A stretch of DNA of 64,000 nucleotides from Platanthera guangdongensis. Taxonomy: Eukaryota; Streptophyta; Magnoliopsida; Asparagales; Orchidaceae. The position numbers and the translations under genes were made by a program. Below the pieces are notes generated by a model, which worked only from the letters and a program-made list of their open reading frames with translations, had not been told where the DNA came from and did no database searches. Shown here piece after piece: positions 1 through 64,000 of this stretch. The first letter of the stretch is position 1, and each line of letters starts with the position of its first letter. Location of the stretch: the NCBI GenBank assembly GCA_039583875.1, contig CM077150.1, positions 46,169,261 to 46,233,260 on the forward strand, given 5' to 3'.

Positions 1-1081
1 GTTGCTCCCGCAACACCTTTGTCGGCTGAAAATATAAGATTGGTGGCTGAAGCGGTGTTGGCCGTGATTAATGCGCAGCCTGGGAGGCAAGCGCAGCAGC
101 CCGCTCCCGTGATGGAGCAAGAACCTCTGCAAGAGGCTGAGCCGAGGAGGGTGGAGCAAGTGATTGTGGAACCAATAGTGCCAAGGAGGGCAACTGAGAG
201 GCAGCTGAAGCATGTAATGAGCTTTAACCCTCCGCTATTCTCGGGGTTGGGAACCCCATCTCAGGCTGAAGACTGGCTCTCCAGGGTGAAGAGAGTCATG
301 ACAGCGACGGAGACGGAGGAGTGGCAGATGACCACCATCGCTACGTTCCTGCTGGACGGTGAAGCGAGGATGTGGTGGGAAGGTTTGGAGCTGCATCATC
401 TACGAGGTAGACAACTGATAGACGTTCCGATGGAAGAGTTCTCGGGATTGTTCTTGGCAAGATACCTCCCTTCTACTCAGAGGATTTCAATGGAGAATGA
501 GTTCCTGAGGTTGGTACAGGGTGAGAGGAGCGTGGATGAATATCTCCACGAGTTTACGCGGTTGAGTCGTTATGCGAGCTCTACCATCATGGATGAGGAG
601 CGCAAGACTAATCGTTTTTATGAAGGCTTGAGGGATGAGTTGAGACTGTTACTGTCGGGGCCGATGACGCAAGGTTTCTTAACCTTGGTCAATACTGCCC
701 GGTCCTTGGAGAAGGACATGAAGAGTGTGCAAGCGAAGAAAAGCTTGAGTGAAAAGAAATCTGAGTTCAGAGTGCCGACTGCTTCAAAGTCAGGCTATCA
801 GAGGACTTTCAAGAAGCATAGGACTTCGGGTCCAGCTCCTTCTGGCGCTTCTGGGGAGACTACAGGTCGGACCCCGGGTGCGTGCTTTACGTGTGGAAAG
901 ATGGGGCATTTCGCCCGTGATTGTTGGAGCAGACGTCCTAAGTCCGAGAGGAGGCCAGGAGCTACCTACGAAGAGAAGGGAAAGGCGGTGGAGTCGACCG
1001 CATCCCACTATGCTCCGGCCCAACCAAGGGTCTACAATCTTGGCCAACAGGAGGCCATTAAACAAGCCGATGTGGTGACAG
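1..1081 (+). CDS. gag: G1 Gag polyprotein, 5'-partial
   Basis: Encodes the capsid/nucleocapsid precursor that packages the element's RNA in cytoplasmic particles. The frame is open from base 1, so the true start lies upstream. The retrotransposon Gag core runs over roughly residues 60-230 of the visible protein, with the typical AEDWLSRV and MWWEGL words. A CCHC zinc knuckle, CFTCGKMGHFARDC, lies at 883-924. There is no internal stop. The coding end is taken at 1081, where a GT donor begins; without splicing the frame closes at a TAA at 1090-1092. Read through the proposed intron, it joins the pol frame at a glycine codon split by the junction. Confidence 0.9.
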
Positions 1082-1157
1082 GTACGGTTTAATTTATAGC
1101 AAGTTAATTTCTTTAAATACTTGTTATGTATATGTTACCTTACCACTGCTTGTTTAG
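1082..1157 (+). other. Putative spliceosomal intron between gag and protease (G1)
   Basis: This 76-nt segment begins GTACGG and ends TTGTTTAG, is clearly richer in A/T than the flanking coding DNA, and contains a stop in the gag frame. Its length is 1 modulo 3, so removing it is exactly what brings gag (frame 1) into the pol frame (frame 2). The junction splits a Gly codon (G|GA). Two other gypsy elements in the window (28643-28712 and 16086-16258) have a GT...AG segment at the same place. Splicing is an inference; no transcript is available. Confidence 0.65.
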
Positions 1158-4100
1158 GATTTGTTTTGATTTGTGAAAATCCGGCATGAGCACTCTTCGA
1201 TACGGGAGCTTCACACTCCTTCTTGTCCGAAGGATTTATATCACGCATCGGAGTCCCTTCTTCGATGGCGAAGGATAAGTTGGATGTGTTGTTGCCCAAT
1301 GGGTGTTCGATGCGAGCGGTTAGGATCTGCGATGTTAAGATTCGTATTGGAGAGCAGGAGTTCGACCTACGGGCGTCTTTACTGCCGTTAATGGAGTTCG
1401 ACGTCATATTTGGCATGGACTGGCTCTCGGAGCAGCAGGCCCATATAGATTGCGGTAGCAAGGAAGTAAAGCTGGGAGCGAGTCGTGAGACGACTTTTAC
1501 GGGCTTAAAGGGGTCGAGCAAGACGTTGATGTCTGCTCTTCAGGTGGTGAAGGCGGTTCGTGCTGGAGCAGAACTGTTCTTTACACTAGTGGAGGTTGCA
1601 AAGCCGAAGCCCTCTTTGGATTGTATTTCAGTGGTATCGGAATACCCTAATGTGTTCCCCGCAGATCTTCCTGGAGCCCCGCCTCAACGGGAGATAGATT
1701 TTGCGATCGAGCTAGTGCCAGGTGCAAAGCCTGTGTCACGATCTCCGTATCGGCTAGCGCCTAAGGAAATGGCGGAGCTGAAAGTTCAACTGCAAGAGTT
1801 GTTGGAGCAAGGGTATGTGCGCCCGAGTTCTTCGCCTTGGAGCGCACCGGTCCTCTTTGTTAAGAAGAAGGACGGAAGCTTGAGATTATGTATTGATTAT
1901 CGGGAGCTAAACAAGCTGACTGAGAAGAACAAGTACCCGATCCCCCGGATTGATGATCTCTTCGATCAGTTAGTCGGGTCGACGGTGTACTCGAAGTTGG
2001 ACCTCAAGGCTGGGTACTATCAGCTGCGAATAAGGGAGAGTAATATCCCGAAGACAGCGTTTAGTACGAGATACGGGCATTATGAGTTTACGGTCATGCC
2101 GTTTGGGCTGACTAATGTGCCGTCAGTATTCATGGACTTGATGAACAGGACGTTTAGGGAGTACCTGGACCATTTCGTGATCGTCTTCATCGACGATATT
2201 TTGGTGTACTCGCAAAGTGAGGAGGATCACTTCAAGCATCTCCATTTGGTGTTGGAGACACTCAGGAGAAACCAGTTGTATGCCAAGTTCTCGAAGTGCG
2301 AGTTTTGGCTATCCTCAGTGGCGTTCCTCGGGCATATAGTGAGTGGAGAGGGTATTGCTGTGGATCCAGCGAAGATTGTTGCGATACGGGAGTGGCCTGA
2401 GCTTGCTACGGTAGCAGAAGTCCAGAGCTTTTTGGGGCTTGCTGGCTATTATAGGCGCTTCGTAGAGAACTTCTCGCGGATAGCGTTACCTCTCACTACT
2501 TTGACGAGGAAGGATCATAAGTTCGTTTGGACGCCGGAGTGCGCGCGAGCTTTTGAGGAGTTAAAGTGTCGGTTGACCACGGCGCCTGTGCTGAGTTCGC
2601 CGGTTGGAACCGAAGGCTATGAGATATATAGCGATGCTTCAGGCAGCGGTTTGGGTTGCGTGCTACTGTAGCACGGAAGCGTGATAGCTTATGGCTCGAG
2701 ACAGCTAAAAGTGCACGAGAGGAATTATCCGGTCCATGACTTGGAGTTAGCGGCCGTGATTTTTGCCTTGAAGCTGTGGAGACACTATTTGTACGGTGTG
2801 AAGATTGATATCTACACCGATCACAAGAGTCTAAAGTACCTGATTGATCAGAAAGATCTGAATATGCGGCAGCGTAGGTGGATGGAGTTCCTGGGGGACT
2901 ATACATTCAAGATCCACTACGTGCCTGGCAAAGGGAATGCGGTTGCGGACGCGTTGAGTCGCCGAGCCCCAGCTCAAGCGAATTGGCTATCAGTGCATGA
3001 TGAGCGGTTGGTGCAGGAGCTGGAGGTGTTGGAGATTGTTTGTGTGGATAAGCAAGCAAGTGCTGAAGCAGTTCTGAATTGGACCGAAGTGCAATATGAC
3101 CTGGCTGATCGGATTCGACAGGCTTTGGATATGGATGCTCATATGAAGCAGTTCATGATAGAGGCTCTGGATGGGTCAAATTCCCAATTCGTCGTGGAGG
3201 ATGGATTGCTGTGGAGAGACGGTCGTCTGTGCGTCCCAAGCGTGGGCAATTTACGGGTGGAGTTGTTGTACGAGGCACACCATACCAAGTACTCGATTCA
3301 CCCGGGGAGCACGAAGATGTACCGCGACGTCAAGAAGCTATTTTGGTGGCCGGGTTTGAAAAAGGATGTGGCGCTATACGTAGCGAAGTGCCAAACCTGC
3401 GCCTTAGTAAAGGCGGAGTGCCAAAAGCCGGGAGGATTTCTTAAGTCCTTGCCTATTTCGGAGTGGAAATTTGACGACATCTCTATGGACTTTGTGCACG
3501 GTTTGCCAAGGTCGCAAAAGGGGAACGACGCCATCTGGGTGGTCGTGGATCGATTAACGAAGGTGTCGCATTTTATTCCGCATAGGAAGGACGATCCGGT
3601 GGAGAAGCTGGCAAAGCTTTATGTGGATAATATAGTACGGCTTCATGGTGTGCCCCGCAGCATCGTGAGTGACCGTGATGGGCGGTTCACGTCCAATGAT
3701 TGGAGGCTGGTGAAGCAAATATTGGGAACAAAGCTGAAGTTTAGCACAGCCTTTCACCCGCAAACGGATGGGCAGACCGAGAGGGTCAATAGAACCATGG
3801 AAGACATGCTTCGCATGTGTGTCTTGGACTTTGGAAAGCAATGGGAGGACCACCTTTATTTGGTGGAGTTCGCATACAACAACAGCTACCAAGCAAGTAT
3901 TCAGATGGCGCCTTTCGAGGCCCTATATGGTAGAAGATGTCGCACGCCGTTGTCTTGGTTAGAAACGGGCGAGTCGAAGTTGTATAAGTGATCGGAAGTG
4001 GATGATGCTACTTCTTTGGTGAGAACCATTCAGGAGAGGTTACTCATCGCTCAGGACCGGCAAGCAAAGTACTATAATGCCAAGCACAGGAACGTGGAGT

Positions 4101-4564
4101 TCGCTGTGGGTGATTATGTGTACCTAAAGATCAAGCCGTTCAAGGGTGTCTCGCGGGTGCGACGGTTGAAAAAGCTAAGCCCGAGGTACCTTGGACCGTT
4201 TGAGGTTCTGGAGCGAGTTGGAGAAGCGGCCTATAGGTTGAAGCTTTCGGTGGAGCTAAGTGGTTTACACGATGTGTTCCACATTTCGGTGCTTTGGAAG
4301 GCGGTGCAAGAGCCTACGCAAGTGATCGCGGTCGATCAAGTGCCGGTGGATAGTGGGCTAATGACAAAGGTCAAGCCCATGCGGATTGAGGACTCGGAGG
4401 TCAAGCGGCTACGCAATAAAGAGATCAGGATGGTCAAAGTTCGGTGGGACAATTGCGGTCGTGAGGAGCTCTCTTGGGAGCGAGAGCAGACTATGCTTGA
4501 CGAGTATCCGGAGTTGTTCCGCTCAGGTACAAATGTTGTTTTTGTATATCTTTCCTTTATGTAA
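1158..4564 (+). pseudogene. pol: G1 Pol polyprotein (PR-RT-RH-IN-chromodomain), three in-frame stops
   Basis: The whole pol is one reading frame. Protease: DTGASHSF at about 1199, then [10 protein letters not shown]. Reverse transcriptase: core about 1750-2450, with [23 protein letters not shown] and the catalytic FIDDILVYS. RNase H: from [10 protein letters not shown], with YTDHKSLKY and VADALSRR. Integrase: zinc-binding H/C residues ([10 protein letters not shown] ... [11 protein letters not shown]), then the DDE core with [16 protein letters not shown] and [12 protein letters not shown]. The C-terminus has the GPFEVLERVGEAAYRL and LHDVFHISVL words and ends in a chromodomain-like segment (VKVRWDNCGREELSWE). 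Stops interrupt it at 1187 (TGA), 2669 (TAG) and 3989 (TGA). Each is one C-to-T step from a sense codon (CGA, CAG, CGA), so this is a recently inactivated gene. Confidence 0.93.
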
Positions 4565-4585
4565 TTTCGTGGGCGAAATTGTTTT

Positions 4586-4598
4586 AAGAGGGGGAGAG
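4586..4598 (+). other. G1 polypurine tract
   Basis: The purine run AAGAGGGGGAGAG directly precedes the LTR start TGTAACG. It is the expected primer for plus-strand DNA synthesis. The matching tract of G3 (32146-32159) has the same form. Confidence 0.85.
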
Positions 4599-4666
4599 TT
4601 GTAACGCCCCGAAACTCAAAGGAGCAAAGGGGGATGTTTTGGGCCAGTTTTGGTTTCTGGCTGAAG

Positions 4667-5205
4667 GCACACGGCCTGGGACACGGGCGTGTCGCAGGGC
4701 GTGTCGACCCGTGTCGACACTTAGCCGTGAAATCGTCGAGTTATACTCGATGATTCGTCGAGAATGGGCACACGGCCTATGACACGGGCGTGTCGCAGGG
4801 CGTGTCGACCCGTGTCGACGATCGTCAAGGTGAAATCGTCGAGATTCACTCGACGATCGTCGAGTCAAGGCACACGGCCTAGGACACGGGCGTGTCCAAG
4901 GCCGTGTCATCGAGTCGTTGATCTTCCCTCGACGAAATGTCCCGTGTACACGGCCTGGGGGCCCAGGCGTGTCAAGGTGACACGGGCAAGGACACGGGCG
5001 TGTCCTCGAACCCGTGCAGTGCTCGGGTTGAAAACGGGAGAAAATCATGGGGTACACGGCCGCCTACACGACCGTGTCAGCTGGAACACGGGCGTGTCAG
5101 CTCAAACACGGGCGTGTTCGATACCCGTGTGCATGTCCAGGAGATTCGATTTTGACGGCGAATGCGGCACACGGCCCTGGACACGGGCGTGTGCCAGGCC
5201 GTGTT
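4667..5205 (+). repeat. Palindromic word array in G1 LTR U3
   Basis: Repeats of cacacggcct, GACACGGGCGTGTC, cgtgtcgacccgtgtcgac and cgtcgag / ctcgacgat follow each other at irregular spacing. Most words are self-complementary (GACAC...GTGTC, TCGA). This region of the LTR corresponds to the promoter-distal U3. Confidence 0.8.
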
Positions 5206-6554
5206 CGGTCCAGATTGGGCATTTCAGCCCCGAATCAAAGCCGTTCGTTTCCTTGATTGAAGATCCAATGGCTGGGGGTTGTTCCTGGGAGGATATACCC
5301 GGGAGTTGACTTGAAATCCATCATTTTTCTTACCTTTTCATCTCTCCAAACCCTTGGAGAAAGAAGAGCTAAGGCAAGAGGAAGAGGAGCTAGATCCGCC
5401 ATTGGAGGAGCTTCGGAGCTCCGAATCGCAAGCCGACTCCGGATCCACGGAGGCAACGCAAGTGCGGTGATTTCTATCCGATTACTTTTTGATGGCGCCA
5501 AAGAGGAACGCAAGGGTAACGATCCTCATCTTGAGCACTAATAGCTCTTTTTCTTAGCATAGGAAGCCCCCTCTCGTGAGTTTGCGGAGAGTTGGAGGCG
5601 TTCCTTCGGGTAGATATGTAAAGTCCCCGTTGTTTAGAGTCCGTATGCGAGAACGGACATAGGCATTTTGGTTGAAGCCTACCCGGACATGTTAGTCCGG
5701 ATCGGTGATGTTGCATTGCATAAGGCCGGAGAAGACTCCGTGCTATTGGGTGTTTTCGGGTTTTCTACGCGGTAGATTGCAGCAGGGAGCCTTGGGGACT
5801 AACCCAAAGGTGCACCCGGAAAACTGGGCGGATACGAGATCTTGCCAACTTGGTGGCCTGAGAGCCAACTTGAATATAACTGGGTTATGTGATTTGTGAT
5901 GGACACGGGACTCGGTGGAAGTTTGACCCGCGCATATGGCTTAAATTGTCGTTGTGACGTGAGCACGGGTTAGATGGAACCGTACCCGTTCTATGTCGTT
6001 CGGTTAAAGAGACCTAAAGGCACGTGGCACTTACCGTTGGCATAGAATAGGGTCTTCGGCGGTCGATGGCTTAAATTGACGTGACCAATGCCAGGAAGAC
6101 AAATTGCTCATAGGATTATCCGTCTGTTGGCGGAGGTGAGTCCGGAATTTTGGTGGCTTAAATTGACGCGACATGGACCGGTTCACCGAGAATGTGCCCT
6201 GAGTGCACGAGGCGTGTGGCCGTGCGAGCCAACGTCTGTGATGAAATGGCTTTAGTTATATGCATTGCTCGCTTATGCTAATGAAATGCAGGGAAGGAGC
6301 ATCGCCGCCCCGAGTTGGGGGCGGGATCATTATAATTTGGTCAGCATTGCTGACCATTGCCTTGTTTACCACTGTGCGGTGGTTTGTTGCTTGCAGGTGC
6401 AGCTGGACCAAGCGGTCAATAGCGGGCTAAAGCCCTTTTTGCGAAGCTGGCCCTTGAAGGCCCAAGTGGAAATGTTTTCTATTTTATTCATGTACGGTCG
6501 GCCTGCGTGCCGAGGTTGGTAAATCATGTAACAGACAAGTGAAACATTTTGTAA

Positions 6555-6566
6555 GGCCTTAAGGCC
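6555..6566 (+). repeat. Conserved 12-bp palindrome in gypsy LTR
   Basis: GGCCTTAAGGCC lies 235 bp before the LTR end. The same 12 bases occur at 27147-27158 (G3 5' LTR) and 13957-13968 (inverted LTR), about 180 bp from the end in both. Role unknown. Confidence 0.75.
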
Positions 6567-6801
6567 GATTTTGGGTATTTTGTATACATTCCTAAATGTT
6601 GTATTAGTGGACATTCATGCTCTTATGTTGGGTTCTTGTTTACAACTTATATAAACTGCTTCCGCTAGAATGCTCTGTGTAGGACGTTGAGATTGGTTGG
6701 ATGGTTTCCATAAGTAACCACCCGGTTTGTCTGTGGTATATGGCGTCGGGCCCCGGCCGGACCTACTACTATATGCTATGCGACGGATAGGGGGTGTTAC
6801 A

Positions 6802-8424
6802 GATGATCTTTTCGATCTGCTAGTTAGGTCAATTATGTATTTGAAGCTGGATTTGAAGTCTGGTTACTATCAGCTGAGAATCAGGGAAAGTGTCATTCCC
6901 AAGATGACGTTCAGTGCACGTTATGGGCATTACGAGTTCACGGTCATGCCTTTTGTGTTGACTAATGTGTCATCTGTATTTATGGACTTGATGAACCGGA
7001 CATTCAAGAAGTATTTGGATCAGTTCATGATAGTGTTTATTGATGATCTCTTGGTGTACTCCCAGTCTGGGTTTGATCATGTGGAGCATCTACAAATTGT
7101 TCTATAGACCCTGAGAAGCAATCAACTGTATGCCAAATTCTCTAAGTGTGAATTCTGGCTTTCTTCGGTCGCGTTCCTTGGGCACATCGTTAGTGTAGAG
7201 GGGATAGCGGTGGATTTAGCGAAGATTGTTGTGATTTGGGAGTGGCCTGTGTTGTCTTAAGTGGCAGAAGTCCAAAGTTTTCTGGGACATGCCGGCTACT
7301 ACAGGCACCTCGTGGAGAACATATTGCGGATAGCGATACATCTCACGACCCTAACGAGGAAGGATTAGAAGTTTTAGTGATCGCCAACATGCGTGCAAGC
7401 TTTTGAAGATTTGAAACGTTGTCTGACCACAGCGCCTATTTTATGTTCACCACGTGGGGTAGAGGCTATGAGATTTACAGCGATGCATCGGGGAGCAGCT
7501 TAGGTTGTGTGTTGTTACATCATGGAAGAGTAATTCGATATGGCTCGCGCCAATTGAAAGTACACAAGAGGAATTATCCGGTCCACGATTTGGAGTTTGC
7601 AGCCGTGATATTTGCCCTAAAGCTTTGGAGACACTACATGTAAGGCGTGAAGCTCGACATTTACATGACCGTAAGAGCCTGAAGTATCTGTTGGATTAGA
7701 AGGACCTAAATATGCGACAGCAGAGGTGGATGAAATTCCTTAGGGACTACACCTTCGAGATACACTGTGCACCTGAAACGGTAATGCAGTTGCGGGTGCG
7801 TTGAGTCATGGGGTTCCCTCATAGGCCAACTGGTTAAGGATGCATGATGAGCGTGTTGTTCAAGATCTGGAGGCCTTGGAGATGTCTTGCATCGATGGGA
7901 GGGCTAGTGCTAAAACACGATTGAACTGGACAAAAGCACAGTATGACATTGCTGATAGAGTTCGACAGGCTTTGGAGTTGGATGACACCATGAAGCAGCT
8001 CATCGCTGAGGCTTTGGATGGGTCTAATGCCCAATTTACTGTCCATGATGGGTTGTTATGGAAGGACAGTCGTTTGTGCATCCTAAGTGCGGGTAAGCTA
8101 CGGGAGGAATTGATGTACGAGGCGCATTGCACAAAGTACTCGATTCACCCAAGGAGCACAAAGATGTACAAAGACATAAAAAAGCTATTATGGTGGCTAG
8201 GACTGAAAATGACATAGCGATGTATATTACTAAGTGTCAAACTTGTGCTTTAATGAAGACCGAATGCCAGAAGCCCGGAGGATTCTTGAAGTCTTTTCCT
8301 ATACCAGAGTGGGAGTTCAACGACTTATCCATGGATTTCATGCATGTTTTACCAAGATCGTAGAAGTGAAATGACGTCATATGGGTGATCGTAGATCGTT
8401 TGACGAAAGTGTCACACTTCATCC
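6802..8424 (+). pseudogene. pol: G2: gypsy RT-RNase H-integrase fragment, left part
   Basis: Decayed pol of the same gypsy group as G1. It starts inside the RT at DDLFDLL, because G1 inserted there, and runs through [20 protein letters not shown], the RNase H ([29 protein letters not shown]) and into integrase (zinc-finger segment CQTCALMKTECQKPGG, then [11 protein letters not shown]). It has many stops (first at about 7105) and frame changes (near 7440, 7670 and 8215), so it is not functional. It breaks off at cttcatcc, where copia element C1 begins, and resumes at 13721. The 5' half lies left of the window beyond G1. Confidence 0.88.
8420..8424 (+). repeat. Left target-site duplication of C1 (catcc)
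   Basis: catcc directly precedes the LTR start TGG at 8425 and recurs directly after the right LTR at 13721-13725. It marks a 5-bp duplication and a complete C1 insertion. Confidence 0.9.
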
Positions 8425-8797
8425 TGGTAAAAGTATCGAACATGCAACAACAAACGGATAGAATTTTGAATAATTGAAATTTTATTATCCAAAAAAGATA
8501 TCATTTACAAAGGTATGACCTCCCTTTTATAGAATGGAGGAGATATGAGAGAGTATAAACAAACAATGTGGGACTAAACATGTACAGGGCTGAGCGGCTA
8601 GAAACAAAGGAGACCGCACAGGCCGCGCGGTTAGATGGATGGGTTAACCGCTCGGCAACTCCAGCAGGATAAGAACAAGCCGCAATGGGAGACCGATAGA
8701 CCGCCCGGTCTCCAAGCTCCTGAGTGAGACCGTCAGACCGCTCGGTCAACAAACCGCCAGACAAGACCGCAAGGCCGCCCGGTCCAATACTTCAACA
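8425..8797 (-). repeat. C1 3' LTR (left copy)
   Basis: Starts TGGTAAAAG and ends TTCAACA. It is nearly identical to 13349-13720. The part at 8600-8785 is rich in imperfect palindromes of the form GACCG...CGGTC, in what is the U3 of this minus-strand element. Confidence 0.92.
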
Positions 8798-8815
8798 CTC
8801 CCCCTCAAGCTGGAG
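8798..8815 (-). other. C1 polypurine tract
   Basis: On the minus strand this reads CTCCAGCTTGAGGGGGAG, directly upstream of the 3' LTR start TGTTGAAG. It is a typical copia tract. Confidence 0.88.
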
Positions 8816-10361
8816 CATAGATATCAATCATGCCCAGCTTGTCACAAATGTGGAAGAAGGAAGTAAAGACCGGCTTTGTGAAGATATCTGTTAATTCCTT
8901 GTCAGAGGTGACAAACGGAGTACAAATCTGTTTCTTCAAAATCTCTTCCCGAATGAAGTGGCAGTCAGCCTCTATATGCTTTGTTCTCTCATGGAAGACC
9001 GAATTTCTGGATATGTATATAACGGCCTTGTTGTCACAGAACATAGGAAGAGGATAGTCATAGACCTCTCCTAGGTCAAGCATAAGAGGCCGCAACCACT
9101 TTAAATCACACGTGGTTGACGCCATACTCCGGTATTTTGCTTCTGCACTGGATCTAGAGACAACAGACTGTTTCTTGATCTTCTAACTCACAATATTTCC
9201 TGCAACAAAAGTACAAAAACCTGATGTGGACTTACGATCGCCTTTATCATCCGCATAGCTTGAATCTGAGTAGGCCTCAACCCTTAGATGACCATTCTTC
9301 TGAAAGATTTGCCCTTTTCCTGGTGCTGCTTTGACATACTCTAAAATCCTCAAGGCATACTGAAGATGACACTCCCTGTGAGCTTGCATAAACTGACTGA
9401 CCTTGCCTACATCATAGGAGATGTCGGGTCTAGTCACTGTGAGATAGATGAGTTTGCCTACCAAACGTCTGTACCTTGTGACATCAGATAGAAGAGGCGA
9501 GTCATCCATCCACGTTTTGTCTTCCCCAATAGCCATGGGAAACCGAGCCGGTTTGGCACCTGTCAATCCTGCTTCTTGTAGAAGATCTAGGGCATACTTC
9601 CGTTGGGAGAGAACCAACGAGTCAGGTTTCCGAGAGATTTCTATCCCCAAAAAGTATTTCGGGGAGCCCATATCCTTCGTGACCAAGTGTTGACGGAGGT
9701 GCTTCTTCGTCAAGTCCACTCCATCTTGGTCATCGCCAGTAAGAAGAATATCGTCCACATATACTGCCAAAATCACCAGTCCCGAGGCCGTTTTGCGAAT
9801 GAATAAGGAGTGATCGGTCGAACTCCTTTTAAAGCCGATGGTAGCCACAATACCACTGAATTTGTCGAACCATGCCCGAGGGCTCTACTTTAGGCCATAA
9901 ATGGCCTTCTTCAAACGGCATACGCGTGTCTCCCCCTGAGCAACATACCCAGGAGGTTGCTCCATGTAGACGTCCTCCTGAAGATCGCCATAGAGAAAGG
10001 CATTCTTGACATCAAGCTGGGAAATAGCCCAATCCCGGTTAACTGCCACAGAGAGAAGAACCCGGATGGTGCTGAGGCGAGCAACCGGAGAAAAAGTGTC
10101 AAAGTAATCAACGCCGTAAGTCTGAGTGAAGCCTTTGTCCACCAGCCGGGCCATGTAGCGATCCACAGTGCCATCGGGGCGAAATTTCACAACAAAGACC
10201 CAGCGACAGCCAACCACATCAGTGCCCACGGGAGGAGGAACAAGGGTCCAGGTACGCCTTTTAGTAAGAGTAGCCATCTCTTCATCCATGGCAGATTTCC
10301 AATGAGGGATAGCAAGAGCCTCCTGGTAGGTGCGGGGAGTAGAAGTAGCGGAGATAGCCAA
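8805..10361 (-). pseudogene. pol: C1 reverse transcriptase and RNase H
   Basis: The minus strand carries the RT start ([25 protein letters not shown], the [12 protein letters not shown] block), then the catalytic YVDD at 9750-9761 inside AVYVDDILLTGDD, then LVGKLIYLTVTRPDISY, then RNase H (AYSDSSYADDKGDRKSTSGF and, near the end, FCDNKAVIYI and RTKHIEADCHFIREE). Stops lie at 9885-9887 and 9183. Their contexts (GLK-stop-SPRAWF and NIVS-stop-K) suggest CAG-to-TAG and TGG-to-TAG changes. It is in frame with the integrase, protease and gag to its right, so the parent was one polyprotein. It ends just before the polypurine tract. Confidence 0.92.
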
Positions 10362-10388
10362 AGCAAAACACCTGCGAGAAGGAGAAAG

Positions 10389-11981
10389 TCAATCATAGGA
10401 AACAACTGCCGCAAGCGGGTGTTGAGTACACGCCCGCACCCCTTTGCGAAGAGCAATGGGAAGATCCAGGTCGACGGGTGCGTCAGCGACCAAAGCGTCT
10501 ATGGAGGAGAAGGCTGGCCAGGGACTAGAGAGAGACGGCACTGGAGAAGAGGGAGGAGGGATGGGTGGGGAGACGGACAGGGAAGGAGACGGTGGAGGAG
10601 AGGACAGAAGGGGGGAGATGTCGAGAGGCGTGGAGGGAACGGAGAGAGGCGGTGGAGAAGCAGAGACATCAGGAGGAAGAGAGGAGGTAGGAGAGAAGTA
10701 GGAAGCATTCTCGAAAAATGTCACATCCGCGGAGACAAATTGCTTGCGTAGAAGGGGGTCAAAATAGCAATAGCCTTTTTGAGTGGTAGAGTACCACAAA
10801 AAGACACACTTGGTGGAACGGGGGAAAAGTTTATCGCGGGTATCGGAGGGAGCGTGAACAAAAGCCGTATAGCCAAAGACACGGAGAGGGAGAGGAAAAG
10901 GTTCCTTGCGGGGGTAGAGAATGGAGAAGGGGGTCTGGCCGTTGAGAACCGTGGAGGGAAGACGACTGATGAGATAGCAGGCGAGGAGCACAACGTAGCC
11001 CCAGTAGGAGCGAGGTACTTGCATCTGCGTCATGAGAGTACGAGCAACATCAAGGAGGTGACGGTTTTTACGCTCCGCCACCCTATTCTGCTGGGAGGTG
11101 TAAACACAAGTAGTTTGATGAAGAAGACCATGTTGTTGAAAGAAAGAGGAGAACTCATGATTAAGATATTCCTTAGCATTATCAGAGCGTAAAACTTTAA
11201 TAGAAATGTCAAACTGATTCTTAATCATAAAATAAAATGATTGCTAAACAGAAAAGAGTTCAGAGCGATCTTTTAATAGATACACCCAGGTACATCTGGA
11301 AAAATTATCTATAAAGGTGACAAAATAGGAACTACCCCGACCAACAGTGAGGGTAGGAGCAGGACCCCAGACATCAGAATGAATGAGATCAAACGGGCGA
11401 GAGGAGCCATGGCCTTGCTTCGATGGAAAGGAGGAGCGATGATGTTTGCCAAGCTAACATGCATCACAGTTGAGCGGAGGACTGGTCGGAGGTAAGTGGG
11501 GCAGAAGCTGTCGAAGAATCCGAGGAGGAGGATGTCCAAGGAGAAGATGCCATTGAAGCAGATCTGTAGAGGAGGAGTAGGCGGACAGAGCAGAAATGTT
11601 GTCGAGGAAATAGAGGCCGCCGCTCTCAATCCCAGTAGCAATCGTCCGCTGGGTCCTCGGGTCCTGAAAAGAACAAGAAGTGGGAGTGAATAAGACAGAG
11701 CACTGTAGTTGCCGGCATAAAGTGGTAACAGATAATAAATTGCACGGGAACTTCGGGACATAGAGAGTGTCCTCCAAAAGAAGCGACGGGGTGACTTGAA
11801 CCATGCCCGTCCCGAGCACCGGGGACGGTAAACCATCCGACACACGAACCGGGGGTAGGCGGTCATGTTTTTCAAGGAGAGAGAAGCAATGAGGGTTGCC
11901 AGTCATATGATTTGTAGCACCCGAGTCAATCAGCCATTTACCTTGGGTAACAACGTGGGCACTACCTGAAGTCGTGGCCAC
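10389..11981 (-). pseudogene. pol: C1 protease, GAG-pre-integrase and integrase
   Basis: On the minus strand, the aspartic protease has the active site IDSGATNHMTG near 11930, followed by VLGTGMVQV and LYVPKFPCNLLSV. The pre-integrase zinc-binding segment (WHLLLGHPPPRIL ... CDAC) comes next, then integrase with IDNFSRCTWVYLL, VLRSDNAKEYLNHEF and VAERKNRHLLDVART. A serine/proline-rich stretch follows the conserved core (about 10500-10700). Stops at 11454 (CDAC-stop-LGKHH), 11229 and the 10389 end (SYD-stop-LSPS) fit CAG-to-TAG or CGA-to-TGA changes. No frameshift was seen. Confidence 0.9.
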
Positions 11982-12935
11982 AGAGGCAGACGGCTGAGAG
12001 GAGGCAGAGGTCGAGGAAGGAGCATCACCAGAAGGGCGAAGACGAGGATGTTTCTGCCAGTAGCGGTCAATAGAGTGGCCGGTACGACCACACTAAGAGC
12101 AGAGGAACTTGGACGAACCACGCCCGCCGGAGTGGCTGCTGCCACTAGGACCTCCCCCCCCCCCCCCCCCCCCCCCCCCCCGCTGAGCCTGGTGAGCACA
12201 GGAGTCCTGAGAATGGGGGGAGGCCAACAGAGGCCGTTGGAGCAGCGAAGTAACAGCGGAAATGCGAGCCGCAGTGGCATCCAAAGTAGGAGATTCCGCC
12301 TCACCCAAGATCTGCTGGCGGATCATATCATAGGAATCGGGAAGACGGAGAAGATAACAAACAACCAGGAGTTCCTGGAAGTGTTTGTGATGGTCAGCCA
12401 AGTCCGCGGAGAAAGGACGATTCTGTAGGATCTCGGCGCCAAGAGCCTGAACTTGCTGGTAAGCTGCAGCTGGAGACATGGAGGGGCGGGCAAAGAGGTC
12501 CGTATAAAGAGTATAAATGCGGGACGTCTGGCACCCCTTCGAATAGAGAGCAGCAAGGTGAAGCCAGGCGGCCTTGACCGTCTCATCATGGCGAATGACG
12601 GGAAGGCACTCATCAGAGAGGCTGTTGGCGAGCCAAGTGCGGACAAGGGCATCACTCGCATCCCAATCATCAAATTTAGGCGAGGTACGAGGAGGAGGGT
12701 CATCGGTGAGGTGATGACGCTTGCGCTGAGAGCGAAGAAGAAAGGTGAAATAAACGGTCCAATCGGGATAGTTGGAGCCAACAATCTTAGAAAGCGTGCC
12801 AAGGTTGCCCGAAGGAGTAGGTGGAGGAGGAGCTGCGGGAGTGGTGGAGATAACGGGGGTGGAGAGACCGGAAGTAGTCATATGAAACCGTGCGAGAAGA
12901 AGAGAAGCCGCGGGGAGAGGAAAAAAGGAGAGCAA
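11982..12935 (-). pseudogene. gag: C1 Gag with polyglycine tract and damaged zinc knuckle
   Basis: The minus strand encodes a copia Gag: a proline-rich start, then the core with VGSNYPDWTVYF, AWLHLAALYSKG and ICYLLRLPDSYD-like words (here VCYLLRLPDSYD). The homopolymer at 12154-12181 is read as a run of glycines. The stop at 12093 falls inside the expected CCHC knuckle: the residues around it read CS-stop-CGRTGHSIDRY, so one Cys is followed by a lost Gln codon and the last Cys appears as Tyr. Both changes fit C-to-T or G-to-A transitions. It is in the same frame as the downstream pol. The start could be at 12935 or at the next Met about 18 codons in. Confidence 0.85.
12154..12181. repeat. 28-base C homopolymer inside C1 gag
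   Basis: An uninterrupted run of 28 C on the plus strand, read as Gly codons on the minus strand. The reading frame is the same on both sides, although the exact length may be a sequencing or assembly estimate. Confidence 0.9.
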
Positions 12936-13332
12936 CCCGCGCGAAACCGCAGCGGTTTAAAGGAAAGAAGCCGCGCGAACACTAGCGGCCAGGAAGGAGA
13001 CCAAGGCACAGCGGGGAAGAGGTCGCGCGTACTGAAAAGTCCGAGCTAACAGAAGAGAAGAGGAAGCAAGAAGCAGCGGCGACAACAACAAGTTGGAAGT
13101 CGGGCGAACAGAATCAGGCCGCACAGCTAGGGGAAAACAGGCGGCTAGAAGGAAACAGGTCGCTGTGACAACTGAACAGGTCGCGGCGACGAAGAGCAGC
13201 TAGAGAAGAGAAGCAACAAGCCGCGCAAACAGGGCAGCGGGCGGAAGAGAAGGCAAGCCGCGAAGACAGGTCGCGTGAAGCAGAAACAAGTCGCGAGGAG
13301 CAGAGAGCGCACACAATCAGGAGGAAAAGAAC
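12936..13332 (-). other. C1 untranslated leader
   Basis: Lies between the primer site and gag. On the plus strand it is very purine-rich with scattered repeats of aacaggtcgc and caagccgcg (13130-13310). No conserved ORF was seen. Confidence 0.7.
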
Positions 13333-13348
13333 GTGCCCTCTAATACCA
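13333..13348 (-). other. C1 primer binding site
   Basis: On the minus strand this reads TGGTATTAGAGGGCAC, directly inside the 5' LTR. It matches the usual initiator-Met tRNA complement TGGTATCAGAG with one C-to-T change. Confidence 0.85.
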
Positions 13349-13720
13349 TGTTAAAAGTAGAGAACATGCAACAAAAACAGATAGAATATTGAATAATTGA
13401 AATCTTATTATCCAAAAAAGATATCATTTACAAAGGTATGACCTCCCTTTTATAGAATGGAGGAGATATGAGAGAGTATAAACAAACAATGTGGGAGTAA
13501 ACATGTACAGGGCTGAGCGGCTAGAAACAAAGGAGACCGCACAGGCCGCGCGGTTAGATAGATGGGTTAACCGCTCGGCAACTCCAGCAGGATAAGAACA
13601 AGCCGCAATGGGAGATCGATAGACCGCCCGGTCTCCAAGCGCCTGAGTGAGACCGCCAGACCGCTCGGTCAACAAACCGCCAGACAAAACCGCAAGGCCG
13701 CCCGGTCTAATACTTCAACA
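13349..13720 (-). repeat. C1 5' LTR (right copy)
   Basis: Starts TGTTAAAAG and ends TTCAACA on the plus strand. It is the partner of 8425-8797. Confidence 0.92.
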
Positions 13721-13775
13721 CATCCCGAATAGGAAGGACGATTCAGTAGAAAAGCTAGTAAAACTATATGTGGAC
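13721..13775 (+). pseudogene. pol: G2 integrase fragment, right part, with C1 target duplication
   Basis: After the duplicated catcc the sequence continues the integrase frame broken at 8424 (PNRKDDSVEKLVKLYVD). It stops after 55 bp at tgtaacacc, where an inverted gypsy LTR starts. The rest of the G2 integrase was not found downstream in the window. Confidence 0.85.
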
Positions 13776-15860
13776 TGTAACACCTCTCCTGTAATGACCG
13801 TATAATATGGGTGCGACCGGGGCCCCACAACATACAGACTCCACAGCTTCATCATTATAAGATGATATAAGCTACCCAATCTCAAAACTCAGACATTAAC
13901 AGCAGAAACATACAACCAAAACTAGAAGTTATCCACCAGAGCAAGAGTATCAAAATGGCCTTAAGGCCTTACACACCATAATTCCAAGACTGAAACAACA
14001 TTAAACAATAGTAACGTGCATACGCACTCCTAGGCTATCTCGGCATGCAAGCCGGATTACATTTCATGGACATAACATTTAATCAAAACATAAGTAAATA
14101 TAAGAAAGTTCACTTCATGAGGCTTAGGCCTTTTTGGCCGGCGAGCTTGCTCCTGTTTGAAATCCTTGCCCTGTAAAATGGGTTGTAACGTGGGTCAGCA
14201 AAGGCTAACCTCAACTGTATAACCAACACATCTCCTCCTAGCCGTCCCTAGCGGACCCCGGGATACACCATCACCCTGCAGGTCAGCACTTCGTATGCAA
14301 TATACAATAACATGTAAAGCTATAAAACAGGTTTGGATGTATCATACAACAAACATGTTTCTAGGTTGAGCATGTAATATAAAGGGGCCACCAATGCAGC
14401 ATGAATGAAATCATGGGTTTCACCCAAGGCACCCTAAAGCGTATGCTTCTAGCACATCATCACATAGGGTACTTCTAATTTCCCCATCGGTGGTCAAGCT
14501 GCAAGCACAAGGGTACTTCCAATTTCCCCAAACAGCATATAAGTCGTCACACGGAACTCTTACCACGGCCCCACCCACTCATGGGTCTCAAAACCCGGGC
14601 TTGCCTGCAAACTCAGACTTCTCACGTCAGGATTCAGTCTCAAACAAACAAACTGATAATAAGAACCCTCGCAGGACCCCACCCACTCGTGGACCTCATT
14701 TCTCGGGCTTGCCTAATGCTTGGCATTCTCGTCAGTTTCATAGAAGGGGACTTGTCTCGCCAGGACACTCTCCACACATGTCTTGCACGTCACGGGCTAA
14801 CCAGCCGAATACGGAGACAAAGTCAAGCCTTCGCACATCACAAAACATAGCCTTCCCACCCTAATCAACATTTTGTACTGTAACATTCTCGTGCTCCAAG
14901 GAAACCATCTATCGTCATAACGAAGCTAACCTTGTCCGATTCTAACTAAACGTTCTCGCGTGAAATAAGGGGCATATACATCACAAACGACATCTTGCCG
15001 CAACGTTTTTCTAGCAAAATCCTTAAGGCTCGCTATGCAACATCACTGAGTCGGACTAACGATTGCGACTACGGCTTCACCCACAATGCCTAATCCACTA
15101 GCAGAGCGGATTTCTAATGCAATATCATGCCGGGGATGGACACAATGGACTCGGTGGCTACTCTTGAACCAAGGAGACGCGAACCCCTGTCATTTGAGAG
15201 ATTTGGTGTCTAAAAGCTTGAAAGAAAACAAGAAGAAATTGGATGTCATGCAGGCATCCTAAAACAGAGAGGAGAAATGTTGTTACCTTACGACTCCTCT
15301 TCCTTTTTATGGAAACCTTGCTTTACAGTAATGAAAATGTGCCCCTCCAAGTCCTCTTCGCGGATCTGGACTCGGAGCAACAATTAGAGCAACGAAGCTC
15401 CGTCAATGGTGGAGAAAGCACTCGTTCTTCCTCCTCTGCTCTCCAACTCTCAAACCGTAACCTTCACCCAGAAAAGAGATGAAATGAGGGAGAAATCCTG
15501 CCCAGCCCTTCTTAAGCCCTTTGGGCAGAGGATGCTGAGCCGTGGGATCAGTTATGAAGTGGAATAGGATGGCTAGGAATTAAGATTATGGAACTCCACA
15601 AATTAGCCTTCGACTTTCGTCGAATGGCTTACACATCAACCTTCGACTTTCGTCGAACGGCTCCACATCTAAGCCAAAAATTCATCGAACGGACAGAGCT
15701 CGATGAACGGCCTTCGAGTTAGTTGAACGGCCTTCGATTTTGTCGAACGGCCTTCGACATTTGTTAAACTGCCTCGAGTTCATCGAACTACCTCGAGTTC
15801 GTCGAACGACCATCGACATTCATCGAACTGCCTCGAGTTTGTCGAACGGTAAACTACAGA
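13776..15860 (-). repeat. Minus-strand Tekay-type gypsy LTR (right border unresolved)
   Basis: Begins TGTAACACCTCTCCTG, the reverse complement of the LTR 3' end seen at 27334-27340. It stays collinear in inverted order with the G3 LTR (GGGGCCCC block, GGCCTTAAGGCC at 13957, 'gcttaggcc...ttggccggcgagc' at about 14120, 'cggatctggactcggagc' at about 15365). U3 words are at 15600-15850. The expected terminal ggggcgttaca was not found, so the far end is truncated or diverged. No coding region of the same orientation is attached, so it may be a solo or broken LTR. Confidence 0.78.
15600..15850 (-). repeat. Array of cttcgac / gtcgaacgg words
   Basis: About ten copies of words such as ccttcgacttt, gtcgaacggc and cctcgagttcatcgaac. 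They are built on TTCGA...TCGAA and CTCGAG palindromes, at the U3 position of the inverted LTR. The words differ from those in the other gypsy LTRs, but the layout is the same. Confidence 0.75.
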
Positions 15861-15939
15861 GATTGAACTTTCATGATACCTGATTTAGCATCCGTGAGTA
15901 GTGAGTACTCCTAGGGGTAACGACCCACCCTATATATAT

Positions 15940-16085
15940 ATAGCATCTATGAGTAGTGATACATGTTTGCAAGATCCTAGGGGCCGAGGCAGAGCTAACA
16001 AGAGACGCCAACAGGGTCGTGCAGCACCCCTAGAGGCATATACACTAGATCTACAGCATGGACCGGCCCCCTGATGTAGTGTTAG
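15940..16085 (+). pseudogene. gag: G4 Gag C-terminal remnant
   Basis: A basic, Arg/Gln-rich segment (CCTAGGGGCCGAGGCAGAGC onward, read PRGRGRANKRRQQGRAAP) resembles the region after a zinc knuckle, followed by a tail AYTLDLQHGP. A frame change in the C run at 16066-16071 leads to PDVVLG, matching the ADVVTG and PDMVTG tails of the G1 and G3 Gag at the splice site. The knuckle itself is not recognisable. A degenerate second copy of part of this segment lies at 15886-15920. Confidence 0.55.
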
Positions 16086-16185
16086 GTATATATATTAGAC
16101 AATAAAGATATATAAGATGTTGCTACTTATGCTATACTAGGATATATATATATACATATATACATATATCTTGTATATTAGAATA

Positions 16186-16243
<58 letters not shown>

Positions 16244-16258
16244 TGCCTATTCTGTCAG
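16086..16258 (+). other. Putative gag/protease intron of G4, enlarged by a (TA) run
   Basis: Begins GTATATA after PDVVLG and ends ctattctgtcag before GAATTTTGTTGG, exactly the exon borders used in G1 and G3. It is 173 nt instead of 70-76, and 54 bases of the excess are an (AT) run at 16188-16241. Its length is 2 modulo 3, and the element has other frame changes nearby. Confidence 0.5.
16188..16241. repeat. (AT)n microsatellite
   Basis: 27 uninterrupted AT dinucleotides ending just before the acceptor-like tgctgcctattctgtcag. More interrupted TA tracts precede it from 16143. Confidence 0.95.
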
Positions 16259-19200
16259 GAATTTTGTTGGTAGAAGGACACCCCGCCAAGACCCTCTTCG
16301 ACACTGGAGCGACGCACTCCTTTGTGTCCCACCATTTCATTATGACTAAGGAGAATGTTGCTCGTTCATCCGGACAGTATATACAGATCTGTCTACCAGA
16401 TGGATCAGACATGACGTCAACAGAGAAATGCTCATTCCAGGCAATGTTAGGAGACTTGGAATTTGAGGTCTATGTGACAATCTTAGCAATAACCGGATTT
16501 GATATCATGCTGGGAATGGACTGGCAAGCCGAACACAATGTGCAAATAAATTATTCAACACGAGAGGTCCGACTGCAGAACACAAATGGTTGGGACATTA
16601 TGTTGACAGGTGTACCCTCTGTCTCTCATATAATTTTGACTTCTACACAAACTATGAGATCGGTCCGAGAAAAGGACGAGATATACCTTATTTACTTCGA
16701 AATGGAGGACAAAACCCAAGAGCTTGCCAAGGTCCCAGTAGTATGCGACTTCCCAGACATCTTCCCTTAGTCCCTCCCAGGATTGCCACTACGGCGAGAA
16801 GTTGACTTTCAGATCGAGCTCATGACCGGAGCATGACCGGTGTCCCGAGCACCCTACCGAATGGCCCCAAGAGAACTAGCTGAATTAAAGATCCAACTAC
16901 AGGAGCTGATAGATGCTGGATTCATCCTCCCCAGTTCCTCACCTTGGGGAGCACCAGTACTGTTCATAAAAAAGAAAGACGGGACATTACGTCTTTGCAT
17001 AGACTATTGGGAATTAAATAAGCTTACGATACGAAACACATACCACCTCCTAAGGATCGACGAATTGTTCGATCCGCTATAAGGTGCATCTATATTTTAC
17101 AAAATGGACCTGAGATCAAGATACTACCAGCTTCAAATCTGGGAAGGAGATATTCCCAATAATGCCTTCAGCTCTCGTTATGGTCTCTATAAGTTCTTAG
17201 TGATGCACTTTGGGCTCACCAACGCACCCTCTGCCTTCATGACTCTGATGAATAAAGTCTTCAAGCCTTTACTAGATCACTTCGTGATCGTCTGCATCGA
17301 CGATATTTTGATCTATTCAAGAACCAAGGAAGACCATACTAGACACCTGCAGATGGTGCTACTGAAACTTCGAGAGCATTCCCTCTTCGCCAAATTTAGT
17401 AAGTGTGACTTCTGGTTAGGAGAAGTCGGATTCTTGGGCCACACTATAAACAAGAAAGGAGTAGCAGTGGATCAGGCCAAAATCCAGGAAGTGCAGAACT
17501 GGCCACCGCTCAGAATTGCGGCAGATATCTGAAGCTTCCTTTGTCTTGCCAGGGATTACAGGAAGTTCGTAGAAGGTTTCTCCATGATTGCATTACCCCT
17601 CACCGCCCTTACAAAGAAGGATGTTACATTCTGATGGACACCAGAATGTGAGATTACGTTCATCTAATTGAAGAAATGGCTGACTTCTACACCATTCCTT
17701 ACGATCCCCGCAGGGACTAAGGGATTCCAGATCTATACTGACGCCTCCCTGAAGGGATTAGGAGTTGTTCTAATGCAGCACGGCAAGGTGGTGGCCTACA
17801 TATCTCTCCAGTTGAAGCCGCACGAGTTGAAATATGTGGCTCATGATCTAAAATTAGGCGTTGTCCTCTTTGCCCTTAAAATCTGGAGGCATTACTTGTA
17901 CAGGGTAAGGTGCGAGATCTTCTCTGACCACAAGAAACTTAAATACATCTTCACTCAGAAAGAGATGAAACTTTGACAGCACTGATGGTTATAATTATTG
18001 TGTGATTATGACTTTGCTCTCCAATATCACCCCGGGAAGGCTAATAGAGTTGTTGATGCTCTAAGCTGCCAGCCTTCTGTAGTTAGGAGTTGGATGGAGC
18101 AAATCCCAAAAAGATTGTTTCAGTCTTTAATAGACTTGGAAATCACCTTGGTTACCCGAAGAGATCCGGAGGAATATCATGCCCAGTTGTATTGGATGGA
18201 GATACAATGCGACATCCGGGATAGGATACGTGAGGCCCAGAAGATCGATCCAGAGGTAGTCCCGATCATCCGATCTCTGCAAGGTGGGGCACAGGAGGAT
18301 TATAATCTGCAAGATGGGATCTTACAGTTCAGGCACCGTGTATTTATTCCCTCTACCGGGGGAATTCGTAACGAGTTTCTGCAAGAAGCGCACCAGTCGA
18401 GGTATTCCATCCACCCTGGTGTGGTAAAAATTGTATATTGATCTGTATAGGACCATATACTGGCCTGGAATGAAAAGAGATGTTACCAACTTCGTGGCCC
18501 AGTGCCAGACCTATCAAAGGATTAAAGATGAATGTCGCATCCCAGGAGGCCTGATGTAGTCCCTGCTGATACCCGAATGGAAATTTGAGGACATTTCCAT
18601 GGACTTTGTCCATGGTCTACCTCGGTCCCGTGCTGGAAACGACTCTATATGAGTTATTGTGGATAGACTCACCAAGTTAGCACGGTTCATTCCAAACCGA
18701 CAGGGAGACTGAGTTGATATTCTAGCCAGGATATTCATAGAATAAGTAGTCTGTTTTCACGGAGTGCCAAAGTCCATTTTGTCTAATCATGATGCGTGAT
18801 ACACATCTAAGGAATAGAGATGGGTGCAGGCATACTTGGGGACCAAGTTGGCCTATAGCATAGCCTTCCACCCGCAGACAGATTGACAAATATAAAGGAC
18901 GAATCGGACGACGGAGGATCTACTTCGAATCTGCATAGTAGAACACAATGAGTCATGGGAGCAGTTGTTACCTCTAGTTGAGTATTCTTACAATAACAGC
19001 TACTGGGCTAGCATAATTTTCTCCGTATAAATCATTGTACGGGAGGCGTTGCCAAACCCCATTAACTTGGTCTCAGGAAGAGGACCCAAAAGCCTTAGGA
19101 GTGGCTTATATTGACGACACTACGTCAGCGATACAGCTAATCCATGAATGGATGCGGGAGGCGCAGGTCCGGCAGCCCAAGTATTATGATGTGCGGCACC

Positions 19201-19709
19201 GACCGGTGGAGTTCCGCGTGGCGGAAATGGTATTCCTGAAAATTAAACCCATACAAGGTGTCTCCCGATTGAGAAAGCAGAAGAAGCTAGATCCCCGCTA
19301 TTTGGGCCCCTATCAGGTAATAGAGCGTATTGCCCCTGTTTCCTATCGATTAAACCTGCCCCCAGAATTGGGAAATCTTCATGATGTATTTCATGTCTCT
19401 TCCTTGAGATGAGTTCTCCGACAACCAGAGCAGCATCTACCTACACCACCAGTGCAACTAAAGGCAGATAGATCCATCCAGCTTGAACCAATCAGAGTCA
19501 TAGGACATAAAGTGAAGAATCTGTGTAACAAGGCCATACAAATAGTCAAAATATTGTGGTCAAACCATGGACGAGATGAGTATACTTGGGAACCAAAGGC
19601 ACTTGTCCGCGAAAAATACCCCAAGCTCTTTACCCAAGTATGTCACTCCCTTTTCCCCCTACTTCGAGCAAAATGTTCGGGGACGAAAATCATTTTTTTT
19701 GGATTATAA
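16259..19709 (+). pseudogene. pol: G4: decayed gypsy pol (PR-RT-RH-IN-chromodomain)
   Basis: Protease: FDTGATHSF and [35 protein letters not shown], and CIDDILIYS in place of the usual [10 protein letters not shown]. RNase [12 protein letters not shown] and [11 protein letters not shown]. Integrase: [20 protein letters not shown] and AFHPQTD. The end has RYLGPYQVIERI, LHDVFHVSSL and a chromodomain-like VKILWSNHGRDEYTWE. There are at least 15 stops and frame changes (for example near 18430). It is clearly a different subfamily from G1/G3. No LTR was recognised on either side: TTCGGGGACGAAA at 19676 is the usual pre-LTR motif, but the following sequence is not a recognisable LTR start. Confidence 0.88.
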
Positions 19710-19880
19710 CTGATGAGTTGTAAATATACGTATTTTTATGTACATTAATTAAGTCTTCTTAGTTCATTTCTATTATTTTTAGTTAATGTTGTTCAATAAA
19801 GTGCTCCTTTTTTATAAATTTTATTCTACCTTAATTTTATTTTATTTTTCTGAAATTTTTCAGAAAATGTCAAAATTTGC
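19710..19880. other. AT-rich spacer
   Basis: Very T-rich sequence between the end of G4 pol and the first repeat words of the Athila-type LTR. The LTR's left border probably lies here, but I cannot fix it. Nothing else seen. Confidence 0.5.
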
Positions 19881-19883
19881 CAA

Positions 19884-20335
19884 GTACACGCCCGTGTACT
19901 CTAGTACATGCCCGTGACCTGGGCGTGTGACTTGGATTCAAACAAAAATCAGCCAAAGTCAAAGAATTGCTGGACACGCCCTCTGACATGCCCGTGTCCA
20001 ATATGACACGGCGTGACCAAGGCCCGTGTCACCCGATCGACGAACCATGCCCGAAGATCGTCGACAAGACCCGACACACCCGTGTCAAGATGCGACATAG
20101 GTGTGAAATCCTCCACCTAGCCCGACAAGATGTCGCCGGTGACTTTTGACGCAACTCGTCCCCAGATCCACCTACTGGACACGACCTCCGACACGCCCGT
20201 GTCGACAGATACACGGGTGTGACTTCCATGTGAACCGCCCCGAAGTCAACAAGCATTGAATGCTCGACATCACTTCATCAAAAGTTCTGACACGCCCCCT
20301 ACATGCCCATGACCGAGGGCGTGTAATCTGATTTT
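19884..20335 (+). repeat. Palindromic word array in Athila LTR U3
   Basis: Repeats of acacgcccgtgt, gacatgcccgtgtc and related words, plus gtgtcgacagatacacgggtgtg at about 20199. It ends about 7 bp before the TATA box. Confidence 0.75.
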
Positions 20336-20341
20336 TTTTGC

Positions 20342-20349
20342 TATAAATA
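20342..20349 (+). promoter_or_regulatory. TATA box of the Athila LTR
   Basis: TATAAATA within gctataaataggccc, directly after the repeat array. It is the best promoter candidate of this LTR. Confidence 0.65.
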
Positions 20350-21432
20350 GGCCCTTATTGTAAGGTGTTTGGGTTCCGAATTTTGAACCATTTTGGTGTT
20401 AAGGGCTGCTGCTAGGAGTTGTTTTGGTGCAATGTAAGGATAATCTCCCCCCCTCCTTTTTAAGTTTGTTTAAGCTTTTGTAATCAACTTATTTGTTAAT
20501 AAAATCGTTAGTTTTTTCATCCTTACAATGCTTTGGAATGTCTCTGAATGCCTCCTTTTCATCAATCTTATGTATCTTTGTTTTCATTTTTGTATGGGGT
20601 GTGTGCGTGTATGAGTTAGATTTGCGGAATTTATACTTTAAAATGAAAAAATTGCTTTGCTTTACTTTTAATTTTTTCAAAATTACTAGTCGTTGTTATA
20701 GCCATTTCTCTTATCATACTACTTAGAATGTTTTAGATTTAGGATTTTTATGCTTTTATATTCGTTCTTATGAACTTGTAAAATGATTTCAAAAGTGATT
20801 TTCATTACTCTTTAACTTAGATTTTCCTTTTTTTTATGTTATAAAACTTTTGCTTCTTTTTAACTTTTTCCCATTTTTTAAACCCTTTTACAAAGCTACA
20901 GGAATGGATTATGTGTTATTTTAATTTTTCAACACCTTTGATTTTCACATTTACTTAAAAATACTTTTGCTCAAACATTTTTTTTTCTACTTTTTATGCA
21001 TTTTCATTTAATTATAACGGTAAAAATGTAAACGTTTTAATTTTTCAAGTACTTGCTTTTCTCGCATTAATTTGAAAACTCTTTTGCTCAAACAGTTTTT
21101 AATTCTACTTTTTATGCATTTCTACCACATTCTAGCGGTAGAAATGTAGTTGTTTTAATTTTTTAGATAACTTAGTTTTCACCTTTTTGTATGCGTGTGT
21201 GCGTGTATGAGATAATTTTTTTTGCTTTCTTTCATTCATGTAGAGTGTGTGTGTGCGTTTTATTTTATGTAAAGTGTGTGTGTTCTATTTTATTATAGTG
21301 TGTGTGCGTTTTCATTTCTGTCGAGTATGTGAGTGTGTTTTTATTTTTAGTAGAGTGGGTGTATTTTTATTTCAAGTAGAGTGTGTTGGTGTATTTCATT
21401 TCATGTAGAGTGTGTGTGTGTTTTTCATTTCA

Positions 21433-21436
<4 letters not shown>

Positions 21437-21494
<58 letters not shown>
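21437..21494. repeat. (GT)29 microsatellite
   Basis: 58 bases of uninterrupted GT, within about 600 bp (21190-21800) that hold many shorter gtgtgtg islands. Open frames here read as Cys-Val repeats and are not genes. Confidence 0.95.
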
Positions 21495-21499
<5 letters not shown>

Positions 21500-21588
21500 T
21501 TTATGCAAGTGTGTGCATTTTAATTTCAGCAAGTGTGTGTGTGTGTGTGTTTATTTACGTAGAGTGTGTGTATGAACATCTATTTTCT

Positions 21589-21921
21589 CCTACTCGTTTG
21601 AGTAGGACTCACTTTAATTTTCCGCCTACTCATTTGAGTAGGACTTGTATGTGTGAGTTTTTAATTTCAGTAGAGTGTGTGTGTGTGTTTTACTTTCTAC
21701 AGTGTGTGTGTGTTTTACTTTCTACAGTGTGTGTGCATTTTCATTTCTAGTAGTATGTGTGAGTGTGTGTGTGTGTGTTTTAATTTCAGTAGAGTGCGTG
21801 TGTATGTGCATTTATTTCCTCCTATTTGTTTGAGAACGACTCGCTTTCATTTCTCGCCTACTCGTTTGAGTAGGACTTGTAGTTTTTCATCATTAATTTA
21901 CCGCCTACTCATTTGAGTACA
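21589..21921 (+). repeat. Five copies of a CCTACTC-RTTT-GAGTAGG hairpin
   Basis: CCTACTCGTTTGAGTAGG or the A variant occurs at 21589-21606, 21625-21642 and 21857-21874. Degenerate copies lie at 21821-21838 and 21904-21921. The arms are 7-bp inverted repeats around a 4-base loop. Each copy is followed by a variant of actcgcttt/acttgta. Confidence 0.85.
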
Positions 21922-22896
21922 AATTGTAATTTCAATTATGCAATTTTTTCTTTTTTGTAACTTAGTTTTTTGGCTTTTTCTTTATTATGCTTTTGGTTGA
22001 GTGCGTGTGTTTTTAGTTTTCTAATATTAGGTTATCTTATTCTTTTTCTTATTTTTTTGTAACCCTTCAGCGCATAGTTTAGAACTCATGTCTAACAAAA
22101 CTCATAAGCCATCCCCATTCCGATGAGTAGATAATCTCTTTTAGCCCTCAGTATCGAAGAGCATTGGGATATAAAATATTTTAAATAACTAAAGGTCTTA
22201 TTTTTCTATTTAATTAAAAAACTTAAGGTTTACCCCGCGTTAACGACGCGTAGAACCACATATCGATGTATGGACTCTATTTCTGTTAACCATACGCTAG
22301 CTAGCCGAGAGGCCGTGCGTATGGACTGATAACCCCTGGGCAAAGAGAGTTCCGCACTAACCCTCGAGAGAGGAGGCACGCAAACTCTACCGGATTGGGT
22401 TCCCCACCCAATAGCGGGGTTCATAGCATATTGCGAGCATTAAGAGGAATCCTTTGTCGGATGAGAGCCCGGTCGAATAGTCTTAATGTTCAGGTGAGCA
22501 ATAATCCTAGAGATAGGTGAGCTCATTCTTTTGGAACCTCAATGGCCAAGTTTCCGCTTTAATTGAATTAAAACCTAAGATCTCTAATTATTCGAATCTA
22601 TTTTAGTTCTAACGTAATTCGATACCGAGTGTTATTTCTTCATCGACTTTGTTCTTATTCTACTTCCAGCTTTATCTTAGTTAAAATCGACAACTTAAAT
22701 ATTTTGGTAAAATAATAGGTCTTTTGGAGCAGTAGGGATAATCAACCCGTTCTCGGGAAATTTACGATCTCGATATTCCCCCGAATATCCTGTATTACTT
22801 ATGATAGGTGCACTTGCCTATAATTCGCTGCACGAAATCCGGACCCGTCGCGCTCCCTAGATAATTTAGAGTTGGGCTTCACGCGCATCAAGTTTT

Positions 22897-22914
22897 TGGC
22901 GCCGTTGCCCGGGA
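22897..22914 (+). other. Athila primer binding site (tRNA-Asp type)
   Basis: TGGCGCCGTTGCCCGGGA differs by one base from the classical TGGCGCCGTTGCCGGGGA, which is complementary to the 3' end of plant tRNA-Asp. It starts six bases after the LTR end. Confidence 0.88.
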
Positions 22915-23055
22915 CTCTCCGAGTTGTGATTTTGAAATCCGAAGTCTATTATTTTTACCTATTTTCTAAAATCCAAAAAAAACCTTAAAAACCTTTTTCT
23001 GAAAACAAAAAATTCAAAAAATAAAGTTAATTATTTCATTTTTATTTTTCGGTGT

Positions 23056-24793
23056 ATGACCCATGGACAACCTTCGGAGTCTGAAAGATTGGATTTCGAT
23101 CCTGAGATTGAATTCTCACTTGTGCGTATTCGATCTCAACGCCAAAATCCCTCTTTGGATCCCGAAGAATCCGTCGGAGAACCCTCTGCCGTTGTTTTGG
23201 CCGACCCTAATCCGAATGCAGCCGCCGAGCGTACAATGTCTTATTACGCCCGGCCGAATTTGGACGATACTGGGTCCAGTATTGTTCGCCCGACGATGGC
23301 AAACAATACTTTTGAGATCAAATCGAGCGTTATCCAAATGATCCAAAATGCTGTGCAGTTTGATGGACTGCAAGATGAGGACCTAAACGTTCATTTGTCT
23401 AGTTTTTTGGAAATTTGCGATACCTTTAAGATTAATGGCGTCACTGATGATGCCATTCGTTTGTGCCTTTTTTCATTCTCTTTAAGATCCAAAGCTAAGC
23501 GTGGTTGAATAACCTCCCACTAGGATGTATCACCACCTGGGCCGAGCTTGCGGAACGGTTCTTAACGAAGTATTTTCCGCCAGCCAAAATTGTATAGTTG
23601 CTGGCAGACATTTCTTTGTTTGTGCAGAACGATTCTGAGTCTCTATTTGAGACTTGGGAGCGGGTTAAAGAATTCCTCTGCAAGTGTCCACACCACGCAC
23701 TGCCTGCGTGGTTGCAGGTCCAAATCTTCTACAATGGGCTTAACTATCAGATGCGTCAAATGATTAACGCGGCTGTCAGGGATACCTTGAATAATAAGAC
23801 CCTTGAGGCTGCCCAAGCTCTTATTGAAGAGATGGCTATGAACGCCTACCAATGGAACGTCCTGCGGGGATGTCCCAAGCAGGCGCCCAGCCTCTTCGAA
23901 GTGGATGTCACTGCCCACTTAGCCTTTCAAGTTGAAAGGGTGACGAAGCAGGCGACGGAGATGTCTGCTGCCTCCTCCACTCCGCCTTGGGCGATTCCCC
24001 CTAATGTCAGTGTATTCAATGAGTTCGTAGACTACGTGGGAAATGTTGGGCGACCTTCCTTCAACCCCAACAATAACCCTTATAGTAATAACTATAATCC
24101 AGGTTGGAGGAACCACCCCAACTTCTCATGGAGCAACGCGAATAATGCGCAGCGTCCACCCAATTCCTTTGCGCTCGGTTTTCTGCCGCCTCCCCCTCTT
24201 CAAAAACCCTCCACGATGGTGGAAAATTTTTCTAAATACATAGCTTCCGATGAATCAAATATCTGGAACATCACCAGATCACTAAAAAACTTAAAACTCC
24301 AGGTTAGACAGCTAGTGCGAATGATGTCCGAACGCGTGCTCGGGGCACTGCCGGGAAACACGGAGCCCAATCCGCTGGACAATATCAACTTTATAACCCT
24401 CCGTAACGGAAAGGAGGTGATCGATCAAAAACGGATCGATCCGCAGGTACATATTTCACCTTCGACCCCTCTTCCCCCTTCTTTGATTACGCTACCTTTA
24501 CAAATTTTAAATGAAAAAATTATTAAAACGCCCTTGCCGTATCCATATAAGCTCGATAGTGAGCGTAAGGACGCGTAGTACGAAAAAATTATTTTTTTAT
24601 TAAAACAAATTCATATTAATGTTCCCTTTTGCGAGTCGATCTCGCAGATGCCTAAGTATGAAAAATATTTAAAACAACTCCTTTCTAATAAATAAAAATT
24701 AGAAAATATTTCGCATATATCTCTGAATGCTGACTGCTCAGCGGCTCTAACTAATAAATTGACCCTTAAAAGAAATGACCCGTACGGTTCTCC
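23056..24793 (+). pseudogene. gag: Athila-type Gag, frameshifted, cut by G3 insertion
   Basis: Starts at an ATG about 140 bp after the primer site. Family words: IKSSVIQMIQNAVQFDGL, HLSSFLEICDTFKINGV, then LLADISLFVQNDSESLFETWERVKEF, CPHHALPAWLQVQIFYNGL and NNYNPGWRNHPNFSW. A one-base frame change near 23503 and a TAG at 23595 break the first part; a TAG at 24576 ends the next. Gag/protease-linker residues (PFCESISQMPKYEKYL) follow to 24793, where G3's LTR begins after tctcc. The protease and pol of this element are not found beyond G3. Confidence 0.88.
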
Positions 24794-27340
24794 TGTAACG
24801 CCCCAAAATTCGGAAGAAGGACGAGCAGCGTCGAGGGCCAAGTTTGGCTCTTGGTAAGGGTCACACGGCCTATGACACGGGTGTGTCCATATCCGTGTCC
24901 TACAGGGTCCGTCGAGAGCCCGGGAAGTCGAGGAATTTTAGCTCAGTTCGTCGACTAGTGGGGGACATGCCCTCCGACACGCCTGTGTCGGAGCCCGTAT
25001 CGCGGGCGTGTTCCCTTGAGTGTCGACACAAGGGAGGTATCAATATAGAGGTGTCGACACAGTTGTGTCGACACATGGGATGTGTCGACACAGATGTGTC
25101 GATAGAGAGGTGTCGACACAGTTTTGTCGACACAGGCATGGAATACGGCCTAGGACACGGGCGAGTCCAAGGCCGTGTCAAGCGTGTTCGAAGAATTTTC
25201 GCAAAGTCGACGAAGGTGCAGTCGACGATCGTCGAGACTTCGAACACGGCCTGAGACACGGGCGTGTCCCTGGACGTGTCCTTCTCGGGTTATAGCCAGG
25301 ACCTGTAAGGGGTTGGACACAGCCTGGATCCCATGCGTGTTCGGGTGGGACACGGCCGTGTCAAATGTGACACGGGCGTGTCATGAACCCGTGTCCTGGT
25401 TTGGGTGCGACGGTTTCGGCATCAATTGAGGAACACGGCTTTGGACACTGGCGTGTCACAAGTCGTGTTCGTCCCAGGTGTTTTGTTTTTTGTTCAGATC
25501 ATGGCCGTTCTTTCACTTGTTTTATGATTTGATGGTACAGGGTTGCCCTTGGTGAGTTAAGTCCGAGAATAGGGTTACAAACCCTCATTCTTCTCCAAGC
25601 AATCTCTTTCTAAGATCTAGAGAGAGGGGAGAGCAAGGAAGAAGGTGAAGGAGAGATCCGGCTGTTGGAGAGGCTTCGGTGCTCCAAATCGCGAGCCGAG
25701 TCCGGATCCGTGGAGGCAAGACCATTGCGAAGGTTTTCATCCGGCTGGGTTGCCATGGCGAGGAAGAGGGTTCAGAAGGTAACAACACTTCTCCTCTTGG
25801 TTTTAGGATGCATGTTTTAGCATCTTTTATTTTCTACTTTTTGGGCATCGAACTCTCAAATGAGAGGGGTTTGGGTCGCCAAGGTTCAAGAGGAACCTCC
25901 GGGTCGATTGAGTCCGTCCCCGGCATGTTGTTTCATTAGAGATCCGCTTCGTTAGTGGATTAGGCATGGTGGGTGAAGTCATAGTCGCGACCGTTAGTCC
26001 GACTCGGTGATGTTGCATACGAGCTTTAAGGATTCGTAGAGATTCGTTGCGGCAAGATTCCGTGTGTGATGTTTGTGATGTTTTCCCCCTTTTCTCGAGT
26101 GAGCACGTGTAGTCGGAACCAGACAATGTTAGCTCCTCAATGGCGGTAGATGGTTTCCTTGGTGAACAAGGTTAGCTCCGCATTGGTGGTAGATGATTTC
26201 CTTAGTGCGCGGGAACGCTGCAGTACGAATGAGGGACTAGGCTGGAATTGTCTTGGATTGTGATATGCCAAGGCGTGGCTGTGTCTCCGTGCTTGGCTGG
26301 CTATCCCGTGACGTGCACGTCATGTGTGGAGAGTGTCCCGGCGAGACTAGTCCCCTTCTATTAAACTGACGAGAATGCCAAGCATGGGGAAAGCCCGAGC
26401 AATGAGTCCATGAGCGGGTGGGGTCCAGCAAGGCTTCTTATAATCGGTCAGTGTGTTTAATGGAATCCTGACATGAGAAGTCATAGCTTGCAGGCAAGCC
26501 CGGATCTAAGACCTTGAGCGGGTGGGGCCTTGGCAAGAGTTCCATGTGGCGGCTTGTATGTCATTGGGGCAATGTTGGTAACCCCCTTTGTTTGCAGCTT
26601 TATGCCAATGGGGAAATTATGAGTACCCATATGATGTGATGATGTGCTAGATGCATACGCGATAGGGTGCCTTGGGTGAAGCCCGGTTTTTTTGCATATG
26701 TGCTGCATAAGTAGGCCCTTTCATTATATGCTCAATAATAGAGAACGTGTATGTTGTTCGAGACATCCAAGCCTGTTCTTAGTGCATTACTTGTTTATAT
26801 ATATATATTGTATACGAAGTGCTGACTTGCAGGTTAGAGGGGTTCCCCGGGGTTCGTTATGGGAGGCCGGGAGGAGATGTGTTTGTTACACAGTTTGAGG
26901 TCAGCATTTGCTGACCCATGCTACAATCAAATTTTTACAGTGCAAGGATTGCAAGCAGGAGATAGCTCGCCGGCCAAAAGGGCCGAAGCCTCATGAAGTG
27001 TTACTGTTTTGTTGTAGCTCTACTTTTATGACATTGTATGTTTGATGCTCATGTTTTCCAGCTTGCATGCTGAGGTAGTCTAGGAGTGCTTATGCACATT
27101 TATGACTGGTGTTGTTATTTGAGTTTTGGACTCACTTTTGTTGTAAGGCCTTAAGGCCGCTTCGATACTCCTATATGTTGTGGATAACTTCTAGTCTGTT
27201 TGCTTTTTCCGCTGTGCTGTGGTTATGAGTTTTGAGATCGGGTAGTTATATCATCTTATAATAATGATGTTATGGCGTCTGTATGTTGTGGGGCCCCGGC
27301 CGGACCCATATTATATGGTCATTACAGGGGAGGTGTTACA
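24794..27340 (+). repeat. G3 5' LTR (2547 bp)
   Basis: Starts TGTAACGCCCC and ends TGTTACA, followed by the primer site. It has U3 palindromic words at 24863-25460 including a TGTCGACACA block at 25019-25135, the palindrome GGCCTTAAGGCC at 27147 and a GGGGCCCCGGCCGG block at about 27289. A tandem duplication of a ggttagctcc...ggtagatg unit lies at 26128-26200. Open frames inside are repeat artefacts. Confidence 0.92.
25019..25135 (+). repeat. TGTCGACACA array in a gypsy LTR
   Basis: About seven copies of GTGTCGACAC or one-base variants at 10-20 bp spacing. It is the same word as in the SIRE-type copia LTRs at 40127, 47556, 58214 and 62607. The G3 3' LTR repeats the block at 32388-32486. Confidence 0.85.
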
Positions 27341-27343
27341 ATT

Positions 27344-27356
27344 TGGTATCAGAGCC
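27344..27356 (+). other. G3 primer binding site (initiator Met tRNA)
   Basis: TGGTATCAGAGCC, three bases after the LTR end, is the standard complement of the initiator methionine tRNA 3' end. Confidence 0.92.
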
Positions 27357-27474
27357 AGGTTATGTTCAAGGTCAGTGCATATAGAAGTTATCCACATAGG
27401 AGTAATGCGGGACCATGAGTGTCCGTATGTTCGAGTCTTGTGATTAGAGACTGATTCCTTATTTTCTTACTTCC

Positions 27475-28642
27475 TTGAAGAGTGCAAGCAATGAGGCGGG
27501 TACGTTGAGATCAAGAGAAGAGCTTTCGGCGAGAAGCGCCACGACTCAGGGTCTTTTGGGCATGGGTATAAACCCGGCTGACTTTTTCCGCATTCTTGCA
27601 GAAGCAATGGTGGCATCCCAGGCTGCAGCAACAGCTCAGGTAGCAACCCCTGCTGCACTGGATACAGCGACGGCTGTGCCGAGTGGAGAAGCCAGACGAG
27701 CAGAGCCTTTGGCAGAAAGAGTGGTGGTCGGGCATGGAGACCGGCAGATGAATTACTTTCTGAGCTTCCATCCCCCGACATTCAAGGGTGTCGGTACTCT
27801 GACTGATGCAGAGGACTGGTGGGCACGGATTCAAGAGCTTTTGAGGGCGGCAGATATGCCGGAACAAAAGAAATCTGAATTTGCGGCCTTCATGTTAGAG
27901 GGAGACGCAAAGTTATGGTGGGTGAGCCATAACGGCCGCCAATTTCCTGGACGCACCCCGTCGATGGAATAATTTGGGGATGCTTTTCTAAAGAGGTACA
28001 TTCCCGTTTCTACAAGGTTGGCCCTTCAGAGGCAATTTCTGCACTTGATGGAGCGAGACAATACGGTGGACGAGTGTGTGCAAGAGTTCACCCGTTTGGG
28101 TCGTTATGCGGGAACGACGATGGCAGATGATGTAGAGAGGGATAACCTCTTTTACTAGGGGCTGAGGGAGAATCTAAGGCAACCCCTCATTGCCATGAAG
28201 AGAGCTGGTTTTAACGAGCTAGTTGAGGCTGCCAGGATGTTGGAGAGTGATCTAGAGCGAAGCCAACGCCGCAAGGGTTTTGCACCCAAGCAAGGAGAAG
28301 GGAAGCCTTCTCAATCCCAAGGAAAGTCGGAAGGGAATAGATGGAGGAAGAAGCCTCACCCGTATAAGTCCGGTGAGAAAAGCAAGTGGACGTCCGGATG
28401 GTCTCACTCTAAGGGGCCACCGACGTGCTTCAACTGTGGCAAGGTGGGACACATAGCTCGTTTTTGTAACCAAGGGGGTGCGGAGCAGGAGACAAGACAG
28501 GAGCAGACTGTGTGCTCCGGCCACAGTGTCGTAGAGAAAGGGAAGATGGCGGAGTCGAGCGCTTCTCGGTTCCAACCGGTGCAACCAAGGGCTTACAACC
28601 TTAGACAGCAGGAAGCGATCCGCCAACCCGACATGGTTACAG
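27475..28642 (+). pseudogene. gag: G3 Gag, two in-frame stops
   Basis: Gag core with FKGVGTLTDAEDWWARI, LEGDAKLWW and YIPVSTRLALQRQF, basic linker, then a CCHC knuckle CFNCGKVGHIARFC at about 28429. Stops lie at 27970 (TAA) and 28157 (TAG); the frame is otherwise continuous. The start is uncertain: the first in-frame ATG is at 27562 (MGINPADFF), while the open frame reaches further upstream. The end is placed at the GT donor after QPDMVTG, homologous to the G1 Gag end. Confidence 0.88.
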
Positions 28643-28712
28643 GTATGAGGAAGTTTAAGTTTAACCTTGCACTCATAAGTTTAGACCATTATTGTTGATG
28701 TCTATGTTGTAG
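28643..28712 (+). other. Putative spliceosomal intron between gag and protease (G3)
   Basis: A 70-nt segment, GTATGAGG to ATGTTGTAG, AT-rich, with a branch-like ttgat 18-22 bases before the end. Its length is 1 modulo 3, and removal aligns gag (frame 1) with pol (frame 2). The donor follows ACAG and the acceptor precedes GATTTGT, as in G1. Sequence inside the intron is not conserved with G1, while the exon borders are. Confidence 0.68.
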
Positions 28713-31700
28713 GATTTGTGTTGGTTTCCGGATACCCCGCTAGAGTACTGTTTGATACGGCAGCGTCGCACTCCTTTCTTGAGGAAAGCTTCATCCGGAG
28801 GATTGGAGTTGAGTCATTTTCGGCGGACGCGGAGCTGAAGGTGCGCATTCCCAATGGGTCATCCATGACCACCAGGAAGAAAGGGCGCATTTGTTGGGAG
28901 CTAAGCAGAGTTGACTTCGTGTTGATAGTAGCGGTCTTACCGTTGGTCGAGTTTGATGTGATTTTGGGAGTGGACTGGCTAGCAGAGCAACGTTCCAGTA
29001 TTGATTGCCTATCCAAGGTGGTGACCCTAAGAAGCGAAGGGCAGACGAAGGTCAAATTTGAGGGCCTTAATGGAGTGGCCTGTTCTCTGATTTCGGCCTT
29101 GAAGTTGGCGCGGGCAGTTAGCTAGGGTGGAGTAGCGCTTGTAGCGTTATTGGAGGTTCGCCTTTCCAGGTTATCACTTGGGGAAGTGCCAGCGGTGATA
29201 GAGTTCGAGGATGTATTCCCGGATGAACTTCTTGGAGCGCCTCCTCGACGGGAGATCGATTTCTCGATTGAGTTAGTACCGGAGGCTAGGCCAGTGTCAC
29301 GTCCTCCATTTAGGATGACACAAAAGGAATTGGCTGAACTCAAGGTACAGTTGCAGGAACTGTTGGAGCAAGGGTATATCAGACCGAGTTCTTCACTGTG
29401 GAGTGCGTCGATGTTGTTTGTAAAGAAGAAAGACGGTAGTATGCAGATGTGCATAGACTACCGAGAGCTGAATAAACTGACCGTCAAGAATAAATATTTG
29501 ATTCCTCGGATAGACGACCTGTTCGACCAGTTGGTGCGGTCGGTAGTGTATTCAAAGTTGGACTTGAAGTCAGGATACTATCAGTTGCGGATTCGGGACG
29601 AGGACATACCCAAGACAGCGTTTGGTGTGAGGTATGGACACTTCGAGTTCTCGGTGATGTTGTTCGGGCTGACGAACGCACCATCTATATTCATGGATTT
29701 GATGAATTGAGTATTTCGAAAATACTTGGACTCTTTTGTAGTTATCTTTATTGACGACATCTTGGTGTATTCCAAATCGGAAGTGGAGCATGAGACTCAC
29801 TTGAGAATGGTCTTGCAAGTGTTGAGGGAGAACCAGTTGTATGTAAAGTTCTCGAATTGCGAGTTCTGTCTAGAGAAGGTTGCATTTTTGGGCCACATGA
29901 TTAGTGGGGATGGGGTGGCGGTAGATCCAACAAAGGTGGAAGCCATCAGAGATTGGCCGATTTTGAGAACCGTGGTGGAAGTCCGAAGTTTTCTTTGACT
30001 AGCCGGGTATTATAGGAGATTCGTGGAAAAGTTTTCGCGGATAGCTCTACCCCTCACCTCACTCACTCGTAAAGACCAGAAGTTTGTGTGGACTCAAGAG
30101 TGCAGTCAGGCATTCGAGACGCTGAAGGAAAGACTGATGACATCTCTAATCCTAAGTCTACCGAAAGGGACTGAAGGATTTCAGATCTTCAGTGACGCAT
30201 CGGGATGCGGTTTGGGTTGCGTGTTGGTGCAACATGGCAGTGTAATAGCTTTTGGGTATAGGCAGCTGAAGCCTCATGAGAGGAATTACCCCGTCCATGA
30301 CTTGGAGTTGGCGGCGGTAATTTTTCACGTTGAAAATATGGCGATACTATGTCTATGGTGCGAAGGTGGACATCTTCACGGATCATAAAAGCCTGAAGTA
30401 TCTCTTAGATTAGAAGGACTTGAATATGCGGCATCGCAGGTGGGTTGAGTTCCTTGGAGACTATGAGGTGGCGATTCAGTATACGCCAGGCAAGGCAAAT
30501 GTGGTGGCCGATGCATTGAGTAGAAATTACTCTGGGCAAGGGAATTGGATTGATGCTCATGATGAGCGGTTGGTGCGGCAATAGGAGTCCCTCGGCTTGG
30601 AGTGCGTAGCGAGAGGCGAGTCTAGCGTGGCTCGGTTAAACTAGATTGAAGTGAAGAACGACTTGTCCGATCGTATTCAGGAAGCGACTCGTTTGGATGT
30701 GGAGTTTTAGCCATTCGTGGTGGAAGCTCAAAAGGGCGAGAGCAGCGCCTGGGATATGATTGACAGGATTCTGAGGAAGAACGGAAGGATTTGTGTACCG
30801 CAGTTCGGCAAGCTCCGTGAGGAGTTGATGTTTGAGGCTCACTTTACAAAGTACTCCATTCATCTGGGCATTACAAAGATGTACTTGGATATGAAGAGAT
30901 CCTTTTGGTGGCCTGGACTGAAGCGGGACGTAGCTTTATACGTGAATCGATGTCACACTTGTGCCTTGGTAAAGGCCAAGTGTCAGAAGTCGGGCGGGTT
31001 CCTGAAGCCTCTTCCAATCCCCGAGTAGAAATTTGAAGACATCTCCATGGATTTTGTGCATGGGTTACCTAGATCACAGCAGGGTAACAACACGATTTGG
31101 GTGATTGTGGATTGCTTAACCAAAGTGGCTCACTTCATCCCAAACCGGAAGAAGGACAACATGGAGAAGCTGGTGGAGTTGTATGTTCGCAACATTGTGC
31201 GACTGCATGGGATTCCTAAAAGTATAGTCAGCGATCGTGACGGACGTTCACGTCCAAGGACTGGAGGCTAGTTCAGAAGAGTCTGGGCACGAATCTAAAG
31301 TTCAGTACGGCTTTCCATCCTCAAACTGACGGGCAAACCGAAAGGACGAACCGTACCATGGAGGATATGCTGAGGATGTGTGTTCTTGACTTCGGCAAGA
31401 AGTGGGAGGATCACCTCTTCATGATGTAGTTCGTGTATAACAATAGTTACCAAGCAAGTTTAAAGATGGCGCCATACGAAGCTCTGTCTGGGAGGCGCAA
31501 ACACCGATGTCATGGACAGAGGCGGGAGACACCAAACTATTTGGAAAGGAGGTGGTAGCTGATGCTTGTGAGTTGGTACGGACCATTCCAGAGCGCATGA
31601 AAGTGGCTCAAGATCGGCAAGCAAAATATTTTAATGCTCGCCACCGAAAGTTGGAGTTCGCGGTAGGTGATTGGGTCTATTTAAATATCAAGCCGTTCAA

Positions 31701-32094
31701 AGGCGTTTCACAGATTCGCTGACTCAAGAAGTTGAGTCCAAGGTTTTTTGGACCTTTTGAGGTTGTTGAATGGGTGGGAGAAGCAGCGTACCGGCTGGCG
31801 TTGTCCGCAGAGTTAAGTGAATTACACGACGTCTTCTATGTCTCCATCTTGAGGAAAGCCTTGGTAGGGGCTAATGTGGTGATCGAATCGGCGTCAGTGT
31901 TGATAAAGGTAGACTTGAGGACGCGAGTCCGTCCAATTGCTATAGAAGATTCAGAAATTCGGCAGTTGCGGAACAAAGAGGACAAACTCGTAAAAGTCCG
32001 ATGGGACAACTGCGGCCGTGAGGAGCTCTCTTGGGAGCGAGAACAAACCGTGCTGGAGGAGTATCCAGAGTTTTTCCCTTCAGGTATCCTTTAA
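28713..32094 (+). pseudogene. pol: G3 Pol (PR-RT-RH-IN-chromodomain), stops and frameshifts
   Basis: Protease LFDTAASHSF (AAS where the active site normally has GAS) and FDVILGVDWL. RT with [12 protein letters not shown] and FIDDILVYS. RNase H with [10 protein letters not shown]. Integrase zinc finger CHTCALVKAKC and core [15 protein letters not shown] and [12 protein letters not shown]. Tail with RFFGPFEVVEWVGEAAYRL and chromodomain-like VKVRWDNCGREELSWE. Stops include 29123, 29708, 29996 and 30409. Single-base frame changes lie near 30322 (RNase H) and 31248 (integrase), with another near 31495. The protease active site itself is changed, so this copy would be inactive even if read through. 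Confidence 0.9.
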
Positions 32095-32145
32095 GTTTTG
32101 TGTACCTCTTTTTGCTTTTTGGTAATTTCGAGACGAAATTCTTTT

Positions 32146-32159
32146 AAGGGGGGAGAGAG
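32146..32159 (+). other. G3 polypurine tract
   Basis: AAGGGGGGAGAGAG directly precedes the 3' LTR start TGTAATGCCCC. Confidence 0.85.
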
Positions 32160-32160
32160 T

Positions 32161-34418
32161 TGTAATGCCCCAAAATTCGGAAGAAGGACGAGCAGCGTCG
32201 AGGGCCAAGTTTGGCTCTTGGTAAGGGTCACACGGCCTAGGACACGGGCGTGTCCATGGCCGTGTCCTGCCGGGTTCGTCGAGAGCCCAGGAAGTTGACG
32301 AATTTTCGCTCAGTTTGTCGACTAGTGGGGGACACGCCCTCCGACACACCCATGTCGGAGCCCATGTCGCGAATGTGTTCCCTCGAGTGTCGACACAAGG
32401 GAGGTGTCGACACAAAGGTGTCGACACAGTTGTGTTGACACAGGGGAGGTGTCGATACAGAGGTGTCGACACAGTTGTGTCGACACAGGCAGGGAACCCG
32501 GCCTAGGACACGGGCGTGTGCCCGTGTCAAGCGTGTTCGACGATTTTTTGCGAAGTTGACAAAGAGGCAGTCGACGATCGTCGAGACTTCGAACACGGCC
32601 TGAGACACGGGTGTGTCCCTGGTCGTGGCCTTCTCGGGTTGTATCCAGGACGTGTAAGGGGTTGGACACGGCCTGGAGCCCAGGCATGTTCGGGTTGGAC
32701 ACGACCGTGTCAAATATGAAACGGGCGTGTCATGAACCCTTGTCCTGGTTTGGGTGCGATGGTTTCGGCGTCGATTGGGGAACACGGCCTTGTACACGGG
32801 CGTGTCACAAGCCGTGTTTGGCCCAGGTGTTTTGTTTTTTGTTCGGATCATGGACGTTCTTTCCATTCTTTTGGGATCTGATGGTCCAGGGTTGCCCTTG
32901 CTGAGTTAAGTCCAACAATATGGTTAGAAACCCTCATTCTTCTCCAAGCAATCTCTTTCTAAGATCTCGAGAGAGGGGAGAGCAAGGAAGAAGGTGAAGG
33001 AGAGATCCGGCTGTTGGAGAGGCTTCGGTGCTCCAAATCGCGAGCCGAGTCCGGATCCGTGGAGGCAAGACCGTTGCGAAGGTTTTCATCCGGCTAGGTT
33101 TCCATGGCGATGAAGAGGGGTTGGAAGGTAATGACACTTCTCCTCTTGGTTTTAGGATGCATGTTTCAACATCTTTTATTTTCTAGTTTTGGGCACCAAA
33201 CTCTCAAATGAGAGGGGTTTTGGGTCGCCAAGGTTCAAGAGGAACCTCCGTGTTGATTGAGTCCGTCCCTGGCATGTTTTTGCATTAGAGATCCGCTCCG
33301 TTAGTGGATTAGGCATGGTGGGTAAAGCCGTAGTCACGACCGTTAGTCCGACTCGGTGATGTTGCATACGAGTTTTAAGGATTCGTAGAGATCCTTTGTG
33401 GCAAGATATCATTTATGATGTTTGTGATGTTTTACCCCTTTTCTCGAGTGAGTACGTGTAGTCGGAACCGGACAAGGTTAGCTCCTCAATGGCGGTATAT
33501 GGTTTCCTTGGTGAATAAGGTTAGCTCCGCATTGGTGGTAGATGATTTTCTTGGTGCGCGGGAACGCTGCAGTACGAATGAGGGACTAGGGTGGAATTGT
33601 CTTGGATTGTGATGTGCCAAGGCATGGTTGTGTCTCTGTGGTTGGGTGGCTATCCTGTGACGTGCACGTCATGTGTGGAGAGTGTCCCGGCAAGACTACT
33701 CCCCTTCTATGAGACTGACGAGAATGCCAAGCCTGGGGCAAGCCCGAGCAATGAGGCCATGAGCGGGTGGGGTCCAGCAAGGCTTCTTAGAATCGGTTAG
33801 TATGTTTGATGGAATCCTGACATGAGAACTCAGAGCTTGCCGGCAAGCCCGGGTCTAAGACCTTGAGCGGGTGGGGCCTTGGCAAGAGTTCCGTGTGGCG
33901 GCTTGTATGTCATTGAGGGAATGTTGGTAACCCCCTTTGTTTGCGGCTTTATGCCAATGGGGAAATGATGAGTACTCATATGATGTGATGATGTGTTAGA
34001 TTCATACGTGATAGGGTGCCTTGGGTGAAGCCCGGGTTTTTGCATACAAGCTGCATAAGTAGGCCCTTTCATTATATGCTCAACAATAGAGAGCGTGTAT
34101 GTTGTTTGAGACATCCAAACATGTTCTTAGTGCATTACTTGTTTATATATATATTGTATACGAAGTGCTGACTTGCAGGTTGGAGGGGTTCCCCGGGGTC
34201 CGTTAGGGGCGGCCGGGAGGAGATGTGTTTGTTACACAGTTTGAGGTCAGCCTTTGCTGACCCACATTACTATCAAATTTTTATAGGGTAAGGATCGCAA
34301 GCAGGAGTTAGCTCGCCGGCCAAAAGGGCCTAAGCCTCATGAAGTGTTTGATGCTCATGTTTTCCGACTTGCATGCCAAGGTAGTCTAGGTGTGCTTATG
34401 CACATTTATGACTGGTGT
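32161..34418 (+). repeat. G3 3' LTR, truncated
   Basis: Collinear with 24794-27340. It lacks a short internal piece after gcctcatgaagtgtt (about 34345) and stops at gactggtgt, losing roughly the last 220 bp including GGCCTTAAGGCC and the TGTTACA end. The TGTCGACACA block lies at 32388-32486. Confidence 0.9.
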
Positions 34419-35653
34419 AGGAGAAAAAGTCAGAGAACTTGCAGGATGGACAACACAAGAAAGCAGAAAAAAGTTTCTTGGCAAAAAGACAGTTGACACT
34501 GTTTGACAGTGAGTCAGGTTCATCTAGATCAGAAGAGGAGGAGGCTCTCATGGGCCTGATGGTTATTGAGGAAACTCAACCAGGAGAAGAAGATCAGTGT
34601 TGTTCAGATCCTGCTAGGGTAAAATCAATCTCTCATAGTTTAACCTCAGACTCTTTTTATGCATCAGAAAATGAATCATATTCAGACTCTTCTAATAGTA
34701 AAGAGCATGATTCAGACATTGAAGCAGAGTTTAAGTCCCTTATCAACAGATATGGGAAGTTACTAAAGGCCTTGATTGCAAGTAGACAGCTTGCTAAGGA
34801 TCAGGCCTGAGAATTAGAATCTTTGAGAGGAGTATCTTCTCAGTTGATAAGTGCCAAGACAAAATTGGACCTACAAAAACTGAAACTTGTAGAATTAACT
34901 AACAAGATAGATAGTCAGACAGAGGTGATAATAGAACAGGTCAAGACTGTCAAAGACCTGGAAGCAAAGCTTGCTCAGGAAAGACAGTTCCTGACTCAAT
35001 TCTCAAAACCTAAGTCAGTGCTACTTATCACAGATACCTTTACTGCACCATTTAGAAGTGGTGTAGGGTATGGTAAGAATAAGAAGTTTAATAAGAAGTC
35101 TATGCCCAAAGGTAATACTTCAAGTGGTCCAGATAGGTAACCAATCAAGTATCTACCTTCTAACAGAGGCTTGGGATTATGTGTTCCGTGACACATGATG
35201 TCTGTGTTCTCTACTAGTAAGGTCAATAAAGAGCCTTATTTGAAGGATCGGATATCAAAAGGCAATATATGCCAAGAACCACCACAAAAGGTGATCAATC
35301 CAAGAAGCCAAGGAATTATTGGAGCTGATCCCAGTGTATCTCGCTTAAATCTGAAAGGTAAGGGTGTGAATTTTGCCCCTCTACCTTGGAAATTGGATGA
35401 CAATTCTGTGTTGCACAAAAGAACAACTTCAAATGTGCAACCAAACAGAAGATACTACGGATTTGAGTGTTGGTGTTGTGGGAAGGTTGGGTATTTTGCC
35501 CTAGATTATTGGTATAATCCAACAGCTCCTTCATATAAGTTTCAACCAGCTTTATTTAAAAAGACTTTTGTGTTTCACACAAGAAAACCTAACAGAAACC
35601 AAGGCCCCAAAACTTGTTGGGTGCCTAAGGTGAACTAAATTTTTGTTTGCAGG
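34419..35653 (+). pseudogene. gag: S0: SIRE/Maximus-type copia Gag fragment
   Basis: One frame with several stops (34808, 35138 and others). Content matches the C-terminal half of the SA and SB Gag: Ser/Glu-rich acidic stretches, a Lys-rich helical stretch (KLDLQKLKLVELTNKID), a degenerate knuckle CWCCGKVGYFALDY (His kept, last Cys now Tyr) and a final GPKTCWVPKVN before a stop at 35636. It is a different subfamily from SA and SB. It has no LTR: the left side is the G3 break, the right side ends at gcagg where T1 inserted. Confidence 0.82.
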
Positions 35654-36545
35654 TGATGCGTCGGCAAGTGTACCGATCATAGTCAAGTAATAAAGTTGAG
35701 GAGTTGAATCCACGGATATCGATCTCTTGAGGATTGCAAGTCGGGAGTGTGATTTCGCTATTTAAAAAGTGATTGTAAGTGTTAACGTAAACAAAGGGGT
35801 TTTGGTTTGGAGTTTCCTAATTTTTACACTAACAAGCCTATTGCGGGTTGCTGTCACCGCGTCTCTTTGGAGGATTACTCGAGAGAGTAATATGAAAGAT
35901 GGATGAACCAATGAGGGTCTCCATCACCTCTTAGCCGCGCACGCTTGTAGCAATCGCTAGAACGACACTATCTCAATAAGAACATGAACAACTGAAGCTC
36001 AGTAACACAATCAAGATCTAAGATATAATAACACATAGACATGTTGAAATACTTAAAATAAATAGTGTTCTAAAGCCGCAATCAATCAACCACAAGTTCA
36101 GCGTAAATTAACTACAAGAGGAGGGGGAGAAATACAACCAAACGCAGAAGACTTTCCAAGTTTTGCGGCCAGAGTCAAGGGTTGTCGGGCCTTGTCCGAG
36201 CTCGGTCTACAGATGATGTCCGGGAGCCAGAAGTGTTGTCACTTCCTTCCAATAACCCGTCTTCATCGTGAATAGTCGTTGGGTTAAATCTGACTGAAGA
36301 ACTCCATGGATGCCGCACCCTATGAGCTTGAAATGGAGCTTGGAGTTTGGAGAAGAAAATGGTGGATGGAGATGAAGTTATCACAGGCTTTGGAGGGAGA
36401 AAGGTGGCCGGATCTACTCTCCAAGAAGGAGAGAGAAAATATCAGCTAGAGGTGGAGTTTTCCCGCACAAAGGAGCAAAAAAGGCGGCGGGGACGGACTG
36501 GATCGGAACTCCTTCGAAACTCCCTCAGGAAGAAGAAATCTGCGC

Positions 36546-36553
36546 TTTAAATA
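36546..36553 (-). promoter_or_regulatory. TATA-like box of the T1 LTR
   Basis: The minus strand reads TATTTAAA, just downstream of the palindromic words at 36570-37060. A transcript would run leftward from about 36520. Confidence 0.5.
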
Positions 36554-36569
36554 GAAGCAGGTCAGAAAA

Positions 36570-37060
36570 AAAGGCATGCATGGTTTGGCGCACGACCGTG
36601 TGCAAACCGTGCGATATTAACTTTCAGAACAAGCTTGCGGAAGGAGAAGCGTTGACCCGTGCGTTTTACTCGCGCGCGGACGTTTCTGATCGTGCATGAA
36701 GGAAATCGTACGGGTAGCAACAGAAAGCAGGAAATCCGGACAACACAGGGAAACCGTGCTTTTTACACGCGCACGGGCTCTTCCGTCCGTGCGTGATCAA
36801 GGCACACGATTAACCACATAATGGAACAAACAAATACACAAACAAGAAAGGTATAGGAAAACCATGTGTTTCCTTCGCGCACGGTTCCGAAGAAATCGTG
36901 TGTTAACCGTGCGTGAAGATCGTCGGGCTCAGCTCCAAGAAATTCGTCAAGCTTAGCTCGACGATTCTCCTGCCCAACAAAACGCATGATCTGCCACAAA
37001 TCGTGCTTGAAATAAACACACGACCATGTGTTTTCCACAAATCAGAATTCCTGCCTTGGG
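36570..37060 (-). repeat. Palindromic word array in T1 LTR U3
   Basis: Words built on cgcgcacgg, ccgtgcg and cacgaccgtgtg recur at irregular spacing. It is another GC-rich array directly upstream of a TATA-like box. Confidence 0.65.
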
Positions 37061-37336
37061 GAAAACGCACTACCTGCACAGCAATGAAACCAAGCTGGAG
37101 CAAAAGGTCCCAGCACTAAAATGCAACAAAATCAAATAGAAAGAGCCATGGGGAGCACCATGTGCTTACCCCCAACAACAGAATGCACAATTGCACACCC
37201 TTGTGCCAAAACAGTGCACAAAATGGTCCATGACCAAACGAAGCAAATATAACCGAATTCCGGCTAAAATGCAGTGCACGAGTGAGAAAACAAGCCCAGA
37301 TGAGTCCGACAAACCCTATAAATATCGGACTTATCA

Positions 37337-39330
37337 CACCACCAGACTTAAACATTTGCTCATCCCGAGCAAATCATTTCTCCGTGAACTAGAAAACAGT
37401 TAGCTGGCTTAGAAATTTCCAAATAAAGTAACGCGAGAAATCAAATACTTTCATGGGCTTAGAAAATATAATAGATACAATTTGTAATTATGCTACGAAG
37501 TTTATAAATTTTGACAGACGTAAATAAGTATTGTAACTACTCAAAAATAGAATCCTGGAGAATCGTTCGATCATGTGTAGGAAGAAAGTATACATGCCAC
37601 TCAGTTGAGCATTGTCAAAGACCGGAGCTCAGGATCACCTCCAAAGAAATCCATCAATGTCGGGGACCATACGCTTGCCCGTTCACACTCTCTCCACGTC
37701 GCTTGTTTGACTCAAGCGTGAATCTGTAGGACTTGGGGAAAATAATGGGGCTTGGGTATATACGTAGGTAAGGATGCAAAAGGATAAAAATGATGGCTAC
37801 GCACAACCCAAGTGAGCTCATACAAATGAAATCCTCTCGACAACAAAACATGCTGGTGCACCACACCACCACACTTGAACTTGCCAACACGGGTTTATGC
37901 ACTGCCTAAAACCGCAACAATAATGCAGACAGATTCTTCATTTTCACTTTCTTATTTTATAAAAATTAGCACATATATTCTTTTCTTTTCTTTTCTTTTT
38001 TTTCAGATTTTTATAATACACTTTCAGCCAAATTTTCAAGAAAACTTCACTGTACAACCATATATCAACACCACAACAACAACACCAATGTAAGAATTAA
38101 CATACTAATACATCGAGCTTGGGGTATGTAACTAGGAAAAGCTTTTAGGATTTAGTGATCGCGAAGTGGGGCTAAATCAATAGGAGGGGTAGGCTCAAAA
38201 TAGGCTAGCAAGGATTATCGTTAGGGCGGGTACAAGGCTCAACTAGTCCAAAATTATTTCCTACATCACGCTCACGCTAGACTAACCATGCACCAATGCT
38301 TCGAGAGTAGCTTGGGGCAAGTTCTTAGTCACCGAGAAAAATGATCCCTCCTCTCGTCTCAAGAAATACGAGGTTAGTGATGGCTACACACATTCCTACA
38401 CTACCATTCGATTACTCCAGATTCAACACTTTTGAGTAGTACAAATAATATTTACAAATGCAGAAAATTATAAATCTACGAGCATAAGGAAAAATTAAAT
38501 CTATACTATTTCTACACACCATGAGTACTCGATTAGGAGCACTGCACGAGTTTCGAACTAATCTATCCAAAAATCCTAAGCCAGCACCACTATTTTAAAG
38601 TTGACACAAAAGAAATAAATTTGACTTGAGCCGAGCTCGTGCTTAAGATCACGCTCATGTGGGTGTAGGTGCACTATGCGGACTTGATAATACAGAAACA
38701 GAAAATGAAAATATACTTTTGGTATGAAAGTGCTAATAGTGCATGTGCATAGGTAACCCACATAACTCTCCCCCACCAGACTTAAACAAAACAATTTATC
38801 CAAAATTTGCAATAAAAATAGAGAAATAAAAGTTGAGGGAGAGGTTACCCCATGCTCAGCAAATGAGTATATCAGAAGATTGGCGTTAATTTCAGCAGAA
38901 AGTCCACGGCCCAAACGAATTCCACCTGTACAAGGGAATACCTCCAACCACGCATACTATAAACATATAATATCAGCAGCATAATTGAGCAAATTAAAGT
39001 AAGGAAATTGGGTTGTCTCTCATAAGCCCTTTTCTTTACCGTCCTTAAGGTGGACCAACTACCTGTATTAGCAGTTATATAAATATTGTTCAGAGCATAA
39101 GTTCACAATGCAACGAAAAGGTCTAAAGTTACACACAGCATTAAGCAATAAATAAAACTATAAAAAGCAGGAAAGGGGTCGTAGAGATTCTTCACTCCTC
39201 AGCTAAATGTTGACTTGTAATAGATCCCCCCAGTCACACGAGATGAGGGCAAGGCGAAAGCTTTAGGGCCCAGGGAAGATGAATCTCCCCTGCCCCTAAC
39301 CTCTTCCTTCTCGCGCTAGTGGGCAAAATT
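37337..39330 (-). other. T1 3' non-coding region with three polypurine-like tracts
   Basis: Minus-strand tracts TTTAAGTCTGGTGGTG (about 37336-37352), TTCAAGTGTGGTGGTGTGG (about 37858-37878) and TTTAAGTCTGGTGGGGGAG (about 38769-38788) are related in sequence. The first abuts the LTR. Near 39010-39050 the minus strand reads aaaagggcttatgagagacaaccc, a motif common behind pol in Tat/Athila elements. No supported gene. Confidence 0.55.
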
Positions 39331-39958
39331 CTATGACTTGCGCATGAGCAGTTCTTTCCTTTTCAGATCCACATATGGTGATTGTCGGGGTGGTATAACC
39401 ACACACACCAATTCAGCAGCACACCTATCTTTCTCATTCGGGGGCATCCTTTCCCCACCCGCAGCGGGTGAAAGATCAGCCCAAGTCACCTGTTTAACGG
39501 TCTTACAAACTTTGTTAGGATAAATCGATGCTTTTAAATTAGTCTTCCGCACGCTTTCTATAGTCGTGCTCAACTCATGTTTCTTCTCAACTGAATCTTG
39601 TTTCACGTCAAGTGACTCCGTCTCTGACTCTCCTTCAGCTAACGTTAGCAGTTCTGCCACTTTCTTAACCCAACCTTGCTCATTCGGTAGATAACCTGTC
39701 TCAGCAGCACTAGATAAATCATTAGATAACAAAACATCCAATTTAAAAAGTTCTTCAGGTTCATTTGAAATTATAGGGGGGAAGTGACGGAGGTAAAGGA
39801 ATATCGACCTTGGAAGCCAAGGTGACACCGCTCGCATTAAATTACAATGTAGCTTCTCTAGCTTTTAGTAATGGGACCCCTAAGATGGGTTTTGATGTAT
39901 TTCCCATGGGTCCTAACACCTGAAAGTCAGTGACTATAGCAGCCCCATTCAGAATCAC
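39331..39958 (-). pseudogene. T1 protease end and linker ORF
   Basis: On the minus strand, 39958-39842 reads ILNGAAIVTDFQVLGPMG then PILGVPLLKAREATL, resembling the C-terminal half of a retroelement aspartic protease (DFxVLxxxx...PILLGxPFLxTA). A frame change in the G run near 39778 leads into a 168-residue frame ending at 39331 (PEELFKLDVLLSNDL ... PPRQSPYVDLKRKELLM). I do not recognise that part. The active-site half of the protease lies beyond the SA insertion. Confidence 0.5.
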
Positions 39959-40126
39959 TTACACATCTTTAAACTCTCTGTTGGATATATTGGAAAATGT
40001 GTACCAGATTTGGAGAAGCCTCACCTTACTCAATGATATGCATCAAGGTGTATTTGATGTTGTTTTGAGTTTATATGTACAGGTTAAGAAAATACAGGAA
40101 TGCAGGAAAAAGTTTCTAAGTCCATG

Positions 40127-40592
40127 AGTCGACACCAGAAGAAGCTGTGTCGACTCTTATGAAGGCTTGTGTCGACACTAGATAAAAGCTATGTCGACAC
40201 TTGGAGTTAATTGTGTCGACACTTGGAAAGGCTGTGTCGACACCAGAAGAAACTGTGTCGACATACAGAGGCAGTGTCGACACACAGAGAAAGCTTAGTC
40301 GACATCAACTGTGTCGACACACAGAGGCAGTGTCGACACACAGAAGACTTTGTTGACATCAACTATGTCGACACACAGGACTTGTGTCGACACATGACAG
40401 AGTTTCAACAAATTCTATTTATGTGAAGAGTAGAAGTGACTGTGTCGACACCACAGAACTAGTGTCGACACATCCTACAGAAGTTGTGTCGAGAAGTAGT
40501 GTCAACACAAAAGTAGATGTGTCGACACCACCAAGGCTTGTGTCGACACTTAATCTACTTTTGTAGACACATGATGAAGTTTTGTCTTGACA
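40127..40592 (+). repeat. TGTCGACA array, SA 5' LTR
   Basis: By my count 17 GTCGAC cores, mostly as GTGTCGACAC, at 15-30 bp spacing, plus several one-base variants (gttgac, gtcaac, gtcgag). The core is a perfect palindrome and a SalI site. Confidence 0.92.
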
Positions 40593-40728
40593 CTTTGCTG
40601 ACAAAGACAGAGATTCAAGAAGTGACAGTATGACTTGACAGCTGCCAATACCAACCGGTCTACTGCAACTATCAGAGCTGTCAGAAGGTTGTTAAAAACC
40701 GGATCAGCCAGTTACCATGGAGGAAGTT

Positions 40729-40736
40729 TATATAAA
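40729..40736 (+). promoter_or_regulatory. TATA box, SA 5' LTR
   Basis: TATATAAA followed by GGC, about 137 bp after the TGTCGACA array and just after a conserved ggttaccatggagg-type segment. Equivalent sites: 48288, 58949 and 63210. Confidence 0.8.
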
Positions 40737-41113
40737 GGCATTCTCCATCAATAGAAAAAAAAGATACAGACTGACACTGAACACATGAAAAAGAAGAATT
40801 TGGAGAGAGAGAGAGAGCTCCATCTATTAAAGTGAAAAGGGACTTATATCAACAAGTCTCTTAAGTGCAAATTCTGAACTAGTCTGCCAAGAAGGATTCA
40901 GATTGAGATCTGAATTTCAAGAAAGAAGCTGATTGAAGATCAACTTCAAAGGAGTTCAACCCTACTGAGTTCAGATTCAATAAGCTTTGAAGAATTCTAA
41001 GAGTGGTTGTTCTCTGCCATTAGATTCTTCCAAGAACTGATCAAGAGACCTTCCATCCTTTCTCTCTCTACCAAGGTGGTGGTATATTACAAACTTAAAT
41101 CTATTTTATGTAG

Positions 41114-41366
41114 GATCTTTATAAGATCTGAGTTATAAGCCTGTTTTTATAAAGGCTGAGTTGTAGGAGATTATTTTATCTGAGTGGTAGGCCTTGTTGA
41201 AGGCTGAGGTAGGGATGTGAGCCAGAGTTGTAGGAGATTATTATCTCTGAGTTGTAGTCCTTGTTTAAGGCTGAGGTCGGGCAGATTGCCTGAGCTATGG
41301 GAGTGTGGACTCACTCTAAGTTGTAGGAGCCTTGTTTGGGTTCTGATCTGTAAGATCTGTGGATCT
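41114..41366 (+). repeat. Tandem mini-hairpin array, SA 5' LTR
   Basis: Eleven consecutive short inverted repeats of different sequence, separated by a near-constant linker ctgagttgtagg. Examples: GATCTT-TAT-AAGATC (41114-41128), AGCCT...AGGCT (41138-41157), GCCTT-GTTG-AAGGC (41191-41204), GAGAT-TATT-ATCTC (41234-41247), GGCA-GAT-TGCC, GAGTG...CACTC and AGATC-TGTG-GATCT (41353-41366). It lies downstream of the TATA box, so it should be transcribed. Confidence 0.85.
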
Positions 41367-41630
41367 GAGGTGAAGAGAAGAAGTTAGGCCGAATCTAGCA
41401 CACTGCTAGATAGGCGAAGGGGGAAAGTGGATGTACCCAGACCTTGGGGAACCACTATAAAACTATGTGCAATCTGTGATTGTGTATATTTCTGTGAATT
41501 CTGTGATTGTGGTAGCTGTAGAAGTGATAGATTAATTTGATTATCTGAATAAATATTTTGCCTTGATGTAAAAAGGAATTGCACCTATTCTCCCCCCACC
41601 TCTAGGTGTTTAGGAACCAATTCTTTCAAG

Positions 41631-41646
41631 TGGTATCAAAGCGAGG
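41631..41646 (+). other. SA primer binding site
   Basis: TGGTATCAAAGCGAGG, two bases after the LTR end. It is the Met-tRNA type site with one A in place of G. Confidence 0.88.
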
Positions 41647-41707
41647 TTACTCAAAGATAGACTTAACAGTCTCAGTGAGATCTGTGAGGCAGAATAAGTT
41701 CAAGAAA

Positions 41708-43740
41708 ATGGGTTCAGGAGAAAACCATAAAGAACTTGGTGCAATGAAATTGCTTATTTGCAGGAAGGAAATCTTTGGTATTTGGAAGGAAAGGGTCTGA
41801 TTATTTATGGAGGCATCTGATCCTAGAATCTATATAACAGTTAAGGAAGGACCATATGTTCCAATGAAGGTTTCTATTCTTGATGCCAATCAAAGAATTC
41901 CAAAGGATTTTTCAGAGATGACTAAGGATGAGATCATCTTGGCTATAATGGATAAAAGAGCACAAAATATTATAGTAAGTGTCATTGATGATTCAACATT
42001 CCAGAATCTAATTCACTGCAAAACCTCCAAGGAGATGTGGGACACATTGATTGTCTACATGGAGGGTTCTGAAGAGGTTAGGCAAGATAGAAAGTCTATG
42101 CTTAATCAAGAATATGAGAGTTTCAGACAGGCTAAGTCTAAAAGTATAACTGAATGTTATAAGAAGTTCTACAGGATTGTAAATGAATTAATGTGAATAA
42201 TATTCAGTACATATGAACTGAATGACAAATTCCTTAGGTATTTGACTAAGGATTGGGATACAAAGATCTGTGTCATAAGGGAAGTGGCCAGACTGGCAGA
42301 GATTTCACCTCCAACACTGTTTGGAAAATTGCTGTCTTATGAGATGCAGCTGTTAGCCAGAAAGGAGGAAGAAAAAAATACAAAGGGTAACTATAGAGAA
42401 AAGTCAGTGGCCTTCAAGGTAGAAGCCACAAGGAAGAATAGGAGAATTTCTTCATCATCTCCTAAGAAAGATGCAGAAGTGATTTCAGAAAATTCTGATA
42501 ATCACAGTACAGATAGCAGTAATTCTGATGAAGACTTTGCAGCATTCACAAGGCAGTTCCAGAGATTCTTAAAGAAGAAGCAGTGGAAATCTAAGCCATC
42601 CTCATCTTAGTACAAGGATGACTATTATCAGAAGAGGAAATCATCCAGGAAGGACAAGAGTGGGAAAAAGCCTAGCAAGTCAACTACATCAAAAATTATT
42701 TGGTATTGCTGCAACAGACTAGGACATGTTATGGCTGACTATCCAGATAAAAGGAAGGAGACTGCTAATAAAAAGAGGTCACATCACAAGAGCAAGAAGG
42801 AGAAATCCTTGGTAGCTAAGAAAGAGCAAAGTTGGACAGATCAGTCAACTTCAGAATCTGAATCTGAGGCTGAGGCATATATTGGTTTGTTTGCAACAGA
42901 AGAAGAGGATGAGTTCATGCAATTACTGGTCTCTATCTATGAGCAAGAGGACCATCAGTGCAAAGGATTGATGGAAGTGTCTGAATAAGACCAGTGCCAG
43001 GATCAGCCTGGCCCCAGTAAGGTAAAAAGTGTATCTGTAGATTCTGATTACTTCACTGGGTCAGAATCAGATGCATCTCCATCAAGAGATGAAGATGGGT
43101 CTGAATCTGAAGGAGATATTCATCAGCTGATAGATGAATATGGGGATTTGCTGCAGTCACTCAAGAGAAGCAAAAACCTGGCCAAACATCAGGCTAAGGA
43201 AATTACAGCTCTTAAGTTGGCTGCATCTGATTCAGAGAAGCTGCTGGATCAAAAGATGAATGAGATTGTCAAGCTGAAAAACATAATAGTCATTCAGATG
43301 GAACAATCACATTCAAAAATGATCAGATTAAAAATCTGGAAAATAGACTTCAGAAAGAGAAGGAGATTGTGGCTAGTTTCTCTAAGCCAAAATCTATCCT
43401 ACCCTTAATAGATGACTTTGTGTCACAAAAGGGTAAGGCAAGAATAGGATTTAAGAGAACTGCATGGGCTGCTAAGTACAATAATAAAGGAAAAGCCCCA
43501 GCACAAAACAAAAGATCTACTGTCAACAATACAGCTAAGATTGTACCTAAAAAGAGGTATAATAAGTTTGAGTGCTGGTGCTGTGGTAAGATAGGCCATT
43601 TTGCCTTAGACTGTTGGCACAACAACAGTGTCAAGGAGAATAGCAGTCTGCCTGTTAGAAGAGCTGCAGGCAGATTTGTTAAGTTTCAGGCTAACTTGAA
43701 CCAAGGACCCAAAAGTTATTTGGGTTCTAAGGTTAAGTAA
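41708..43740 (+). pseudogene. gag: SA Gag, several stops and one frameshift
   Basis: Starts ATGGGTTCAGGAG, 60 bp after the primer site. The SIRE-type Gag core has FGIWKERV, MEASDPRIYITV, KTSKEMWDTL and FRRIVNELM-like words (YRIVNELM). The first knuckle is damaged (YCCNRLGHVMADY), then a Lys/Ser-rich and Glu-rich part, then an intact second knuckle CWCCGKIGHFALDC at 43573-43614. The end GSKVK-stop lies at 43738. Stops at about 41798, 42194, 42608 and 42986. A one-base deletion relative to SB near 43301 moves the frame from 2 to 1. Confidence 0.9.
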
Positions 43741-46694
43741 TCTTTGTTGCAGGTGAGTCCAAGTAGCCATGCCCCTCTATGGTACTTGGACAGTGGATGT
43801 TCCAGGCACATGACTGGAATAAGGGGATTACTGAAGGACTACTCACCAATGCTGAATGGGCCTAAAGTAATCTTTGGTGGTTCTGAAAAAGGAGTCATCA
43901 AAGGTTTTGGTAACATTTCTAACAACTCAATTACAATCACTCAAGTGGCCTATGTCAAATGGCATAAGAGGCTGGCCAATCTTAACTACAAGACTATTAG
44001 CCAACTCTTTAGTAAAGAGTTAGTGAGGAATGGTCCTCAAGTTAAGTGCTATAAGGATGGGATATGCTCAGCTTGTCAAAAATGCAAGTAGACCAGATCA
44101 TCCTTTCATAGTCTTGAAACCAAAGATTCAGTGAGGTATTTGTACCTCTTGCATATGGATTTATTTGGTCCTATGCCAGTTCATAGTTTAGGTAGGAAGG
44201 TCTACACTTTTGTGGTAGTAGATGACTATTCTAGATTTTCATGGGTATTCTTTCTGAGGAAGAAATCTGAAACCCCAAATGTCTTCTATAATTTTGTCAA
44301 ACAAATTCAGAATGAATTAGATAGTTCAGTGGTCAAAATCAGAAGTGACCATGAAACTGAATTCCAATCTGAAAGTATGACAAGGTTGTGTGAAGAATTT
44401 GGGATTCATCAGGAATTCTCCTCACCAAGAACACCTCACCAACATGACATTGCTGAAAGAAAGAATAGGACATTGATTGAGGCTGGAAGAACACTATTGA
44501 GTGATACTTCTCTCCCAGAATATTTCTGGGCTGAGGCAGTAAACACTGCATGTCATGTGCTCAATAGGGATTCCATCACCAAAAGCCACAAAAGACACCC
44601 TATGAGGTTATGAAGGGCAGAAAACTAAACTTATCATATTTTAGGATCTTTGGTTGCAAATGCTATGTGCTTAACAATGGCAAATCCCACCTAACTAAGT
44701 TTGCTGCCAAATCCCAAGATGGGATATTTATTGGGTACAGCAACAATGGTAAGGCTTATAGGGTCTACAATTTGGCTACTCAAGTTGTAGAAGAGTCAGT
44801 TCATGTCATCTTTGATGAAACTAGACTTATTAACATTGAGTTGCCAAGTAGTTCTTGTAGCTCCACAGGTATACAACAGAAGATGGACCAGCTTACTATT
44901 AGAGAAGATCCAACTGCAAAGCAGGATGAGGAAAATGGTAGTTGCTGTCCAGGGGGAGTACAAGACACTCAAGATACTGATGAAGACCATGAGGTGCAGC
45001 ATAATGAAGAGATTGGAGAAGTTCACACTGCTAATAGATTACCTCCAGTAGTTAGACAGTTGAAGGATCATCCTGCACACCAGATCATTGGTGATCCAAG
45101 ATAAGGAGTACAAACAAGGAGCAGGAACTTAAGCACAGTTCATTGCTCTAGCTTCTTATCTCAAGTGGAACCCAAGAGATTTGAAGAAGTTATACAAGAC
45201 CCTCACTAGATTGATGTTATGCAGGAGGAGTTAAATCAATTCAGAAGGTGCAAGGTCTGGGATTTGGTTCCAAAACCAAAGGGCCACAATGTCATAGGGA
45301 CAAAGTGGATTTATAGAAATAAGCTTGATGAGAGTGGGATCATAGTGAAGAACAAGGCAAGACTAGTTGCCAAAGGATACAGACAGGAGGATGGCATAGA
45401 ATTTGATCAGACTTTTGCCCTTGTGGCAAGATTGGAAGCTATCAAGCTATTTCTAGCCTATGCAGCATATCAAGGCTTCAAAGTGTTCCAGATGGATGTT
45501 AAGTCTGCCTTCTTAAATGGAGACTTAAAAGAGGAGGTCTATGTAGAACAGCCCTCAGGTTTTGTTGATCCACTCAATCCTACTTATGTCTATAGACTTA
45601 GGAAAGCTTTGTATGGGTTGAAACAAGCCCCAAGGGCTTGGTATGAAACTCTGTCTACTTTCCTCATTGAAAACAAATTCTCAAGGGGGAAAATAGACAA
45701 GACTCTATTCCTTAGAGAATCCAAACGAAAGATTATCCTAGTCCAAATATATGTTGATGACATAATATTTGGTTCTACTGAAAGTAACCTTTGTAGAAAG
45801 TTTGTAAAACTTATGCAAGGGAAATTTGAAATGAGCAGTATGGGAGAACTTAAGTTTTTCTTTGGTCTCCAAGTAAGACAGACTGATGATGACTTGTCCA
45901 TATCTCAGTCTAAGTTCACCCAGGAGTTAAGTAAGAAGTATGGTATGGAGTCATCCACTACCATGAGAACTCCAATGGGGACAAGTGTGTCTCTAAGCAA
46001 AGATGATGCAGGGAAACCTGTAGATGAGTCTTTATATAGAGGGATAGTTGGCTCCCTCCTATATCTGACTGCTAGTAGACCATATATCATGTATGTTAGA
46101 TGTGTCTGTGCTAGGTACCAATCCTGCACTAAAAAATCTCACTATACTGCAGTCAAAAGGATTTTGAGATATCTTAATGGCACACCAAATCTAGGTCTTT
46201 GGTATCCTAGGAATAGAGATTTTTTACTAATGGGCTATTCAGATGCAGACTTTGCAGGTTGCAAAGTAGATAGGAAAAGCACAACAGGCACCTGTCAATT
46301 TCTAGGAGGAAGACTGGTGTCATGGAGTTGTAAGAAGCAGACTAATGTGGCAATTTCCACATCTGAGTCTGAGTATGTTGCTGCAGGAAGTTGTTGTGCA
46401 TAGCTATTATGGATATAGCATCAGTTAGAAGATTATGGTATTCAGGTAAGTAGAACTCCATTATTATGTGATTCTACTAGTGCTATTTCTATTGCTCATA
46501 ATTCTGTTTTTCATAGTAGAACAAAGCATATAGAAATAAGATACCATTTTCTTAGAGATCATGTAGAGAAAGAAGATATTTCTTTAGAATTTGTTAACAC
46601 TGATTTAAAAATTGCTGACATGTTCACAAAGCCTTTAGATGAAACTAAATTCAATAATTTAAAATTTGAATTAGGAATATTGAACATAAATTAG
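43741..46694 (+). pseudogene. pol: SA Pol (PR-IN-RT-RH), deletion and frameshift
   Basis: In frame with the end of gag across the TAA at 43738-43740. Protease WYLDSGCSRHMTG (Asp at 43789). Then QVAYVK joins directly to WHKRLANLNYKT: 73 residues present in SB are missing (43953-43960 junction). Integrase MDLFGPMPVHSLG, DDYSRFSWVFFL and AERKNRTLIEAGRT; a one-base loss in an A run near 44590 shifts the frame. [28 protein letters not shown] and YVDDIIFGS; RNase [19 protein letters not shown] and RTKHIEIRYHFLRDH. Further stops at 44089, 45103, 45208 and 46401. Confidence 0.9.
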
Positions 46695-46720
46695 TTTAAC
46701 AAATTTGGCTAAGTAAAATT

Positions 46721-46996
46721 GTGTCGACACAAAAAGTTGTCTGTATCGACACATAGTAGTTAATGTCTACACTCCAGGAAAGTGGTGTCGACACATCCAG
46801 AAAGTTAGTATCGACACTTCAGAGAAGTAGTGTCGACACATCCAGAAGTGGTGTCGACACTTAGAGTAAACACGTAGATTTCATCGAGCGTAGAATCGAT
46901 ATATATCGTCGAGCGCAGATTCGTCGACCTCAGATCATCGAACTCGACTAAGACAAATAGAATTGATGTCGAGACATTAGAAGTCTGTGTCGACAC
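46721..46996 (+). repeat. Internal TGTCGACA array upstream of ORF3 (SA)
   Basis: Several GTGTCGACAC words and variants, then cgtcgagcg / tcgtcgacctc words, directly behind pol and ending 48 bp before a TATA box. It is the same word as in the LTR but in a different place. Confidence 0.88.
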
Positions 46997-47043
46997 ATTT
47001 AGAGAATTTTAACGCGACTTTTGACCTTCATGATTTAGAAGGG

Positions 47044-47051
47044 TATAAATA
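47044..47051 (+). promoter_or_regulatory. Internal promoter TATA box ahead of ORF3 (SA)
   Basis: TATAAATA in gggtataaataggtc, 109 bp upstream of the ORF3 ATG. The region from the array through the 5' leader (tattttcgagaccaaaac, tgtgtcgaca) is conserved in SB at 54817-54970. It differs from the LTR core (TATATAAAGGC). Confidence 0.65.
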
Positions 47052-47152
47052 GGTCAACAATATATCCTGTCGTCACACTCTCCATATTTTCGAGACCAAA
47101 ACCCTGTGTCGACAACTTCTCTCTTATCAATCCAAGCTTTCACTCAACCCCA

Positions 47153-47409
47153 ATGGCGCCAAAGCTTGAAGATATTGTCAACGAAGGTTATGAGCTGGTA
47201 CGCAACGCCTTTGATAATGCGGAACCCGAAATTAAAGCAGTAGTAACCCTAATTGCAGAAAATGGTTTAGAATTTCTGGTGTCTGAACCTACAAAGATTT
47301 GGAAGAAAGAAATACTGGATTTCTATGGCGCAGCTACTTTAGATTCGACTGTACTTAAGATTAAATCTATAGTTCAGGGAGCTAAAGTTAAACTTACCTT
47401 GAAGAGCTT
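47153..47409 (+). pseudogene. SA ORF3, N-terminal part (cut by SB)
   Basis: Starts in a good plant context (ccccaATGGCG). Encodes MAPKLEDIVNEGYELV, then VVTLIAENGLEFLVSEP and IWKKEILDFYG. It is undamaged up to the SB insertion at 47409/47410, inside the target sequence agctt. The frame continues exactly at 59846. Function unknown; no signal peptide or membrane segment in this part. Confidence 0.85.
47405..47409 (+). repeat. Left target-site duplication of SB (agctt)
   Basis: agctt before TGTTGGG at 47410, repeated at 59841-59845 after the 3' LTR. Confidence 0.95.
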
Positions 47410-47555
47410 TGTTGGGTACATTGGAAAATGTGTACCAGATTTGAAGAAGCCTCACCTTACTCAATGATATGCATCAAGGTGTATTTGATGTGTTTTGAGT
47501 TTATATGTGCAGGTTAAGTAATTGCAGGAAATGCAGAAAAATTTCTAAGTCCATG

Positions 47556-48155
47556 TATCGACACCTAGAGAAGCAGTATCGACACTTATGAAGGCTTGTG
47601 TCGACACTAGAGAAAAGTTATGTCGACACTTGGAGTAGATAGTGTCGACACTTGGAAAGGCTGTGTCGACACCAGAAGAATCTATGTCGACATACAGAGG
47701 CAGTGTCGACACATAGAGTAGCAAAGTCGACATCAACTGTGTCGACACCAAAAGGCTGTGTCGACACACAGGATTACTTAGTCGACATTAAATGTGTCGA
47801 CACATAGAGGCAGTGTCGACACACAGAAGTATTTGTCCACATCAACTGTGTCGACACACAGGACTTGTGTCGACACACAGCAAAGCTTCAACAAAGTTAA
47901 AGTAAAGAAGTACTTGTGTCGACACAAAGGAGATGTGTCGACACACAGCAAAGTTTCAACTATGTTAAAGAAGAAGTATTTGTGTCGACACACGGAATCA
48001 GTGTCGACACACTCAACAGAAGGATGTGTCGAGAAGTATTAACAACAACAAAGGAGTTGTGTCGACACCACCAAGGCATGTGTCGACACGTAGTCCACTT
48101 GTTTCGACCCTTAGTCTATTTGTGTCGACACATAATGAAGATCGGTCTCGACACT
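47556..48155 (+). repeat. TGTCGACA array, SB 5' LTR
   Basis: About 20 GTGTCGACAC-type words with some one-base variants. Includes a longer internal duplication around aaagcttcaac / aaagtttcaac (47880-47960). Confidence 0.92.
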
Positions 48156-48287
48156 TTCAGACAGAGACAGTATTTCAAGAAGTGACTGGATGACTTCACA
48201 GCTGCTATTTTAACCGGTCTACTGCAACTGTCAAAGTTTTCAGTAGTTTGTTATAAACCGGATCAGCCGGTTACCATGGAGGAAGAC

Positions 48288-48295
48288 TATATAAA
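48288..48295 (+). promoter_or_regulatory. TATA box, SB 5' LTR
   Basis: TATATAAA followed by GGC, 16 bp after the perfect inverted repeat AACCGG...CCGGTT at 48256-48272. Confidence 0.82.
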
Positions 48296-48684
48296 GGCTT
48301 TCTCCTTCAACAGAAAGTGAGATCAATCACAACCAACATAAGAATTAACAACAACTAAGAGAGAAGTAATAATACAGAAGATTTTCAACAAAAGATCTAG
48401 AAGAAGTTGGAGAGAGAGAGAGCTCCATCTAAGAAGAGCAGTTGCTGAACCAGGCTGTCAAGAAAGATTCAGATTGAGATCTGAATCTCAAGTCAGAAGC
48501 TGATTGAGGATCATCTTCTCAGGAGATTCAACCCTACTGAGTTCAGATTCAAGAAGCTTTGAAGAAAGCTAAGAGAGGTTGATCTCAGCCATCAAGTTCT
48601 TCCAAGAACTTATCAAGAAGCCATCCATCCCTTCTCTTTCTATCTGGGTGGTGGTTAATTTCTTTGTAAACACAATTTTCTGTA

Positions 48685-48913
48685 GGATCTTTATAGATCT
48701 GAGATTTTAAGCCTATTATATAAAGGCTGAGTGTAGGAGAATAATTTCTCTGAGTGGTAGGGCTGTGAGCCTGAGGTGTAGGAGATTGTGATCTCTGAGT
48801 ATAGGCCTTGTTGAAGGCTGAGGTAGGGCATTTGGCCTGAGTTGTAGGAGTGTGGATACACTCTGAGTTGTAGGAACCTATTTGGGGTTCTGAGCTGTAA
48901 GATCTGAGGATCT
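48685..48913 (+). repeat. Tandem mini-hairpin array, SB 5' LTR
   Basis: Ten units: GATCT-TTAT-AGATC, AGCCT...AGGCT, GAGAA-TAAT-TTCTC, GGCT-GTG-AGCC, GAGAT-TGTG-ATCTC, GCCTT-GTTG-AAGGC, GGC-ATTTG-GCC, GAGTGT-GGAT-ACACTC, GAACC...GGTTC, AGATC-TGAG-GATCT. The linkers are variants of ctgagttgtagg. Several stems differ from SA on both arms together. Confidence 0.87.
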
Positions 48914-49176
48914 GAGGAGAAGTACAGAAGTTAGGCCGAATCTAGTACACTGTTAGATAGGCGAAGGGGGAAAGTGGATGTACCCAGACCTTGGGGAACC
49001 ACTATAAATACTGTGTGCACTCTGTGATTGATTGTTTCTGTGATTGTTGTGTTGTGTTAACAATAGAATTTGCAATTTATTGTTAGTTAACTGGACAGCT
49101 TTTCTGGCTTAAAAGAAAAACAAGAATTACACCTATTCACCCCCCCTCTAGGTGGTTAGGCACTAATTCTTTCAAG

Positions 49177-49192
49177 TGGTATCAAAGCGAGG
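49177..49192 (+). other. SB primer binding site
   Basis: TGGTATCAAAGCGAGG, two bases after the LTR end and identical to SA. Confidence 0.9.
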
Positions 49193-49255
49193 TTGCTCAA
49201 AGAAGGACTTAACAGTCAGAGTGAGATGCATAAGGCATATTTAAAAATCAAGAAA

Positions 49256-51286
49256 ATGGGTTCAGGTGAAAATCATAAGGAACTAGGTTCAATGAAACTA
49301 CCCATTTGCAGAAAGGAGATCTTTGGCATCTGGAAAGAAAGGGTCAAGCTGTTTATGGAGGCTTCTGATCCAAGGATCTATATTACAGTCAAAGATGGTC
49401 CTTATATCCCAATGAAGATTTCAATTCTGGATGCTAACCAAAGAATTCCCAAGGATTTCTCAAAGATGACTAAGGATGAGATCATCCTGGCAACTATAGA
49501 TAAGAGAGCCCAGAATATCATAGTTAGTGCCATAGATGATGCAACCTTTCAGAATTTGATTCACTGCAAGACCTCCAAAGAAATGTGGGATACTCTAATA
49601 GTCTACATGTAGGGTTCTGAAGAAGTAAGACAAGATAGAAAATCTATGCTAAATCAGGAGTATGAGAGTTTCAGACAAGAAAAGTCTGACAGTATAACTG
49701 AGTGCTACAAAAAGTTCTATAGAATAGTTAATGAGTTGATGTCCTATGGAAGAATCTTCAGTACCTATGAACTGAATGATAAATTCCTAAGATCCCTGAC
49801 AAAGGATTGGGACACTAAGATTTGTGCCATTAGAGAAGTGGCCAAACTTGTAGATATTTCTCCTCCAACCTTGTTTGGAAAGTTGCTGTCATATGGGATG
49901 CAACTGATGGCTAGGAAAGAGGAAGAGAAGAGTACAAAAGGGGAGCATAGAGAAAAGTCTGTGGCCTTTAAGATTGAATCCACTAGGAAAAATAGGAGGA
50001 TGTCTCCATCACCTCCTATGATAGTTGTTGAAATTCCTTCAGATAATTCTGATAGCCAATGTTCAGAAAGCAGTGACTCAGATGAAGATTTTGCTGCCTT
50101 CACAAGACAGTTTCAGAGATTTCTGAAGAAGAAGCAGCGGAAGTCTAAGCCTTCCACATCTAAGCCTAAAGATTACTATTATCAAAAGAGGAAGTCATCC
50201 AGGAAAGACAGGAGCAAGTCTAAGCCAAGCAAGTCTACAACATCAAAGAATGTTTGCTACTACTGTAATTGGCCTGTACATGTAGTAGCTGAATGTCCAG
50301 ATAAAAGAAAAGAGACTGCTGATAAAAAGAAGAGTCAACACCAGAGCAAGAAGGAGAATTCCTTTATAGTTAAGAAGGAGAAGACCTTGTCAGACCAATC
50401 ATCTTCAGAGTCAGAATCTGAAGCTGAGGCTTACATTGGTCTTTATGCAGCAGATGAAGAAGAAGAGTTTCTCTAGGTGCTGAACTCTATATATGAACAA
50501 GAAGACCATCAGTGCAAGGGACTGATGGCTGTTTCAGAAGAAGACAATTGTCAGGATCAGCCTGGTCCTAGTAAGGTACAATGTCTTTCAGATTACAGTA
50601 CTGAGTCAGAGTCAGCAACATCTGTATCAAATGATGTGGATGGGTCTGAGTATGAAGGTAATATTCATCAGTTGATAGATGAATATAGAGATTTATTGCA
50701 GGCACTTAAGAAGAGCAAAATCCTGGCCAAATCTCAGGCTAAGGAAATTGCAGACCTTAAGATGTCTGCATTAGATTCAGAGAAGTTGTTAGATCAAAAA
50801 CAGAATGAGATTGCCAGATTGAAAAACATAACTGTTATTCAAATGGGCACAATCACATTCAAGAATGATCAGATTAGTAAGCTGGAGGTTAGACTTCAGA
50901 AAGATAAAGAGATTGTGGTTAGCTTTTCTAAACCTAAATCTGTTTTACCTTTGATTGATGAGTTTGTACCTCAAAAGGGTAAGGCTGGATTACGGTTTAA
51001 GAAAACTGCCTGGACTGCTAGGTACAAATCTAAAGGCAAAGCCACAGTACCAAATAAGAAGCCTGCTGTAGATAATTCAGCTAGGGTTGTACCTAAACAA
51101 AGGCACAACAAGTTTGAGTGCTGGTGTTGTGGCAAGGTAGGCCACTTTGCCTTAGATTGTTGGCACAATTCCAGTGTCAAGGAGAGTAGCAATCTGCCTG
51201 CTAGAAGAGCTACAAGTAGATTTATTAAAGTTCAGACTAACTTGTACCAAGGACCCAAAAGTTATTTGGGTTCTAAGATTAAGTAA
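49256..51286 (+). pseudogene. gag: SB Gag (two premature stops, natural TAA end)
   Basis: A 677-codon frame. Gag core KEIFGIWKERVKLFMEASD, HCKTSKEMWDTLIVYM, YKKFYRIVNELM and KDWDTKICAIREV. First knuckle CYYCNWPVHVVAEC (50255-50296), with all four ligands but without the usual Gly-His pair. Long Ser/Glu acidic stretch, predicted-helical Lys/Glu region (IADLKMSALDSEKLLDQKQ). Second knuckle CWCCGKVGHFALDC (51119-51160). Premature stops at 49610 and 50474, both TAG. It ends GSKIK-TAA at 51284, and pol follows in the same frame. The large size and two knuckles fit SIRE/Maximus. Confidence 0.92.
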
Positions 51287-54200
51287 TCTGTGTTGCAAGT
51301 GAGTCCAAGTTGTCATGCCCCAATATGGTACTTGGACAGTGGATGTTCCTTGAACATGACTGGAACAAGGGGGTTACTGAAGGACTACACACCTATCATG
51401 CATGGGCCTAAAGTTACCTTTGGTGGTTCAGAAAAAGGAATCATCAAAGGCTTTGGTAACATTTCTAATAACCAGATTACTATCTCTCAAGTGGCCTATG
51501 TAAAGGGTTTGAAACACAACCTTATATGCATAAGTCAGTTGAGTGATTTAGGATATGACATTTCATTTATTAAGAATGGATGTCATATCAGAAGGTCAAG
51601 TGATCAAAAGGTCATATTGACAAGATATAGAAAGAGAAATGTTTATTGTCTTAACTTTGTGTGTGAGAACAATGTTTCTTCTATTTGTCTTGTAGCTGAT
51701 GAGAGAGCCTCTCATTGTGTTAAATGGCACAAGAGGCTGGCCCATCTTAACTATAAGACTATTGGCCAACTCTTTAGCAAAGAGTTATTGAGGAATGGTT
51801 CTCAAGTTAAGTGTATAAAGGATGGGATATGCCCAGCTTGTCAAAAAGGCAAGCAGACCAAATCCACCTTTCATAGCCTTGAAAACAAAGATTCAGTGAG
51901 ATGTCTTTACCTCTTGCATATGGATTTATTTGGTCCTATGCCAGTTCATAGTCTAGGTAGGAAGGTCTACACTTTTGTGGTAGTAGATGACTATTCTAGA
52001 TATTCCTGGGTGTTCTTTCTAAGACACAAATCTGAAACCTCAAGTGTCTTATATAGTTTTGTTAAACAAATTCAGAATGAGTTGGACAGTACAGTGGTCA
52101 AAATCAGAAGTGACCATGTCACTGAATTTCAGTCTGAAAGTATGACAAGACTATGTGAAGAATTTGGGATTTTTCAAGAATTTTCCTCACCTAAAACACC
52201 TCAGCAAAATGGTATTGCTGAAAGGAAGAATAGAACATTGATAGAGGCTGGTAGAACTCTATTGAGTGACACTTCTCTCCCAGAATATTTCTGGGTTGAG
52301 GTAGTAAACACTGCATGTCATGTGATCAATAGGGCTACTATCACGAAGTGCCACAAAAAGACTCCCTATGAGATTGTGAAGGGCAGAAAATCAAACTTAT
52401 CCTATTTTAGGATCTTTGGTTGCAAGTGTTATATACTTAACAATGGCAAGTCTTATCTAAGCAAGTTTGCTGCCAAATCCCAAGATGGGATATTTGTTGG
52501 GTACAGCAACAATAGTAAGGCTTATAAAGTCTACAACTTGATTACTCAAGTTGTAGAAGAGTCTGTTCATGTAGTCTTTGATGAAACAAGACTGATTAAC
52601 AGTGAGTTGTCAAGTAGTGCTTGCAGTTCTACAGGTTTAAATGAGAGAATGGACAAGCTTACCATTACAGAAGAATCAAATGCAACTCAGGAAGTGGAAA
52701 ATGGTGGCTGTTGTCCGGGGGGAGTACAAGACTCTCAAGATGCTGAAAAAAACCAAGAGGTGCAGCTTAATGAAGAGGCTGGAGGTGTTCAACCTTAAGA
52801 TAGACTACCTCCAGCTAATAGACACTTAAAGGATCATCCAGCAAATCAGATAATTGGTGATCCAAGACAAGGAGTGCAAATAAGAAGCAGGAATCTGAGC
52901 ACAATTCTTTGCTCCAGCTTCCTATCACAAGTGGAACCAAAGAAATTTGAAGAAGCGGTTCTAGACCCACATTGGATTGATGTCATGCAAGAGGAGCTGA
53001 ATCAGTTCAAAAGATGCAAGGTCTGGAAGCTTGTTCCTAAACCAAAAGACCACAATATCATTGGAACAAAGTGGATCTTTAGAAACAAATTGGATGAGAA
53101 TGGGATCATTGTGAAGAATAAAGCAAGACTTATTGCAAAAGGGTATAGGCAGGAAGAAGATATTGACTTTGATCAAACCTTTGCCCCAGTAGCAAGACTG
53201 GAAGCAATCAGGATGTTCCTTGCTTATGCAACATATCAAGGCTTTAAGGTATTTCAAATGGATGTAAAGTTAGCATTCCTGAATGGAAATCTAAAGGAAG
53301 AATTCTATGTAGAGCAGACCTAAGGTTTTGTTGATCCTCTCAAACCTGATTATGTTTATAGACTTAGGAAAGCATTTTATAGTTTGAAACAAGCCCCAAG
53401 GGCTTGGTATGAAATCCTGTCTAGTTTCCTCATTGAGAACAAATTCTCAAGGGGGAAAATAGACAAGACTTTATTCCTTAGGGAATCTAAAGGAAAGATT
53501 ATCCTAGTCCAAATATATGTTGATGACATAATATTTGGGTCTTCTGAAAGTAATCTTTGCAGAAAGTTTGCAAAACTTATGCAAGGAAAATTTGAAATGA
53601 GCAGTATGGGGGAACTTAAGTTCTTCTTGGGTCTCCAAGTAAGACACACTGAAGATGACTTGTCCATATCCCAGTCTAAGTTCTCCCTAGAGTTAATAAA
53701 GAAGTATGCTATGGAATCATCCTCTACCATGAGAACTCCAATGGGGTCAAGTGTGTCTCTTAGCAAAGATGATGTAGGGAAACCTGTAGATGAAACTTTG
53801 TATAGAGGGATAGTTGACTCCCTTCTATATCTGACTGCTAGTAGACCAGATATCATGTATGCTACATGTGGCTGTGCTAGGTACCAAGCATGCCCTAAAG
53901 AATCTCATCTGACTGCAATAAAAAGGATTTTGAGATATCTTAAGGACACACCTTATCTAGGCCTTTGGTACCCTAGGAATGGAGATTTTCTACTGACAGG
54001 CTATTCAGATGCAGATTTTGCAGGTTGCAAGGAAGATAGAAAAAGTACTACAGACACCTGTCATTTTTTAGGAGGAAGACTAGTGTCTTGGAGCAGTAAG
54101 AAGAACACCAGTGTAGCAATCTCCACAGCTGAGTCAGAATATATGGCAGCAGGAAGTTGTTGTGCACAACTATTGTGGTTTCAGCACCAGCTAGAAAACT

Positions 54201-54460
54201 ATGGTATTCAAGTAAGTAGAACACCTTTGTTATGTGATTCTACAAGTGTTATTTCTATTGCAAATAATCTTGTCTCACATAGTAGGACTAAGCACATAGA
54301 AATTAAATACCATTTTCTTAGAGAACATGTAGATAAAGAGGACATTTAACTAGAGTATGTTAAAACAGATTATCAAATTGCTGATATGTTTACTAAGCCT
54401 CTAGATGAAACTAAATTCAATAAGTTTAAAATTTAATTGGGTATGCTGAACTTAGAATAG
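51287..54460 (+). pseudogene. pol: SB Pol (PR-IN-RT-RH), few stops, no frameshift
   Basis: Same frame as gag, after the TAA. Protease WYLDSGCSLNMTG (DSG at 51335), ending LICISQLSDLGYDI. Pre-integrase WHKRLAHLNYKTI and CPACQKGKQTK. Integrase MDLFGPMPVHSLG, VVVDDYSRYSWVFF, IRSDHVTEFQSE and GIAERKNRTLIEAG. Linker with VVFDETRLINSEL, then [35 protein letters not shown] at 53516-53527. RNase [32 protein letters not shown] and RTKHIEIKYHFLREH. Stops at 52796 (TAA), 53321 (TAA), 54347 (TAA) and 54434 (TAA); natural end TAG 54458. Confidence 0.93.
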
Positions 54461-54485
54461 TTTAATAAAATTGGCTAAGTAATAT

Positions 54486-54817
54486 GGTGTCGACACAAGG
54501 AGTTGTCTCTGTCGACACATAGAAGTGGTGTCGACATTCCAGAGAAATGATGTCGACACATCTAGAAAGTCTGTGTCGACAATTCAGAGAAATTGTGTCG
54601 ACACATCCAGAGTAGGTGTCGACACATCCAGAAGTGGTGTCGACACTTAGGTTCAATACAGATTTCGTCGAGTAGAGTTTCGACTAATCGTCGAGCGTAG
54701 ATGTATAAGTGTCGACACATAAATTCTATCGACTATATTAGTGTCGACACATAGTAGTCAACACCGTTGTCGAGACTTAAGTAGTCAGTGTCGACACTTT
54801 TCAACAGTGTCGACACA
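54486..54817 (+). repeat. Internal TGTCGACA array upstream of ORF3 (SB)
   Basis: About ten GTGTCGACAC-type words directly behind pol, interrupted by cgtcgag words at 54666-54700, ending 46 bp before a TATA box. Same position as in SA. Confidence 0.88.
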
Positions 54818-54862
54818 TTTAGAGGATTATGAAGCGCATTTTCACCTTCGCTTTTAGAAAGG

Positions 54863-54870
54863 TATAAATA
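54863..54870 (+). promoter_or_regulatory. Internal promoter TATA box ahead of ORF3 (SB)
   Basis: TATAAATA in aggtataaataggtc, 108 bp upstream of the ORF3 ATG at 54971. Flanks (gtgtcgacacatttagag upstream, tattttcgagaccaaaac downstream) match SA. Confidence 0.65.
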
Positions 54871-54970
54871 GGTCTTCAACATTGTTTGTCGACACGCTCT
54901 CAATATTTTCGAGACCAAAACTTTGTGTCGACATCTCTCTCCTCTAAATTCAAGATTTCTCAAAACCCTA

Positions 54971-57814
54971 ATGGCGCCTAAGCTTGAAGAGAATGTCAAT
55001 GAAGGATATGAGCTAGTATGCAACGCATTTGACCATGCGGAACTAGAAATTAAGGAGGTTGTAACCCTAATTGCAGAGAATGGGTTGGAAGTTCTAGTTT
55101 CAGAACCAACCAAGATTTGGAAGAAGGAGGTACTAGAATTCTTTGGTGTAGCTATTCTAGATTAAACAGGACTCAAGATTAAATCTATAGTCCATGGAGT
55201 AAAAGTAAAACTCACCCAGAAGAGTTTAAGAAAAGTTCTTGACCTGCCTAGAACACAAGAGGAAGAAGATGTACCTGCATCAAGGCTAAGGGAAGCACTT
55301 CAATGGTGTGGACTGAATTCCACCATGAAGATTGGCTCAGTATTTAACAGGAAAGGAATGAATCAGCAAGGCAAATTCCTTTCAGAAATAGTTGGCAAGG
55401 TGATTTTGTGCAAGCCAGGTGGGCATGATAGGATATCAGCTCATATGTTCAGCTTAATGACAAGGATCATCTTTAAATTAAAAACTGATTGGTTAGCAGT
55501 TATTTCTGAGAAGATTACAGAAAGCATTAAGAAGCCCAATCTGGGTAGGATAATGAGTCTTTACTTAGCTGGAACTATTACAGAAGTGATGGAACAAAGT
55601 GCTGGTTCCAAGATTAATCATATGAGAAAAATGGACATCAGGATTATCTCCAAGTAGGAAAGGGTGTTAACTAAGGACATGCCTACTCCTGATAAAGAAA
55701 CACCTCCATAGAGGAAGCAGAAGAAAGCCAAAAGGGCTCCTGAACCTTCCAGTAGTTCAGAAAAACAAGCAGCTTCCAATGCAAATGAGGAATAGGCTGA
55801 TAATGCTGGAAGGTCACCAGTACGAAAAGAAGATGCACAGAGGTTGGGGGAGCAACCATCTGCTAACCCCATCCACCTGGATCCACTCCAGGGGGAGCCT
55901 CACCATGAGGAAGTGCCTACTCACTTGGATAGTGAAATGGCAACACAAACAATTCTTGAGGTAATCAGTGAAGTCAATCAATCAATTATCAATATTGAGA
56001 ATGAAATGCTAACTGAATCTTTGATTGATATTGATCAGACAACTCAGTTACACAGTCAACCACAAGATGTAATCTTGGAGGATACCTCAGCAGTTACTGA
56101 TGCTCCATAAATAAGAAACTCTCTTGTCCCTTCTCAACAAGAATTTACCTTAGAAGAGATGTTTCCTGATATTGAGGGGGAGTATGCTGGTTTTGAGGGG
56201 GAGAAAATTGTCTTTGAGGGAGAGCAAGCTAACCTTGAGGGGGAGCATGTGAGGTCTCATGAGGAGACTACAAGGAATAATGAGGAGTAAACCAGAACTG
56301 ATACTGAGGAGCAAAGGACTCAGGGGGAGCTACTTAAGACTGCACAAGAATTGCCACCTAGTCCAAAGGATAGAGTAGATATAGCCAGTACCTCTGATTC
56401 TGAGGATGCAGCTGAGATTCAAGCTAAGAAGAGGAAGCTCATGGTCTTCAAAAGAAGGAGTCAAAGGTACAAGAAGGCACTGCAAACAGTTGCTCCACAG
56501 CCTGCCCCAACAATTGATTACAGTTCATTGTTAATATCTTTACAAGTGAAGCTGGATGAGAAAAGGATAGCAATGGAGAAGTATATGGATGAGACTCACA
56601 AAGATCTCCAATTATCCTTGGCCCAAGACATCAAGTCAATAAGATTTGAAATGAATCAAAATAAGAAGGAAATGACTGATTGTTTCCACAAAGGAGGTAA
56701 TGCAGTGGTTTACCTAGCAACACACCAAGAGAAAATTAAGATACAAGTGGATGATATAGCTGTGAAGCAGGGCTATGTCTTAGAAAATCAGATTAGGATG
56801 AATGATAATCTGACTGCATCTCATAATACAATTGTTACAGAATTGAAAAATGTTGCAACAGCCCAGCCTGCTGATAAGTCTACAGCCAAGCCAGAGTTTG
56901 ATAAGGAGAAGTTTGATAAGGAATTCCAGGAAGGCATAACTGCTGTCAAAACAGCTATTGAGCTCTCTCAAAAGACTCTTTCTGGACTGCTGCTCAAGTT
57001 AAAGGGATTCTATAAAGATGGTGTAAATTTTCTGGATGAATAAATAAGATTTCAGAAGGATGATCTTAGAGATCATGTGGCTAGAGAAGTCATAAAGGGG
57101 GAGAGAGTACTAGTCAAAGTTGGATCTGATCATGCTAAATGGATTTCCAATACCATCAGAGCCACACTTGGATATCCACCCCTATGTGATGATGACAATG
57201 TGGCAGAATCTGGTATAAATCCTGCTATTTTTGGAGGTGAGCAAGCTGAAGTTGCTCAAGTAATCTATCCTCCAGCAGATTTTGAGATGATACATCATGA
57301 AGTACAATCTATGTACAGTCCTCCTGAAGGTAATAAAAATCTTATCATTGAGAAAGTAGACAGGCCTGTGTTAGAGGCAATTTTGAAAAAGCAAGAAGCT
57401 TTATTGTCAAAGAAGAGATTCAGAGAACATGCTGAGTTAAAGCCAGATTTTGAGCAGTGGACTCCTACTTCTAGAAATATTATACTAACTGCTTGAAAAG
57501 CTGCAAAGTAAAATATCCTAGAGAGGGGCAAATGGTACTCTGAACTAGAATGGAGAAAACATGAAGCCAGGCAAGAAGCTATTGTACAATATAGAAGGAA
57601 GACAAAACTTGGGAAGCTACCTCCTAATGCACAGGAGCCTAGCAAATATTTCCCAAAGCCTTATCATTATTTTGAAAGACAAAAGATAAGGGCTGAAAAG
57701 CTGAAGAAGAAAGATCTTAAGGGCAAGAATCCAGTTGATGACACTGATGTTCCAGTTCAAGCCAAGATTCAATCAGGCAAGGGCATTATCATCAAGGAGC
57801 CAGAGCAGCCTTAG
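54971..57814 (+). pseudogene. SB ORF3 (unknown product, 'env-position' ORF), about nine stops
   Basis: One frame of about 948 codons from ATGGCGCC to TAG 57812. N-terminal third: MAPKLEENVNEGYELV, IWKKEVLEFFGV, QWCGLNSTMKIG, GKFLSEIVGKVILC and MSLYLAGTITEVME. This pattern recalls the plant-transposon-associated domain found in many plant retroelement ORFs (weak recognition). Middle: acidic, with repeated EGE words, then basic KKRKLMVFKRRSQ (possible nuclear signal) and a long helical part with coiled-coil character (LQVKLDEKRIAMEKYM). C-terminal: HAKWISNTIRATLGYPPL, KLPPNAQEPSKYF and a Lys-rich tail. No signal peptide or hydrophobic membrane helix, so an envelope role is not supported. Stops at 55163, 55655, 55709, 55793, 56108, 56288, 57041, 57494 and 57509. 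Confidence 0.8.
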
Positions 57815-58059
57815 TTTAGATTTTATCAAATTATAAAATTTAATGTTTAAAATCTATGTAAACTTCTATTAAAGAAACGTTTGTAGTTGAAACAAAACTA
57901 TAATGAATGCTCATTGTGTTAGCATACTTATTCTGTGATGAAAAATCTTTTATGTTTTGTTTTAAGTATATACCCTGTCATATAATGTTGTTATACATCA
58001 TGTTGTGTATTTGTTATGTATGGTGTATATCATTGACTAAGGGTTATGACTTCTCCAAA
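57815..58059 (+). other. SB 3' untranslated region
   Basis: AT-rich, no ORF. It is closely matched by the SA region at 62205-62453 (ttgactaagggttatgacttctcc near the end). Confidence 0.7.
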
Positions 58060-58070
58060 TAGGGGGAGAT
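58060..58070 (+). other. SB polypurine tract
   Basis: TAGGGGGAGAT directly before the 3' LTR start TGTTGGG. Confidence 0.85.
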
Positions 58071-59840
58071 TGTTGGGTACATTGGAAAATGTGTACCAGA
58101 TTTGAAGAAGCCTCGTCTTACTCAATGATATGCATCAAGGTGTATTTGATGTGTTTTGAGTTTATATGTGCAGGTTAAGTAATTGCAGGACATGCAGAAA
58201 AATTTCTAAGTCCATGTGTCTACACCTAGAGAAGCAGTATCGACACTTATGAAGGCTTGTGTTGACACTGGAGAAAAGCTATGTCGACACTTGGAGTAGA
58301 TAGTGTCGACACTTGGAAAGGCTGTGTCGACACCAGAAGAATCTGTGTCGACATACAAAGGCAGTGTCGACACACAGAGTAGCAAAGTCGACATCAACTG
58401 TGTCGACACTAAAAGACAGTGTCGGCACACAAGATTACTTAGTCGAAATCAAATGTGTCGACACATAGAGGCATTGTCGACACACAGAAGTATTTGTCAA
58501 CATCAACTGTGTCGACACACAGGACTTGTGTCGACACACGGCAAAGCTTCAACAGAGTTAAAGTAAAGAAGTACTTGTGTCGACACAAAGGAGATGTGTC
58601 GACACACAGCAAAGTTTCAACTATGTTAAAGAAGAAGTATTTGTGCCGACACACAGAATCAGTGTCGACACACTCAACAGAAGGCTGTGTCGAAAAGTAT
58701 TAACAACAACAAAGGAGTTGTGTCGACACCACCAAGGCATGTGTCGACACTTAGTCCACTTGTGTCGACACTTAGTCTATTTGTGTTGACACATAATGAA
58801 GATCAGTCTCGACACTTTCAGACAGAGACAGTATTTCAAGAAGTGATTGGATGACTTGACAGCTGCCATTTCAACCGGTCTACTGCAACTGTCAAAGCTG
58901 TCAGTAGTTTGTTAGAAACCGGATCAGCCGGTTACCATAGAGGAAGACTATATAAAGGCTTTCTCCTTCAACAGAAAGTGAGATCAATCACAACCAACAG
59001 AAGAATTAACAACAACTAAGAGAGAAGTAATAATACAGAAGATTTTTGACATAAGATCTAGAAGAAGTTGGAGAGAGAGAGAGAGTTCCATCTAAGATGA
59101 GCAGTTGCTGAACCAGGATGCCAAGAAAGATTCAGATTGAGATCTGAATCTCAAGTCAGAAGCTGATTGAAGATCGTCTTCTCAGGAGATTTAACCCTAC
59201 TGAGTTCAGATTCAAGAAGCTTTGAAGAAAGCTAAGAGAGTTTGATCTCAGCCATCAAGTTCTTCCAAGAACTTATCAAGAAGCCATCCATCCCTTCTCT
59301 CTCTATCTGGGTGGTGGTTAATTTCTTTGTAAACACAATTTTCTGTATGATCTTTATAGATCTGAGATTGTAAGCCTATTATATAAAGGTTGAGTCTAGG
59401 AGAATAATTTCTCTGGTGGTAGGGCTGTCAGCCTGAGGTATAGGACATTGTGATCTCTGAGTATAGGCCTTGTTGAAGGCTGAGGTAGGGCATTTGGCCT
59501 GAGTTGTAGGAGTGTGGATACACTCTGAGTTGTAGGAACCTATTTGGGGTTCTGAGCTGTAAGATCTGAGGATCTGAGGAGAAGTGCAGAAGTTAGGCCG
59601 AATCTAGTACACTGCTAGATAGGCGAAGGGGGAAAGTGGATGTACCCAGACCTTGGGGAACCACTATAAATACTGTGTGCACTCTGTGATTGATTGTTTC
59701 TGTGATTGCTGTGCTGTGTTAGTAATAGAATTTGCAATTTATTGTTAGTTAACTGGACAGCTTTTCTGCCTTAAAAGAAAAACAGGAATTACACCTATTG
59801 ACCCCCCCCCCCTCTAGGTGGTTAGGCACTAATTCTTTCA
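58071..59840 (+). repeat. SB 3' LTR (1770 bp)
   Basis: Partner of 47410-49174. TGTCGACA array 58214-58815, TATA box 58949-58956, hairpin array 59349-59575. Ends ATTCTTTCA, followed by the duplicated agctt. Confidence 0.95.
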
Positions 59841-62204
59841 AGCTTAAAGAAAACTCTTCAACTCCCAAGAACACAAGAAGAAGAAGAAGTACCTTCTACT
59901 AAGACTAGGGAAGCAGTTCAGTGGTGTGGATTGGATTCCACCATGAAGATTGGGTCAGCAATGAATAGAAAAGGGATGAATCTACAAGGCAAATTCCTTT
60001 CAGAAGTGGTTGGAAAAGTCATTCTCTGCAAGCTAGGTGGACATGATAGGGTTTCTGCCTATATGTTCAGCCTAATGACCAGGATTATCTACAGACTGAA
60101 CATAGATTGATCTGCCGTAATCTTTGAAAAGATTAAGGAAAGTATTAAGAAGCCAAATCTGGGAAGAATTATGAGTCTGTACTTGGCTAGAACAATTCCT
60201 GAAGTAATGGAACAAACTACTGGTTCTAAGATCAACCATATGAGAAGAATGGACATAAGGATAATCTCCATATGGGATAGAGTCCTAACAAAGGACATGC
60301 CTGATGAAGAGAGGCCAGAGATTCCTGAAAAATTTCCTGCACAAGAAATTGCAGATGATGCTCAGGTGCAGGGGGAGCCCCATCTAGAGGAACAGCCAAC
60401 ACACTTGGAAAGTGAAATGGCTACACAAACTATACTTGAGGTAATCCATGAAGTCAATCAATCAATTTTCACTAATGAGGATGAATAACTAACTGTGTCT
60501 TTAGTTGATGTTGACCAGACCACTCAACTCAACACTCAAGCACAGGATGTTATCATGAAGGATACATCTACAGCTGCTGATGCTCCTGAGTTGGTGGTGC
60601 CTCAAGTACCAACTCAACAAGAGTTTACTCTAGAAGAGTTGTTCCCTGATTTAGATCAAGTAAGAACTGAGGGGGAGCAAGCTAACATTGACGGGGAGTA
60701 TGTCAGGACTGAGGGGGAGGAGCAAGGGACTCAGGGGGAGCAACCTAGGACTGCACAGGAACTGCCTCCTAGTCCTAAGGAAAGAGTTGATATTGCCAGT
60801 ACCTCAGCTTCAGAAGATGAAGCAAAAGTACAAGCCAAAAAGAGAAAGCTGATGGTTTTCAAAAGGAGAAGCCAAAACTATAAAAGGGCTTTACAAACTG
60901 CTTCTCAACCTACCCCAACAACTGATTATAGTTCCTTGTTGATCTCATTGCAAGTAAAGTTAGATGAACAAAGGATTGTCATGGAGAAATATATGGATGA
61001 GGCCCACAAAGATCTGCAATTCTCCTTAGCTCAAGATATTAAATCAATAAGATTTGAGCTAAATCAGAACAAAAAGGAAATGACAGATTGCTTCCACAAA
61101 GGTGGCAATGTTGTAGTCTATCTTGCCAAACAACAAGTAGGCATAAAGACTCAAGTTGACGATATAGCTGTTAAGCAAGGTTATGTGCTTGAAAATCAAA
61201 TGAGGATGAATGATAATCTGACAGAATCACATACTGTGATTGTTACAGATTTAAAGAATATTGCTACTGCCCAGACTGAAGCAAGTGCTAAAGCCAAGTC
61301 AGATTTTGATAAACACTTCCAGGAAGAACTAGCTGTTGTACAATCAACTATTAAAAATTCTCAAAAGATTATTTCTGATCAGTTACTGAAAATAAAGTCA
61401 TTTTATAAGGATGGTGTTAATTATCTAGATGAACAAGTGAGATTTCAGAAAGATGACCTTAGAGATCACATTGAAAGAGAAGTCATAAAGGGGGAAAGAG
61501 TATTAGTCAAAGCAGGCTCAGATCATGCTAAATGGATATCTAATAGCATCAGAGCCACACTTGGATATCCACCCCTCTGTGATGATGATAATGTAGCTGA
61601 GTCAGGTATACAACCTGCTTATTTTGTAGGTGATCAACCTGAAGTTGCTTAGGTCATTTACCCTCCAGCAGACTTTGATATGATTCACCAAGAAGTACAG
61701 TCACTGTACAGCCCTCCAGAGGGTAATAAAAATGTTATCATTGAGAAAGTTGAAATGTCAGAGGCAACTCTGAATAAGGAGCAAGAAGCTCAACTGTCAA
61801 AGAAGAGATTCAGAGAATAGGCTGAGTTGAAGCCTGATTTTGAGCAGTGGAGTCCTACTTCAAGGAATATTATATTGACTCCCTGGAAGGCTGTAAAATA
61901 TAAGACCCATGACAAGGGAAAATGGTACACAGAGCAAGAATGGCAAAAGTATGAAGCTAGATAGGAAGCTATTCTACAATACAGAAGAAAGGCAAAAGCT
62001 GGGAAGCTACCTCCTAATGCTCAGGAGCCTAGCAAGTATTTCAGAAAGCCTTTTCACTATTTTGAAAGGCAAAGAATAAGGGATGAAGAACAAAAGAAGA
62101 AAGATCTAAAGGGCAAGAAGCTAGATGAAGATACTGATGCTGCAGTACAAGCCAAGATCCAATCAGGCAAAGGCATAGTCATCAAGGACCCTGAGCAGCC
62201 TTAG
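59841..62204 (+). pseudogene. SA ORF3, C-terminal part
   Basis: Begins with the duplicated agctt and continues the frame broken at 47409 (LKKTLQLPRTQ, AVQWCGLDSTMKIG). Same layout as SB ORF3: MSLYLARTIPEVME, acidic EGE repeats (60660-60750), KKRKLMVFKRRSQ, long helical region LQVKLDEQRIVMEKYM and HAKWISNSIRATLGYPPL, ending at TAG 62202. Stops at 60108, 60486, 61650, 61818 and 61962, fewer than in SB; several fit G-to-A or C-to-T changes (for example TGG to TGA at 60108). The continuous frame 60495-61652 makes this the best-preserved stretch of ORF3 in the window. Confidence 0.83.
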
Positions 62205-62453
62205 GATAGATTTACTAGATTTTACAACTTTGTAATCTTTAGTGTTAGAAATCTATGTGAACTATTGTTAAAGAAACTTTTGAAGTTTAAACAAAACAAT
62301 GTTTAATGCTCATTATGTTTGCATCCTTATTTTGAGATGTCATTTTATACATGTTTTGTTTATAAGATTCCCTGTCATATAATGTTTTTATACATCATTA
62401 TGTGTATTTATTATGAATGGTGTATATCATTGACTAAGGGTTATGACTTCTCC
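62205..62453 (+). other. SA 3' untranslated region
   Basis: AT-rich, no ORF, homologous to 57815-58059. Confidence 0.7.
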
Positions 62454-62467
62454 AAAAAGGGGGATAT
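62454..62467 (+). other. SA polypurine tract
   Basis: AAAAAGGGGGATAT before the 3' LTR. The final bases differ from SB's AGGGGGAGAT. Confidence 0.8.
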
Positions 62468-64000
62468 TATTGGGTACATTGTAAAATGTGTACCAGATTT
62501 GAAGAAGCCTCACCTTACTCAATGATATGCATCAAGGTTTATTTGATGTTGTTTTGAGTTTATATGTGCAGGTTAAGAAAATGCAGGAAAAAGTTTTTAA
62601 GTCCATGAGTCGACAGCAGAAGAAGCTGTGTCGATACTTATGAAGGCTTGTGTCAACACTAGAGAAAGGTTGTATCGACACTTGGAGTTAATTGTGTCGA
62701 CACTTGGAAAGGCTGTGTCGACACCAGAAGAAACTGTGTCGAAATACAGAGGCAGTGTCGACACACAGAGAAAGCTTAGTCGACATCAACTGTGTCGACA
62801 CACAGAGGCAGTGTCGACACACAGAAGACTTTATCGACATCAACTGTGTCGACACACAGTACTTATGTCGACACATGGCAGAGTTTCAACAATGTTAATT
62901 TGTGTGAAGAGTAGAAGTGATTGTGTCGACACCACAGAACTAGTGTCGACACATTCTACAGAAGCTGTGTCGAGAATTAGTGTCAACACCAAAGGAGCTG
63001 TGTCGACACCACCAAGGCTTGTGTCGACACTTAGTCTACTTGTGTCGATACATGATGAAGTTCTGTCTTGACACTTTGCTGACAGAGACAGAGATTCAAG
63101 AAGTGATAGGATGACTTGACAGCTGCCATTACCAACCGGTCTACTGCAACTGTTAGAGCTGTCAGAAGGTTGTTAAAAACCGGATCAGCCGGTTACCATG
63201 GAGGAAGTCTATATAAAGGCATTCTCCATCAACAGAAAAAAAGATACAGACTGATACTGAATACATGAAAAAGAAGAATTTGGAGAGAGAGAGCTCCATC
63301 TATTGAAGTGAAGAAAGGGACTTATATCAACAAGTCTCTTAAGTGCAGATTCTGAACCAGTCTGCCAAGAAGGATTCAGATTGAGATCTGAATTTCAAGA
63401 AAGAAGCTGATTGGAGATCAACTTCAAAGGAGTTCAACCCTACTGAGTTCAGATTCGAGAAGCTTTGAAGAAAGCTAAGAGTGGTTGTTCTCTGCCATCA
63501 GATTCTTTCAAGAACTGATCAAGAAACCTTTCATCCTTTCTCTCTCTACCAGGGTGGTGGTATATTACAAACTTAAATCTATTTTCTGTAGGATCTTTAT
63601 AAGATCTGAGTTTTAAGACTGTTTTTATAAAGGTTGAGTTGTAGGAGATTATTTTCTCTGTGTGGTAGGCCTTGTTGAAGGCTGAGGTAGGGCTGTGAGC
63701 CTGAGTTGTGGGAGATTGTTATCTCTGAGTTGTAGGCCTTGTTGAAGGTTGAGGTAGGGCAGATTGCCGGAGTTGTAGGTGTGTGGACTCACTTTGAGTT
63801 ATAGGAGCCTTGTTTGGGTTCTGAGCTGCAAGATCTGTGGATCTGAGGTGAAGAGAAGAAGTTAGGCCGAATCTAGCACACTGCTAGATAGGCGAAGGGG
63901 AAAAGTGGATGTACCCAGGCCTTGGGGAACCACTATAAAACTGTGTGCAATCTGTGACTGTGTGTATTTTTTTGAATTCTGTGATTGTGGTAGCTGTAGA
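62468..64000 (+). repeat. SA 3' LTR, cut by window end
   Basis: Begins TATTGGGTACATTG, so the first dinucleotide is TA instead of TG. TGTCGACA array 62607-63075, TATA box 63210-63217, hairpin array 63592-63844. About 110 bp are missing at the right, judged from the 5' copy. Confidence 0.93.

Follow-up and report, generated by a model that had tools for sequence, protein, structure and literature searches.

The last third of the window (the whole stretch of 64,000 nucleotides of Platanthera guangdongensis DNA analysed here) holds two nested copia elements, SB being inserted within SA, and each of their four LTRs carries a tandem array of small hairpins in which the stems are kept by pairing, the linkers by sequence, and the loops are nearly free. 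These tandem inverted repeats were almost certainly maintained as such while the elements were active, with selection acting on the fold of the array. The selected form appears to be the sense RNA, within a 5' leader running from the transcription start to the primer-binding site.

Two nested Sirevirus-like elements

The LTRs, TATA boxes, hairpins and primer-binding sites described below lie on the plus strand. The SA 5' LTR (39981-41630, start approximate) and 3' LTR (62470-64000, cut by the window end) are 92.9% alike over the part that they share, and the two SB LTRs (47409-49176 and 58070-59842, limits approximate) are 95.8% alike. The motif TGGTATCAAAGC, which we take to be the tRNA primer-binding site, occupies 41631-41642 in SA and 49177-49188 in SB. 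Pfam domains of SB (Retrotran_gag_2, gag_pre-integrs, rve and RVT_2) follow the copia order, with integrase before reverse transcriptase, and in-frame stops break the gag-pol frame of this element (49613-54349) into a series of five pieces. An env-like piece of SA had four protein matches over part of the query, all from Platanthera orchids and with 58-74% identity.

A conserved TATA box near the LTR middle is among the Sirevirus features given in the part of PMC2829016 cited here, and both SA and SB possess it, the boxes being located by eye at 40729-40736 and 48288-48295 of their 5' LTRs. The same part describes palindromic repeat motifs (RM) upstream of the Sirevirus TATA box as promoter elements, with a CGG-CCG core in all RM-bearing Sireviruses except Tnd-1. 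Palindromic repeats of GTGTCGACAC, devoid of the CGG-CCG core, occur upstream of the TATA boxes in the window (40128-40394, 47554-48131, 58215-58792 and 62643-62875). Repeats of this type recur 3' of the reverse-transcriptase region (46746-46861 and 54510-54646), a placement also described for some Sireviruses, and outside SA and SB (25020-25135 and 32387-32489), where they are adjoined by a 43-base tandem repeat (26123-26207 and 33474-33556); together, these outlying repeats may mark the two LTRs of a further element. Sireviruses have several identical polypurine tracts beside their 3' LTR; in the window, G-rich tandem repeats were found at 56172-56247 and 60657-60752, some 2 kb before the 3' LTRs begin.

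Anatomy of the hairpin array

The arrays are located at 41110-41370 (SA 5' LTR, 11 units), 48680-48915 (SB 5' LTR, 10 units), 59342-59577 (SB 3' LTR) and 63588-63848 (SA 3' LTR), in every case between the TATA box and the primer-binding site. An earlier note on this DNA had reported the array in all four LTR copies, and it is indeed present in each, with 10-11 units and at nearly the same coordinates. In each unit the linker is followed by the 5' arm, the loop and the 3' arm, with TGAG at the end. The linker is TGAG followed by 0-3 bases and, in most units, GTAG; the arms are mostly 3-6 bp, the loops have 2-10 bases, and SA units 3-5 and 6-8 are related by a 67-base duplication. Among 110 linkers that a linker rule located after TGAG in 13 arrays, the commonest were TGTAG (39), TTGTAG (17) and GTAG (14).

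Hairpins with at least 5 Watson-Crick base pairs number 6, 8, 6 and 5 in the four arrays, some of them not being units (for example 41133-41152 and 63787-63799), against means of 0.7-1.3 and maxima of 3-5 in 500 dinucleotide shuffles of each array. Palindromes are also seen in the leader upstream of the arrays (41009-41040 and 48593-48616), such as AAGTTCTTCCAAGAACTT in SB.

About 55-75 bases past the array sits a second conserved hairpin, GTGGATGTACCC..GGGGAACCAC, at 41427-41455 (SA 5' LTR), 48974-49002 (SB 5' LTR), 59636-59664 (SB 3' LTR) and 63905-63933 (SA 3' LTR). This pattern has 143,941 matches in the host genome and 14 when mirrored. Its loop varies in both length and sequence.

Rfam returned no match at gathering score on either strand of 39000-64000, and searches of viral and genome contigs, from which records near the window's genome may have been omitted, found no relatives. 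Nor did searches of open-licence papers turn up a description of such an array past the TATA box; within the papers searched, the earlier statement that no description was known holds.

UGUA-type far-upstream polyadenylation elements occur in plants, and TGTA is contained in 76 of the 110 linkers. The linkers could accordingly be read as such elements acting in 3'-end formation from the 3' LTR, and SA does have an AATAAA downstream of the array, at 41548. We regard this reading as quite unlikely: 34 linkers are without TGTA while GTAG is commoner (90 of 110), SB has no AATAAA at the matching place, and covariation of the stems would not be predicted. In addition, one study, in the part cited here, places the Sire polyadenylation signal near the TATA box (PMC3601003), a position that would put the array beyond the signal.

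Covariation of stems within arrays and across the genome

When arms were set by the linkers alone, 49 of 55 cells paired in the 11 units of SA, compared with 26.4 (sd 4.0; maximum 45 in 100,000 swaps) when arms were exchanged between units. In the 10 units of SB, 45 of 50 cells paired, compared with 23.7 (sd 3.8; maximum 43 in 100,000 swaps). Linker-only patterns, which require no pairing inside the run, extend this observation to the 4.25-Gb assembly of the host genome. The pattern CTGAGTTGTAGG-N(8-18)-CTGAG had 78,397 matches against 154 for its mirror image, and TGAGCTGTAGG-N(9-18)-TGAG had 28,831 against 72. Covariation was counted among the matches listed (100 per pattern, giving 76 and 63 distinct strings), which all come from the start of contig C1 and thus form a sample by place, non-random and including related copies; only distinct arm pairs were counted. 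Pooling the two samples left 76 distinct arm pairs, and of their 304 cells 211 were Watson-Crick, against 90.7 (sd 8.0) with arms swapped and a maximum of 121 in 20,000 swaps. Taken apart, the first sample had 147 Watson-Crick cells of 212 (swapped arms 65.4, sd 6.6) and the second had 122 of 156 (swapped arms 49.4, sd 6.1). Positions 2, 3 and 5 show all four Watson-Crick types, and position 4 shows all but G-C. As a register control, the 3' arm was slid by 1-3 bases in the 76 distinct units (304 cells) of the first sample, and pairing fell from 0.78 in register to 0.10-0.34. At one locus, six exact unit matches are spread over C1:6457217-6457752, suggesting that some arrays may be twice as long.

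Among the 93 pooled cells that were not Watson-Crick, G-U accounted for 35 (expected share 0.23, p 0.002) and A-C for 13 (expected share 0.14, p 1), although the G-U excess fell short of significance when the second sample was taken by itself (p 0.1). Enrichment of G-U and not of A-C favours sense RNA as the form under selection. It also tells against downstream enhancers or protein-binding dyads of the promoter, that is, sites acting at the DNA level. Such sites would agree with the promoter role described for the palindromic repeats of Sirevirus LTRs (PMC2829016, in the part cited), which the array resembles in being made of repeated palindromes within an LTR that also bears GTGTCGACAC repeats. 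Yet the RM described there are one common sequence repeated upstream of the TATA box, whereas the array lies downstream, with stems that differ from unit to unit and loops of varying length. A DNA-level role is therefore very improbable, even though both strands of the array fold equally well.

Changes before and after insertion

The earlier note had inferred selection from orthologous stems of SA and SB that change on both arms together. Alignment of the two elements contradicts this particular claim, since only one-sided changes and no double change were found: unit 9 differs within its 3' arm, at an inner base, unit 10 by one base that makes G-U versus A-U, and unit 3 at an inner base of the 5' arm and at one loop base. 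The example of GAGAT/ATCTC versus GAGAA/TTCTC compared unit 6 with unit 3. Stems that differ on both arms are found, however, when units of one array, or different LTR families, are compared.

The 5'/3' LTR pairs allowed changes made before insertion (SA versus SB) to be split from those made after it, over 263 array columns (58 loop, 103 linker and 102 stem, gapped columns being uncounted). The 18 pre-insertion substitutions fell 14 in loops, 3 in linkers and 1 in a stem (G-U versus A-U), and the 29 post-insertion ones 3 in loops, 16 in linkers and 10 in stems. With these hand-made labels, Fisher tests of pre against post gave p 0.0003 for stem versus loop, p 4e-6 for stem plus linker versus loop, and p 0.03 for stem versus the rest; the labels score pairs formed in a single family as loop, which biases towards contrast. 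Automatic stems, which remove that choice, gave p 0.001-0.017 for stem versus loop when taken from one family. Against all other columns, the contrast was p 0.017-0.033 with stems defined in SA and was not significant with stems defined in SB (p 0.31-0.32). Hairpins elsewhere in the leader, outside the array, had no stem/loop contrast (Fisher p 0.29-1). Taken as a whole, the array is under tighter constraint than the leader that precedes it (18 pre and 29 post, versus 86 pre and 31 post; p 3e-5).

Private changes among 29 SA-type copies (27 among the genome matches listed, plus the two of the window) numbered 42 in 104 stem columns, 14 in 54 loop columns and 26 in 103 linker columns. Stems thus gain such changes as often as the other columns do, and so do not behave as mutational cold spots. 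Compared with pre-insertion counts for stem and loop, these private changes differ at p 2e-6, or 0.002 with automatic SB stems.

Template switching in quasi-palindromes yields paired changes in one step, and could by itself remake complementary arms as a mutational by-product devoid of function; the tandem duplication of units, with its 67-base period, would suit such an origin. It is nevertheless improbable as the explanation, for the stems of SA and SB are nearly unchanged though their loops changed, stems decay freely after insertion, linkers are kept, and mismatches are enriched in G-U. Selection on the fold, as proposed in the earlier note, is thus supported by covariation among units and families, by the register control and by the stem/loop contrast before and after insertion. 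Its further proposal, that sequence was not selected, is right only by half: over long spans the stems do change in pairs, but the linkers are kept as well (three pre-insertion changes in 103 columns).

Arrays in other LTR families

Twenty random 10-kb stretches contained three more array-bearing LTRs (L039, L047 and, in part, L040), as well as one (L034) with the downstream hairpin and without this array. A further 20 leaders were picked for differing loops of the downstream hairpin among 100 matches listed, and were assigned by eye to classes. A TGAG-type array was recognised in 10 of them (L074, L075, L077, L078, L080, L085, L088, L090, L092 and L093), an array built alike but with different linkers in three (L084; L079 and L091), and another layout in six (L076, L081, L082, L083, L087 and L089), whereas L086 was unlike an LTR. 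The linkers are of the CCGAG-TTTGTAGG type in L084 and of the GTGTTGTAAGG type in L079 and L091. In the host genome, 7,008 sites match the L084-type linker pattern and 1 matches its mirror image. Repeats around GGTTTTTGAGCACCTTATCAAAAGCTC were seen in several of the six leaders of other layout, which possibly carry another structured array.

Matching units by their order, the first unit has GATCC/GGATC in 6 of 10 families, GATTC/GAATC in L078, and GATCT/AGATC in SA, SB and L092. Similarly, the unit GAGAT/ATCTC appears as GAGTT/AACTC in L039. For L047 together with 20 of its 40 relatives listed, all old copies, 184 of 332 cells were Watson-Crick against 106.4 (sd 8.6), and the same rule applied to 17 other random loci gave 104 of 436 cells. 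L039 belongs to a young family, in which 18 of 40 matches listed for L039:8740-9060, query included, are identical over 321 bases.

Energy folding of the leader

Free folding of the arrays gave z-scores relative to shuffles of -1.8 to -2.3 on the plus strand and -2.3 to -4.2 on the minus strand; with spans of at most 28 bases these became -2.6 to -4.1 and -3.3 to -5.4. When G-U pairs were permitted, the hairpin content of the arrays was 1.2-2.6 sd above shuffles. Over the whole leader, with spans unlimited, 5 of the 8 SA units and 4 of the 10 SB units reached a mean pair probability of at least 0.4; limiting spans to 150 bases brought this to 6 of 8 and 8 of 10. Free folding shifts many units into other pairs, the probability being 0.02 for SA unit 6 and 0.00 for SB units 1 and 11. 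In free folding, the plus strand is only mildly better than shuffles and weaker than the earlier note implied, the minus strand being as strong or stronger. Energy folding was set aside as main evidence, given the modest z-scores, a minus strand of equal strength and the strong folding of the upstream GTGTCGACAC repeats.

Single array hairpins are weak (-2.4 to -6.1 kcal/mol), a property that would suit translation control, in which ribosomes scan, pause or shunt to gag along an AUG-poor leader with many weak hairpins. ATG is indeed rare in 14 arrays, with 12 occurrences against 59.4 (sd 4.8) after shuffling, while CAT occurs 9 times against 7.5; in hairpin bodies alone, ATG occurs 7 times against 15.3 expected and CAT 6 times against 8.1. 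However, much of the ATG deficit is forced by the repeated linker and is kept here as weak evidence only. The downstream hairpin, moreover, contains an ATG, and conservation of the linker sequence is not predicted, making translation control unlikely as the role of the array.

Possible role of the array and known systems

The order TATA box, array, primer-binding site, gag places the array, by inference, in the 5' leader; a very short R has been reported for Sire by one study (PMC3601003, in the part cited). Our tentative preference, by analogy with known systems, is that the array may be a multivalent element for Gag binding, dimerisation or packaging in Sirevirus-like elements. Its hairpins would space the G-rich linkers (UGAG..GUAG) regularly and keep them unpaired, as docking sites for the RNA-binding domains of Gag. 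The array would thereby offer a multivalent platform to the element's own Gag, by which genomic RNA would be selected and perhaps dimerised. The self-complementary stems would also allow the array to pair with another RNA molecule while the linkers stay open. Linkers are near-uniform in each element and differ between some families, which would fit a reader encoded by the element better than a host factor. Two CCHC-like motifs are visible by eye in the SB gag translation; a Pfam search of the SB gag pieces, with E up to 0.001, did not report a zinc knuckle. It would count against a Gag role that a signal internal to the LTR would also occur in RNAs reading through an LTR.

This preference arises from an array built like that of alfalfa mosaic virus and from repeated motifs that recall those of the MLV leader. 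In the 3'UTR of alfalfa mosaic virus, coat protein binds to stem-loops that stand in a row and are flanked by AUGC motifs (PMC9414508, in the part cited). Both arrays are rows of hairpins with a short, constant and unpaired motif between them, a likeness that for the orchid array is drawn from sequence and covariation. The viral array, in contrast, has fewer hairpins and lies at the 3' end of a plant RNA virus, whereas the orchid array precedes the primer-binding site and gag; coat-protein binding was demonstrated for the former, and Gag binding is a proposal for the latter. The MLV packaging leader combines a repeated unpaired UCUG, bound by nucleocapsid, with palindromic stem-loops for dimerisation (PMC2951377, in the part cited), and thus resembles the array in its repeated unpaired motif, its palindromic stem-loops and the putative 5' leader position. 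MLV, however, belongs to another virus family, and the cited part of that paper describes no tandem interchangeable mini-hairpins. Closer to SA and SB, conserved dimerisation and packaging signals are stated for the plant copia element BARE, for which, unlike SA and SB, no hairpin array is described in the part of PMC3735527 cited here.

A role in attracting or evading host silencing through small RNAs is most improbable. With 3-6 bp, the stems would make very short substrates for Dicer, and kept linkers would not be predicted. Such a role would nonetheless recall the palindromes of maize Sirevirus LTRs, which attract small RNAs (PMC10760457, in the part cited).

Carried further, the proposed Gag platform could represent a packaging or dimerisation RNA of an undescribed class, in which interchangeable hairpins space a family-specific linker "address" read by the element's own Gag, an extension that we hold to be doubtful. 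Should it be true, linker type and Gag would co-evolve, and the RNAs of rival families would be kept apart. How plant LTR retrotransposons choose RNA for packaging is, to our knowledge, poorly known. With its strong covariation, its kept linkers and the very many natural variants present in one genome, of which some belong to a family that includes identical copies, the array provides a concrete packaging candidate. These arrays also constitute a natural data set in which the constraints on stem, loop and linker can be separated, and a marker for the annotation of such LTRs.
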